Origin: Acorus gramineus
Lineage: Eukaryota > Streptophyta > Magnoliopsida > Acorales > Acoraceae
Direction: 5' to 3'
Assembly (NCBI GenBank): GCA_030737835.1
Contig: JAUJYN010000046.1
Coordinates: forward strand, 358,592 to 422,591
DNA: 64,000 bases
Of this stretch, positions 1 through 64,000 are shown piece after piece. The notes below the pieces were generated by a model that saw only the letters and a program-made list of their open reading frames with translations, made no database searches and was not told where the DNA came from. Position numbers and translations under genes: made by a program. Each line of letters opens with the position of its first letter. Positions within the stretch are counted from its first letter, which is position 1.

Positions 1-1176
1 ATGAGGACCTCATGCTGCCCTCCCAAGGTTTCTTGTCCCAATAATATTATAACTCTTGTTAAAAAATTATTATTATACCTCTTGTTAATATTATTGTAAT
101 ATATGTTTCCCCGCATCTTGGTTATGCGCGCTGGAGGAATTCTGAAGAATTCAAGACATTAGAGTGGTTGTGATGTGTTGTCTGCGGATCCGAGTGGATC
201 ATATGCGTATGGATAGGCTGTTCTGTTCCCTTCGTTGGATCCTTTAGAGACTGCCCCGGCGTTAGAAACGCTGTCCCGTGAAGGGGCTCCCATCAGTAGG
301 CACCTCCTGATTTGGGACGGACTGTGCTGAATGTGGGAGTGGCCGAACGGCCTACGGAGTGGGGAGAGACTATCGGTGGACCAAGGGCGACCATCAGCCT
401 AGTCAGTCCCAATATCCTATGTCACCATATTGAGGGGTGAGGGTGAGGGTGCGGTGGGCTGGCGATCTAGCGACCCACTGGATTGTAAGTCCCAATATCC
501 TTTGTCACCTATTGAGGGGTGAGGGTGAGGGTGAGGGTGTAGCGGGTTGGCGATAAGCGACCCGCTGGATTTGTGTAGTTAGTCCCAACATCCTATGTCA
601 CCTATTGAGGGGTGAGGGTGAGGGTGTAGTGGGTTGGCGATAGCAACCCACTGGATTGTTTAGTTGTTGCCATTTTGTGGCTTTTAATAATAAGATCTGG
701 TGGTTAATATAAATTGTGATGCATGGGTTGTGCTGTTCACTGAGCGTGTGGCTCACCCCTCGCATAATTATTTTTCTCCAGTGTCATCTGAGTCGGATCT
801 AGAGGAGGAGCTCCCGAGGGACTTCATCAGTAGCGGAGTAGCGCCACGTCCCACGAGTATCAGAGGCTATCAGCATCCCTTTTGATTGTATGTGTTATAT
901 TCCGTGCTTGGGCACGCGTTTGTGTATTATTTGGATGTCTTTATATATATTGGCTCTCACAGGACAGTTGATTATGTATCGAGTCTGTAATATGTCTTTG
1001 AATTACAGATTCAGTCTTTTAGCTTCCGCTTTTGGTGTATATATCATGTCAGCCCTGCTTTTGTTGTCTGTGTTGTCATTTTAGATGTTGTGTGAGTATG
1101 TTATTGAACTCCTGTTTATACTGATATCATATATACACTTGCCGCGTCCCGGGAGCGGCCGCCCTGGGGCGTGACA
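1..1176 (+). mobile_element. 3' part of a family-1 long LTR (truncated by window edge)
   Basis: The stretch matches the last third of the other family-1 LTRs and ends in the shared terminus GGGGCGTGACA at 1166-1176. From left to right it holds the end of the ATAATATT-bounded foldback module (1-110), the GAATTC-TGAA-GAATTC hairpin (about 138-153), three copies of the hairpin plus GAGGGTGAGGGTG module (420-660), the GCTCACCCCTCGCAT block (751-765), a polypyrimidine acceptor ending CAG at 782, and an exon-like block up to GTATGTG (888-894). One base is missing in CTCCCGAGGG, which breaks the reading frame kept in other copies. Whether it is a solo LTR or part of a full element cannot be seen from here. 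Confidence 0.85.
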
Positions 1177-1301
1177 TAAACTGCATGATTTCTATAACGT
1201 GGGCCAAGGATTGGGCCACGTGATTACATTAAAATATATATTTTTTTAAGCTCATGAATTTAAATTATTTATTAAAGAAAATTCTTGTTTTTAATATAAC
1301 T

Positions 1302-1332
<31 letters not shown>

Positions 1333-1716
1333 GGTTTTATCATTTAACTCTCATGATTTCTCTTATGTGGGGCAAGGATTGAGCCACGTGCTTGCATTAA
1401 AAAAAAAAATTTCAATTCATGATTTTAAATTGATTTAATAAAATAAAATATTTATTAAAAGAAATTCAGATTTTCATATAACTTTATTTTTATATATAAT
1501 TTTCACGTGAGGTTGTTTCATAACCAGGTATCACATATTCTGAGGATCGAGGTGAAGTTTCGGCTTTTCACATCTTTCAGAATATCTTCAAAGTAGCGGT
1601 TATTATAGTCGCAATCAACTATTTCAGTTTGTTCAGTTTAGATAGCTCTCACATAGGTGGTTTATTTTGTATTTCCTTTGTAGTATCTTGTTTCCGCAAA
1701 ACTCTGATATTTTATA
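1177..1716. other. AT-rich flank with an old tandem duplication and (AT)n run
   Basis: There is no gene here. Two diverged copies of one block start with CATGATTTCT at 1184 and at 1352 (period about 168 bp). Both contain a CAAGGATTG-GCCACGTG core followed by A/T-rich sequence. An (AT)n run lies at about 1312-1332. The last five bases, TTATA (1712-1716), are the left target duplication of the element that follows. Confidence 0.6.
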
Positions 1717-1978
1717 TGTTATATTTGTGTCACTTTTAACCTGCTGGTAACCGTTGGAGCATTCTGGCAGTTTTTCGTTTTTTTTCGGTTTTCGATCGGT
1801 ACCGCTAATTTTTGGACTGTTAGCTATCGTCCTGAGCTAGAGGACTCCGATTGGAATCTAACTGCATATTTGGTGTCCTGGTGCCATTTTAGGCCTCTCA
1901 CGAAAATTTCGTTAAATTCCGGTAACGTTTCCGAAATTTCGCAGTTTCGCGGCGTATCCGGGTTTTTAAGTCGCTCGC

Positions 1979-1986
1979 TATATATA
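1979..1986 (+). promoter_or_regulatory. TATA box of element A 5' LTR
   Basis: TATATATA lies about 260 bp into the LTR and is followed by a leader without ATG. The same position carries TATATATA or TATATAAA in other family-1 LTRs (11355, 13844, 51313, 55264 on plus; TATAAATA at 8582-8589 and TATATAAG at 27958-27965 on minus). Transcription would start about 30 bp downstream. No start site is visible directly. Confidence 0.7.
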
Positions 1987-2112
1987 GGTGGGATCTAATT
2001 TCGAAATCACTATTCATCATCCCTACCAATTTCATTTTCTCTCTCCCCTCTCACTATTTCTCACTTTTGAGCCCCCTAGAGCCCTCAAAGCTTAAAACCT
2101 AAAGCATAGGAA

Positions 2113-2137
2113 GTGTAGATCGGGTCCCGATCTACAC
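2113..2137 (+). repeat. Perfect 25-nt leader palindrome
   Basis: Two 12-nt arms, GTGTAGATCGGG and CCCGATCTACAC, are separated by a single T. It recurs at the same place in the leader of other family-1 copies (about 11490, 51447, 55397; one mismatch at 13978; reverse strand near 8432-8454). It is half lost near 27815 and decayed near 45478. It could form a leader RNA hairpin or a self-complementary dimerisation site; that role is inference. Confidence 0.75.
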
Positions 2138-2509
2138 CCCGGTGCTTTCAAATCCAAATTCCGGCGAGTTTTGCCCCTCCATCCGCCCTCTCTTCTCCTC
2201 TATTTTGGCCCATTTCGGAGGTGGGAGTAGATCCGGGCGTTGGAAGCCCTTTGGGAGAGGTTTCGGTGCGCGGAGAACAACCAGATTTCCCTTCCTCCCT
2301 TGGGAAGCCTCTTTTTCCCTCTTTTTCTTGTATAGATGTATGTTAGGAGGTTGGTTTTGGGGTTGGGAGGCGGTCGACGGCGGTGGGTGGCCGTCGAAGG
2401 CTGTGGGAGGTGGTCGGGGGCCTTGGGGTGGCCGGTGGGTGGTGGTTGAGGTGCTCGGGCAGGGTGGCTGGTGGCAGCAGCACAGGCAGCAGCACAGGCA
2501 GCAGGCGCA

Positions 2510-2960
2510 GCAGCTGGCAAGGGCGCGCGCGCGCGTGCGCGCGGACGTGCGCGCGGGTGGAGCTGGGCGCTGGCAGGCGCAGTCGGCCGCGCAGTCGCTC
2601 GCAGGAGCGTGCGCGCGGGTGCGCGGGTTCGCGTGGAGCGGGCGCGCGGGTGCTGGCACGAGCGGGGGTGTGCGCGGGAGTGCGTGCGGGTGCTGGCGCG
2701 AGCGGGGCTGTGCGCGCGAGCGTGCGCGCGCGCGGGCTGGGCACCTGGGCACTGTGCCTGGGTGCTGGGCAGGGCGCCTGGGCATGCGCCTGGGCGCGGT
2801 GCTGGGGACCAGTGCGCGCGGTGCTGGGGACCAGTGCGCGCTCGTGCTGGGGCGTGCGTGCAGTGCGCGCGGGGGCGCGCTGGGCTGGACGCGCGGTGCG
2901 CGCGGGCGCGCGCGAGCGTGCGCGTGCGTGCGGCAGTGCGTCGGGGCGCGCGGGCTGAGG
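2510..2960 (+). repeat. CpG-rich alternating GC island in LTR intron-like region
   Basis: Dense GCGCGCGTGCGC sequence with short internal duplications, such as GGTGCTGGGGACCAGTGCGC twice at about 2800-2840. It lies between the first donor-like site and TTGCAG. All six frames look open here only because GC-rich sequence has few stop codons. Equivalent islands sit in the other long LTRs at about 7225-8050, 11880-12400, 14370-14850, 19480-19760, 26920-27440, 37095-37470, 44440-45110, 51840-52570 and 55790-56570. Confidence 0.8.
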
Positions 2961-3141
2961 CGCGGCGGCGCATCCGAGGGCGGGTGGCCGTGCGGGTGGT
3001 AGCCGTAGTGCTCGGGCTAGCGTGCGTGCGGGTCGTATGCACGTTTGCCCGAGTGTTAGGTGTTTAGTTGTGGGTTTTGTATGTTTGGGTATTTAGAGTA
3101 TTTATGTTTTGTTCTCACCATATTGAATGTCTGTCTTGCAG

Positions 3142-3177
3142 ATCTGGACGGACGGTCGCGCGACGACCCAGATACCG
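3142..3177 (+). other. Candidate 36-nt microexon in LTR leader
   Basis: The block is preceded by CTGTCTTGCAG and followed by GTGAGTGGG, which are good plant acceptor and donor sequences. It is exactly 36 nt here and in nine other copies: 12520-12555, 15014-15049, 19918-19953, 37606-37641, 52663-52698, 56700-56735 and 59986-60021 on plus; 26790-26825 and 44315-44350 on minus. Only the copy at 7072-7109 differs (38 nt). One frame reads LDGRSRDDPDT, and family variants keep the R-S-R-x-D-P pattern. Splicing is inferred from sequence. Confidence 0.55.
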
Positions 3178-4418
3178 GTGAGTGGGACAATCCAACCAGT
3201 AGAGAGGGGTCATACGCACTTGGGCATATACCGACCTCTCCTGGGGCACCGTGGATTATATTAACCTGTAGTAATATGTATTGCATGTGAGCATGATTTT
3301 AAATACAGAATGCATGCTACCCTACGCTTTTATGTTAGGGACTTGCACCCGTAGGATAGGTGTGAGAGCCATGCACCATGTCCCCCTGTTTTCATGCTAG
3401 GAAACCTCGGCCTATGCATGCGCCCTACTAGTTTATTTATTAAATTAAATTCTAGTGTATGTTAAATCGCATGCCTTAGATAATATTATAGGGAGGAGCC
3501 TTGCGAGGTCAACATTGAGACCTGTGTTAGGGTGCTCCGTGTTCCTTGTTTGGTTGTCGGGATGTCCTGTATCGGGACCTCATGCTGCCCTCCCAAGGTT
3601 TCTAGTCCCAGTAATATTATAAGTAATGTTATATAATTAGTATGATTATTAGCATGTTAGTGAATATTATAGGGGAGGGGCCTTGCGAGGACAGCGGTGA
3701 GACCCGGGTTAGGGTACTCCGTGTTCCTTGTTTGGTTGTCGGGGTATCCTATAACGGGAACTCACGCCGCCCTCCCGAGTTCTTTCCCCCAATGATATTA
3801 CAACCTTGTTTTTATTGTACTTATTTCCCCGCATCGTGGTTATGCGCCCTGGAGGAACTCTGAAGAGTTCATGGCATTGGAGTTGTAGAGATGTGTTGCC
3901 GGCGGATCCGAGTGGATCATATGCGTATTGATAGGCTATTCTGTCCTCTTCGTTGGATCCGGTAGAGACTGCCCCAGCGTTAGAAAGGCCGTCCTTCGGA
4001 GGACCCACATCAGTAGGCGCCTCCCGATTTTGTGACGGACTGTGCTGAAGTTGTGGGTGGAGACCAAGCGGCCTACGGAGTGGAGGAGAGACTATCGGTG
4101 GACCAAGGGTGACCAACAGCCTAGTCAGTCCCAAAATCCTGTCACCCGTGGTAGGGTGAGGGTGAGGGTGTAGTGGGTTGGCGATGAGCGACCTACTGGA
4201 TTTGTGAATGGATGATTATCAGTCCCAATAGCCTATGTCACCCATTGATGGGTGAGGGTGAGGGTGTGGTGGTTCGGCGAGGTACGAACCACTGGATTAT
4301 GTTGTTATGTCTTAGAGGCTGGATAAATAATGGAAATATTGGTAAATATTGTCTGTGATGCATGGGTTGTGCTGTTCACTGAGCGTGTGCCTCACCCCTC
4401 GCATATGTTTTTCCCCAG

Positions 4419-4538
4419 TGGTCACTGAGCCTGAGCTAGAGCCGGAGCAGCAGTTGGAGCTTTCCGAGGGATTCCTTCAGTAGCGGAGCAGCGCCACGTT
4501 CCGCGAGTGCCAGAGGTTATCAGCATCCCTTCTTGACT
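4419..4538 (+). other. Candidate exon after intron-2 acceptor, ends at GTATGT
   Basis: The upstream sequence GTTTTTCCCCAG is a strong acceptor, and GTATGT at 4539-4544 is a plausible donor. When joined to the 36-nt block the frame continues through TEPELEPEQQLELSEGFLQ to TAG at 4481-4483. The same acceptor, acidic segment and stop recur in other copies. The block contains no ATG. Another acceptor-like CTCACAG follows at 4606-4612. Without RNA data it could also be plain untranslated leader. Confidence 0.5.
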
Positions 4539-4827
4539 GTATGTATTTGATTTCCGTGCTTGGCACGTGTTTGTATATGTTCAGTTGTATTTGTGTATAT
4601 TGGCTCTCACAGGACATATGATTGAGTATCGAGTCTGTAGAATGTTTATTTACAGATTCAGTCTTTTGCTTCCGCATTTGGTGTATATATCATGTCAGCC
4701 CCTTTGTTGCATGTGTGTCATTCTAGTTGTTGTGTATGATATATATTGTTGACCTCCTGTGTAGTTCTGATATTATATATACACTTGCCGCGTCCCGGGG
4801 ACGGCCGCCCTGGGGCGTGACAAAAGT

Positions 4828-4839
4828 TGGTATCAGAGC
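4828..4839 (+). other. Primer-binding site, initiator tRNA-Met
   Basis: TGGTATCAGAGC begins five bases after the LTR end and is complementary to the 3' end of plant initiator tRNA-Met, the usual primer of Ty3/gypsy chromoviruses and Copia elements. It fixes the 3' boundary of the 5' LTR. Confidence 0.93.
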
Positions 4840-4941
4840 CTGGTCCTGTCAGAGCCAATAGTCTTCCTTTCGTAGAGATGAGTCCTAGGATTTCTATATG
4901 AGTATTCTGATCCTAGTGTCTGGTTTTCTTAGGGTGCTGAT

Positions 4942-5414
4942 ATGCCTCCTCGTAGAGGACGGCGCGGACGAGGTCCCTCTCGGTCTTTGGAGGTTTTCGG
5001 ACCTACCAGAGACGAGGATGCTACCGGAGAGCCCTTGACGCAGGAGCCTCCTGCTTGGGAGCGTGCTTTCGCTCGGTTGGCTGATTTGGTGGAGACACAG
5101 ACGAGGATGTTGGCAGAGCAGGCTAGAGAGATTCGAGAGCTGAGGGTGACTCGCGAGGCAGTTCCACAGGTCCCCTTGGCGGCAGATCCGCCTGTGGTAC
5201 CTGATGTACCCCCAGTTCCTGTGGCAGTTCCGACAGTGAGAGTTGAGGATCCCCTGCAGAGGGAGGAGGAGCTAGAGGCGGCAGCGCGAGTGCGGCAGAG
5301 CGGCCTCAACGCCTTTCTGAAGCTCCATCCTCCCGAGTTTCATGGGCAGTCGGCAGATCCTCTTGCACCAGAGCGTTGGTTGAGGGAGGTGGATACCATT
5401 TTCGCGGCCATGCT
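4942..5414 (+). pseudogene. gag: Element A gag, N-terminal part (split by solo LTR)
   Basis: This is the start of the Gag structural protein. It opens at an ATG 102 bp after the PBS with a basic start (MPPRRGRRGRG), then a Pro/Glu-rich stretch and the beginning of the retrotransposon gag domain (LNAFLKLHPPEFHG, LAPERWLREV). The frame runs into the antisense solo LTR at 5415. The target duplication ATGCT (5410-5414) is repeated at 8854-8858, and the reading frame resumes exactly after it. The insertion is therefore the only break in this half. Confidence 0.85.
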
Positions 5415-8400
5415 TGTCACGCCCCAGGGCGGCCGTCCCCGGGACGTGGCAGGTGTATATATCATATCAGAAACCTACACAGGAGGTCAAATATATATAC
5501 TCTAAACCACAAATAAAATGACAACACAGATCAAACAAGGCTGACATAATATATACACAATATAGCGGAAGCTAAAACTGAGTCTGTAATCCAAAACATA
5601 TCACAGACTCGATACACAATCATATGTCCTGTGAGAGCCAATATACATAGTAACAACTGAATATATACAACACGTGCTCAGCACGGAAATACAATACATA
5701 CAGCCAAGAAAAGGGATGCTGATAGCCTCTGGCACTCGCGGACGTAGCGCTGCTCCGCTACTGAAGGAATCCCTCGGAAAGCTCCAACTGCTGCTCCGGC
5801 TCCAGCTCAGGCTCAGTGGCAACTGGGGAAAAACATATGCGAGGGGTGAGCCACACGCTCAGTGAACAGCAAAACCCATGCATCACAGACTATATTTACA
5901 ACAATTCCATTATTTATCCAATCTCCAAAACATAACAACATAATCCAGTGGTTCGTACTTCGCCGAACCACCACACCCTCACCCTCACCCATCAATGGGT
6001 GACATCGGCTATTGGGACTGATAATCATCTATTCACAAATCCAGTAGGTCGCTCATCGCCAACCCACTACACCCTCACCCTCACCCTAACACGGGTGACA
6101 TAGGATTTTGGGACTGACTAGGCTGTTGGTCACCCTTGGTCCACCGATAGTCTCTCCCTCCACTCCGTAGGCCGCTTGGTCTCCACCCACAACTTCAGCA
6201 CAGTCCGTCACAATCATCGGGAGGCGCCTACTGATGTGGGTCCTCCGAAGGACGGCCTTTCTAACGCTGGGGGTAGCCTCTACCGAATCCAACGCAGGGA
6301 ACAGAACAGCCTATCCATACGCATATGATCCACTCGGATCCGCCGACTACATATCATTACAACTCAAATGTCATGAATTTCTCTGAATTCAACCAGGTGC
6401 ATCATCAAGATGCGGGAACATGTACAAAAATCAGCAAGGCTGGAATATCATTGGGGGAAAGAAACTCGGAAGGGCGGCGTGAGTTCCCGTTATAGGATAC
6501 CCCGACAACCAAACAAGGAACACGGAGTACCCTAACCCGGGTCTCACCGCTGTCCTTGCAAGGCCCCTCCCCTATAATATCCACCAACTATGCTAATAAT
6601 TATACCAATCATACAATCATTACATATAATATTATTGGGACTAGAACCTTGGGAGGGCAGCCCGAGGTCCCGATACAGGACATCCCGACAACCAAACAAG
6701 GAACACGGAGTACCCTAACACGGGTCTCAGCGTTGACCTCGCAAGGCTCCTCCCTATAATATTATCCTAAGGCATGCGATCTAACAGATACCAGCATTTA
6801 ATTTAGTGAATAAACTAGTAGGACGCATGCGTAGGCCGGGGTTTCCTAGCATGAAAACCAGGGGACATGCTGCATGGCTCATACGCATATCCTAAGGGTG
6901 CAAGTCCCTAACATGCAAGGACTAGGGTAGCATGCATTCTACACATAATTCACACAAGCATGGATTACATATTATTGTAGGTAATATTTATCCATGGCGC
7001 CCCAGGAGAGGTCGGTATACGCCCCCAAGTGCGTACAACGCCTCTCTATTGGGTTGGATTGTCCCACTCACCAGAATCGGGGTCGCCTCGCGCGACCGTC
7101 CGTCTAGATCTGCAAGACAGACAATCAATATGGTGAGTTAAAATCCATACATACCACAAGAGACAACCAAAAATACACCAAACCCATAACAAACACCCAA
7201 CACTCGGGCAAACGTGCATACGACCCGCACGCACACTAGCCCAAGCACTCCGACAACCACCTGCACGGCCACCCGACAGCCCGGACGCGCCACCGCGCCT
7301 CAGCCCGCGCACCCCGCGCGCCCCGCGCGCAGCGCCTCGCCTCGCGCGCACCCCACGCGCACCTCCACGGCCTCCACGCGCCCCGCGCGCACCACCCGCG
7401 CGCACCCCCGCCTGCACTGCTCCCCCGCGCAGCGCCCATGACTGCCTGCCGCACGCCCGAGTGCCCCGCGCCCCACGCGCAGCACCCGCGCGCGCCCTGC
7501 CCGCCTGGCGCCCAGCGCCCCGGGCCCTGACCCAGCACCCAGCACCCCGGCGCTCAGCGCCCAGCACCCGGGACCGTCACTCAGCGTCCACGCGCACGCC
7601 CGCGCAGCGCGCACCCAGCGCGCCTGCCAGCCTGCGCGCGCTGCTGCCCGCGCTGCCTGCCTGCGCGCGTCGCCGAGTGGCCCGAGCACTGCTGGCCTAC
7701 CCACCCGAGAACCGTCCGCCTGGTGCCCGAGCACCCCTGCCAGCTGCCCGAGCATGGCCTGCCCAGCCGGCCTGCCCTGCTCGCGCAGCCCGCAGCCTGC
7801 CAGCTCCGCACGCCTCCCCCTGCACCCCCGAGCGCACGCCCGCGCGCGCACCCGCGCGCACGCGCTCGCGCGCCCAGCAAACTGGTGCACCTACTCCCTG
7901 CCTACCCGGCCAGCCCCACCCAGTGCGCCCAGCGTGCCTGCGCACAGCACGCCCAGCACGCGCGCCTGCTAGCCACCATCTCTCCCGACTGCATGCCCGC
8001 GCGCATGCCCGCGCGCACACACGCGCGCGCCTGCCAAATTGCCCTGCCAGCCGCGCCAGCTGCTGCTGCCCTGCCCGAGACAGCCTCCACCACTGCCCGA
8101 GACCACCTCTCACCCATCCCGAGCACCTCTACCACCACCCACCGACCTCCGACCACCTCCACAGCCCTCTGACGGCCACCCACTGCCGTCGACCCCCCAC
8201 CCAAGCCCAAAACCCACTCCCTAACATCCATCTAAACAAGATAAGAGGGGAAATAGGGCTTACCAAGGGGAGGAAGGGAAGTCCGGACGCTCTCCGCGCG
8301 CCGAAACCTTTCCCCAAGGGCTTCCACCGCCCGGATCTCGCTCGGCCTCCGAAACAGCTCCGATCAGAGGAGAAAAGAGGGTGGATGGGAAGGCTAGGAT

Positions 8401-8853
8401 CGCCGGAATCGGGATTTGAGGGCACCGGCGCGTAGATCGGGACCCGATCTACACTTCCCGTGCTTTAGGTTTCAAGCTTTGAGGGGTCTAAGGGCCTCTA
8501 ATGGAAGAAAAAGAGAGAGGGGAGAGAGAAAATGAAGTTGGGGAAGACAATGAACAGTAACTCGGGATTTTAGATCCCACCTATTTATAGTGCGCGACTT
8601 AAAAACCCGGATACGCCCCGGAACTGCGAAATTTTTGTAAACGATGCCAGAATTCGATGAAATTTTCGTGAGAGGTCTAAAATGGCACCAGGACACCAAA
8701 TATGCAGTTAGATTTCCAATCGGAGTCCTCTAGCTCAGGACGATAGCTAACAGTCCAAAAATAAGCGGTTCCGATCGAAAACCCTAAAAATTTTTAAAAC
8801 TGCTAGGACGCTCTAACGGTTACCTGCAGGCTAAAAGTGACACAAGTACAACA
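5415..8853 (-). mobile_element. Antisense family-1 solo LTR inside element A gag
   Basis: In plus orientation it begins TGTCACGCCCC and ends ACACAAGTACAACA, which is the reverse complement of a family-1 LTR (3439 bp). It is flanked by ATGCT at 5410-5414 and 8854-8858. It carries no internal region, so it is a solo LTR left by LTR-LTR recombination. On the minus strand it has a TATA-like TATAAATA (8582-8589) and a GC island (about 7225-8050). Its exon-like block (7072-7109) is 38 nt instead of 36 and therefore out of frame. This is a more decayed copy than its neighbours. Confidence 0.92.
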
Positions 8854-8858
8854 ATGCT

Positions 8859-9725
8859 TTGCACCGATCGCCAGCGAGTCGCCCTGGCCACCTTCATGCT
8901 GAAGGGTAACGCCGCCGACTGGTGGGCTACCCGAGTGGTGGACGTCCCAGAGGGAGTGGAGCAACTATCTTGGGCGGGTTTCCGGAGGTATTTCTTGGAG
9001 GAGTACTTCCCATTTTCGACGCGTCAGATCATGATGCGGGAGTTCGAGCAATTGACGCAGGGCTCCATGTCGGTTGCTGACTACTCTACGCGCTTCACGA
9101 GGCTGTCCCGATTCGCTCCAGCGTTGGTGATGGACGAGGAGTCGAGGTGCCGTCGATTCGAGCTCGGTCTCAACAGCGCTATCCGGGTGCACGTCACCGC
9201 CCACGCTTTCACGAGGTACTCCGACTTAGTGTCTCGAGCGAAGACCGTCGAGAGAGACCTCGGGATCCAGGTGGGGGTTCCGACCCCTTCTGCAGATCAG
9301 GGTCCTTCCAGGAGTCGGGACCAGGGGCAGCGCAAGAGGAAGAGCGATCAGTCAGCGGCCGCCTCTCCTCCAGCTGATGCGGTGCCAGGGTGGGATCCAG
9401 CACCCATTGCAGCAGTGCCCATCCAGTTCATGCAGCCGGAGAAGCGGCGCTGCTTCCATTGTCAGCGCATCGGGCATATCAGATACCATTGCCCTGATGC
9501 TGGCCGACCCCGCGTGCCACCTCAGCAGCAGCAGTTCTTGCAGCAGCAGCTTCCACGCCAGCAGCAGCAGTAGCAGCCTCAGCGTCAGCAGCAGCCAGTG
9601 CAGCCGGCGAGGCGTGCCCCTGCTCCTCAGCCACGGTTGGTCCAGGGCAGAGTTGCAGCGCTTGCGGCCGAGGAGGCGCAGCCTTCGGGTGTCATGGTTC
9701 GAGGTATCATCTTGTGTTCCCAGCT
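8859..9725 (+). pseudogene. gag: Element A gag, C-terminal part
   Basis: It resumes the Gag frame after the solo LTR: the retrotransposon gag domain core (GNAADWWATRVV, FRRYFLEEYFP, MSVADYSTRFTRLS) and a CCHC zinc knuckle (CFHCQRIGHIRYHC, about 9451-9492) for RNA binding. A glutamine-rich stretch follows, in which one CAG has become TAG at 9571-9573. Beyond that stop the frame stays open through sequence typical of the link to protease (GRVAALAAEE, then VRGIILCSQLSS) and is lost near 9725. With the solo LTR removed, only the polyglutamine stop would interrupt Gag. The protease active site is not found. Confidence 0.85.
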
Positions 9726-9739
9726 CTCTAGTATAAGGA

Positions 9740-10505
9740 TAGTTGTGTGTGTAGTTGGTGGTTATTATGCAAGTGTGTGGGGTATCTGGATGAGTGAGTA
9801 TTAAGAGTGGTTGTTTGGGTTAAGGAAGCCGGGTTTTGGCCGTCCTGGCAGAGAGTTCCCATCAGTAGGTACCACCGATGCAGTCGGAGGGGTACTGAAT
9901 TTGGGAGTATGCTAGGTAGGGGCTACCCGATAAGAGATTATTGAATGGTGTCACGAGCGTGGAATCGCTCTCCCCTTCGTCGGATCCGAGTAGTACAGCC
10001 CCGGCGTTAGACAGGCTCCCGGTCAGAGGACCAGGCGAGCTACGGAGCGGGGAGAGGCTACCGGTGGACCAGGGTAGAGAGCAGTCTAAGTCTCTCCCAA
10101 AGTCCCAAAATGTCTCCTTTAGGGAGTGAGGGTGTGGATGAGGCGAAGACGGGTCGCTCGTGACCCAAGTTCTATTGGACCATTCCCAATGATGTTGGGT
10201 CAGGTCTTGTAGTGGATGTTGAAGGACATCGTTGGGTGACCATCTAGATGTAGGTGATCCGGAAGGGGTTAGTTGTGTTATTTAAAATGATGACTTCTTC
10301 TAGTGTTCCTTTCTGGATTAAGGGGCCTTGTGAGGTCGGCGTTGGAACCCGGGCTATGGTACTTCGTGTTCCTTGTTTGGTTGTCGGGGTATCCTATATC
10401 GGGATTTCATGGTGCCCTCCCGAGGTTTCTTTTCCCAGACAAGGGATACCATGGAAGCATCAGATAGATGAGAGATCAAGTGTGAGTTTTGGTTAGAGGT
10501 TAAGG
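9740..10505 (+). other. LTR-like module block inside element A
   Basis: This non-coding block replaces protease and most of RT. It contains pieces otherwise seen inside the long LTRs: TTCCCATCAGTAGGTACCACC, the CTTCGTCGGATCCG segment, the GGTGGACCAGGG segment, a CTCC..GGAG hairpin with GAGGGTG, and at 10320-10450 one foldback module (GGGGCCTTGTGAGGTC to CCCTCCCGAGG). A matching block sits at the same place in element B (about 49610-50340), so it is an inherited part of the lineage. Its function is unknown. Confidence 0.65.
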
Positions 10506-10514
10506 CCTTTGGGC

Positions 10515-11077
10515 TGGGTGATTTCTGGTGAAGGCATATCTGTGGACCCGGGCAAGACGCTCGTCGCGTCAGATTGGCGCCGACCGTCGAACCCCGCAAG
10601 GATTCGGAGCTTCCCGAGTTAGAGGGTTATTGTAGGAAGCTTGACGAGGGACTCTCGAAGATAGCTGTTCCTCTTAACCGCCTTACTCGGAAGGATGTCC
10701 GGTTCGAGTGGTCCCCTTCTTGCGAGGAGAGCTTCCTGGAGTTTTATCGGAGGCTCACCTCAGCGCCAATTCTTACCTCTCCGTCTTGGAGTGGTGGGTT
10801 TGCAGTTGGGTAAAGGTGTGTCCGCGATCCTGCCCACGTCATCCCGTTCGAGCCGCTCGTCTCTGAGCCGGACAGTCATTCGTGGAGCAGTCGATTGAGA
10901 TCATGGACCGCCGCGTGAGGAGGCTCTACACCAAGACCGTCCAGTTGGTCGAGGTGCGATGGCAGCACCGTTCCGGTGTCGAGGACACTTGGGAGCTCAA
11001 GGATGCCAGGTGTGACGCATATACGCATCTTTTTCCCCTCCTAGATGTTTTTGCATATTTTGAGGACAAAATTTCCT
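10515..11077 (+). pseudogene. pol: Element A pol remnant: end of RT fused to integrase tail/chromodomain
   Basis: At 10518-10810 the frames show the RT palm/thumb end (GISVDPGK, WRRPSNPA, LNRLTRKDVRFEWSP, LTSAPILTSP). At about 10812 this jumps directly to the end of integrase (RDPAHVIPFEPL) and the chromodomain-like tail (IEIMDRRVRRLYTKT, VRWQHRSGVEDTWEL, FAYFEDKIS). The stop comes at 11077-11079. All of RNase H and the integrase core are deleted. The tail resembles the group II chromodomain of Tekay-type chromoviruses. The element is catalytically dead. Confidence 0.8.
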
Positions 11078-11090
11078 AAGGGGGGAAGAA
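11078..11090 (+). other. Polypurine tract of element A
   Basis: AAGGGGGGAAGAA lies directly before the 3' LTR start TGTTATATTTG at 11091. This is the expected plus-strand primer. Element B has an almost identical tract at 58637-58649. Confidence 0.9.
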
Positions 11091-13579
11091 TGTTATATTT
11101 GTGTCACTTTTAACCTGCTGGTAACCGTTGGAGCATTCTGGCAGTTTTTCATTTTTTTTTCGGTTTTTGATCGGTACCGCTAATTTTTGGACTGTTAGCT
11201 ATCGTCCTAAGCTAGAGGACTCCGATTGGAAATCTAACTGCATATTTGGTGTCCTGGTGCCATTTTAGGCCTCTCACAAAAATTTCGTTGAATTCCGGAA
11301 ACGTTTCCGAAATTTCACAGTTTCGGGGCGTATCTGGGTTTTTAAGTCGCTCGCTATATATAGGTGGGATCTAATTTCGAAATCACTATTCATCATCCCT
11401 ACCAACTTGATTTTCTCTCTCCCCTCTCTCTTTTTCTCCCTTTTGAGCCCCCTAGAGCCCTCAAAGCTTAAAACCCAAAGCATAGGAAGTGTAGATCGGG
11501 TCCCGATCTACACTCCGGTGTTTTCAAATCCCCTTTCCGGCGAGTTTCACCCCTCCGTCCGCCCTCTCTTCTCCTCTGTTTTGGCTCATTTCGGAGGTGG
11601 GAGTAGATCCGGGCGTTGGAAGCCCTTTGGGAGAGGTTTCGGTGCGCGGATAGCAACCGGACTTCCCTTCCTCCCCTTGGTAAGCCTCTTTTCCCCTCTT
11701 TTCTTGTGTAGATGTATGTTAGGAGGGTGGATTTGAGGTTGGGAGGCGGTCGTCGGCGGTGGGTGGCCGTCGGAGGGCTGTGGGGGTGGTCGGAGACCTT
11801 GGGGTGGCCGGTGGGTGGTGGTTGAGGCGCTCGGGCAGGGTGGCTGGTGGCAGCAGCACAGGCAGCAGGCACAGCAGCTGGCAGGGGCGCGCGCGCGCGT
11901 GCGCGCGGGTGGATCTGGGCGCTGGCAGGCGCAGTCGGGCGCGCAGTCGCGCGCGGGAGCGTGCGGGCGGGTGCGCGGGTTCGCGCGGAGCGGGCGCGCA
12001 GGTGAACGCGGGTGCTGGCGCGAGCGGGGGTGTGCGCGGGAGTGCGCGCGGGTGCAGGCGCGAGCGGGGGTGTGCGCTCGAGCGTGCGCGCGCGCGGGCT
12101 GGGCACCTGGGCACTGTGCCTGGGTGCTGGGCTGGGCACCTGGGCACTGCGCCTGGGCATGCGCCTGGGCGCGGTGCTGGGGACCAGTGCGCGCGGTGCT
12201 GGGGACCAGTGCGCGCGCGTGCTGGGGGTGCGTGCAGTGCGCGCGGGGGCGCGCTGGGCTGGACGCGCGGTGCGCGCGGGCGCGCGCGAGCGTGCGCGTG
12301 CGTGCGGCAGTGCGTCGGGGCGGGCGGGCGGGCTGAGGCGCGGCGGCGCATCCGAGGGCGGGTGGCCGTGCGGGTGGTAGCCGTAGTGCTCGGGCTAGCG
12401 TGCGTGCGGGTCGTATGCACGTTTGCCCGAGTGTTAGGTGTTTAGTTGTGGGTTTTGTATGTTTGGGTATTTAGAGTATTTATGTTTTGTTCTCACCATA
12501 TTGAATGTCTGTCTTGCAGATCTGGACGGACGGTCGCGCGACGACCCAGATACCGGTGAGTGGGACAATCCAACCAGTAGAGAGGGGTCATACGCACTTG
12601 GGCATATACCGACCTCTCCTGGGGCACCGTGGATTATATTAACCTGTAGTAATATGTATTGCATGTGAGCATGATTTTAAATACAGAATGCATGCTACCC
12701 TACGCTTTTATGTTAGGGACTTGCACCCGTAGGATAGGTGTGAGAGCCATGCACCATGTCCCCCTGTTTTCATGCTAGGAAACCTCGGCCTATGCATGCG
12801 CCCTACTAGTTTATTTATTAAATTAAATGCTAGTGTATGTTAAATCGCATGCCTTAGATAATATTATAGGGAGGAGCCTTGCGAGGTCAACATTGAGACC
12901 CGTGTTAGGGTGCTCCGTGTTCCTTGTTTTTTTGTCGGGATGTCCTGTATCGGGACCTCATGCTGCCCTCCCAAGGTTTCTAGTCCCAGTAATATTATAA
13001 GTAATGTTATATAATTAGTATGATTATTAGCATGTTAGTGAATATTATAGGGGAGGGGCCTTGCGAGGACAGCGGTGAGACCCGGGTTAGGGTACTCCGT
13101 GTTCCTTGTTTGGTTGTCGGGGTATCCTATAACGGGAACTCACGCTGCCCTCCCGAGTTCTTTCCCCCAATGATATTACAACCTTGTTTTTATTGTACTT
13201 ATTTCCCCGCATCGTGGTTATGCGCCCTGGAGGAACTCTGAAGAGTTCATGGCATTTGAGTTGTAGAGATGTGTTGTCGGCGAATCCGATTGGATCATAT
13301 GCGTATGGATAGGCTGTTCTGTCCCCTTCGTTGGATCCGGTAGAGACTACCCCAGCGTTAGAAAGGCCGTCCTTCGGAGGACCCACATCAGTAGGCGCCT
13401 CCCGATATTTGTGACGGACTGTGCTGAAGTTGTGGGTGGAGACCAAGCGGCCTACGGAGTGGAGGAGAGACTATCGGTGGACCAAGGGTGACCAACAGCC
13501 TAGTCAGTCCCAAAATCCTATGTCACCCGTGGTAGGGTGAGGGTGAGGGTGTAGTGGGTTGGCGATGAGCGACCTACTG
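11091..13579 (+). mobile_element. Element A 3' LTR, left part
   Basis: Nearly identical to 1717-4200. It has TATA at 11355-11362, the leader palindrome near 11490, an intact first donor (CCTTGGTAAG, GT at 11680-11681), a GC island 11880-12400, and TTGCAG before the 36-nt block 12520-12555. It contains both foldback modules and is cut at GACCTACTG (13579) by a nested solo LTR. The exon-like block belonging to this LTR lies beyond the insert at 16928, with an in-frame TAG at 16990-16992. Confidence 0.9.
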
Positions 13580-16500
13580 TGTTATATATGTGTCACTTTT
13601 AACCTGTTGGTAACCGTTAGAGCGCCCTGGCAGTTTTAAAAATTTTTAGGGTTTTCGATCGGAACCGCTAATTTTTGGACTGTTAGCTATCGTCCTGAGC
13701 TAGAGGACTCCGATTGGAAATCTAACTGCATATTTGGTGTCCTGGTGTCATTTCTGGCCTCCCACGAAAATTTCATCGAATTCTAGCATCGTTTGCAAAA
13801 ATTTCACAGTTCCGGGGCGTATCCGGGTTTTTAAGTCGCACACTATATAAATGGAATCTAAAAATTTGAAATCACTATTCATCATCCCGACCTTGGACTC
13901 TCTCTCTCCTCTCCTCCGTTTTTCTTCCGTTTGAGCCCCCTCCACCCCTCAAAATCAAAAACCTAAAGCACGGGAAGTGTAGATCGGGTCCCGATCTACG
14001 CTCCGGTGTCTTCAAATCCGAGTTCCGACGATCCTAGCCTCCCCGACCTCCTCTCTCTCTCCTCTGTTTCGAGCCAAATTGAGGGCCGTGATAGATCGGG
14101 GCGTGGGAGAGCCTTTGAGGAAGGTTTCGGCGCACGAAGAGCTACCGAACACCTTTCCCTCCCCTCGGTAAGCCTTCTTTCCCTCTTTTTCTTGCATAGA
14201 TGTATGCTAGGGAGGTGGGTTTTGTGTTTGGGGGTGGTCGGCGGCAGTGGGGGTCGTCGGAGGGTGGTCGGAGGTGGTTGGAGGTGGTCGGTGGTCAAGG
14301 GAGGGGTGGTGGTGGCGCTCGGGCAGTGGCAGGTCGTCCGGGCCAATCTGCAGCAGCAGCAGCAGCCCAGGCGGCGCGCAGGTCGGGTGCGCGCGGGCAG
14401 GCGCGCGTGCGCGCGGGCGTGCGCGGGTCTGGTGCGGGCTGCTGGTCGTGCTGGGCGCGCGAGCTCGGGCTGGGGGCCTCAGGCAGCAGGCAGCGAGTGC
14501 AGGGGGGGGCCGGCTGGGCGTGCGCTCGGGCGTGCGAGGTGTGCGCGAGGCGCAGCGGGGTGTGCGAGGTGCGTGCGAGGTGCGGCAAGGTGTGCGAGGT
14601 GCGTGCGAGGTGCGCGCGAGGTGCGGCAAGGTGTGCGAGGTGCGTGCGAGGTGCGCGCGAGGTGCGGCAAGGTGTGCGAGGTGCGGCAAGGTGTGCGAGG
14701 TGCGCGCGAGGTGCGGCAAGGTGGCGGAGGTGCGTGCAGGTGCGCGCGAGGTGCGGCAAGGTGGCGGAGGTGCGCGCGGGGTGCTCGCGGGCCGGCGCGA
14801 AGCGTGCGGGGTGCGCGGGCTGAAGCGCGGCGGTGCACCCGGGCGGTCGGGTGGCCGTGCGGGTGGTTGCCGGAATGCTCGGGCTAGCGTGCGTGCGGGT
14901 CGTGTGCACGTTTGCCCGAGTGTTAGGTGTTTGTTGTGGGTTTTGGGGTATTTATTTGCATATTTAATAATAATTGTGGATTTATACTTACCAAATAATA
15001 CCCTGTCTTGCAGATCTCGACGGACGGTCGCGCGTCGACCCGAGTTCCGGTGAGTGGGACAATCCAACCCAGTAGAGAGGTGTTATACGCACTTGGGCGT
15101 ATACCGACCTCTCCTGGGGCGACATGGATAAATATTAACCTGTAATAATATGTATTGCATGTGAGCATGATGAAAAATGTAGAATGCTTGCTACCCTAGG
15201 CTTTTATGTTAGGGACTTGCACCCATAGGATAGGTGTAATAGCCATGCAGCATGTCCCCTGGTTTTCATGCTAGGAAACCCGGCCTATGCATGCATCCTA
15301 CTAGTTTATTCGTTAAATTAAATGCTGGTATCTGTTAGATCGCATGCCTTAGGATAATATTATAGGGAGGAGCCTTGCGAGGTCAACGCTGAGACCCGTG
15401 TTAGGGTACTCCGTGTTCCTTGTTTGGTTGTCGGGATGTCCTGTATCGGGACCTCAGGCTGCCCTCCCAAGGTCCTAGTCCCAATAATATTATATGTAAT
15501 GATTGTATGTTGGGTATAATTATTAGCATGAGTAGTGAATATTATAGGGGAGGGGCCTTGCGAGGACAGCGGTGAGACCCGCGTTAGGGTGCTCCGTGTT
15601 CCTTGTTTGGTTGTCGGGGTACCCTATATCGGGAACTCACGCCGCCCTCCCGAGTTTCTTTCCCCCAGTGATATTCCAACACTGCTTTTGATTGTACTAT
15701 TTCCCCGCATCTTGGATATGCGCCCTGGAGGAACTCTGAAGAGTTCATGACATTTGAGTTGTAATGATATGTAGTCGGCGGATCCGAGTGGATCATATGC
15801 GTATGGATAGGCTGTTCTGTTCCCTGCGTTGGATCCGGTAGAGGCTACCCCCAACGTTAGACAGGGCCTTCCTGACAGAGGGCTCCCATTAGTAGGCACC
15901 TCCTGATTTGGTTTCGGACTGTGCTGAATGTGGGAGTAGACCAGGCGGCCTACGGAGTGGAGGGAGAGCTATCGGTGGGCCAAGGGTGACCAACAGCCTA
16001 GTCAGTCCCAAAATCCTATGTCACCCATTGATGGGTGAGGGTGAGGGTGTAGTGGGTTGGCGATGAGCGACCTACTGGATTTGTGAATAGATGATTATCA
16101 GTCCCAATAGCCTATGTCACCCATGGATGGGTGAGGGTGAGGGTGTGGTGGTTCGGCGAAGTACGAACCACTGGATTATGTTGTTATGTATTGATGGCTG
16201 GATAAAACAATGGAATATTGTGGTAAATATTGTCTGTGTTGCGTGGGTTGTGCTGTTCACTGAGCGTGTGGCTCACCCCTCGCACATGTTTTTCCCCAGT
16301 TGCCACTGAGCCTGAGCTGGAGCCGGAGCAGCAGTTGGAGCTTTCCGAGGGATTTCTTCAGTAGCGGAGCAGCGCCACGTTCCGCGAGTGCCAGAGGTTA
16401 TCAGCATCCCTTCTTGACTGTATGTATTTGATTTCCGTGCTTGGCACGTGTTTGTATATGTTCAGTTGTATTTGTGTATATTGGCTCTCACAGGACAGAT

Positions 16501-16710
16501 GATTGAGTATCGAGTCTGTAGAATGTTTATTCACAGATTCAGTCTTTTGCTTCCGCATTTGGTGTATATATCACGTCAGCCCTTTTTGTTGCATGTGTGT
16601 CATTCTAGTTGTCTGTGTATGATATATATTATTATTGACCTCCTGTGTTGGCTTCTGATATGATATACACACTTGCCGCGTCCCTGGGTTGGCCGCCCTG
16701 GGGCGTGACA
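13580..16710 (+). mobile_element. Family-1 solo LTR nested in element A 3' LTR (no target duplication)
   Basis: 3131 bp from TGTTATATATGTG to GGGGCGTGACA, with TATA at 13844-13851. Its GC island contains a GTGCGAGGTGCG minisatellite. The 36-nt block lies at 15014-15049, the acceptor ends at 16299 and the in-frame TAG is at 16362-16364. The flanks read CTACTG and GTTGTG. Compared with the intact 5' LTR (CTACTGGATTTGTG) there is no 5-bp duplication and about two bases are lost. It may result from recombination between two insertions or from gene conversion rather than a simple insertion. Confidence 0.85.
14550..14775 (+). repeat. GC-rich minisatellite (GTGCGAGGTGCG-type)
   Basis: Irregular tandem copies built from GTGCGAGGTGCG, GCGAGGTGCGGCAAGG and GTGCGTGCGAGG, about 10 to 30 bp each. 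It lies inside the GC island of the solo LTR at 13580-16710. Other family-1 copies do not show this expansion, so it grew after they separated. The long open frames across it are low-complexity artefacts. Confidence 0.75.
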
Positions 16711-17328
16711 GTTGTGAATGGATGATTATCAGTCCCAATAGCCTATGTCACCCATTGATGGGTGAGGGTGAGGGTGTGGTGGTTCGGCGAGGTACGAACC
16801 ACTGGATTATGTTGTTATGTCTTAGAGGCTGGATAATTAATGGAAATATTGGTAAATATTGTCTGTGATGCATGGGTTTTGCTGTTCACTGAGCGTGTGG
16901 CTCACCCCTCGCATATGTTTTTCCCAGTGGTCACTGAGCCTGAGCTAGAGCCGGAGCAGCAGTTGGAGCTTTCCGAGGGATTCCTTCAGTAGCGGAGCAG
17001 CGCCACGTTCCGCGAGTGCCAGAGGTTATCAGCATCCCTTCTTGACTGTATGTATTTGATTTCCGTGCTTGGCACGTGTTTGTATATGTTCAGTTGTATT
17101 TGTGTATATTGGCTCTCACAGGACATATGATTGAGTATCGAGTCTGTAGAATGTTTATTTACAGATTCAGTCTTTTGCTTCCGCATTTGGTGTATATATC
17201 ATGTCAGCCCCTTTGTTGCATGTGTGTCATTCTAGTTGTTGTGTATGATATTATTGACCTCCTGTGTAGATTCTGATATTATATATACACTTGCCGCGTC
17301 CCGGGGACGACCGCTCTGGGGCGTGACA
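16711..17328 (+). mobile_element. Element A 3' LTR, right part
   Basis: It continues the interrupted LTR from GTTGTGAATGG to GGGGCGTGACA. It contains the hairpin GTGGTTCG/CGAACCAC (about 16778-16802), the GCTCACCCCTCGCAT block, acceptor TTTTTCCCAG (ends 16927), the exon-like block from 16928 and GTATGT at about 17048. TTATA at 17329-17333 matches the left duplication and closes element A. Confidence 0.9.
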
Positions 17329-17333
17329 TTATA

Positions 17334-17512
17334 ATACCATTGGTGATTTAAAACAGTTGAAAATTATTTATTTTATTATCATCAATTTTATTATAATACC
17401 ATCATTTAAAAAAAACAAAGGGTGCAACTTTTGGACTTGTATTTGGATTAAGTTTAATAGTGACTCATTTACGGTCCGATAAGCAGTTAGGTAAATGTGG
17501 GGCGTTACATAT
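17334..17512. other. AT-rich spacer
   Basis: There is no gene here. It has two copies of TTATAATACCAT and ends in GGGGCGTTACATAT, which could be the end of an older unrecognised LTR. Confidence 0.4.
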
Positions 17513-18022
17513 TGTGACACCCAGCCTGTTGAGGGGGAAGCCCAACAGTCCCAAGAGGCCTATGGATTGGATGAGGGTGAGTGTTTGGTGTTTAGTCCCA
17601 CATCGCTTAATTGGAGGAGATAGTCTGTGCGTATATGTGAGTACAGCTCTTACACACCAAGACGCATTTTAAAGCCGTGAGCCCATTTAGGGACAATTTT
17701 TTTCTGTGTAAGCCTGAGGCGTTACAATTGGCATCAGAGCCTATTGTCCGTTCCGCGATGGTGGGTGCGGCCCCACACGAGGATGTGTGGCCCATTCGGT
17801 GGGGGTGATTGTGATGTTTGGCCAGTTGAGGGGAAAGCCAAACAATCCCAAGAGGCCCATTGATTGGGTGAGGGTGTGGGTTTCGTGTTTAAACCAATGG
17901 AAGGAGATAATCTGTGCTTATATGTGAAGCATAGCTCTTACACACCAAGACATGTTTTAAAGCCGTGAGCCCATCTAGGGCAAAGTGGACAATTTCTTGC
18001 TATGTAAGCCTGGGGCATTACA
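17513..18022 (+). mobile_element. TRIM-like miniature LTR element
   Basis: Two related direct repeats, 17513-17726 (214 bp) and 17810-18022 (213 bp), both begin TGTGA and end in TTACA. Both contain GGGGAA-GCC, CTTACACACCAAGAC and AAAGCCGTGAGCCCAT. The 83-bp interior starts with TGGCATCAGAGC (17729-17740), one base off the initiator-Met PBS, and ends with the purine stretch GGTGGGGGTGA. There is no coding capacity. A possible 4-bp duplication ATAT flanks it. This fits a terminal-repeat retrotransposon in miniature; the repeats have diverged, so it is old. Confidence 0.7.
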
Positions 18023-18213
18023 ATATGCTTAGCTATGTAACATGTGATCCCACCCCTTTCATTTTCTCCTCTTCTTCCTCTCTCCAATTTTGATTCTTTT
18101 TCTTTCTCCCCCCACCGATTCTCCTCCTCTACCCTCCTCTGCCGGCTCGCATCGGCATTGACCTGTCCTTGATCGTGAACTCAGAAATGTCCCCGTTTTC
18201 CAACCATCAGCCT
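18023..18213. other. Pyrimidine-rich spacer
   Basis: TC-rich sequence without an ORF or a recognisable element. It separates the TRIM-like element from the antisense LTR that begins at 18214. Confidence 0.35.
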
Positions 18214-18585
18214 TGTGACGCCCCCGTACCCATTATCCCTAATTAAGGCATGCGATACAACACGTTACGTAAACACTATCTACAATATAACGGATAATAT
18301 AAATAAATACGTAAAATACTCTCAGGATTTAAAACAAAACCAGCTACAGGATCTCAATAATTCATTCTTAAGTTTGAATGAATACACACGAGTTCTTTAT
18401 TTAATACTAATAATAATTCCTTCGGTTTTGCTGTTAAGACTAAGGACGTCTACTACATGCCAAGAAGAAGGCTTATTCAACACCTACGATGCAACGAAGG
18501 TAAAACGCGAACTAGATTGCCAATGCCCCTCCACGAACAACGAAAACCAACACCTACCCTGAAAGGTTGGGAAAAGAGGGGTGAG

Positions 18586-21349
18586 TGTTATATATGTGTC
18601 ACTTTTTAGCCTATTGGTCACATTTGGGTCATTTCTGGCCATTTTTCAATTTTTCTTTTTTCGATCGGAGCCGCTAAAATTTTAGACTTTTAGCTATCTG
18701 CGTGAGTTCAAGTACTCCGATTGAAAATCTAACTGCATATTATGAGTCCTGGTACCATTTAGTACTACTCATAAAAATTTCATCGAATTCCAGTAACGTT
18801 TTAAAAATTATGCAGTTCCGAATCGTATCCGGGTTTCGGTCGTTACTGGTTTGTTTGGTGGAATAGTGTTGGGATATTTTGGTGGTTATGGTCACCTTGG
18901 GTAACCTCACCCCCCTCTTGCTTAATGGGTAAGAAAACTTTGGTTATTTTTTATGTGTGTGGGTGAGTTTAACTTAGGTTCACCACCCGCTTTTTCCCTT
19001 CTCATCACCCCCCCCCCCCATTTGAGAAAAAATTGATCTCTCTCTCTCTTTCACCCCCTCTCATGCCACCCTCTCCCTCTTGATTGTGTGTGTTTGTGTG
19101 TGTGTTTTGAAGAAAAAGAAGGAGAAGAAACAAGCACAAAGAGGAGTAGTGAAGGAGGAGGGACACACAAAGGTGTGTATGTGTGTTGTTGTAGTGGTTG
19201 ATTGATTCCCTTCTCTTAGGCTCCCTCTCATGCTCCCTTTTTGCCCCTGATTTTCAGCCAAGTAAGGCTGAGGAGGTGGTGGTGTTGGTGGTGGCGGTTG
19301 CGGTGGTTTTGGTGCGCCAAGAGCACCCGAATACCTCCCCTTTTCTTTCCCCTCCTTTGGTAAGCTCTCCTCCTCCCTTATCTATGTTTTAATGGTTGTT
19401 AGGGCTGTTAGGGTGATCATGCATGCCATGCATGTGGGTTAGGGTGTGTGTGAGGGCTGTGGAGGGGATGGGAGAGGTCTGGGCGCGCGCGCAGACGCGC
19501 GCGCAGAGGGGTGCTGGCGCGCGTAGTCGGGCATGCTGGCGGGCGCACGCGGGTACGCGCAGGCGCACGAACGTGCGCGCGAGGAGCTGGCGCGGGCGTG
19601 CAGTGCGCGCGAGTGTGCGCAAGCGCATGCGAGCGCGCGGCAGCGCGTCTGGACGCGCGGTTGGGCGCGCGGCAGTGCGCTAGGGGGTGCGGGGGCACGT
19701 GCGCGCGTGCTTATGCGTGCGTACGTGTGCGGGGGCCATGCGTGTGGCTGCCCGAGGGTTCGGGTAGGTGTCGGGGCACTCGGACTTGCGTGCGTACGTG
19801 CGTACTCGCATGCGTGCGAGCCCGTATGCGTGCTTGTCCGAGTCTTTGGCATTTCTAGTAAATTCCATGTATATTTATGTAGTTATACTCACCATATTGA
19901 ATGCCCTTGTCTTGCAGATCTTGGCGAACGGTCACGCAACGACCCGGGTTGCGGTGAGTGGGTCGATCCAACCCAGTTGGGAGGCGTTCGATGCACGTAG
20001 ACGTGCATTGCCCTCCCCTGGGGCATCATAACTGCATATTAACCATATTTGCATGTATATGTTATTATTGGGCTTGCTAGGTTGCATCCATGTCATGTTA
20101 GACCTAACATGTTAGGGTTATACATCCTAGTATCATGTGTAGGGTCCAATGCTTGTTCATGCATCATGTCCCATGTTAGGATAACATTTGATTCCTACAT
20201 GCACCCCGACCTTGCCTAAGTATACCCTTAGCTATCTATGAAAAGCATAAGTGTAAGCATGCCTTATAAAATATTATGACCTTGTTATTATATTATTTAA
20301 ATGCTTCCATGATGAATTCCTTGTATATTTATTATCCATGTTATATGCTTAAGTTGAGCCTCAAATCTTGCCTAATGAGTTTAGGCAAGTGTATGACCAC
20401 TTATGGGGTCATACTTGGCAATTGTCACTATGAATAATATGTTTTCCCTGCATCTGAGTTATGCGCCCTGGAGGGAATTCTTGAGAATTCTTTACCGTAT
20501 CGGTGTTTAGTAACCGGTGTCGACGGATTCAAGAGGATCGTATCCGCAAGTGTAGATTGTTTTCTCCCCTTCGTTGGATCCGATGTAGGAACTCCCCGGC
20601 GTTGGGAAAACCTATCCTGACAGAGGTCTCCCATCCGTAGGTACTACTGATGCAATCGGGAACGTACTGATCGTGGGAGTATACCAGGTAGAGGCTACCC
20701 GGGGAAAGGGCTACCGGTGGACCAAGGGTGTAGAGCAGTCTAATCTCTCCCAAAAGTCCTATGTCACCTCTAAAGGGTGAGGGTGAGGGTGTGGTGGGTC
20801 GGCGTCGCTACGACCCACCAATTTGTGCAGTTACTCCCATCTTAGGGACTTTAATGATTTTTTTAAGGTTAATATGAGTTGTGTTGCATGGATTGTACCA
20901 TTCACTGAGCGTGTGGCTCACCCCTCGCATACCTTTTTCCTCCAGTTGTCGCTGAGTTGGATCTGAAGGAGGAGCTCCCCGAGGCATCGCACCAGTAGCG
21001 GAGCAGCGTTCGCGTTTTGGGTCTTGCGAGTGAGAGGCCATCAGCATCCCCCTTTTTTCCTTGTATGTATTATTACTCGTGCTTGGGCACAGTACTTGTA
21101 TGTTGATGTCTTTGTTTTATATTGGCTCTCACATGACAGTTGATTATGTATTCTGGTCTGTAATATGTCTTTGAATTACAGACTCAGTCGTTTAAGCTTC
21201 CGCTATATGTATATATATTATGTCAGCTACATTGTTAATTGTGTTATTACCTTCGATGTTGTTTAGAGTCTTTTATTGATCTCGTGCATGGACTGCTGAT
21301 ATTATATATATTTGCCACGTATTGGGGATGGCCGCCCTGGGGCGTGACA
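18586..21349 (+). mobile_element. Family-2 solo LTR in element C LTR
   Basis: 2764 bp from TGTTATATATGTGTCAC to GGGGCGTGACA, flanked by GTGAG at 18581-18585 and 21350-21354. The sequence is clearly diverged from family 1, but the architecture is the same: donor TTTGGTAAG (GT at 19360), GC island (19480-19760), TTGCAG then 36-nt block 19918-19953 then GTGAGTGGG, hairpin 19979-20016, GTGGGTCG/CGACCCAC hairpin (about 20798-20818), acceptor ending 20945, in-frame TAG at 20996-20998, and GTATGT at 21063. No clear TATA box is seen. Confidence 0.9.
19979..20016 (+). other. Conserved hairpin after the GTGAGT site
   Basis: Arms GGGAGGC and GCCCTCCC, with inner arms ATGCACGT and ACGTGCAT, lie 24 nt after the donor-like site and are followed by CTGGGGCA. 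Other families pair at the same position with different bases: GAGAGG/CCTCTC at 56761-56799, GGGAG/CTCCC at 52725-52762, and GATGCGC/GCGCATC at 47024-47059. Changes on both arms that keep the pairing suggest a selected RNA structure. Confidence 0.65.
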
Positions 21350-22038
21350 GTGAGCTACCACACGCTCAGTGAATGGACCAATAATAATAATAATAACAAC
21401 AACAATAAAATACTCCCAATTAATCCGAACTAACAAATTATAAACATATACATATAATTGTTGCCAGTGTAACGATAAAACATAATGCATCTCTTCAAAA
21501 GAATAGTCACAATCTCATACTAGTCTACATGATGTGTATGATGCAACGGACACGCATGCCCGTATGGCACACAGCCAAAAGATGCTCCATCTAGAGCTTG
21601 GTCACGCAGACCGGTCGTCACGCAAACAAGGTCCCACTAGACTAGGTCACGCAGACCGGTCGTCACGCAGACAGGTGTCACGCGGACAGATAATATGTAT
21701 GCAAGATCAATTAATCAACAATAACTTGCATGCAGGAATAACATAGTCTCCAATATAGATTATACGTAAAATAGTATCTTAAAATCATGATTTCATGCTC
21801 ATGTATTCCATAATCAAGATAACAGTTGTATTCATAAAATAGGCATGATGCGATCATGATATAAATATAAATAGTTTCGAAATCTACGTAGAGACTAGAC
21901 CCACTCACCTTAGGTCAAATGATACGAAAACAACCGCAGAAGGCCTAAAGCACTCTAGTCAGACCTGAAACGATGCGAACCAATCAAAAATACATACATA
22001 CAGTACGGAACCTGATGGTACCCGTACATGCAGAAACC

Positions 22039-22228
22039 GACGGCTCCCACAGGGACCGTCACTGACCAACCCGACGGCTCCCATAGGGACTGTCACTTAA
22101 CAAACCCGATGGCTCCCATTGGGGCCATCCGTAACATACCCGACAGCTCCTCTAGAACCGCCCCAAACAAACCGACGGTCCTCTAGGAGCTGTCTCGAAC
22201 ATGCCCGACGGCTCTCAAGGGAGACGTC
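22039..22228 (-). repeat. Array of six short hairpin repeats, ~34-bp period
   Basis: Units start at 22039, 22073, 22108, 22142, 22174 and 22207. A typical unit is GACGGCTCCCACAGGGACCG followed by TC, in which GACGG pairs with CCGTC and TCCC with GGGA. The third unit has GATGG paired with CCATC, a compensating change. The fourth unit is decayed. The spacers of about 12 bp differ. This lies inside the antisense family-4 LTR, downstream of its TATA box. Confidence 0.75.
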
Positions 22229-23229
22229 CCGACGCAGAAAACACAAAACCCTATTTTTATTAAAACATCCTAACATGTTCTACTATGGAAAACCATACAC
22301 GAGTCGTTTAAAACGGCATAAAACAAAAAGAACTCATCTCGAAAAATCCAATTAAAAACCAATCCAAAACTCATTTAAAACATCATTGAAAAATCGTATA
22401 TTTAACATATGCATAAAAGTAATATAAAATAGATAAACGATACAAATCGTTTACGAGATAGATCGAAGATCGTATAGAGCAAAATCCATTCAAAATCCTA
22501 GCTTATGAAAAAACGATAAAAACATCAATGAAACATAAAATACTTGGTACACCCAAGGGTCTGAATATACTTTATGAAATCCTTTAAAAACCGTAAGAGA
22601 TAACATATTATTATATCTAACATGATATTCTTCTATTCAAAACCCTAGATTTAAAAAGATTCATAAAAAGGACACGTATAAAAATAATTAACTCATATTA
22701 CAAAAATCTTTGAAAACCATATATTTATTATATGTAGAAACAACTAACATGGATCTATGATAAACACTCTTAAAAATAATCATAAAAGCATGTATAGGTT
22801 CGGATCTATGCATATAAGGGTCAAACAAAACTTAAAGATCATCAAAACATGATTTCTACCTTAACGAATTAGCCTAAGCATGGTATACATAAGCATATTT
22901 ATTTTTGCATGAAAGACTTACAAAAACATCATTATATCATCATTATATCATTGTTAAAACAATCAATACGAAATCATGCAAAAACACTTAAGAAACAGGA
23001 AGAAAACTATTCTCTTTGCTTGGAAAAACCTTGAAAACGAGATCATATTAAAAAAACATCTAAAGGGAATCAATATAAACCAAAACTCTTCATAAACAGA
23101 GGATAATACTCACAAGAACTCTCTATTCGAACCCCTTCCCGAGCTCCTCAACAATGGTGCCGAAAACAAGAAGAAGATCTTTTAGGGTTTGAAATTTCTA
23201 GGGTTTCAAGGCAATGAAAGAGAAAAAGA

Positions 23230-23238
23230 GGTTTATAA
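23230..23238 (-). promoter_or_regulatory. Possible TATA box of the antisense family-4 LTR
   Basis: The minus strand reads CTTATAAAC, about 435 bp into the LTR and followed by a leader. A CACGTG-type motif lies close upstream at about 23249-23255. It is the best TATA match in the expected region. Confidence 0.45.
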
Positions 23239-23355
23239 GCCTCTCATACACGTGAGGAAACAATTACGACGCCAATAATTTGCATTAATTCCAATTAATG
23301 CACATGTTCCTTCCAAAAATGGAACCTATTTTCAAAAATACGTTTTTTCCAGATC

Positions 23356-23478
23356 GACGGCTCCTATAGCATCCGTCGCCCAGGCTTCCGACGGCTCTCC
23401 CCGATCCGTCGCCCATGCTTCCGACGGCTCCTATAGCATCCGTCGCCCATGTGCCCGACGGCAGCTATAAGATCCGTC
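23356..23478 (-). repeat. Second array of four hairpin repeats
   Basis: Units start at 23356, 23390, 23423 and 23457. The core is GACGG-CTCCTATAGCAT-CCGTC, with the same GACGG/CCGTC arms and the same 33-34-bp period as the array at 22039-22228, but a different loop. On the minus strand it lies upstream of the TATA box, where it could act as repeated promoter elements. That role is inference. Confidence 0.7.
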
Positions 23479-23670
23479 AGACACTGTCTGACACCCTGTT
23501 ACTGTTTGGTCCATAACTTGATCGATACTCATCCGATTTACGATCCGTAAAAAAACGTTGGAAAGCCAACGAAACGAGGAATCTAACCATGCCAAATTAT
23601 TAGAAATTTGGAATACTAAACATACCATAGAAGCAGGTTAATTATGGACTAAAAAGTCAGAGTCGCTACA

Positions 23671-23681
23671 TCATTTCCCCC
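23671..23681 (-). other. Polypurine tract of element C (antisense)
   Basis: On the minus strand GGGGGAAATGA ends exactly where the LTR begins (23670). With the integrase upstream on the same strand, this sets the orientation and boundary. Confidence 0.75.
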
Positions 23682-23689
23682 ATAGAGGA

Positions 23690-24543
23690 ATTTAGTCCCT
23701 AAATTCAAAGCATACCTGAGGAACATCCAAACAATGCCGGATAAATCTCTCGCATCTCTCCTTCGCGTTCCCAAGTCATCTAGGGTACTCCGGGACGGGA
23801 TGGTACTGCCATTGCACTTTGACCAACGGAATGGTCTTGTTGCGCAAGACTTGCTCCTATCTATCTAAGATCTTCACCGGCTGCTCGACAATAGATAGGT
23901 CTTCTTGTATTTGGACTAAGTCCGGTTCGAAGACGTGCGAAGGGTCATTCACATATTTCCTTAGCATTGACACATTAAATACATTGTGCACACGATCCAA
24001 CTGTGCCAGTAATGCCGAACGATAAGCCACTTGTCCATCCTTCTCCAAAACTTTGAATGGTCCGATGAAACGTGGATTCAGCTTTCCCCGTTGTCCGAAT
24101 CGAACCACACCCTTGGATGGAGATACTTTCAAAAACACATGATCTCCCACCGTGAACTCCAGCTCTCACCTTTGATTGTCGGCGTAGCTTTTTTGCCTAC
24201 TCTATGCTGTTTTAAGCCGATTACAGACTAATTTCACCTTGTCAAAAGTATCTTGGACTAACTCTGGCCCAACTAAACTTCTCTCGCCAACCTCATCCCA
24301 GCATAGAGGTGTGCGACAACTCCTTCCATACAATGCTTCGAAAGGTGACATTTGAATGCTTGCTTGGAAACTATTGTTGTACACAAACTCGGCCAAGGTT
24401 AAATGGTCTTCCCAACTTCCGCTGAAGTCAATCACACAAGCCCTCAACATATCCTCCAAAATCTGAATCGTCCTTTCAGACTGTCCATCCGATTGAGGGT
24501 GAAATGCTGTGCTGAAATTTAGCCTTGTCCCCAATGCCGTTTG
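23690..24543 (-). pseudogene. pol: Element C integrase C-terminal half and chromodomain tail
   Basis: On the minus strand, 24534-24202 encodes the end of the integrase core, including the catalytic glutamate region (DGQSERTIQILEDML), YNNSFQASIQMSPFEALYGR and TPLCWDEVGE. After a frame break, 24150-23857 gives the C-terminal domain (GDHVFLKVSPSKGV, RGKLNPRFIGPF, VHNVFNVSMLRKYV). Then, through stops and shifts, comes a chromodomain-like tail (NKTIPLVKVQWQ, WEREGEMREIYPALF). The upstream half of the same integrase lies at 35432-35900, on the other side of element D. The catalytic glutamate is retained, but the gene is broken. Confidence 0.87.
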
Positions 24544-25112
24544 GAGAGTGATAAGCGTATTATTTGCACATTTAATCCCCTTAATTTAGTTTTCTATTTC
24601 CTAATTTTATGTGTAATAATGACTAATATTCAGAATTTATTTGTTATTGTAGGTAATTGAGATAAATGATGATTATCAATGCAAAATATTCTATAAAGCA
24701 TTTAAAGATATGAAGGAGAATCAAGAGGATTCTTGAAGATCCAAAATTATGCTAGATAAAGATTTGGTGAAGAGAGAATCAAAAATCAAAATCCAATCAA
24801 ATATTCTTCAAATCAATGTTAAAACCGTCCCACTATTTTAACCAAAACTTTTGCCTCAAATATCGTATTTTGGCCCAAAATATGGCGTTGAAAAGATATT
24901 TTCAAGATCTACAAATCAATGTTTCTTGAATATTTTGCAATTCCACCTTATTAGGGGTCAAAAATTCATCCGAAGATTCTGCAGAAAATTAATGACAGGA
25001 ATGAAAGATTTTACCTGCTAAAATTGTCAAATATTCATATGAGGAAGGTTGATGGCCAATCTTAACCATCCAATTCATTGCAAATCAATGGTCAAGATTC
25101 AAGGCTGGAGGC

Positions 25113-25120
25113 TATAAAAG
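25113..25120 (+). promoter_or_regulatory. TATA box of element D 5' LTR
   Basis: TATAAAAG follows GGAGGC. The same site in the intact 3' LTR is 34538-34545. The distance from the LTR start (about 565 bp) leaves a normal U3. Confidence 0.7.
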
Positions 25121-25135
25121 GAACACATATGAAGT

Positions 25136-28100
25136 TGTCACGCCCCAGGGCGGCCGTCCCCGGGACGCGGCAGGTGTATATATCATATCAGAAGCCTACA
25201 CATGAGGTCAAATATATATACTCTAAACCACAGATAAAAATGACAACATAAATCAAACAAGGCTGACATAATATATACACAATATAGCGGAAGCTAAAAA
25301 CTGAGTCTGTAATCAAAACATATTACAGACTCGATACACAATCATACGTCCTGTGAGAGCCAATATACATAGAAACAACTGAATATATACAGACGCGTGC
25401 CAAGCACGGAAATAAAATACATACAGCCAAGAAAAGGGATGCTGATAGCCTCTGGCACTCGCGGACGTAGCGCTGCTCCGCTACTGAAGGAATCCCTCGG
25501 AAAGCTCCAACTGCTGCTCCGGCTCCAGCTCAGGCTCAGTGACAACTGGGGAAAAACATATGCGAGGGGTGAGCCACACGCTCAGTGAACGGCACAACCC
25601 ATGCATCACAGACAATATTTACCACAATTCCATTATTTATCCAATCTCCAAGACATAACAACATAATCTAGTGGTTCGTACTTCGCCGAACCACCGCACC
25701 CTCACCCTCACCCATCCATGGGTGACATAGGCTATTGGGACTGACAATCATCCATAAACAAATCTAGCAGGTCGCTCATCGCCAACCCACTACACCCTCA
25801 CCCTCACCCTACCACGGGTGACATAGGATTTTGGGACTGACTAGGCTGTTGGTCACCCTTAGTCCACCGGTAGTCTCTCCTCCACTCCGTAGGCCGCTTG
25901 GTCTCCACCCACAACTTCAGCACAGTCCGAAACCAAATCAGGAGGTGCCTACTGATGTGGGTCCTCCGAAGGACGGCCTTTCTAACGCTGGGGCAGCCTC
26001 TACCGGATCCAACGAAGGGAACAGAACAGCCTATCCATACGCATATGATCCACTCGGATCCGCCGACAACACATCTCTCCAACTCAAATGTCATGAACTC
26101 TTCAGAGTTCCTCCAGGGCGCATATCCAAGATGCGGGGAAATAGTACAATCAAAAGCAGTGTTGGAATATCACTGGGGGAAAGAAACTCGGGAGGGCGGC
26201 GTGAGTTCCCGATACAGGGTACCCCGACAACCAAACAAGGAACACGGAGTACCCTAACACGGGTCTCACCGCTGTCCTCGCAAGGCCCCTCCCCTATAAT
26301 ATTCACTACTCATGCTAATAATCATACCAAACATATAACATTACTTATAATATTATTGGGACTAGAAACCTTGGGAGGGCAGCATGAGGTCCCGATACAG
26401 GACATCCCGACAACCAAACAAGGAACACGGAGTACCCTAACCCGGGTCTCACCGCTGTCCTCGCAAGGCCCCTCCCTATAATATTACCTAAGGCATGCGA
26501 TTTAACATACACTAGCATTTAATTTAATAAATAAACTAGTAGGACGCATACTCAGGTCGAGGTTTCCTAACATGAAACAGGAGACATGGTGCATGGCTCG
26601 TATACATATCCTAAGGGTGCAAGTCCCTAACATGCAAAGTCTAGGGTAGCATGCATTCTACAATTTAATCATACAAGCATGGATTACATATTACTGCAGG
26701 TTAATATTCATCCACGGTGCCCCAGGAGAGGTCGGTATACGCCCAAGTGCGTATAACGCCTCTCTACTGAGTTGGATTGTCCCACTCACCAGTATCTGGG
26801 TCATCGCGCGACCGTCCGTCTAGATCTGCAAGACAGACATTCAATATGGTGAGTTAAAATCCATGAACACCCAAAAATACATAACATACCCAAATAAACA
26901 CCCAACACCCTCCTGCAATCACCCGCACGGCCGGCCACTACCCGCACGGCCACCCGACCGCCCGGACGCGCCGCCGCGCCTCAGCCCGCGCACCCCGCAC
27001 GCCTCGCGCCGCCCGCGAGCACCCCGCGCCCCCCCGCGCGCAGCGCCTCGCCTCGCGCGCACCCCGCGCGCACCTCCACGGCCTCGCCGCGCCCCGCGCG
27101 CACCACCACGGCCTCGTCGCGCCCTCCGCGCGCACCCTGCACTCGGCCACCACCTCGCGCACGCACCTCCGCTGCCTCAGCCACCACCTCGCGCACACAC
27201 CTCCGCTGCCTCAGCCACCACCTCGCGCACACACCACCCCTGCTCGCACGCCTAGCACCCGCGTGACCAGCTCCTCGCGCACCAGCCCGCCCAGCACCTC
27301 GCGCACCAGCCCGCCCAGCACCAGCCGCCCACCACCTCTGCACGACCAGCACAGCACGCGTCCCGCGCGCGCCTGCTTGCACGCCGCGCGCACGCCCGCC
27401 CGCTCACGCACTCGCGCATGCCAGCGCGTGCCCAGCCTGCGCGCTGCTGCTGCTCTGCCTGCTGCCCGAGAACATCTCCCACCAGCCCGAGACCACCCCC
27501 TGCTGCCCGAGACCACCCAAACCACCACCCACCGACCTCCGACCACCTCCACCGCCCTCCGACGGCCACCCACAGCCGCCGACCACCCCTCATACACAGA
27601 TCCACACTCCTAGCATACATCTATGCAAGAAAAGTGAAGAAAAAGGCCTTACCAAGGGGAGGAAGCGAAGTCCGGACGCTCTCCGCGCGCCGAAACCTTT
27701 CCCAAAGGCTCTCTTACGCCCCGATCTACCACGGCCCTCGAAATGGCCCGAATCAGAGGACAAAGAGAGGGGGACGGAGTGGCTAGAGTCGTCGGAATCG
27801 GGTTTTGAAGACACCGGACCCGATCTACACTTCTCGTGCTTTAGGTTTTTAGGTTTGAGGGGTCTAAGGGCCTCTAATGGAAGAAAAAGAGAGAGGGAGG
27901 AGAGAGAGGGATTTGGTAGGGATGATGAACAGTAACTCGGAAAAATTAGATCCCACTCTTATATAGTGTGCGACTTAAAAACCCGGATACGCCCCGGAAC
28001 TGCGAAATTTTGGGAACGTTACCGGAATTCGATGAAATTTTCGTGAGAGGCATAAAATGGCACCAGGACACCAAATATGCAGTTAGATTTTCAATCGGAG

Positions 28101-28228
28101 TCCTCTAACTCAGGACGATAGCTAACAGTCCAAAAATAAGCGGTTCCGATCGAAAAACCGTAAAAACCGAAAAACTGCCAGAATGCTCTAACGGTTACCA
28201 GCAGGCTAAAAGTGACACATATATAACA
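25136..28228 (-). mobile_element. Antisense family-1 solo LTR in element D 5' LTR
   Basis: 3093 bp from TGTCACGCCCC to TATATAACA in plus orientation, flanked by GAAGT at 25131-25135 and 28229-28233. On the minus strand it has TATATAAG (27965-27958), a GC island (about 26920-27440), the 36-nt block 26790-26825, an acceptor at 25546-25547, and an in-frame TAG at 25483-25481. The leader palindrome is half deleted near 27815. Since D itself is young, this insertion is younger still. Confidence 0.92.
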
Positions 28229-29102
28229 GAAGTCAAGAAAAAGAATCAAAGAAGGAGGAAAAGGGACAACCGAAGGAGAAGAAAGATTCAAGAGTTTTGC
28301 TTTGTTTTTGTTTTTCTTTTCATCTCATATCTTTGGATGTTTGTATATATTTAGATCTGAATTTTAATATTACTTTAGTATTTTTATTTTCAAGAATTTT
28401 TCAATAATATGATGTCTTTTATTTTTGATTTTTTATTTAGTTTGATCATGTTTTCTAGTAGCTAAATCTTCAACTAGGGTTGAAGATGAAACCATGCAAT
28501 GCTAGTTTAGGATTTTATATTTAGATCTGAATTCTCCATATTGTTTGCTTTATTGAATATCAATCTCTCCTTCAATTCTCTTTTGAAACCTTTCATGTGA
28601 ATTTCTTATTACCTTCTTCAAAAATCTCTTGTATTTGATTTGATAAAATATGCTTTGATTAGGTTCTCTGATATTTTATGCTCTTCTTAACAAGTTGAAT
28701 ATTGAGTTGGTAGATTTTATAAAGGGAAGGGAGATAGATCATTTTATGAAATAATTAATATGATTTTAAATATTTAATTTCCGATTGGTATTTGACTAAC
28801 GTCAATATTGATTGAGTTATATGGTGGAGTTTCACATTTGAATATAACCCCTAAATTGGTATTGCATGGTGGATTCTAAAACCCTAGTTATCTTTTTATA
28901 TTAATATCCATTTTTTTAAAAAAATAAAAATAAAAAAATAAACCTTCATCAATCTTCCTGTCTAATTCGATTAGGTAAATCAATTAATAATTTAATTTGA
29001 ACAATTCTCTGTGGGTCGACCCGTATTTGCTAGATCTATACTTCTGTAATGATCCGTGCACTTGCGGTAATTAATAACAACTTTAATAATCAATCAAGTT
29101 TT

Positions 29103-29120
29103 TGGCGCCGTTGCCGGGGA
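29103..29120 (+). other. Primer-binding site of element D (tRNA-Asp type)
   Basis: TGGCGCCGTTGCCGGGGA begins six bases after the LTR end. This is the well-known PBS of Athila/Tat Ty3/gypsy elements and separates D from the Met-primed elements around it. Confidence 0.92.
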
Positions 29121-29963
29121 ATTGTTTCATATTATATTTGATGTTGATTTATCTTTCGGATTAGTTTTTTTTTTCTTTACTTTTGCTGATTTTTTCTCTT
29201 CATATTTTGCAGGATATCAAGAACCTACAAGAACACAACAAAGAATGGTGTAAGGCTTAGACCATTCTTTCTCTAAACGAGTATCAAAAGTGTTCGAAGG
29301 CGACCCTAAGGTGAACCATTTCATCACGGCAAAAAGGTGGATTTAATTCTTCCCTCACTGTGTGTGAGTTGTGAGTATTTCATTCACCCACGAATCTTCT
29401 GCAAGTGGGTTACTTTTGGGGTTGATTGGGATTTCAATGTGTGCATTTTTCAATTAGCATACATTAATTAATCCATCTAAGGGTTGTCCCACATAACATA
29501 AGGTGGGGATTTCATCGCCCTTCCTTGGCCCACAAATCATCATCTTGAGCATTTGTCAAACCCATGAGCCTAATTAAAATAAGATGAAGTAGACTTGGCC
29601 CTAGGTTTTCGAGCTCAATAGGACAAGAGACGCCAAGAGATACTCCAGTGAGCCATTAACCATTTAATGATGTCTAGGAAAGTGGTTTCATAAGGTTTCT
29701 ACCTTAAAGGACGTGGTTACTTAATTGAGGAACACGCGAAAGCGTGGAAGACCCCCACTAATCCTTTACACTTTCCTGGTTGTTGAGTGGTTGATCGTTA
29801 ACTGGCAAGCTTAAGGCATATCTTGGAACAGTTAGGAGCTGTCCTTTAAGGAGGAAGATCCTCAACAACTAGATCTTTTAAAAATCATCCTCCCTCACTT
29901 AACAAGATAAATCTTAATATGTTGGTTGTGAAAGTATATTCTTGATTTGAGATATTCTGATTT
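29121..29963 (+). other. Element D untranslated leader
   Basis: About 840 bp between the PBS and gag without a long ORF. I see no structured motif beyond ordinary AT-rich leader sequence. Confidence 0.6.
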
Positions 29964-31312
29964 ATGAGCATTTGGTCTAGGGATTCTAAAAACCGATTGA
30001 TTCGTACCGATTCAACCATCACCATGGATAACACAGTAGATGTCATTCCAAAGACCTTGAAGGATTACATGTATCCATCTAGAACTACGCAACCCTCATG
30101 CATTGTGTTACCAACAACCAATGCTAACAACTTTGAGATCAAGCCTGGGATGATTAATATGCTCCCAAAATTTGATGGATCTGAGGATCCATATCTTTTC
30201 ATTAGGGAATTTGAGGAAGTTTGTTCCACTCTAAAACTTCAACAGCTAACTGATGATTCAATCCGGTTGAGGTTAATCAACTTCTCCCTCAAAGATAATG
30301 CTAAAAAGTGGTTGTATGCTCTACCCGCAAAATCTATCACCACTTGGGATCAATTAGTTATGATATTTTTGAAGAAGTTCTTTCCTAATCATAAAACTGC
30401 TAAGATTCGCATGAATATAAATCAATTCATTCAAAAGTAGGAGAATCTTTATGGAGATATTTAGAGAGATTCAAGGACTTGTTGTTGCAATGTCCTCATC
30501 ATGGATTTGAGGTTTGGAGATTAGTGCAAATTTTATATGAAGGTTTGAATTACACCACAAGGACTATGGTTGAATCAATGTGTAGTGGTGAATTTACCAA
30601 TAAAAATGAAACTGAAGCATGGGCATTTTTGGAAGAAGTAGCTGAAAAATCCATGCAATGGGAGACAATTAGAGAGCCTGAGAAACCCATGCCTTCTAAG
30701 GGAGGTATTCATTCCATTGATAGTAGCTTTGAGTCTGAAGCCAAGTTTGCATCTCTCATTCGTAGAGTGGAGGCCCTAGAGATGAAACCAAATCATGATT
30801 ATGTTAATCAAGTCTCCACCTCCAACTCTACTATTCTCTGCATTTTATGTAAATCTTCAAATCACCTAGCGGAAGACTGTCCTTCCCTGTCATCCCACAA
30901 GGAAAGTTGGGCCGAACATGCCAATAGCTTACAGTGGAGGAAAAATGACCCATATGCTCAAACTTATAATCCTGGATGGAGGAATCATCCAAATCTGTCG
31001 TGGACTCAAGGCCCACACCAGGGAGGCCCACAGGGACCTCCTCAAGCTCCCATGTATCCTAGACCAAACACAGGACCCATTCCTACTCCATTTCCTCCGC
31101 CTGGGTTTCAAATAGAAAATGAGAAGAAGTTCTCTTCCTTTGAGAAAGGATTAGATGTTCTTATGAAATCCACTCAAAATCTAACTCAATCATCCTCCCA
31201 GATGTCTGCCACTTTGAATCAATTTATGCAATCTACAGGGCAAATCCTTCAATCCACCACACAGGCATCTCCCGTCTCGAGATTCAAGTTGGTCAATTGG
31301 CCACCACCATAA
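29964..31312 (+). pseudogene. gag: Element D gag (Athila-like), frameshifted
   Basis: The first frame (29964-30440) carries the Athila-type Gag core (TLKDYMYPSRTTQPSC, NNFEIKPGMINMLPKFDG, YLFIREFEEVCSTLK, FSLKDNAKKWLYALP). It ends at a TAG after INQFIQK. A shift leads to a second frame (30479-31312) with LLLQCPHHGFEVWRLVQILY and a CCHC knuckle CILCKSSNHLAEDC (about 30838-30879). A Pro/Gly-rich segment and a Gln/Ser-rich C-terminal stretch follow. Gag packages RNA; here at least one shift and one stop disable it. Confidence 0.87.
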
Positions 31313-32260
31313 ATGAGAGAGAGAAAGGAAAATTTCCTAGTCAACCTGAGCCTAACCCTAGAGGACCCATTCTTCAAGGACAAATCCAAGATTCTTCTAG
31401 TAACCAGTCCAACCAGGTTAATGCAATCACTACTCTTAGGTCTGGTAGACAAGTGGACAACAAGGTTATTATGCCTAATAATGATGTTGAAGATGATAAG
31501 GACAAGCCCAAATTTATTCATGAGGACCCAGGTTCTGAACCCATCCCTCCTAGCCCATCCATCCCAGAGAAAGCAAAGCCCAATGATTCTCCTGGGAGAA
31601 TTTATGTTCCCAAGGCCCCATATCCTCAGCGATTAGGTTCAACTAAGAAATCTACCCAGCTAGATAAAATTTTAGAAGTGTTTAAGCAAGTTCGCGTGAA
31701 CATTCCGCTCCTAGATGCTATCCAACAAGTACCAGCATATGCTAAATTTTTGAAGGACTTATGCACCCAAAAGAGGACCAACAATGTACCCAAGAAAGCT
31801 TTCCTAGCATCCCATGTAAGCTCCATTCTTTCATGTGAAACTCCAATCAAGTATAAGGACCCAGGTTGTCCCACCATTTCATGTGTGATTGGAGACACCC
31901 GTATTGATCGAGCTTTGCTAGACTTAGGTGCGAGTGTAAATCTGCTGCCCTATTCAGTGTACAAACAGTTAGGCATAGGAGAATTGAGGCCTACCCCAGT
32001 GACCTTACAATTAGCAGATCGATCTGTGAAAATTCCTAAAGGTGTCATTGAGGATGTCCTGATTAAGGTTGGGGATTTCATCTTTCCTGTTGACTTTATA
32101 GTTTTAGAAACCCAACCTGTTCTGACCCAAAGGGGCAAATTCCTGTAATTTTAGGCAGACCATTTCTGGCTACATCTAATGCTTTGATTAACTGTCGAAA
32201 TGGATTGATGAAATTATCTTTTGGAAATATGACAGTTGACCTAAATATCTTCCACATTGG
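31297..32260 (+). pseudogene. Element D protease region
   Basis: The open frame at 31297-32148 overlaps the end of gag. After a linker (ITTLRSGRQVDNKV, PYPQRLGSTKKSTQLDKIL) it has a retropepsin domain. The active-site region reads RALLDLGASVNLLPYSVY, the usual Athila/Tat form in which DLGA replaces DTGA. The ILGRPFLATSNALI flap/C-terminal part continues in another frame after 32148, so one frameshift is present. The enzyme would cleave the Gag-Pol polyprotein. Confidence 0.85.
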
Positions 32261-32610
32261 AAACAACCAGAGATTATAATGATGAATTAGAGGATGTAAA
32301 TTCTATTGAAGAAATAATTGAAGATTTGAAACATCATTCTATGAGCACGAAAGATCCTTTAGAGTTTTGCCTTGCCCACTTTGGAGAAAATTTTGATATG
32401 GAAAAATCGATCATGGAAGTAAATGCTCTCCTAGATTCAGAAACAACCATCCCATTTAATAAGTGGCAACCAAAGTCTGAGCCCCCTCCTCTGTCACCAC
32501 CCCTTCCTTCCATTGATGAGCCTCCCAAGCTAGAACTTAAACCATTTTTGGAGTTACCGCTGGAGAAAATGGAGGTCATTCACCTCCATGATTCCATCTA
32601 TCAAGATTAA
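32257..32610 (+). pseudogene. Element D linker before the missing RT
   Basis: An acidic/proline-rich ORF with VNALLDSETTIPFNKWQPK and PPKLELKPFLELPLEK. In complete Athila-like elements this linker leads straight into reverse transcriptase. Here the frame stops at 32610 and no RT motif follows, so the deletion that removed RT, RNase H and integrase begins near this point. Confidence 0.7.
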
Positions 32611-33973
32611 GCTCTCTTGGTAATCATTTTGTACTATATTTTTCTGGGTTGCCTTTCCTCCCGAATCATCATTTCCTTGTTCATGCTGTAAACTAGGTTT
32701 GGGGTTGTTAGGGTAATTTTCCATTTTTAGTCTAGATTTTATGCATCCACTATCATCGAGTCATTGGATGTAGTCTTTATTTTAAAGTATGTTGAACTAA
32801 CGAAATTGTTTTGATGCCATCGTATAGCAGCAGTTCAATGGTGATCACTTGATATGGTAAAATTCTTCCTTTTTTATTCTCCATTCTTGATATTTCACGT
32901 GTCCAAACATATGAACATTGAGGACAATGTGTGGATTAGGTTTGGGGGGTTTTTGACATTTTGAATTTATCATGTGATTCATTATTCTCAGTTACGATAG
33001 AGTATTCAAAAAAAAAAAAAATGCCTATATCCCTATGATGGTAGCATGAACTCTTATGTTAATTTCTATTTTAGTAGGTCTTAAGTGCTTGATATTGGAA
33101 AAGTCACTACACATCTGGATGCATTTTTGAGTTAAGATGAATTTGTGGAGTCGACTTAATAATTGCCTAGAATGTTAAGAACTTTCTAAAACCTGTTGAA
33201 CCTAAAAGTCTAGTTCATTGGTTTGCTTGATAAGGAGTTAGGGTTTACATCAATTGAAAAGCAACCATTGAATCACAAGTACAGTGGAAAAGGGCTACTT
33301 ATCATTAGGTCTTAAAAAAAAAAAATTGATAGAGTACTTTTTCAAAAGAAAAAAAAAAAAAAAAAAGAAGAAGAAGAAGAAGAAAAAAATTCAATGAGAT
33401 AATATCTAAGGTGCTTTGAACAAAGAGATTAGCAATCATTATGTTGAAGTTTAAAGACCGATTCGACAGTGATAGAGTGAAAGCCTCCCTGTAAAAGATA
33501 GTAAGTAAGCTGGAATATCACATATAAAGCCCATGAGGTAATAAAGTGAACATCCAAATCTCTTACTGGCTTAGTAGACTATTCTGGTTTTGACTCAGTG
33601 TCTAAGGGAGAACCAACCATTCGACAGCAATTAGAAGGAAAATTCTTACTTAGGAGTCTGAACCTCTTGAGTGTTGTCCAGATTTTCACGAGCACACCAT
33701 GTCATTACATTAAGTACTTTTCTGAAAAGAATTTAATATCTTGAGCTCTTTGATACTATCATGGGATTATGGCAGAAAAAAAAAAAAGAATTTTGTGGGT
33801 AGATTCGCTGCAAACCCTCACGAGTCAAACTCGTCCACTAGGGGTGACCTAGGGGTTTAAGGGCTTGTTGCATACGCTAAATGCAACCGTGAGAGCCTGC
33901 GAAAGTGGCCTTATCCTTGTTTTTAATCACTTTAGTTGCTAGAGGACTAGCAAAATCTAGGTTTGGGGGTATT
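32611..33973 (+). other. Element D 3' non-coding region with PPT
   Basis: There is no coding sequence. TTTGGGG-type purine stretches recur (about 32698, 32940) and the final TTTGGGGGT (33962-33970) sits before the 3' LTR as PPT. A/G runs, including a (GAA)n stretch at about 33350-33390 and poly-A runs near 33010 and 33318, give low complexity. Confidence 0.65.
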
Positions 33974-35426
33974 TGATAAGCGTATTATTTGCACATTTAA
34001 TCCCCTTAATTTAGTTTTCTATTTCCTAATTTTATGTGTAATAATGACTAATATTCAGAATTTATTTGTTATTGCAGGTAATTGAGATAAATGATGATTA
34101 TCAATGCAAAATATTCTATAAAGCATTTAAAGATATGAAGGAGAATCAAGAGGATTCTTGAAGATCCAAAATTATGCTAGATAAAGATTTGGTGAAGAGA
34201 GAATCAAAAATCAAAATCCAATCAAATATTCTTCAAATCAATGTTAAAACCGTCCCACTATTTTGACCATAACTTTTGCCTCAAATATCGTATTTTGGCC
34301 CAAAATATGGCGTTGGAAAGATATTTTCAAGATCTACAAATCAATGTTTCATGAATATTTTGCAATTCCACCTCATTAGGGGTCAAAAATTCATCCGAAG
34401 ATTCTGCAGAAAATTAATGACGGGAATGAAAGATTTTACCTGCTAAAATTGTCAAATATTCATATGAGGAAGGTTGATGGCCAATCTTAACCATCCAATT
34501 CATTGCAAATCAATGGTCAAGATTCAAGGCTGGAGGCTATAAAAGGAACACATATGAAGTCAAGAAAATGAAATCAAAGAAGGAGGCAAAGGGACAACCG
34601 AAGGAGAAGAAAGATTCAAGAGTTTTGCTTTGTTTTTGTTTTTCTTTTCATCTCATATCTTTGGATGTTTGTATATATTTAGATCTGAATTTTAATATTA
34701 CTTTAGTATTTTTATTTTCAAGAATTTTTCAATAATATGATGTCTTTTATTTTTGATTTTTTATTTAGTTTGATCATGTTTTCTAGTAGCTAAATCTTCA
34801 ACTAGGGTTGAAGATGAAACCATGCAATGCTAGTTTAGGATTTTATATTTAGATCTGAATTCTCCATATTGTTTGCTTTATTGAATATCAATCTCTCCTT
34901 CAATTCTCTTTTGAAACCTTTCATGTGAATTTCTTATTACCTTCTTCAAAAATCTCTTGTATTTGATTTGATAAAATATGCTTTGATTAGGTTCTCTGAT
35001 ATTTTATGCTCTTCTTAACAAGTTGAATATTGAGTTGGTAGATTTTATAAAGGGAAGGGAGATAGATCATTTTATGAAATAATTAATATGATTTTAAATA
35101 TTTAATTTCCGATTGGTATTTGACTAACGTCAATATTGATTGAGTTATATGGTGGAGTTTCACATTTGAATATAACCCCTAAATTGGTATTGCATGGTGG
35201 ATTCTAAAACCCTAGTTATCTTTTTATATTAATATTCATTTTTTTAAAAAAAATAAAAATAAAAAAATAAACCTTCATCAATCTTCCTGTCTAATTCGAT
35301 TAGGTAAATCAATTAATAATTTAATTTGAACAATTCTCTGTGGGATCGACCCGTATTTGCTAGATCTATACTTCTGTAATGATCCGTGCACTTGCGGTAA
35401 TTAATAACAACTTTAATAATCAATCA
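33974..35426 (+). mobile_element. Element D 3' LTR
   Basis: 1453 bp, TGATAAGCG to AATCAATCA, uninterrupted, with TATAAAAG at 34538-34545. Comparison with the split 5' LTR shows only scattered single-base differences by eye, for example GTTGAAAAG versus GTTGGAAAG. Confidence 0.93.
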
Positions 35427-35431
35427 GAGAG

Positions 35432-36174
35432 CATTCCAGAAACGCGAGATGCAACGCGAATCTCGGTCCGAAATAATACTAATTGGTGTTCCATGGAGAC
35501 GAATAATCTCTCGAACATATAACTTCGCCAATGTTTCCAGTGATTCATTTACATGCATCACCAAAAAATGTGCAAACTTCGTCAATCGGTCTACTACAAC
35601 CCAAATAGCGTCATGCCCTTTCTTCAACTTTGGCAAACCAGTAACGAAGTCCATGGTGACGTGCTACCACTTCCACTTAGGGATTTCCAATGGTTGTAGT
35701 TTTCCAGCAGGACTTCGATGTTCTGCCTTTACCTTTTGACACACTAAGCACTTCAACACAAACTTAGCAATGTCCCTCTTCATACCATTCCACCAATAGT
35801 TTAATTTAGGATTCTAATACATCTTCGTACCTCTAGGGTGTACGGTGTACCAAGACCTATGTGCTTCATCAAGGATCTTCCTTTTCAATCCAGCATCCAC
35901 AGGGAAACAAATACGGTCGTGATAACAAAGGAGTCCATCAGTTTGAATGGCGAAGTCCGGCCTCAACCCTTGTCCCTTATCAGATGAAATCTTCTTCAGC
36001 TCTTCACCACCAATTGTGCCATCTTTATCTCATCATTGAGATCTGGCTTAACAACAAGCCGTGCAATAAAACCTTTCACCAAACCCTTATTCGAGACAAT
36101 AATTACTCCTCAATCTCTGCAGTGAATAATTGTTGGTGCCCTTTCGAAGTGTCGTCTGAAGCAGATTTAAGGAA
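35432..36174 (-). pseudogene. pol: Element C pol: pre-integrase zinc finger and integrase N-terminal half
   Basis: Read on the minus strand from 36000 downwards: the segment before integrase (TDGLLCYHDRICFPVD, LKRKILDEAHRSWYT), the HHCC zinc-binding region ([20 protein letters not shown]), then the core start [18 protein letters not shown] with the first Asp, and [18 protein letters not shown] with the second Asp. At least two in-frame stops are visible (after TKMY and before HVTMDF). The frame breaks off at FWNAL, exactly where element D entered. The other half is at 23690-24543. RT and gag of this element are not found. Confidence 0.85.
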
Positions 36175-36179
36175 CGTGT

Positions 36180-38874
36180 TGTTATATATGTGTCACTTTT
36201 AGCCTTCTGGTCACCATTGGAGCATTCTGGCAGTTTTTCAACTTTTTCTTTTTTCGATCGGAACCGCTAAAATTTTAGACTTTTAGCCATCATCATGAGC
36301 TTGAGAACTCCGATTGAAAATCTAATTGCATATTATGTGTCCTGGTGCCATTTCATGCCACTCACGAAAATTTCATCGAATTCCGGTAATGTTTCATAAT
36401 TTCCCAGTTCTGAATCGTATCTGGGTTTTGACCAAGCGAAAAGTCATTGGGAGACTTGACCAAGTCAAAGAGGACTTTGACCAAGTCAAGTTTGACCCTT
36501 GACGTGGTCAAAATATTTTGTTTTCTAGTGTGGTTGGGTTGACTAAAGTCAAAGTGCACCTAACCTAGCTTAACCTAATTAATTCTAAGTGTAAGTGAGT
36601 GTGAGTGGTATGTGTGTGTGTGTGGTGTGTGTGTGTGGCCTTTAAGTGAAGTCCACGCCCACAACTAGTGCCCCTCCTATTCATCTTCTTCTCCATCTCT
36701 CTCAAGCTCTCTCATCTCCTCTCTTTATTTCCACTTTTTGATCTAGTTAGAGTGGAAGAAAAGAAAAGCCCTAGAAGGAGAAAAGCTTGGTAAGGACCCG
36801 ATCTATCTTTCCATGGTCTTGGATTTCCATTCCCCTTTGTTTTTCCTCCTCTCATGGCACCTCTTCTCCTCTGTTTTCAGCCCCTCTTAGCTGAGAAGAG
36901 GTCTTGGTAGTGGTGGCTTTGGTGGTGGCAAATCGGTGCGCGAAGAGCACCCGATTTTCCCTCCCTTCCTTTCCTCCCTTGGGTAAGCTTTCCTCCCCCC
37001 TATTTCTTGTTTAGATGCATGTTTAGGATGTGTTTTTGGATGTGCAAGGTGTGCATGAGTGTTTGGGGTATGGGAGGGCTGAGGGAGGTGGTGGGGTTGG
37101 CTCGGGCGCGCGTGCGCGCGAGTCTGCGCGCGCAGGCAGTGCAGGCGCGTGCAGTCGGGCGTGCGGGCGTGCGCGCGGAGCGTTGCGCAGGGGCGCAGTG
37201 CGTGCAGTGCGCGCAGGGGTGTGCGCGGGGTGCTGCGCAGGGGCACAGTACGCGCGGGTAGGCGCTGGGCTGGACGCGCGGTGCGCGTGGGCGTGCGCGA
37301 GCGTGCGCACGAGCGTGCGGCGTGTCTGGGCGAGCGGGAAGAGGCGCGGCAGCGCGCCTGGGCGCGCGGGCTGGGGCGCGGCAGTGCGCCCGGGGCGCGG
37401 GTGGGCGTGCGTGCATGCGCACCCGTGTGTGCGCGTGCGGGTGGCCGTGCGCATGGCTTCCCGGGGGTGCAGGAGTGGGTCGGGGCACTCGGACTCGCGT
37501 GCGTACGGGCCCGTATGCATGCTTGTCCGAGTGTTGGGTATTTCTAGCGTATTTCTTGTGTATTTGTGTATTTTACTCACCATTTTGGTTTCCCATGTCT
37601 TGCAGATCTTGACGGGCGGTCACGCGACGACCCAGGTATTGGTGAGTGGGACAATCCAACCCAGTAGGGAGGCGTTCGATGCACGTAGGCGTGCATTGCC
37701 CTCCCCTGGGGCACCATAATTGCGTATTAATTTGTAATAAGTGTAATCTGTGCTATGCATGATCATTATGTTGTATTCATGTCACCTTAGGCTTGTATGC
37801 TAGGGATATGCACCCTTATGTTGTGGATAGAGGCCTACGCATCCTGATACCATGTTTTCATGCTAGGAAAGCCTCGACCTACGCATGTTTCCCATTTAGT
37901 TTAATTTATTTAAATCAAATGCGAGCTTATGGTTATTAGCATGCCTTAGAGAATATTATAACCTCGTGGTTATAATATATGCTTCCCCGCATCTTAGTTA
38001 TGCGCCCTGGTGGAATTCTGAAGAATTCATGACATTTGTAGAGTTGCAATCGGTGTCGGCGGATCCAAGAGGATCGTATCCGTGTGGGTAGGCTGTTTCT
38101 CTTCCCTTCGTTGGATCCGTGTAGGGACTCCTCAGCGTTAGACAGGCTGTCCTGACAGAGGGCTCCCATCTGTAGGTACCTCCGATGCGTCGGACTGTGC
38201 TGATCGTGGGAGTAGACCAGGCAAGCTACGGAGTGGAGGAGAGGCTATCGGTGGACCAAGGGTGATTAACAACCTAGTCAGTCCCAAAAGACCATGTTAC
38301 CCTTGAGAGTGAGGGTGAGGGTGTGGTGGGTCGGCGATGTAGCGACCCACTGGATTGTGTAGTGACTGCCACTTAGAGGCTATAAATAATTTGAGGTTAA
38401 TATGAATTGTGATGCATGGGTTGTGCTATTCACTGAGCGTGTGGCTCACCCCTCGCATATATTTTTCTCCAGTTATATCTGAGTCGGATCTGAAGGAGGA
38501 GCTCCCCGAGGCACATCAGCAGTAGCGGAGCAGCGTCACGTTCTGCGTGTGAGAGGCCATCAGCATCCCCCCCCTTTTGATTGTATGTATTGTATTCCGT
38601 GCTTAGGCACACGTTTGTATTACATTTGGATGTCATTGTATATATTGGCTCTCACAGGACAGTTGATTATGTATCGGGTCTGTAATATGTCTTTTGAATT
38701 ACAGACTCGGTCTTTTAGCTTCCGCTATTTGTGTATATATTATGTCAGCCTCATTGTTGTCTGTGTTGTCATTGTTGATGATTGTTTAGAGTATATTATT
38801 GACCTCCTGTTTAGACTGCTGATATCATATATACCATTGTCGCGACTCGGGGACGGCCGCCCTTGGGCGTGACA
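36180..38874 (+). mobile_element. Family-2 solo LTR
   Basis: 2695 bp from TGTTATATATG to GGGCGTGACA, flanked by CGTGT at 36175-36179 and 38875-38879. Internal order: first donor GGGTAAG (GT 36983-36984), GC island 37095-37470, TTGCAG then 36-nt block 37606-37641 then GTGAGTGGG, hairpin from about 37667, GAATTC-TGAA-GAATTC hairpin near 38012-38027, GTGGGTCG..CGACCCAC hairpin near 38326-38350, acceptor TTTTTCTCCAG ending 38472, TAG 38523-38525 in the joined frame, and GTATGT near 38584. It is diverged from family 1 but keeps the same plan. Confidence 0.9.
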
Positions 38875-38879
38875 CGTGT

Positions 38880-40074
38880 GGGGTATTCCTTCTCGTCCCC
38901 CATCATTTCCTTCTCCAAGCTTTTGCATCAATGGCTGAAGCTCCTTCTTTTGCTTCAGCCCTCCATAGAGAGTTGGGCATTTTCTCCTCCTTCACCATAA
39001 AAGAGCTTGCCGGAGATGAATCTCCTTCTCTCTTTCCTAATTTTTTTCTCCTCCATCCTAGTTATTTCAAGCATTGAGGTGTTTCTCTTCGTCTGCCACA
39101 CTTGATGGCAGAGTTTCTTGATTTCTTTGGCTTTCATCCCTCACGGTGGTCCCCAACATGTACCGCATCCTGATGTGCGTGGTCGCGCTGGCTGAAAGAA
39201 TGGGAATCTAGCTTGGCTTGCCTGAAATCCGTTAAAATTACAAGGTTAAAGCCTCGTCTTCCAGCCGATCCCCGTCTTTCTACATTTCCCGCCAGTCCAC
39301 ATCGCCAGAGTTGATTCTCGGCATGTCCCAAAGTGACATCTTCGACTGGCAAGATCGTAGGATCCTTGTCTGAGGTCCTCGGATGACAGTTGGCTGGGAT
39401 ATGACGCGCCATCTGTGCCGCCCCCCGAAGGCCGAGAGTGGATGCCCCCAAGCCCGAAAAGGAAGAGGTTAGAATGGACGATATCCACCGGGTGATGGCT
39501 TATCCAGACCGATTATGGTGGGAGCTCCTTGGATTGGGGGAACTGAGACATACTCCTCCTCTAGTGACGTTTCTTGCTGGTGTGGCTGAGTTGCCTAGAG
39601 GTTCCGGTCCGGTTCCCACTCCTTCTGCTCCTGAGAGTGGTCCGCAGCAGCACTCACAGAGGCTCCTCCAATTGAATTTTGGATCATGTTCCATTGTCTG
39701 ACAGGTGGATCTATCCTCTTCATTATCATCGTCTTCTCATGCCGCTGAGGATATCACTCCTCCCACAACTGATTTGGAGGTTGAATCCGTACTTGTGGAT
39801 CCCCCGGTGAATCCAAGAGCTGGTGCGGATGCAGTTCCTTCTCTCGAGGTCCATCTTCTGGATGTTGAGCGCGCTCCAGCTGGTTCTCTTGGGAACTTGC
39901 TAACCACTGCAGACGCTGATCTCCTTTCTCTGAACCATCAAATGCATGATCTTCGCGAAGCCTGTGTGGGTCCCGAGGAAGAGTATCTCCTAGAGTTCAT
40001 CAACAGTTACCGCCTGGGCTACGCTGATCACTCTCATGGTTTTTGAGAGATAAACAACAAAGAGATACCCAACT
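38880..40074 (+). pseudogene. Decayed ORF, possibly 'putative gypsy-type transposon' protein
   Basis: From ATG at 38931 the frame reads MAEAPSFASALHRELGIFSS and on through AEFLDFFGFHPSRWSP, with one stop in between. A shift then gives MYRILMCVVALAERMG, and the original frame returns in two blocks (39438-39701 and 39705-40046). The F-x-FFGFHPSRWSPN..RI pattern recalls the plant Transposase_28 / 'putative gypsy type transposon' family found in large plant elements, but I am recalling this without a search. It is cut by LTR O at 40075, and sequence resumes at 63594. It could instead be a decayed host gene. Confidence 0.35.
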
Positions 40075-42387
40075 TGTTGTGCCTGTGTCATTTGGAGCCT
40101 TTTTTTTTCAATCAGAGTCGCTAAAATTTTAGTTTTTTAGCTACCTGCGGGAGTTGGAGTGCTCTGATTGAAAATCTAATTACATATTATGGGTCCTGTT
40201 ACCGTTTTATACTACCCATAAAAATTTCATCGAATTCTGATAATGTTTTAGAAATTATGCAGTTTCGAATAGCATCCGAGTTTGGTCGTATCTGCGTTTC
40301 GGTGGATGAGATATTTCGAGTGATGTGGCATTTCGCTTCGCGCTTCCCAATAAAGGTGGAAAAAGTGGGTGTGAGAGGGTTAGCCTAACCCTAACCTTAC
40401 CACCCTCTTTGCCCCCCTTAAAATGACCCCTAATCACTATTTGGGAGTGTAAAAAACCCCTTTCTCTCTCCCTCTCTCTCTCTATCCAAAAATCCCTCTC
40501 TTTGCCTTTCATTCTCTCTTTTTGCTCTCCCTCTCTTGTGTGTTGATGGAGAATAAGAAGATTGAGTGCTTGGAAGAGGAGCTGCATGAAGGAGAAGATC
40601 AAGGTGTATGTGTTGTTGATGTTTCCATTCCCTCTCCTCCTCCTCTAACTCCCCCTTCATGTTTTCAATGGATTTCCCCCTCTCCTCTGGTTCTACAAGA
40701 AGAATAGAAATGAAGGATGAGGTGGTGGTAGTGGTGGTGGTGGTTGAGATGGTCGTGGGCGTGCTTGCGAGCCCCCACATCTCCCCCTTCCCTCCCCCTC
40801 TCTTGGTAAGCTTTCCCCTCTTCTTTTTATGGTTTTTCAGCACATTTGGGTGTGCTGGGAGGTGGTGCATGCCATGTGTTTGTGTTTATGTTTGAATGGT
40901 GTGTGTGTGCATGGTTGCTTGGGTGTAGGGGTGTCAGTGTGCCCGTGTGCATGCTGCCCATAGCCCAGCATGCCCTGCCAGCACCAGCGCCCATGCCTAG
41001 TGTGCCCTGCCTGCTGCCCTGCAAGCACCAGCACCCATTCCCAGCGTGCCCTGCCTACTGCCCTGCCAGCACTAGCGCCCATGCCCAGCATGCCCTGCCT
41101 TCTGCCCCTGCCAGCCCAGCGCCTGTGTCGAGCGTTCCCTGTGTCGTGCCCAGCGCGCCTTGCTCTGCCTATGCATCCCGGGTGCTGCCTTGTGTGTGCG
41201 TGCTTCCCGAGTGCATGTTGTCCTATCTGTCCCACACGATTGCCGTCTCGCGTGCAAGCTACCCCAGGTTGCGGTGAGTGGTTTGATCCAACCCTTCTGA
41301 AGCGCTTGATGCACGTAGTCGTGCATCGCACTTCCATGGGGCATCTTGGCACCCGTATTATGTTAGATATTGCATGCCAGGTCTGTATAGCTCGTATATT
41401 GTGTAGAACCCCCCCCCCCCTATTCTACCATGTACTTGCCTATGTATTGTATTCATGCATGAATGATTATGTTCCCATCCGCCCTTCTTGTATGAGCATG
41501 TGTTATGTGTGTTTATATGAATGTATAGAATACGGCATGACTTAGGTAGTCCTTGTTTGTAATACTACCCTGTATTAGAAATATCCAGCATGATTAAGCC
41601 TGAGTTAATATTGGGTACATGCCTAATATCCCCTTATCCTAAGAGGTGAGGGCATGGTATAGTTGTTGCGCCAATATTGTTGGGGCAAGGCTATGACCAG
41701 TTTCCTGAGATGATGAGGCTTTCTCTCTCTCGCCCTCCCTCTTTACACGAACTGAGTAAGTAGATGTGGTTCATACTTGACTCATGTTTGCTTGGGATTA
41801 TTGGCATGCGCCTATTAATGCGCGAGATCGCGCTTGACCCTTCCCTTTTAAGTTGGTGATATCCAATGCATGTTAGGGTATGATTTGTATGCTTGTATGA
41901 TTAATGGCCTTGTATGCATGTTTAATTAAGACATACCTTGTATGCGTGTTGCATGATGTGTTGTTTATGCCATATATTCATGTTAGGGAGAACCCCTATA
42001 GTTAATCATATGTTATTGTGCATGTGGATCATGTAGCCTACTTGCGATAGAAATTCTCTTGTTATAATTCTGCGCATGTTATACTAATTGTGCCTACCAG
42101 TGTTAGGCGTGGGTATGACCCTTAATCGGGTTGTACCTTATTAGTTAGAGCGCAAGCGATGTAATCGCCCTTGCATCCATGTGATGCATTGATACGGAAT
42201 TCAGGAGAATTCATTGTTGTATCGGTTTTGTTAAACCGGTGGTTATGGCATTAAGCTAGGCCTACCCGTGCTAGGCGCGTGCATGAACCACCTATTGTGT
42301 TATGTGCCTTTGGCTTATTTCTGTGCGAGAGCAGAGGTAACTCCTCGCATCCGAGCGACGCATCTGTGTGGGAGTTCAAGAGTATTC
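40075..42387 (+). mobile_element. LTR O (family 3), left part
   Basis: It starts TGTTGTGCCTGTGTCATTTG and is cut at TATTC (42383-42387) by element B; it resumes at 62336. The net length is about 3.57 kb. The outer flanks are CAACT (40070-40074) and CAACC (63594-63598), a target duplication with one change. It has no PBS or coding region next to it, so it is a solo LTR. Its GTGAGTGG site is at about 41274, but the TTGCAG acceptor before it is not intact. The hairpin after it (about 41299-41334, GAAG..CTTC with GATGCAC/GTGCATC) is kept. Confidence 0.85.
40965..41125 (+). repeat. 44-bp minisatellite in LTR O
   Basis: About three and a half copies of a unit starting TGCCCTGCCTGCTGCCCTGC and ending CCCAGCG. 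It takes the place of the GC island of other LTRs, but most CpG sites read TG or CA, which suggests an old methylation-decayed version. Confidence 0.7.
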
Positions 42388-42773
42388 TGTTATGCCTGTG
42401 TCATTTGGAGCCATTTCAGTTAAGCCTTGGTTACTTCTGCGTCATTCAGGGCCTTTTTAATTTTTCGATCGGAGTCGCTAAAATTTTGGCTTTTAGCCAC
42501 TGCGGGAGTTAGAGCACTCTGATTGGAAATCTGACTGCATATTAATGGTCTTGGTACCGTTTAGTACTACCTATAAAAATTTCATCGAATTCCGATAACG
42601 TTTGGAAAAATATGCAGTTCCGAGAGTTCCTGGTTGGGGGAATAGTGTGAGATATTTTGGGGATGTGGTGACCCTTGGTAACCTTACCCCCACCTTGCTT
42701 AGGGGTGAAGAAACCTTATGTTATTGGTTATGTGAGTGGGTGAGCCTAACCCTAACCTCACCCCCCCTTAAGG

Positions 42774-45700
42774 TGTCACGCCCCGGGCGTCCCCGCGACG
42801 CGGCAAGTGTATATATAATATCAGAATCTACACAGGAGGTCAATAATTTACCATAAACAAGCAACTAGAATGACACACAGACAACAAAGAGGCTGACATG
42901 ATATATACACCAAATGCGGAAGCGAAAGACTGAATCTGTAAATAAAACATACTACAGACTCGATACACAATCATATGTCCTGTGAGAGCCAATATACACA
43001 ATATACAACTGAAATATATACAAACGCGTGCCCAAGCACGGAATAAATACATACAATCACAAGGGATGCTGATAGCCTCTGATACTCGCGGGACGTGTCG
43101 CTACTCCGCTACTGATAAAGTCCCTCGGGGAGCTCCTCCTTTAGTTCCAACTCTGATAGCACTGGAGAAATAATATTATGCGAGGGGTGAGCCACACGCT
43201 CAGTGAACAGCACAACCCATGCCCCACAATTCATATTAACCACCAGATATTATTATCCCACAATCACATTATTAAAAGCCAGAAAATGGCGGCAACAGCT
43301 ATACAAATCCAGTGGGTCGCTATCGCCAACCCACTACACCCTCACCCTCACCCCTCAATAGGTGACATAGGATATGGGGACTAATAATCATCCATACACA
43401 ATCATACTCCCTCACCCTCACCCCTCAATAGGTGACATAGGATATTGGGACTAACAATCCAGTGGGTCGCTACATCGCCAACCCACCACACCCTCACCCT
43501 CACCCCTCTATGGGTGACATAGGATATTGGGACTGACTAGGCTGTTGGTCACCCTTGGTCCACCGATAGTCTCTCCTCCACTCCGTAGGCCGCTTGGCCT
43601 TCACCCACAACTTCAGCACAGTCCGTCACAAATATCGGGAGGCGCCTACTGATGGGAGCCCTCGGAAGGGATGGCCTTTCTAACGCTGGGGCAGTCTCTA
43701 CACGGATCCAACGAAGGAAAACAGAACAGCCTATCCATCGCATATGATCCACTCGGATCCGCTGACAAACACATCTCTACAACTCTAATGTCATGAATTC
43801 CTCAGAATTCCTCCAGGGCGCATAACCAAGATGCGGGGAACATGCGTTATAATAATAAAGAGGTTGGAATATTAACGGGGAAAGAATCCTTGGGAGGGCA
43901 GCGTGAGGTCCCGATATAGGACATCCCGACAACCAAACAAGGAACACGGAGTACCCTAGCCCGGGTCTCACCACTGTCCTCGCGAGGCCCCTCCCCTATA
44001 ATATTCACTACTAAGACAGGCTAATAATCACATGCTCGCATTTTATTTAAAATAAATTAAACTAAATGGGAACATGCATCGGTCGGGGCTTTCCTAGCAT
44101 GGAAACATGATAACAGGGTGCATGGTTCTTATACGGGTCCTAAGGGTATAAGTCCCTAGCATACAAATCTAGGGTGGCATGCATACTACAGATTATCATG
44201 CTTACATAGTTTTCATATTAAGCAGGTTAATATTTACTATGGTGCCCCAGGGGAGGACGGTACACGCCCAAGTGCATGTAACGCCTCCCTACTGGGTTGG
44301 ATCGTCCCACTCACCGGAGATCGGGTCGTCGCGCGATCGTCCGCCAACACCTGCAAGACAGGGTATCGACTTGGTGAGTAAAATCCACAAACACATTAAA
44401 ATACACAACACTCGGACAAGCGTACATACGGCCTGTACGCACGCGAGCCCGAGCACCCCAACTCACTCCCGAACCCCCGGGCAGCCACACGCACGGCCAC
44501 CCGCCCCGGGCGCACAGCCGAGCCCCGGCCCGCGCGCCAAGGCGCCCTGCCGAACCCAGCCTGCACGCCCGGACATCCTCGGGTGCACGCACGCGCACGC
44601 CCGCGCGCACCGCGCCCCGACCCGCGCGCACTCCGCGCGCACCACCGGCCTCGCCCCGCGCGCACCCCGCGCGCACCACCCGCTCACACCATCCGCTCGA
44701 CCAGCACTCCATCGACTCGCCGCGCGCGCACAGCGCGCCTGCGCCTCTGCGCAGCGCTCCGCGCGCACGCCCCCGCACGGCGCCCTGCTCGCAGCGCCCC
44801 ATCGCCCACAACCAGCACCCAGCTTCCGCGACCCAGCGCCCAGCACCCGGGACCCTCACCCAGCACCCACGCGCACGCTCGGCAACGCGCGCCCAGCACG
44901 CCTGCCAGTACGCGCCAAGCGCGCCTGCCAGCCTGCCCGCGCTGCTTGCCCGCGCTGCCTGCCTGCGCGCATCACCGAGTGGTCCGAGCACCGCTCGCCT
45001 GCTGCCCGAGCACTGCCCGCCTACCCAGCGCGCCCATCACGCCCCCTGCGCCACCCGAGCGTACGCCCGCACGCACGCGTTCGCGCGCCCGGCCACCTGA
45101 TGCGCTGGCTGCTGCGCCCGCTGCCACCCTGCCCAGGACAGACCACCAACCTGTCCGAGCACCTCTACCACCAACCACCGGCCACCAATGGCCTCCGACC
45201 GCCTCCCAACCACCACCAACAGCCACCCACAGCCGCCGGCCACCACCCAACCTCAAAACCACCCTCCTAACAAGCATCTAAGCCCAAAAGAAGAGGAAGA
45301 AGAGCTTACCAAGGGAAGGAAGGGATGTTCGGTTGCTCTCCGCGCACCGAAACACCTCTCCAAGGGTCTCCACCACCAAGACCTCTTCCCACCTCCGAAA
45401 TGGCTCAGATCTGAGGAGAAAAGAGAGGGGGAGAAGGGGCTAAACACGCTGGAATTCGAATCCGAAAACACCGGGGTGTAGATCGGGACCGGATCTAACC
45501 TTTCTATGCTTTGGGTTTTAAGTTTTGAGAACCCTAGGTGGCTCAAAAGCTTGAAAAAGAGAGAGGGGGAGAGAGAAAATGTGTTGGAGAAGACAATGAA
45601 TAGTGCTAGGCAACTTTTGCTACCCACTTAAATAAGTCAAACCTCATTTAGATTAGGCTAAGCTAGGTTAATTAGGGTTTAAGCTAGCTTAGGGAGGCTT

Positions 45701-46062
45701 AAGTGTGGTTTGACCCTAGTCAACCCAACCACACTAAAATCCAAAATCATTTGACCAAGTCAAGGGTCCACATTGACCAAGTCAAAGTCTCCCAATGACT
45801 TCTCGCCCAGTCAAAACCCGGATACGCCTCGAAACTGTGAAATTCTGAAACGTTACCGGAATTTGATGAAACTTTCACGAGCGGCTTGGAATGGCACCAG
45901 GACACATAATATGCAGTTACATTTTCAATCGGAGCCCTCAATCTCAGGGCGATAGCTAATAGCCCGAAATTTTAGAGGTTCCGATCGAAAAACGAAAAAA
46001 ACCGAAAACTGTCAGAATGGTCCAACGGTTACCAGAAGGTTAAAAGTGACACATATATAACA
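42774..46062 (-). mobile_element. Antisense family-1 solo LTR in element B 5' LTR
   Basis: 3289 bp, TGTCACGCCCC to TATATAACA in plus orientation, with TAAGG at 42769-42773 and 46063-46067. The uninterrupted B 3' LTR (CCTTAAGGTCACCCC near 59050) confirms the empty site. Minus-strand features: 36-nt block 44350-44315, acceptor at 43163-43162, in-frame TAG at 43111-43109, GC island 44440-45110, and two TGAGGGTGAGGGTG/hairpin modules near 43320-43510. Its exon-like peptide is ELELKEELPEGLYQ, intermediate between families 1 and 2. Confidence 0.93.
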
Positions 46063-47023
46063 TAAGGTCACCCCTAGGCACTATTTGGGCATGAAAAAGA
46101 CCTTTTTGCCCTCTCTCTCTCCCCCCCTCTCTCCCAACTCGTGGATCTCTCTTTCTCTCCCTCTCTTGGTCTCTTTTTCCTCTCTTTGTGTGTGGAGAAG
46201 GAGGAGGAAGAAGCAAAGGAAGGAGAAGGTGAAGGAGAAGATGAATAGTGTATGAAGGGATGATCTAGCTAGGGTGAGTTTGTGTGTGTGTATGTGTTGT
46301 TGTTTCTTTCCCTCATGTTTTCCTCTGTTTTTCAGCCAGGAAGGGGCTGAAGAGATGGTGGTAGTGGTGGTGGTGGTTGAGGTGGTCGTGGGTGTGTTGA
46401 TAACCCCGCATCTCCCCATTTCCCTCCCCCGTTTCGGTAAGGCAGCTCACTATCTCTTAAAGATCTCAGTGAATGTAGTATTTAGAGGCATATTTTTAGG
46501 ATTATGTCTACTTATGATTTGATCATCTATGTGTCTAGATGTTATATATGAAATTTGGGGTCATTATGATATCTGTGTTGTAAGTTAGAACCTGTTTTGT
46601 ATGGCCTGTCCAGATTCGCGTAGCAATTGACCTGCTTCTGGAAATAATTTGTTTCGGGATTGTAGAGGCACAATTAGCTTCTAATGTCTTAATGGATTAT
46701 GATCCCAGCATATCCAAGAATGTGCATGATTTATTTCATAATTTTTGGAAGTGTATTGGCTGCTGTGGAGACCAATTAGTAGGGCTGGTTGCAGGTTTGG
46801 CAGTTTTGCTTGGTTGAGTGTCAAGGAGTTGTTTCCATGTGTCTTGGGTGATAATATGGAAGTATCAGGGGTTAGGGCCTTCATGAAGAAGGCTTATATG
46901 TGTGATAGGAGGTTCCATATTTTAATTGTGGATCATTGGTTGTGTTTTGCATATCTCTAGACCGGACGCGCGACGATCCGGGTATCTGCGAGTGGTTCGA
47001 TCCAATCCCCCCCCCCCTCTCGG

Positions 47024-47059
47024 GATGCGCTCGACGCGCGTAGACGCGCGTCGCGCATC
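47024..47059 (+). other. Long GC hairpin after the (decayed) donor site of B 5' LTR
   Basis: The arms GATGCGC-CGACGCGCGT and ACGCGCGTCG-GCGCATC meet at AG, with one or two unpaired bases. The site before it reads GCGAGTGG. In the B 3' LTR the same place reads GGGATGCGCATCGATGG (about 60058-60074), so the hairpin was lost there between its arms. Confidence 0.75.
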
Positions 47060-48560
47060 GATGGGGCCCCCTAGCTATACTACTTGTTTAGATAAGTGGT
47101 ATTGCCATGCTTAAGCTAGAATATGTAGATATCTTGCATGCTAGGCTTATATACATGTATTGTATTCATGTATGAATGATTGTGTTGCATGAGCCCCTCT
47201 AGTATGGGCATGTATTAATGTGTATGGATGTATAGAATATGGCATGCCTTAGGTAGTATTGTAATACTACTCCCACCATATTAATTGGAATATCGAACAT
47301 GATTAAGTCTGGGTCGATAACGGGCACCTGCCTAATATTCCCTTGCGATAAGACTCGAGGGCGTGGGGTAGTTGTTGCGCCCATGCTAATGGGGCAAAGC
47401 TATGACCAGCTTCATGAGATGATGATCTCTCTCGCCCTCTCCCTCTGAACGAATTGAGTAAGTAGATGCGATTTCCTACTCGACTCAGGTTCGTTTGGAA
47501 TATTGGCATGCACCTGTTAGTGCGCGAGATCGCGCTTGACCCTTTCTTTTAAGTTGGTGATATCCAACGCATGTTTAAGTTAGGCCTTGTGTGCTTATGT
47601 GATTAATGACCATGTATGCATGTTGTATGATTTATTATGATGTAAATCCATGTTAGGGAGTGTCCCTATAAATTTTAGATGATTGTGCATATGGTTCATG
47701 CACATAGCTAGATATAAAATTCTCCTGGATATATTTATATGCGCATGTTAAAAAAAACTGATAGGCCTATCTGGGATAGGCGTGGGTATGACCCGCTGTC
47801 GGGTTGTACCTTATTAGTTAGAGCGCTAGCGATGTAATCGCCCCGTGCATCCGAGCGATGCACTCGTTTGGAATTCAGGAGAATTCATTATCTTATCGGA
47901 TTGTTAAGCCGGTAGTTGGGGCGTGACACCCCCCCTGTGTCCGAGTGACGCAACGGTGTGGGAGTACAGTAGTATTCGATATCTCGATAAGTGATTATCG
48001 AGAGTAGTTGTTTTTCCATTGGGTTCGCTTTGCGAACATGGAATGTTTACTCCCAATGTCGTCCATGTTGAAGAGGGCCAGGTTGTAGCTGTCCTGACAG
48101 AGGGCTCCCATCCGTAGGTACCACCGATGCATTCGGGAGCGTACTGATCGTGGGAGTGTACCAGGTAGAGGCTACCCAAGAGAGGGTTAACAAATGATAT
48201 TGCGAGTGTGGAATCGTTCTCCCCTTCGTTGGATCCGATGTAGGAACTTCCCGGCGTTGGAAAAGCTGTCCTGACAGAGGGCTCCCATCCGTAGGTACCA
48301 CCGAGGCATTTAGAAGCGTACTGATCGTGGGAGTATACCAGGTAGTGACTACCCGGGGAAAGGGCTACCGGTGGACCAAGGGTGTAGAGCAGTCTAAGTC
48401 TCTTCCAAAAGTCCCAAGAGTCTCCCTCCAGGAGTGAGGGTGAGGATGAGGTGAAGACACATCGCCTCATGACCCATTCATTGTTCGTCCGTTCCCATAG
48501 TTGTTGGGTCCAGTCTCGTATCGATGTTCAAAGACATCATTGGGTAGTTATCTCGATGTA

Positions 48561-48790
48561 GATGATCCAGTAGTGTTGCGTAGACCAGTAATCCCGGGTC
48601 TCCTCGACCAACGGTATGGTCTCTCCCCAAAAGTCCCAAGAGTCTCCCTTCGGGAGTGAGGGTGAGGGTGAGGTTGATGATCCAGTAGTGTTGCGTAGAC
48701 CAGTAATCCCGGGTCTCCTCGACCAACGGTATGGTCTCTCCCTAAAAGTCCCAAGAGTCTCCCTCCGGGAGTGAGGGTGAGGGTGAGGTT
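48561..48790 (+). repeat. 115-bp tandem duplication in element B LTR
   Basis: Two copies start GATGATCCAGTAGTGTTGCG at 48561 and 48676. Each ends with a CTCCC..GGGAG hairpin followed by TGAGGGTGAGGGTGAGG. The same duplication is in the 3' LTR (about 61566-61795), so it predates B's insertion. Confidence 0.85.
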
Positions 48791-49330
48791 GGTCGCGCCG
48801 CCGCGTGACCCTGTTATCCATGGGTTTTCACCCATGTTTACCTTGAAAGGAAATTGTTTATGTATTGAACTGTTGTATGGTGATTGGTTTCCAGCCACTC
48901 ACTGAGCTTGTAGCTCACCCCTCACATACTGTTTCTTTTCAGGGGCAGTGTTGGGCGTGGAGCTGGAGCTTTCCTGTGGTGTGGTCTTATGGGCGTGGAG
49001 CGTTCTTCCGGCGGGTGGCGAGTGCGAGGCTGTCAGCAGTCCTAGAGTCATTGTATGTATTGTAAATCATGCATGTGGCACAGGTTGTATTTTCTTTGGT
49101 CTAGACTTGGCTCTCACAGGACAGTGATTGTGTATTCGAGTCTGTAATAATGTTTTTGGTTTACAGACATTGTTTATATATTATGCTTCCGCTTTTCAGT
49201 CAGTTATCATTATCCTTGCTTTGCCACCTTGTGTGTTGTTGTTGGAGTCTTTATTGACCTCAGGTATTGATAGCTGATATTTTATTATTGCCACGTCTCG
49301 GGGGCGGCCGCCCTGGGGTGTGACAAAAGT

Positions 49331-49342
49331 TGGTATCAGAGC
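49331..49342 (+). other. Primer-binding site of element B, initiator tRNA-Met
   Basis: TGGTATCAGAGC lies five bases after the LTR end, in the same spacing and context (AAAAGT before, CTGGTCCTGTCAGAGCC after) as in element A, which supports common origin. Confidence 0.92.
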
Positions 49343-49439
49343 CTGGTCCTGTCAGAGCCTAAGTCTAGTCGTATAGATGATGAGTCGTAGGATTGTCATC
49401 CGAGTACTCTTGTTTCAGAAGTTATCTTAGGTTGCTGAC

Positions 49440-49600
49440 ATGCCTCCTCGCATCCGTTGACGTGGACGTGACCCCCCTAGACCCACCCTTAAGTTGTCGA
49501 CTGGGTCGACTGAACAGGGTCAGTTGTTGGATCCCTTGTTGTGGGATTAAGGCTTGGGTAGGAGATTCTAGCCTAGTAGTATGATGGTGATGAAGTGGTC
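49440..49600 (+). pseudogene. gag: Element B gag stump
   Basis: ATG at 49440 begins MPPRIR, matching the MPPRRGR start of element A Gag at the same distance from the PBS, but a TGA follows after six codons. Nothing of the gag domain or zinc knuckle is recognisable after that. The rest of gag was deleted or replaced by the module block that follows. Confidence 0.6.
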
Positions 49601-49609
49601 GCAATTTCT

Positions 49610-50340
49610 AAGGTATGTATTGCGTCTCGATAATGGAGCTCTTTCCCGTGCATCGGTATTGCTGGTAACCATTGAGTTCGCGTGCGGCGCCAGTTTCAAG
49701 TGTTGAGGATGTGGCGTATTGCTCATTAAGGGATGATGTCTTCTTCCAGCCTTCCTACTCAAGATTAAGGGGCCTTGCGGGGTCATCGTTGAGACCCGGG
49801 CTAGGGTACTCCGTGTTCTTTGTTTGGTTGTCGGGATATCCTATATCGGGCCCTCATAGTGCCCTGCCAAGGTTCTTTTCCCAGTCAAGGAATACCTTTG
49901 AAGCATCAAATTGATGATGGATTTTTCCTCTCACTTGGAAGGTGTTGTAGCGAGTGGTGATGCATACGATCAGGATTGGGTGCATCCTATTGCAGCTTGG
50001 TGGGCGATTGCTTGTGGACTGGGTTCCATAGTGGCATCTAGAGTCGCTTCGATATATCATTGTGCGTTGTAGCTGCCCGGTTGTGGCCAGAGCCCTGTGA
50101 GGTGCTCCCAGATACTATGCTTGTTGGTGCGCCCATATGGCAGAGATAGTAGGCTTGGGAGGCTACCAGGTAGAGGCCACACCGGGAGAGTGCTACTGGA
50201 TGATGTCGAGAGCGTGGACTCCCTGTGATGAATCTGCCCATGGAGTGCAGGATGCTGGAGTTCCAATGGTTATAGATGAGCGACCTATCTCTGGCGGCAT
50301 GTGAAGCACAGTTGTGGATACTGTCGCGTTTTGCCCCACA
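49610..50340 (+). other. LTR-like module block inside element B
   Basis: Non-coding. At 49760-49890 it has one foldback module (GGGGCCTTGCGGGGTC, TTTGTTTGGTTGTCGGGAT, GGTTCTTTTCCCAGTCAAGG), and later short pieces similar to the GCTACCAGGTAGAGGCC segment. It matches the block at 9740-10505 of element A, including the run from CCCAG into an AAGGRATACC stretch, in the same position between gag and RT. Confidence 0.6.
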
Positions 50341-50584
50341 TTGGTCGCAAACGAGGAGACGCGATGCTAGCGTTCGTGATGGGACTCAACCGCCCTATCA
50401 GATAGATGACGTCGCATAGGCATTGTCGAGGTCTGACGACCCCTTATTGCATGTCTTGTGGATTAAGTGCGGTTGAGCGGCTTACCAAGCGTGTTAGTGT
50501 CATCATGAGCGCCAGCCATGCTCGAGGAGCAGAATCTGGACTTAATTGTTAGTGGTGTTGTTTTGATCTTCCCGTAAGGGCCGA
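50341..50584 (+). other. Undefined interior of element B
   Basis: I see no clear motif; it is probably decayed pol sequence between the module block and RT. Confidence 0.3.
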
Positions 50585-51047
50585 AGATCAGGTACCCCTT
50601 GCTGTGAATTGATGATCTATTTGACCAGCTCTGGGAGCGAGTGTCTGCTGTTAGATCGATCTTCGCACAAGGGTACCACAAGTTGGAGATCCGAGAGTTG
50701 GACATCCTGTAGATGGCCTTTCGTGACTGTTTCGGGCACTACGAGTTTTAAAGTACTGCTGTCGGGGTTGACGAATGCGCTGGAGGCCTTCGTAGATCTC
50801 AAAGGTTTTATTGGGCCTCCGTGGACTACTTTGAGCCTGAGGTAGTCTTCATTGAGACTGCTAGTAGTGCGATGAAAAGGTGATGTGGGTGACCTTGTTT
50901 CCCCAGGTTGGCGTGCCCTCAGGCAAAGTTCAAGAATCATCATCGCGTTGGAAAGCGTCAGTCCATGGAGATTCCTCAGTGGACGTGGGAGTGGGTTATC
51001 AGGAATTGTTGCAGACTCGCTAATGTCACGTTCGGGTCACGACGCCG
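50585..51047 (+). pseudogene. pol: Element B RT and integrase fragments
   Basis: Across several frames, 50585-50870 shows RT: IDDLFDQLWE, YHKLEIRELDI, MAFRDCFGHYEF, then SGLTNALEAFVDL. Stops interrupt it, and the catalytic YxDD region is not recognisable. From about 50925 it jumps to integrase (QSMEIPQWTWEWV and SGHDAV), so the rest of RT and RNase H is deleted. The frame stops at 51047, where the solo LTR was inserted (duplication CGCCG 51043-51047). Confidence 0.75.
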
Positions 51048-54000
51048 TGTTATATATGTGTCACTTTTTTGGCCTATTGGCATCCATTGGAGCATTTTTA
51101 GCAGTTTTTAAATTTTTGTGTTTTTCGATCGGAACCGCATAATTTCAGACTGTTAGCTATCGTCTGAGCTAGAGGACTCCGATTGAAAATCTAACTGCGT
51201 ATTATGTGTCCTAGTGCCATTTTAAGCCACTCATGAAAATTTCATCGAATTCCGACATCGTTTACAAAAAATTCGCGGTTCCGGGGCGTATCCGGGTTTT
51301 TAAGTCGCGCGATATATATAAGTGAGAGCTAAAATCCCGAGTTACTATTCATCATCTTCCCGACTTGCATTTTCTCTCTCCCCTCTCTCTTTTTCTCACT
51401 TTCAAGCCCCCTAGACCCCTCAAACCAAGAAACCCAAAGCACGGGAAGTGTAGATCGGGTCCCGATCTACACACCGGTATCTTCAAATCCCGTTTCCGGC
51501 GATCCTAGCCTCCCCGACCTCCCCTCTTTGTCCTCTGATTCGGGCCGTTTCGAAGGCCGAGATAGATCGGGGCGTGAGAGGGCCGTTGAGAAGGGTTTCG
51601 GTGCACGGAGAGCACCCGATCACCTCTTCCTCCCCCTTGGTAAGCTTCTTTCCCTCTTTTTCTTGTTTAGATGATTGCTAGGGGGGGTTTTGTGTTTGGG
51701 AGGTGGTCGGCGGCAGTGGGGGTCGTCGGAGGGTGGTCGGAGGTGGTCGGTGGTGGTAGGTGGTCGTGGGAGGGGCGGTGGAGGCGCTCGGCAGTCTGGG
51801 AGCTGCTGTTCGGGCAGCAGGCGGCAGTAGGCAGCAGCGGCAGCAGCACTGGTGGCGCAGCAGGCTGGGCACGCACGGGTGTGCGCGCGTGCGCGCGCGC
51901 GGGGCGAGCTGGGGGCCAGCGTGCGCGTGCGTGCAAGGCGTGCGTGCGCGTGCGTGCAAGGCGTGCTGTGCGCGAGCGTTCAGGGCGAGCGTGGTGATGC
52001 GCGCGGCATACGTGCTGGGTCTTCTGGGCGAGGGCGCGCGGGTCTGGTGCAGGGAGCTGATCGGGCGGCTGTGCGCGGGTCTGTTCGTGCAACTGTGCGC
52101 GAGGGGCTGATGGCGAGCTGCGCGCGAGGAGCTGGTCGCGCGGGTCCAGCGCGAGGGACTGGTCGAGTGGCAATGCGCACGGGTTGGCGGTGCTAGGCGT
52201 GCGCGAGGTGGTGGCCGAGGGCAGTGCGCGCGGGTGTGCAGAGTGCGCGCGGAGGGCGCGGTGAGACGGTCGTGGTGCGCGCGAGGCGCGGCGAGGCCGC
52301 AGTGGAGCGCGGAGGGCGCGGCGAGGCGGCGGAGGTGCGCGCGGGGCGAGGTGCTGCGCGCGGGGGCCGTGCGGAGTGCTCGCGGGGCGGCACGAGGTGT
52401 TCGGGGCGCGCGGGCTACTGCGGCTGAGCGCAGTGGACGCGCGGAGCCCCCGGGGGTGGTGCAGCGGCGTGTCCAGGCGGCGGGCAGGGGCCGGCGGTGC
52501 GCGGGGTGCGCGGGCTGAAGCGCGGCGGTGCACCCGGGCGGTCGAGGGGCCGTGCGGGTGGTTTCCGGGGGTGTTGGGTGTTGATTTGGGGTTTTGGTGT
52601 ATTTTTGTGTATTTAATAGTACTTGCGGATTTATACTTACCCAGTTAATACCTGTCTTGCAGATCTCGACGGACGGTCGCGCGTCGACCCGATTTTCGGT
52701 GAGTGGGACAACCCAACCCAGTTTGGGAGGCGTTACATGCTTTGGGCGTGTACCGATCTCCCCTGGGGCGTATAGTTGGTATTAATTATTGCAATTATAA
52801 TCTATGTATGCATGATGTGTGTGTAGAATTGCATGCCACCCTAGATTGTATGTTAGGGACTTGCACCCTTAGGATTGTGCATGAGCCGTGCATCCTGTCA
52901 CCTCGCTATCATGCTAGGAAAGCCTGACCTGTGCATGCGTCCTATTAGTTTGGTTTATTTAATTAAATGCAAACTGTTTTAATAGATAGCATGCTTAGGG
53001 AATATAAGGGGGCCTTGCGAGGTTAACATTGAGACCCGGGTTAGGGTACTCCGTGTTCCTCGTTTGGTTGTCGGATGTCCTACATCGGGACCTCAGGTTA
53101 CCCTCCCAAGGTCTCTTTTCCCCTTGGTCTTATTTATTTCCCCGCATCCTGGTTATGCGCGCTGGTGGAATTCTGAGGAATTCAGGACATTAGAGTCGTA
53201 GAGATGTGCTGTCAGCGGATCCGAGTGGATCATATGCGATGGATAGGCTGTTCTGTTCCCTTCGTCGGATCCGGGTAGAGACTACCTCAGCGTTAGACAG
53301 GTTGTCCCGTGCAGGGGCTCCCACTAGTAGGCGCCTCCTGGTTTGATGAAGGACTGTGCTGAACATGGGAGTGGCCAAACAACCACGGAGTGAGGAGAGA
53401 CTATCGGTGGACCAAGGGTAACCAACAGCCTAGTCAGTCCCAAGAGCCTAGGTCACCTGTTGAGAGGTGAGGGTGAGGGTATGGTGGGCCGGCGATGCGA
53501 CGACCCACAGGATTATGTATGGATGATTATCAACCCGCTAAGTCCCAACATCCTAGGTCACCTGTTGAGGGTGAGGGTGAGGGTATGGGGTTCGGCGATG
53601 TAATGAACCCCCGGATTGTGATATTATGCCACTTGTGGCTTATGAATTGCTTAAATGTGGTTAATATGAACTGTATGCATGGGTTGTGCTATTCACTGAG
53701 CGTGTGGCTCACCCCTCGCATATTGTCTTTTTCAGTGATCTCTGAGGGAGGAGCTTCCCGAGCGACTACACCAGTAGAGGAGTAGCGCCGCGTCCCACGA
53801 GTTTTGAGGCCATCAGCACCCTTCTTTCAGTTGTATGTATATATTCTGTGCTTAGGCACCCAGTTGGATTTTGTATGGATTTTATTTGTATATATATATG
53901 GACATGTTGGCTCTCACAGGACTTATGATTGTGTATCGAGTCTGTAGTATGTTTTGACTACAGACTCAGTCTTTTTAGCTTCCGCATTTGGTGTATATAT

Positions 54001-54127
54001 TATGTCAGCCCTGCTTTTATCTGTGTTGTCATTTTAGTGATTGTTTGTGGTTTATTGTTGGTTTCCTATTACTGATATCATATATACACTTGCCGCGTCC
54101 CGGGGACGGCCGCCCTGGGGCGTGACA
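51048..54127 (+). mobile_element. Family-1 solo LTR in element B integrase
   Basis: 3080 bp, TGTTATATATG to GGGGCGTGACA, flanked by CGCCG at 51043-51047 and 54128-54132. TATATATA lies at 51313-51320, the leader palindrome near 51447, a GC island at 51840-52570, the 36-nt block at 52663-52698, hairpin GGGAG/CTCCC at 52725-52762, and an acceptor ending 53735. The exon-like block after it has a deletion that shifts the frame. One foldback module instead of two is seen near 53005-53130. Confidence 0.92.
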
Positions 54128-54999
54128 CGCCGTCTAGGTGATCATTGACCGACTGACTAAGTCCGCGCTTCCCTCCCTAATCCGACCGATTGAGTCTCTG
54201 GACGCCTTGACGTGGGTTTTCACCTTCGCGATTGTTCGTCTTCATGGCACACCGGTCGGCGCTATTTTCGGTTGAGACGCGAGGGTTACTTTGAGGTTGT
54301 GGCGTAGCCTTGGCAGGCTTTGGCGCAAGCCTCCATTTAAGTATAGCGTTTCATCGTCGATGGACAGCCAAACAAAGAGGACGATTCAGACCTTGGAGGA
54401 CATGCTAAGTGCCTGCGTGCTCGATGATGAGGGCAGTTGGGTGAGGCACCACCCATTTGTTGGGGTATGCCTGCAAGACGACTGCCATTCGAGCATCCAG
54501 ATGGATCTGTGAAAGGCACTCTACAGGCGCAGTTTTATACCTCCCTTGTGTTGGGACGGTTGAGGAGCGCCAGTTGGAAGGGCCACAAGTTAGTTGTTTG
54601 ACCTTGCGGTGGCCAGGTTGGTTCGTGTGTGCATCTGCACCTCCCAGAACTGACAGAAGGGCTACGCAGGTCATCGTCGCCAGGAGCTTACCTTTGGGTT
54701 TGGCGACCATGTTTTTGTGAAGGTGTCCCAGTTTAAGGGCATCCTCTGTTTCGACGTTCGGGGCAAGCTGAGTTGGCTCTTCAATGGGACTGTTTCTCAT
54801 CATTGAGTGAATTGGGGAGGTGGCTTGTCATGTAGCCTTTCCCCCACAGCTGGCTCATGCTCACGACGTCGTCCTTGTCTCATGGCCGAGGCGTTATGTC
54901 CAAGATCCTGCTCATGTCACTCCGTTCGACCGTCTCATTCTCGAGCTGGATTTGTCGTTCGTGGAGCAGTGGATCGAGGTCAGAGACCAGCATGAGAAG
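54128..54999 (+). pseudogene. pol: Element B integrase core and C-terminal domain remnant
   Basis: It continues with VIIDRLTKSA, ESLDALTWVFTFAIVRLHGT (20 residues) and a damaged second catalytic region in which a stop falls at the expected SDRD. The third region reads DSQTKRTIQTLEDMLSAC: the catalytic Glu of SERTIQ is Lys here. GFGDHVFVKVSQFKGI, RGKLSWLFNGTVSH and DPAHVTPFDRLILELDLSFV follow from the C-terminal domain. The frame is cut at 54999 by the next solo LTR (AGAAG 54995-54999). Clearly inactive. Confidence 0.8.
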
Positions 55000-57900
55000 T
55001 GTTATATAGGTGTCACTTTTAACCTTCTGGTAACCGTTGGAGCATTCTGGCAGTTTTTCATTTTTTTCGGTTTTCGATCGGAACCGCTAATTTTTGGACT
55101 GTTAGCTATCGTCCTGAGTTAGAGAACTCCGATTGGAAATCTAACTGCATATTTGGTGTCCTGGTGCCATTTTAGGCCTCTCACAAAAATTTCATCGATT
55201 TCCGGTAACGTTTCTGAAATTTCGCAGTTCCGGGGCGTATCCGGGTATTTTAAGTGATTTGTCTATATAAATGAAATCTAATATTTCATTGGCACTATTC
55301 ATCATCCCTACCAAAGCTTTCTCTCTCTCCCCTCTCTCCTTTTCTCCCATTTGAGCCCCTTAGAGCCCTCAAACCCAAAAACCTAAAGCATAGGAAGTGT
55401 AGATCGGGTCCCGATCTACACCCCGGTGCTTTCAAATCCGAATTCCGGTGAGTTTTGCCTCTCCTCCCCCCCTCTCTTCTCCTCTGTTTTGGGCCATTTC
55501 GAGGGCCAAGAGAGATCCGGACGTTGGAAGCCTTTTGGGAGAGGTTTCGGTGCGCGGAGAGCAACCGGACTTCCCTTCCTCCCCTTGGTAAGCCTCTTTT
55601 TCCTCTCTTTTCTTGTATAGATGTATGTTAGGAGGTGGGTATGAGGTTGGGAGGCGGTCGGCGGCGGTGGGTGGCCGTCGGGGGGGGGCTGTGGGGGTGG
55701 TCGGAGGCCTTGGGGTGGCTGGTGGTAGAGGGTGGTTGCTCGGGCAGGCGGGTAGGCAGTCCCGGATAGGGAGGCTAGCCGTCCCGAGTAGGCTAGGAGC
55801 AGGCGCACCAGGTTGCCGGGCGCGCGAGCGCGTGCCCGCGGGCGCGCGCGCAGGCGTGCGCTCGGGAGGTGCAGGGGGAGGCGTGCGGGGTAGGATGGCT
55901 GCGGGCTGTGCGAGCAGGGCAGGCCGGCTGGGCAGGCCATGCTCGGGCAGCTGGCAAGGGGCACTCGGGCATCAGGCGGGCAGTGCCCAGGCGTGCAGGG
56001 GAGCGGTGCTCGGGCCACTCGGCGATGTGCGCAGGCAGGCAGCGCGGGCAGCAGCGCGGGCAGGCTGGCAGGCGCGCTGGGCGCGTGTTGCGCGGGCGTG
56101 CGCGTGGGCGCTGGGTGAGGGTCCCGGGTGCTGGGCGGTGAGCGCCGGGCGCAGGGTCGCGGATACCGGGTGCTGGGCGAGGGTGCTGGGGCGCTGGGCG
56201 CTGGGCACCGCAGAGGAGCATGCGCGCGGGACGCTGGGCAGAGGCGCAGGCGTGCGCGCGGGTAGAGGCTGGTGGTGCGCGCGGAGTGCGCGCGGGAAGG
56301 AGCTGGTGGTGCGCGCGGGGTGCGCGCGGGGCGAGGCGCTGGACGCGCGGGGCGTGCGGTGTGCTCGCGGGTCAGCACGGGGCGTGCGGGGTTCGCGTGG
56401 GCTGCTGCGGCGGGGCGCAGTGGGCGCGCGGCGCACCGGGTGGCTCGGCTGCGGGTCCAGGCGTGCGGGCAGGGGCCCGGCGGTGCGCCTGGGTGCGCGG
56501 GCTGAGGCGCGGCGGCGCATCCGGGGGCGGGTGGCCGTGCGGGTGGTTGCCGGTGGGTTCGGGAGTGAGTCAAGGTGCTCGAGCTAACGTGCGTACGGGC
56601 CGTATGTACGTTTGGGTGAGTGTTGGGTTCTTTTGGTGTATTTTGAGTATTTTGATGTATTTGTGTATTTAACTCACCGTGTAAATGTCTGTCTTGCAGA
56701 TCTTGACGGGCGGTCGCGCGACGACCCAATTTTTGGTGAGTGGGACAATCCAACCCAGTAGAGAGGCGTTATACGCATTTGGGCGTATACCGACCTCTCC
56801 TGGGGCACCATGGATTTATATCAACCTGTTGTAAAGTGTATTTCATGCGAGCATGATTTAAAATGTAGAATGCATGCTACCCTAGACTTTGCATGTTGGG
56901 GACTTGCACCCTTAGGATATGTGTATGAGCCATGCATCATGTCCCCCCCTGTCCTCATGCTAGGAAGCCTTGGCCTATGCATGTGTCCCACTAGTTTATT
57001 TATTAAGTTAAATGCTAGTATATGTTTAATTGCATGCCTTAGGTAATATTATAGGGAGGGGCCTTGCGAGGTCAACATTGAGACCCGGGTTAGGGTACTC
57101 CGTGTTCCTTGTTTGGTTGTCGGGATGTCCTGTATCGGGACCTCATGCTTCTCTCCCAAGGTTCTTGTCCCAATAATATTATATTCTCTAGTTGATAAAT
57201 AATGATATATCCATTGTATGATTATTAGCATAATTAGTGAATATTATAGGGGAGGGGCCTCGCGAGGACAGCGGTGAGACCCGGGCTAGGGTACTCCGTG
57301 TTCCTTGTTTGGTTGTCGGGGTGTCCTATATCGGGAACTCACGCTACCCTCCCAAGTTTCTTTCCCCCAATGATATTCCAACCTTGCTATTATTGTATAT
57401 GTTCCCCGCATCTTGGTTATGCGCCCTGGAGGAATTCTGAAGACATCATGACATTAGAATTGTAGAGATGCGTTGTCGATGGATCCGAGTGGATCATATG
57501 TGTATGGATAGGCTGTTTTGTCCCCTTCGTTGGATCCGGTAGAGGTTGCCCCAGAGTTAGAAAGGCCGTCCCTTCTAAGGGTTCCCATCAGTAGGCACCT
57601 CCCGATATTTGTGACGGACTGTGCTAAAGTTGTGGGTGAGGGCTCCCATCAGTAGGCGCCTCCCGATATTTGTGACGGACTGTGCTGAAGTTGTGGGTGA
57701 TAGCCCAGCGGCCTACGGAGTGGAGGAGAGACTATCGGTGGACCAAGGGTGACCAACAGCCTAGTCAGTCCCAAAATCCTATTTCACCCATTGAAGGGTG
57801 AGGGTGAGGGTGTAGTGGGTTCGCGATGAGCGACCCACTGGTGTTGTGATTGGATGAATATCAGTCCCAAAATCCTATGTCACCCATTGAAGGATGAGGG

Positions 57901-58479
57901 TGAGGGTGTAGTGGGTTGGCGATTGAGCGACCCACTGGTTTGAGTATTTGTTACCATTTTGTGGTTGTTAATAAGAGATTGTGGACTTTTAAGATCTGAA
58001 TGGTAGTCAATATTGTCTGTGATGCATGGGTTGTGCTGTTCACTGAGCGTGTTGCTCACCCCTCGCATATGTTTTTCCCCAGTTGCCACTGAGCCGGAGT
58101 CGGAGCAGCGAGAGGAGCTTTCCGAGGGTTTCCTTTAGTAGGGAGCGGCGCTACGTCTTGGGAGTGCCAGAGGCTATCAGCATCCCTTCTTGACTGTATG
58201 TATTTTATTTCCGTGCTTGGCACGCGTTTGTATATATTCACTTGTATTTGTGTATATTGGCTATCACAGGACAGATGATTGAGTATCGAGTCTGTAGTAT
58301 GTTTATTTACAGATTCAGTCTTTTGCTTCCGCATTTGGTGTATACATCATGTCAGCCCCTTTGTTGTCTGTGTGTCATTCTGGTTGCTTGTGTATGATAT
58401 ATTATTGACCTCCTGTGTAGATTCTGATATTTTATATACACTTGCCGCGTCCCGGGGACGGCCGCCCTGGGGCGTGACA
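55000..58479 (+). mobile_element. Family-1 solo LTR in element B pol tail
   Basis: 3480 bp, TGTTATATAGG to GGGGCGTGACA, flanked by AGAAG at 54995-54999 and 58480-58484. TATATAAA lies at 55264-55271, the palindrome near 55397, donor CCTTGGTAAG near 55587, a GC island at 55790-56570, the 36-nt block at 56700-56735, hairpin at 56761-56799, two foldback modules (about 57045-57185, 57240-57380), and a duplicated CTCCCATCAGTAGGC segment (57586, 57646). The acceptor ends at 58082 and the joined-frame TAG is at 58136-58138. Confidence 0.92.
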
Positions 58480-58484
58480 AGAAG

Positions 58485-58636
58485 AGGCTCCACGCTAAGA
58501 CCGTTCCTTTGATTACAGTGTGTCGGTAGCGCCAGTCTGGTGCATGGACCACATGGGAGCAAAAGGTCTATGAGAGATAATTGCTACATTCGGTCTTCCC
58601 TTTGGGTTTTCTTAAATTTCGACGATTAAATTTCCT
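58485..58636 (+). pseudogene. pol: Element B chromodomain-like pol tail
   Basis: After the solo LTR the frame reads RRLHAKTVPLITVC, then a stop, then RQSGAWTTWEQKVYE, matching the RRLYTKTVQLVEVRWQ..TWE tail of element A. It runs into the PPT. Stops make it non-functional. Confidence 0.75.
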
Positions 58637-58649
58637 AAGGGGGGGAGAA
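58637..58649 (+). other. Polypurine tract of element B
   Basis: AAGGGGGGGAGAA lies directly before the 3' LTR start at 58650. Confidence 0.9.
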
Positions 58650-61600
58650 TGTTATGCCTGTGTCATTTGGAGCCATTTCGGTTAAGCCTTGGTCACTTCT
58701 GGGTCATTCAGGGCCTTTTTAATTTTTTGATCGGAGCTGCTAAAATTTTAGCTTTTAGCCACCTGCGGGAGTTAGAGTACTCTGATTGGAAATCTAACTG
58801 CATATTATGGGTCCTGGTACCGTTTAGTATTACCCATAAAAATTTCATCGAATTCCGGTAACGTTTGAAAAAATATACAGTTCTGAATCGTATCCGGGTT
58901 TTCAAGAGTTCCTGGTTGGGCGAATAGTGTGAGATATTTTGGGGATGTGGTGACCCTTGGTAACCTTACCCCCACCTTGCTTAGGGGTGAAGAAACCTTT
59001 GGTTATTGGTTATGTGAGTGGGTGAGCCTAACCCTAACCTCACCCCCCCTTAAGGTCACCCCTAGGCACTATTTGGGCATGAAAAAGACCTTTTTGCCCT
59101 CTCTCTCTCTCCCCCTCTCTCCCAACTCGTGGATCTCTCTTTCTCTCCCTCTCTTGGTCTCTTTTTCCTCTCTTTGTGTGTGGAGAAGGAGGAGGAAGAA
59201 GCAAAGGAAGGAGAAGGTGAAGGAGAAGATGAATATGTATGAAGGGATGATCTAGCTAGGGTGAGTTTGTGTGTGTGTATGTGTTGTTGTTTCTTTCCCT
59301 TCTCCATCTCCAACCCTCTCATGCCTTCCCTCATGTTTTCCTCTGTTTTTCAGCCAAGAAGGGCTGGTGGAGAGGCTGAAGAGATGGTGGTAGTGGTGGT
59401 GGTGGTTGAGGTGGTCGTGGGTGTGTCGATAACCCCGCATCTCCCCATTTCCCTCCCCCTGTTTCGGTAAGGCAGCTCACTGTCTCTTAAATATCTCAGT
59501 GAATCTAGTATTTAGAGGCATATTTTTAGGATTATGTCTTCTTATGATTTGATCATCTATGTGTCTAGATGTTATATATGAAATTTGGGGTCATTATGAT
59601 ATCTGTGTTGTAAGTTAGAACCTGTTTTGTATGGCCTGTCCAGATTCGCGTAGGAATTGACCTGCTTCTGGAAATAATTTGTTTCGGGCTTGTAGAGGCA
59701 CAATTACATTCTAATGTCTTCATGGATTATGATCCCAGCATATAAGAGAATGTGCATGATTTATTTCATAATTTTTGGAAGTGTATTGGGTGCTGTGGAG
59801 ACCAATTAGTAGGGCTGGTTGCAGCAGGTTTGGCAGTTTTGCTTGGTTGAGTGTCAAGGAGTTGTTTGCATGTGTCTTGGGTGATAATATGGAAGTATCA
59901 GGGGTTAGGGCCTTCACGAAGAAGGCTTATATGTGTGATAGGAGGTTCCATATTTTAATTGTGGATCATTGGTTGTGTTTTGCAGATCTCATAGACCGGA
60001 CGGGCGACGATCCGGGTATCTGTGAGTGGTTCGATCCAATCCCCCCCCCCTCTCTCGGGATGCGCATCGATGGGGCCCCCTAGCTATACTACTTGTGTAG
60101 ATAAGTAGTATGGCCATGCTTAAGCTATGTAGATATCTTGCATGCTAGGCTTATATACATGTATTGTATTCATGTATGAATGATTGTGTTGCATGAGCCC
60201 CTCTAGTATGGGCATGTATTAATGTGTATGGATGTATAGAATATGGCATGCCTTAGGTAGTATTGTAATACTACTCCCACCATATTAATTGGAATATTGA
60301 ACATGATTAAGTATGGGTTAATAACGGGCACCTGCCTAATATTCCCTTGCGATAAGACTCGAGGGCGTGGTGTAGTTGTTACGCCCATGCTAATGGGGCA
60401 AAGCTATGACCAGCTTCATGAGATGATGATCTCTCTCGCCCTCTCCCTCTGAACGAACTGAGTAAGTAGATGCGATTTCCTACTCGACTCAGGTTCGTTT
60501 GGAATATTGGCATGCACCTGTTAGTGCGCGAGATCGCGCTTGACCCTTTCTTTTAAGTTGGTGATATCCAACGCATGTTTAAGTTAGGCCTTGTGTGCTT
60601 ATGTGATTAATGACCATGTATGCATGTTGTATGATTTATTATGATGTAAATCCATGTTAGGGAGTGTCCCTATAATTATTAGATGATTGTGCATATGGTT
60701 CATGCACATAGCTAGATATAAATTTTCCTGGATATATTTATATGCGCATGTTAAAAAAAAACTGATAGGCCTATCTGGGATAGGCGTGGGTATGACCCGC
60801 TGTCGGGTTGTACCTTATTAGTTAGAGCGCTAGCGATGTAATCGCCCCGTGCATCCGAGCGATGCACTCGTTTGGAATTCAGGAGTATTCATTATCGTAT
60901 TGGATTGTTAAGCCGGTAGTTGGGGCATGACACCCCCCCTGTGTCCGAGTGACGCAACGGTGTGGGAGTATAGTAGGTATTCGATATCTCGATAAGTGAT
61001 TATCGAGAGTAGTTGTTTTTCCATTGGGTTCAGTTTGCAAACATGGAATGTTTACTCCCAATGTCGTCCATGTTGAAGAGGGCCGGGTTGTAGCTGTCCT
61101 GACAGAGGGCTCCCATCCGTAGGTACCACCGATGCGTTCGGGAGCGTACTGATCGTGGGAGTGTACCAGGTAGAGGCTACCCGGGAGAGGGTTAACGAAT
61201 GATATTGCGAGCGTGGAATCGTTCTCCCCTTCGTTGGATCTGATGTAGGAACTTCCCGGCGTTGGAAAAGCTGTCCTGACAGAGGGCTCCCATCCGTAGG
61301 TACCACCGAGGCGTTTGAAAGCGTACTGATCGTGGGAGTATACTAGGTAGTGACTACCCGGGGAAAGGGCTACCGGTGGACCAAGGGTGTAGAGCAGTCT
61401 AAGTCTCTTCCAAAAGTCCCAAGAGTCTCCCTCCGGGAGTGAGGGTGAGGATGAGGTGAAGACACATCGCCTCGTGACCCATTCATTGTTCGTCCGTTCC
61501 CGTAGTTGTTGGGTCCGATCTCATATCGATGTTCAAAGACATTGTTGAGTAGTTATCTCGATGTAGATGATCCAGTAGTGTTGCGTAGACAAGTAATCCC

Positions 61601-62330
61601 GGGTCTCCTCGACCAACGGTATGGTCTCTCCCCAAAAGTCCCAAGAGTCTCCCTTCGGGAGTGAGGGTGAGGGTGAGGTTGATGATCCAGTAGTGTTGCG
61701 TAGACCAGTAATCCCGGGTCTCCTCGACCAACGGTATGGTCTCTCCCTAAAAGTCCCAAGAGTCTCCCTCCGGGAGTGAGGGTGAGGGTGAGGTTGGTCG
61801 CGCCGCCGCGTGACCCTGTTATCCATGGGTTTCCACCCATGTTTACCTTGAAAGAAAATTGTTTATGTATTGAACTGTTGTATGGTGATTGGTTTCCAGC
61901 CACTCACTGAGCTTGTAGCTCACCCCTCGCATACTATTTCTTTTCAGGGGCAATGTTGGGCGTGGAGCTGGAGCTTTCCTGTGGCATAGTCTTATGGGCA
62001 TGGAGCGTTCTTCCGGCGGGTGGTGAGTGCGAGGCTGTCAGCAGTTCTAGAGTCATTGTATGTATTGTAAATCATGCATGTGGCACAGGTTGTATTTTCT
62101 TTGGTCTAGACTTGGCTCTCACAGGACAGTGATTGTGTATTCGAGTCTGTAATAATGTTTTTGGTTTACAGACATTGTTTATATATTATGCTTCCGCTTT
62201 TCAATCAGTTATCATTATGCTTGCTTTGCCACCTTGTGTGTTGTTGTTGGAGTCTTTATTGACCTCATGTATTGATAGCTGATATTTTATTATTGCCACA
62301 TCTCGGGGGTGGCCGCCCTGGTGCGTGACA
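58650..62330 (+). mobile_element. Element B 3' LTR (uninterrupted family 3)
   Basis: 3681 bp, TGTTATGCCTGTGTC to GTGCGTGACA. This is the reference copy for family 3. A possible short extra intron (AGGGTGAGTT near 59260 to TTTTTCAG near 59353) precedes the main donor TTTCGGTAAGG (GT 59467). The acceptor TTTTGCAG ends at 59985; the 36-nt block is 59986-60021, followed by TGTGAGTGG. The acceptor TTTCTTTTCAG ends at 61947 and GTATGT is at 62058. The reading frame across the last two blocks stays open (VELELSC, then ECEAVSS). Confidence 0.9.
59467..59985 (+). other. Candidate AT-rich intron in family-3 LTR leader
   Basis: 519 bp from GTAAGG to TTTTGCAG with T-rich composition and no GC island, like an ordinary plant intron. 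The homologous stretch in the B 5' LTR is 46437-46962 with the acceptor mutated. It occupies the position filled by the GC island in families 1 and 2. Confidence 0.55.
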
Positions 62331-62335
62331 TATTC

Positions 62336-63593
62336 GATATCATCGGTATGTGACTATTGAGATTAGTTGACTTTCCCATAGGGTTCGCTTTGCAAACGTT
62401 TGAAGCATTCTCCCGACGTCGTCGTGCGTCGAAGCTGTCCTGTATGGTGCCACCACTTGTAAGTGCTACCGATGCGTATCGCGGTACACATCTGGCAGAT
62501 ATACCGATCGTGGAAGGTTGACAGGTAGAGGCTACGCGGGAGAGGGCTACTGGATGATATTGCGAGCGTGGAGTCGTTCTCCCTTTTATCAGATCCGTGT
62601 TGAAGCTGCCTGACGTTGAAGCTGTCTTGACAGAGGGCTCCCACCTGTAGGTACTACCGATGCGTTCGGCAGATGTAGAAGCCACCCGGGAGAGGGCTAC
62701 CGGATGACGAAGGGTGTAGAGCAAAAGGTTTTATCCTAAAAGTCCCTAGGGTCACCCCTCCAGAGGCTAGGGTGAGGATGAGTTGGGAGTCACGTGGTCA
62801 TGTGACTCTTATACCCGTCGAGTATACTCTGGGTATGGTACGCCTAACGCTTGAGGTATCGTAGTGTATCTCTACCTCATAGCGAAAGGACTTGTTGTAC
62901 TATGTTAAGTCTAACGCTTGAGGTACCGTAGTGTATCTCTATCTCGTAGCTATTAGACTCGTTGTAAACTATTATCTAGTAACACCATGTGTTATGGTTA
63001 ATAGCTTGTTCCTCCCCGAGTGTCCATTGAGTTTCCCTCGGAAACGAGGGTGGGGTGGGTTGGTCGCGCCGCCGCGCGACCTTGTTATCTGTTGGGTTTT
63101 CACCCATGATTTCCTTGAAAGGAAATTGCCTTGTCATTCAATTGTTGTATTGGTGCTTGGCTTCTTGCCACTCACTGAGCTCGTAGCTCACCCCTCGCAT
63201 ACTTTATTCCACAGGGACGGTGTTGGGCGTGGAGCTAGAGCTTCCCTATGGCGTGGTCTTGCGTGCGTGGAGCGTCGTGTCCGGCGGTTGGCGAGTGCGA
63301 GGCTGTCAGTAGTCCTAGAGTCATGTATTTGTTAATCGTGCGTGTTGCACAAGATGTATTTGATTGGACTAGACTTGGCTCTCACAGGACGGTGATTGTG
63401 TATTCAAGTCTATAACAATGTTTTGATTTACAGACTTATTGATATTTTTATGCTTTCGCTTCTCAGTTAGCTATCATGTATCTTTGCCTTGCCACCTTGC
63501 ATGTTGTTGTTGGAGTCTTTGTTGACCTCGGGTATTGATAACTGATATTATTATATTGTCACGTCTCGGGGACGGCCGCCCTGGGGTGTGACA
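62336..63593 (+). mobile_element. LTR O (family 3), right part
   Basis: It resumes from GATATCATCGG after element B and ends GGGGTGTGACA. It contains two TCTAACGCTTGAGGTA repeats (about 62845, 62910), the GCTCACCCCTCGCAT block near 63188, acceptor TTTATTCCACAG (ends about 63214), an exon-like block with ELELP-type sequence, and the terminal CTCACAG site. The right flank CAACC nearly matches the left flank CAACT. Confidence 0.85.
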
Positions 63594-64000
63594 CAACCTC
63601 CACCATGCCACGAAGGATAAGAGGCGCCGAGACGCTGTTGGAAGAACCGAGCAGGTGACGAAGCAAAAGGCTGACAACCCTAAATAGGATTTTTTTTTTG
63701 TAACTTTTATCCGAATATGAATAAAAATCACTTTTGCTTCAATTATGTTCAATTTCCTTCATTTGCATACTTGGCCATCTAACACAAAATGAATGTAGAC
63801 ATGTGTCTCCCTACCTTACTCTTCGCGACGATCTACATTATGTGATTAACAAGTAGACGTACCTTGACTGAGACCTACGAACAGGATGTCCCTGGTCGCA
63901 AAGATCCTCCAAGTGGTCTGACTTAACTTGGTGATGTGACCTGATCATCACTTACAAGAAACGATGCAACGTTGAAAGGTCTTTTTGACAATGCCACGTT
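63594..64000. other. Flank beyond LTR O
   Basis: It continues the sequence interrupted at 40074. A short frame (CCATGCCACGAAGGATAAG onward) stops at about 63656, and then a T-run with AATATGAATAAAAATCAC looks like a 3' untranslated region. Nothing else is recognised up to the window end. Confidence 0.4.

Follow-up and report, generated by a model that had tools for sequence, protein, structure and literature searches.

Plant LTR elements are generally free of introns, with few exceptions, according to the consulted passages of a 2025 review, which names EVD/Evade and Ogre as notable ones (PMC12786077); an excerpt of a second paper likewise presents Ogre of legumes as an intron-bearing plant LTR element (PMC6317226). 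As these passages describe them, the introns of EVD/Evade in Arabidopsis and of Ogre lie in the gag-pol coding sequence or between ORFs and are used for alternative RNAs (PMC12786077, PMC6317226). The barley Ty1/copia element BARE1 has spliced and unspliced RNA pools, and its authors argue, in the part of their paper drawn on here, that only the unspliced RNA is replicated; the BARE intron of 104 nt has its junction just past the end of gag, within the coding region, and the same part names the Bagy2 env RNA and CRR as splicing cases (PMC3735527). Within the compass of these excerpts, splicing of plant LTR elements is already known in or between coding regions (BARE1, EVD, Ogre). For the deltaretrovirus HTLV-1, an excerpt mentions an 'LTR splice donor' (PMC11599126).

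Here we describe Ty3/gypsy LTRs of Acorus gramineus that, like the plant elements EVD/Evade and Ogre, would use introns to make alternative RNAs, and that differ from what is described of those elements in that the introns lie in the LTR. With BARE1, as it appears in the excerpt, they would share the spliced and unspliced RNA pools; they differ from it in having their introns in the LTR and leader, and in that Acorus RNA spliced at intron 1 has been replicated. As in the HTLV-1 description, the LTR itself contains a splice donor. The HTLV-1 acceptors are located in the genome body, whereas the Acorus Ty3/gypsy LTR holds whole introns and exons. Among the open-licence PMC papers listed, which included HTLV-1 and lentiviral-vector ones, titles and abstract starts mentioned neither whole introns within LTRs nor intron-less LTR offspring.

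The window, that is, the whole 64,000-nt stretch of A. gramineus DNA that was analysed, proved to be a nest of LTRs of a single kind (TGTTAT...GTGACA; Table 1). Matching 5-bp flanks were found at nine window insertions (A/C and K5/K3 each counted once), while comparison of the flanks of LTR D gave no clean target-site duplication (TSD). Solo LTRs flanked by perfect 5-bp duplications account for seven of the 12 end-to-end LTRs (B, E, F, G, H, I and J), a sign of frequent LTR-LTR recombination in this region. A primer-binding site stands behind A and K5, and a polypurine tract ahead of C and K3; the primer-binding site TGGTATCAGAGCC presumably matches tRNA-iMet. The first gag piece (4942-5412) by itself had zero Pfam family matches, and the later piece at window 8854-9570 matched PF03732 (3.6e-19) and PF19259 (3.4e-08), which identifies a Ty3-type gag. 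All nine relatives of the gag piece are A. gramineus proteins. The gag start and primer-binding site would place the element in the Tekay/Del chromovirus clade. Directly after K3, a truncated family-3 LTR end, N (window 62331-63593), carries an acceptor of its own at 63214.

Table 1. Features of the window, with the positions of donors (D) and acceptors (A) in each LTR
Feature	Position	Strand	D1	A1	D2	A2	D3	Remarks
LTR A	1717..4822	+						5' LTR of Ty3/gypsy element, 3106 nt; boundaries, TSD TTATA in common with LTR C, primer-binding site behind
TATA-box-like CTATATATAGG	1978..1988	+						in LTR A
Exon 1 of LTR A	2010..2303	+						from alignment and ATG count; ATG-poor in family; left edge putative
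Intron 1 of LTR A	2304..3141	+						donor GT is GA here; precisely lost in 30 other genomic copies
Exon 2 of LTR A	3142..3177	+						36 nt; TTGCAG before, GTGAGTGG after
Intron 2 of LTR A	3178..4418	+						ATG-rich; covarying hairpin at start, repeated hairpin units, polypyrimidine-CAG at end
Stem-loop, LTR A copy	3196..3245	+						immediately behind donor 2; 20 pairs, with pairing in 96.7% of cells
Exon 3 of LTR A	4419..4538	+						no ATG in 60/60 family-1-like copies
Putative intron 3	4539..4932	+						GTATGT donor to TTTTCTTAG acceptor; spans LTR end and primer-binding site
Primer-binding site region TGGTATCAGAGCC	4828..4840	+						
gag, first part	4942..5412	+						ATG nine bases after acceptor 3; frame then interrupted by solo LTR B
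LTR B	5415..8853	-	8263	7111	7071	5824	5701	solo, TSD AGCAT
LTR C	11091..17328	+	11680			16926	17048	3' LTR of LTR A's element; exon 2 12520-12555; pieces 11091-13579 and 16712-17328, divided by LTR D
LTR D	13580..16710	+	14168	15012	15050	16298	16420	nested in LTR C
LTR E	18586..21349	+	19360	19916	19954	20944	21063	divergent solo, TSD GTGAG
LTR F	25136..28228	-	27652	26827	26789	25547	25424	solo, TSD ACTTC
LTR G	36180..38874	+	36983	37604	37642	38471	38583	divergent solo, TSD CGTGT
LTR H	42774..46062	-	45309	44352	44314	43163	43054	solo, TSD CCTTA
LTR K5	42388..49326	+	46437	46951 (AT)	46988 (GC)	48941	49053	family 3, 5' LTR, divided by H
LTR I	51048..54127	+	51640	52661	52699	53734	53833	solo, TSD CGCCG
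LTR J	55000..58479	+	55588	56698	56736	58081	58196	solo, TSD AGAAG
LTR K3	58650..62330	+	59467	59984	60022	61946	62058	family 3, 3' LTR, TSD TATTC with K5

The first-pass annotation had claimed that LTR families differing over most of their length keep the same ordered donor and acceptor signals. This was borne out, family 3 included: in the 12 end-to-end LTRs the order was kept and 57 of 60 sites were intact, with GT at D1 in 11/12, AG at A1 in 11/12, GT at D2 in 11/12, AG at A2 in 12/12 and GT at D3 in 12/12. The three mutated sites are D1 of LTR A, which reads GA, and A1 and D2 of K5, which read AT and GC. The coordinates given at the time were also largely right, since 3142 is the start of exon 2 and 4538 the end of exon 3 in LTR A, and 11679, 12520-12555 and 16928 are exact exon edges of LTR C; nine of the ten acceptor ends quoted were exact, and 782 should read 781.

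The exon-2 motif occurs at 11,169 places in the 398.6-Mb A. gramineus assembly, in which the window lies on contig C84. The 12 window LTRs were joined by 53 genome copies into a set of 65; these came from the first 60 of 100 listed motif places, all on contig C1, with seven of the 60 stretches dropped because an LTR end was missing or misplaced. As the 53 copies were chosen by exact exon-2 match, an unbiased count around A1 and D2 comes from the 12 window LTRs alone (11/12 each). Among the 65 LTRs, the sites were retained in 63 (D1), 64 (A1), 62 (D2), 65 (A2) and 65 (D3). Comparison of the GT/AG positions with their neighbours, a check proposed along with the original claim, gave a divided answer: A2 (1st of 131 AG), D3 (3rd of 197 GT) and D1 (8th of 197) stood out above the local background, whereas A1 (42nd of 131) and D2 (50th of 197) were no better kept than their neighbours, because the whole of exon 2 with its flanks is conserved as one block. 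Splice-site scoring, another check proposed, gave ranks for all five sites. With a donor consensus, D2 had a median rank of 1 among ~261 GT per LTR, D1 ranked 9th and D3 25th; with a simple acceptor score, A2 ranked 3rd and A1 5th among ~180 AG. These ranks cover the copies in which the site is intact. By consensus D3 is a weak donor, which counts against the splicing reading. At A2, CAG was present in 65/65 LTRs after a tract of 86.6% pyrimidine whose letters change between copies (majority letter 72.9%), a pattern that is the signature of a splice acceptor.

ATG triplets were counted in 60 family-1-like copies (K5, K3, E, G and H left out), and the expectation was taken from two dinucleotide-shuffle runs. 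Exon 3 had 0 ATG (38.8 and 45.8 expected), exon 1 had 18 (95.6 and 84.2) and exon 2 had 4 (13.0 and 11.6). Intron 1 had 454 (528.0 and 534.4), and the rest of the LTR 418 (569.8 and 565.2). Intron 2, with 2098 ATG (1963.6 and 1936.0 expected), agreed with the earlier observation that the intron-like stretches are rich in ATG. The accompanying statement that the exon-like blocks have none came close: ATG is absent from exon 1 in 47/65 copies (8/12 in the window) and from exon 3 in 63/65 (10/12). CAT, which served as strand control, was undepleted, with 99 in exon 3 (75.4 expected) and 201 in exon 1 (135.4 expected). Two observations count against a simple reading: U3, which lies outside the leader, is also low in ATG (140, with 274.4 and 282.8 expected), and exon 3 of family 3 has ATG. 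The depletion is thus strongest in the exons and strand-specific there, and it is not confined to exons. Coding exons, as another reading of the blocks, were considered by eye and set aside; the exons lack ATG.

If the signals mark introns, reverse transcription of spliced RNA should yield intron-less LTRs. Indeed, the junction of exon 1 with exon 2 was found at the predicted base at 26 genome places when up to 3 mismatches were allowed; 11 of these were exact, and the reversed control pattern had 0 matches. All 26 run from exon 1 through exon 2 into intron 2. Four further joins came from subfamilies in which exon 1 is one G longer before GTAAG, bringing the total to 30 copies; in these subfamilies the join shifts along with the donor. 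The longer form was seen in 6 of 56 typable unspliced copies, and 9 of the 65 were untypable. When exact flanks were allowed a free spacing of 3-33 nt (31 spacings), 11/11 matches, not all of them independent, fell at the predicted junction. All 30 intron-1-less copies continue from exon 2 into intron 2, and 28 of them have donor 2 intact as GTGAGTGG. The other two, L080 (contig C8) and L087 (contig C59), have a donor 2 damaged by a change of its first base or by the loss of one base.

Two intron-1-less elements are complete enough to be read as insertions. The C2 element (TSD ACCAT) has two LTRs without intron 1, a primer-binding site after the 5' LTR and a polypurine tract before the 3' LTR, the tract being read in this element only; its LTRs are 98.0% identical over 799 aligned bases. 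The C78 element (TSD TTATG) likewise has both LTRs without intron 1 and a primer-binding site after the 5' LTR. Intron 1 is very G-rich (48% G in the 65 copies), with poorly alignable GCGCG runs (window 2400-3060 and equivalents). The introns usual in plants are U-rich according to the excerpt on BARE1 (PMC3735527), so this composition is odd for a plant intron and was counted against the splicing reading, yet intron 1 is spliced.

For introns 2 and 3, the corresponding searches found no footprint. The assembly gave 0 matches to the join of exon 2 with exon 3 (two patterns), 0 to that of exon 3 with the gag start and 0 to that of exon 1 with exon 3. The intron 2 patterns fit 22 and 27 of the 65 copies and the intron 1 patterns 39 and 29; since the free-spacing patterns fit 27/65 and 29/65 respectively and yielded 0 vs 11 matches, low sensitivity alone does not account for the difference. 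The halves of the intron 3 join pattern are present in 38/65 exons 3 and in 9/12 leaders. Acceptor 3, TTTTCTTAG, nine bases before the gag ATG, was found in 10 of 12 aligned leaders, namely the 10 intact family-1 leaders. The exceptions are K5, which reads TTATCTTAG and has its acceptor 3 ahead of the gag of its element, and L053, which is rearranged, with the start of the primer-binding site followed by unrelated sequence. A pattern for the acceptor 3 region with a fixed G matched 2,190 genome places, with AG in 98 among 100 matches listed. The LTR part of intron 3 is T-rich (40% T).

We infer from these signals that introns 2 and 3 are real. In favour of this reading are A2, the rank of D2, acceptor 3 before gag, the T-richness of intron 3 within the LTR, and the ATG purge. 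The favoured explanation for the missing footprint is that both would be spliced only in RNA unable to replicate; that they are not introns is less favoured. In the latter case, only intron 1 would be real, and the intron 2 and 3 signals would be parts of a structured leader whose AUGs ribosomes bypass by shunting or internal entry, as they do in plant pararetroviruses. This reading accommodates the lack of intron-2-less and intron-3-less copies in our searches and the conserved hairpins in intron 2. We nevertheless regard it as unlikely: against it stand the CAG of A2, kept in every copy behind a tract of varying pyrimidines, the position of D2 as the best donor of the LTR, and the two separate shunts that it needs for the AUGs on either side of exon 3.

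Taken together, we consider it highly probable that these sequences form a three-intron leader, almost wholly inside the LTR, that is spliced to a gag mRNA. According to this model, the 5' leader of these abundant Ty3/gypsy LTRs would be a three-intron pre-mRNA. Transcription would begin near exon 1, probably about 30 nt past CTATATATAGG in LTR A. Introns 1 (~0.9 kb) and 2 (~1.2 kb) would be removed. So would intron 3, which starts where exon 3 stops, takes in the LTR end and primer-binding site and reaches the acceptor nine bases before the gag AUG; this AUG would become the first in the spliced mRNA. Since intron 3 contains the primer-binding site, fully spliced RNA would be translatable and not replicable. 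The template for reverse transcription would be unspliced or intron-1-spliced RNA, in which intron 2 and the primer-binding site are still present, and translation and replication would then fall to different RNAs. The first-pass annotation had suggested that splicing of the leader clears upstream AUGs ahead of gag; splicing of intron 1 and the AUG purge support it, introns 2 and 3 are still putative, and the gag-proximal acceptor, which had gone unnamed, is present.

A stem-loop directly behind donor 2 is common to 86 copies (73 distinct), picked by a pattern that requires a donor-like word, with five matches to another repeat dropped. Its positions pair in 96.7% of cells, and in 37-59% when the partners are slid. 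There are 51 doubly changed cells vs 22.1 in shuffles (0/500 reach this number), 45 of which stem from two pairs and were inherited by subfamilies. Counted by pair, support is weaker, with double changes in six pairs vs 4.2 in shuffles (38/500 reach). Further into intron 2, a strict hairpin pattern matched 44/65 copies with one to three units each (73 units in 39 forms). Tandem units of ~80 nt (window 4125-4202, 4219-4298 and equivalents) contain hairpins of the AGTGGGTTG...CAACCCACT type, whose arms, judged by eye, seem to change together between copies. A module of ~165 nt is duplicated in intron 2 (window 3457-3622 and 3640-3803), and shorter fragments of it recur in the interior of the A/C element and of the K element (10321-10436 and 49768-49885). 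An Rfam search of window 1700-5450 returned nothing at the gathering score, the one match having 18 bits vs a gathering score of 48.

In HIV-type leaders, a hairpin behind the major splice donor is the packaging signal. By analogy, the covarying Acorus hairpin lies directly 3' of the strongest donor and would be present only in RNA that is unspliced there. Because of where this hairpin lies, and because intron 2 is retained in 30/30 copies that lack intron 1, we propose intron 2 as the place of a putative signal for replication or packaging. Replicated RNA apparently tolerates the loss of intron 1 and not that of intron 2, which all 30 copies keep and for which the assembly search found no intron-less copy. 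We tentatively consider, as a possibility with somewhat less than even chances, that RNAs are sorted as in retroviruses: a signal in intron 2, from the hairpin on, would admit RNA to replication, and removal of intron 3 would take the primer-binding site, so that splicing alone would set message against genome.

The origin of the intron-1-less copies was further examined in a tree built from flanks outside intron 1, with 63 copies that contain the intron and 30 that lack it, K5 and K3 being excluded. No fewer than 15 changes in the state of intron 1 are needed (bootstrap 15-17), and well-supported branches carry at least 10 of these. When one flank is used by itself, the exon 1 side requires 17 changes and the exon 2 side 19. 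A previous tree, with 26 intron-less copies, gave 13 changes, 7 of them forced. These numbers bear on the idea that one deletion gave rise to all intron-1-less LTRs and was spread by transposition and recombination, with no splicing. The intron-less label is indeed clustered on the tree (15 changes vs a shuffled mean of 25.7), as this idea would have it, and gene conversion could lower the number of independent losses. However, a single deletion is very improbable in view of the changes on supported branches and on either flank taken alone, and of joins that fall at GT/AG in 30/30 copies, also where exon 1 is one G longer. A microhomology deletion at the shared CTTG, which was rejected, would leave CAG, and CAG was not seen at the joins. 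Repeated splicing of intron 1 in different lineages is the simplest reading of the tree.

It is hardly credible that the blocks are conserved as signals for transcription or polyadenylation and have GT/AG by chance: this would suit the conservation of exon 2 and its flanks as one block, and GTATGTATT, which we take to be a possible polyadenylation-type element, but it conflicts with site retention, with the precise removal between D1 and A1 with 11/11 matches at the predicted spacing, and with a strand-specific ATG purge that is strongest in the exons. The precise intron-less copies, the two elements with TSDs and the repeated changes on the tree therefore argue that intron 1 was spliced from RNA that was then reverse transcribed. 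Judged from genomic copies, these data show its removal at D1 and A1 from RNA later copied into new insertions.

Acorus represents an early-branching monocot lineage. Its LTR would itself be an intron-exon chain, conserved across divergent subfamilies, in a family whose motif occurs at ~11,000 places in the 399 Mb of the genome. This carries a warning that transposable element models assuming no introns can miss LTR-internal exons. The natural intron-less offspring record both splicing and retrotransposition, with no reporter needed, and the separation of translation from replication in such elements becomes directly testable.
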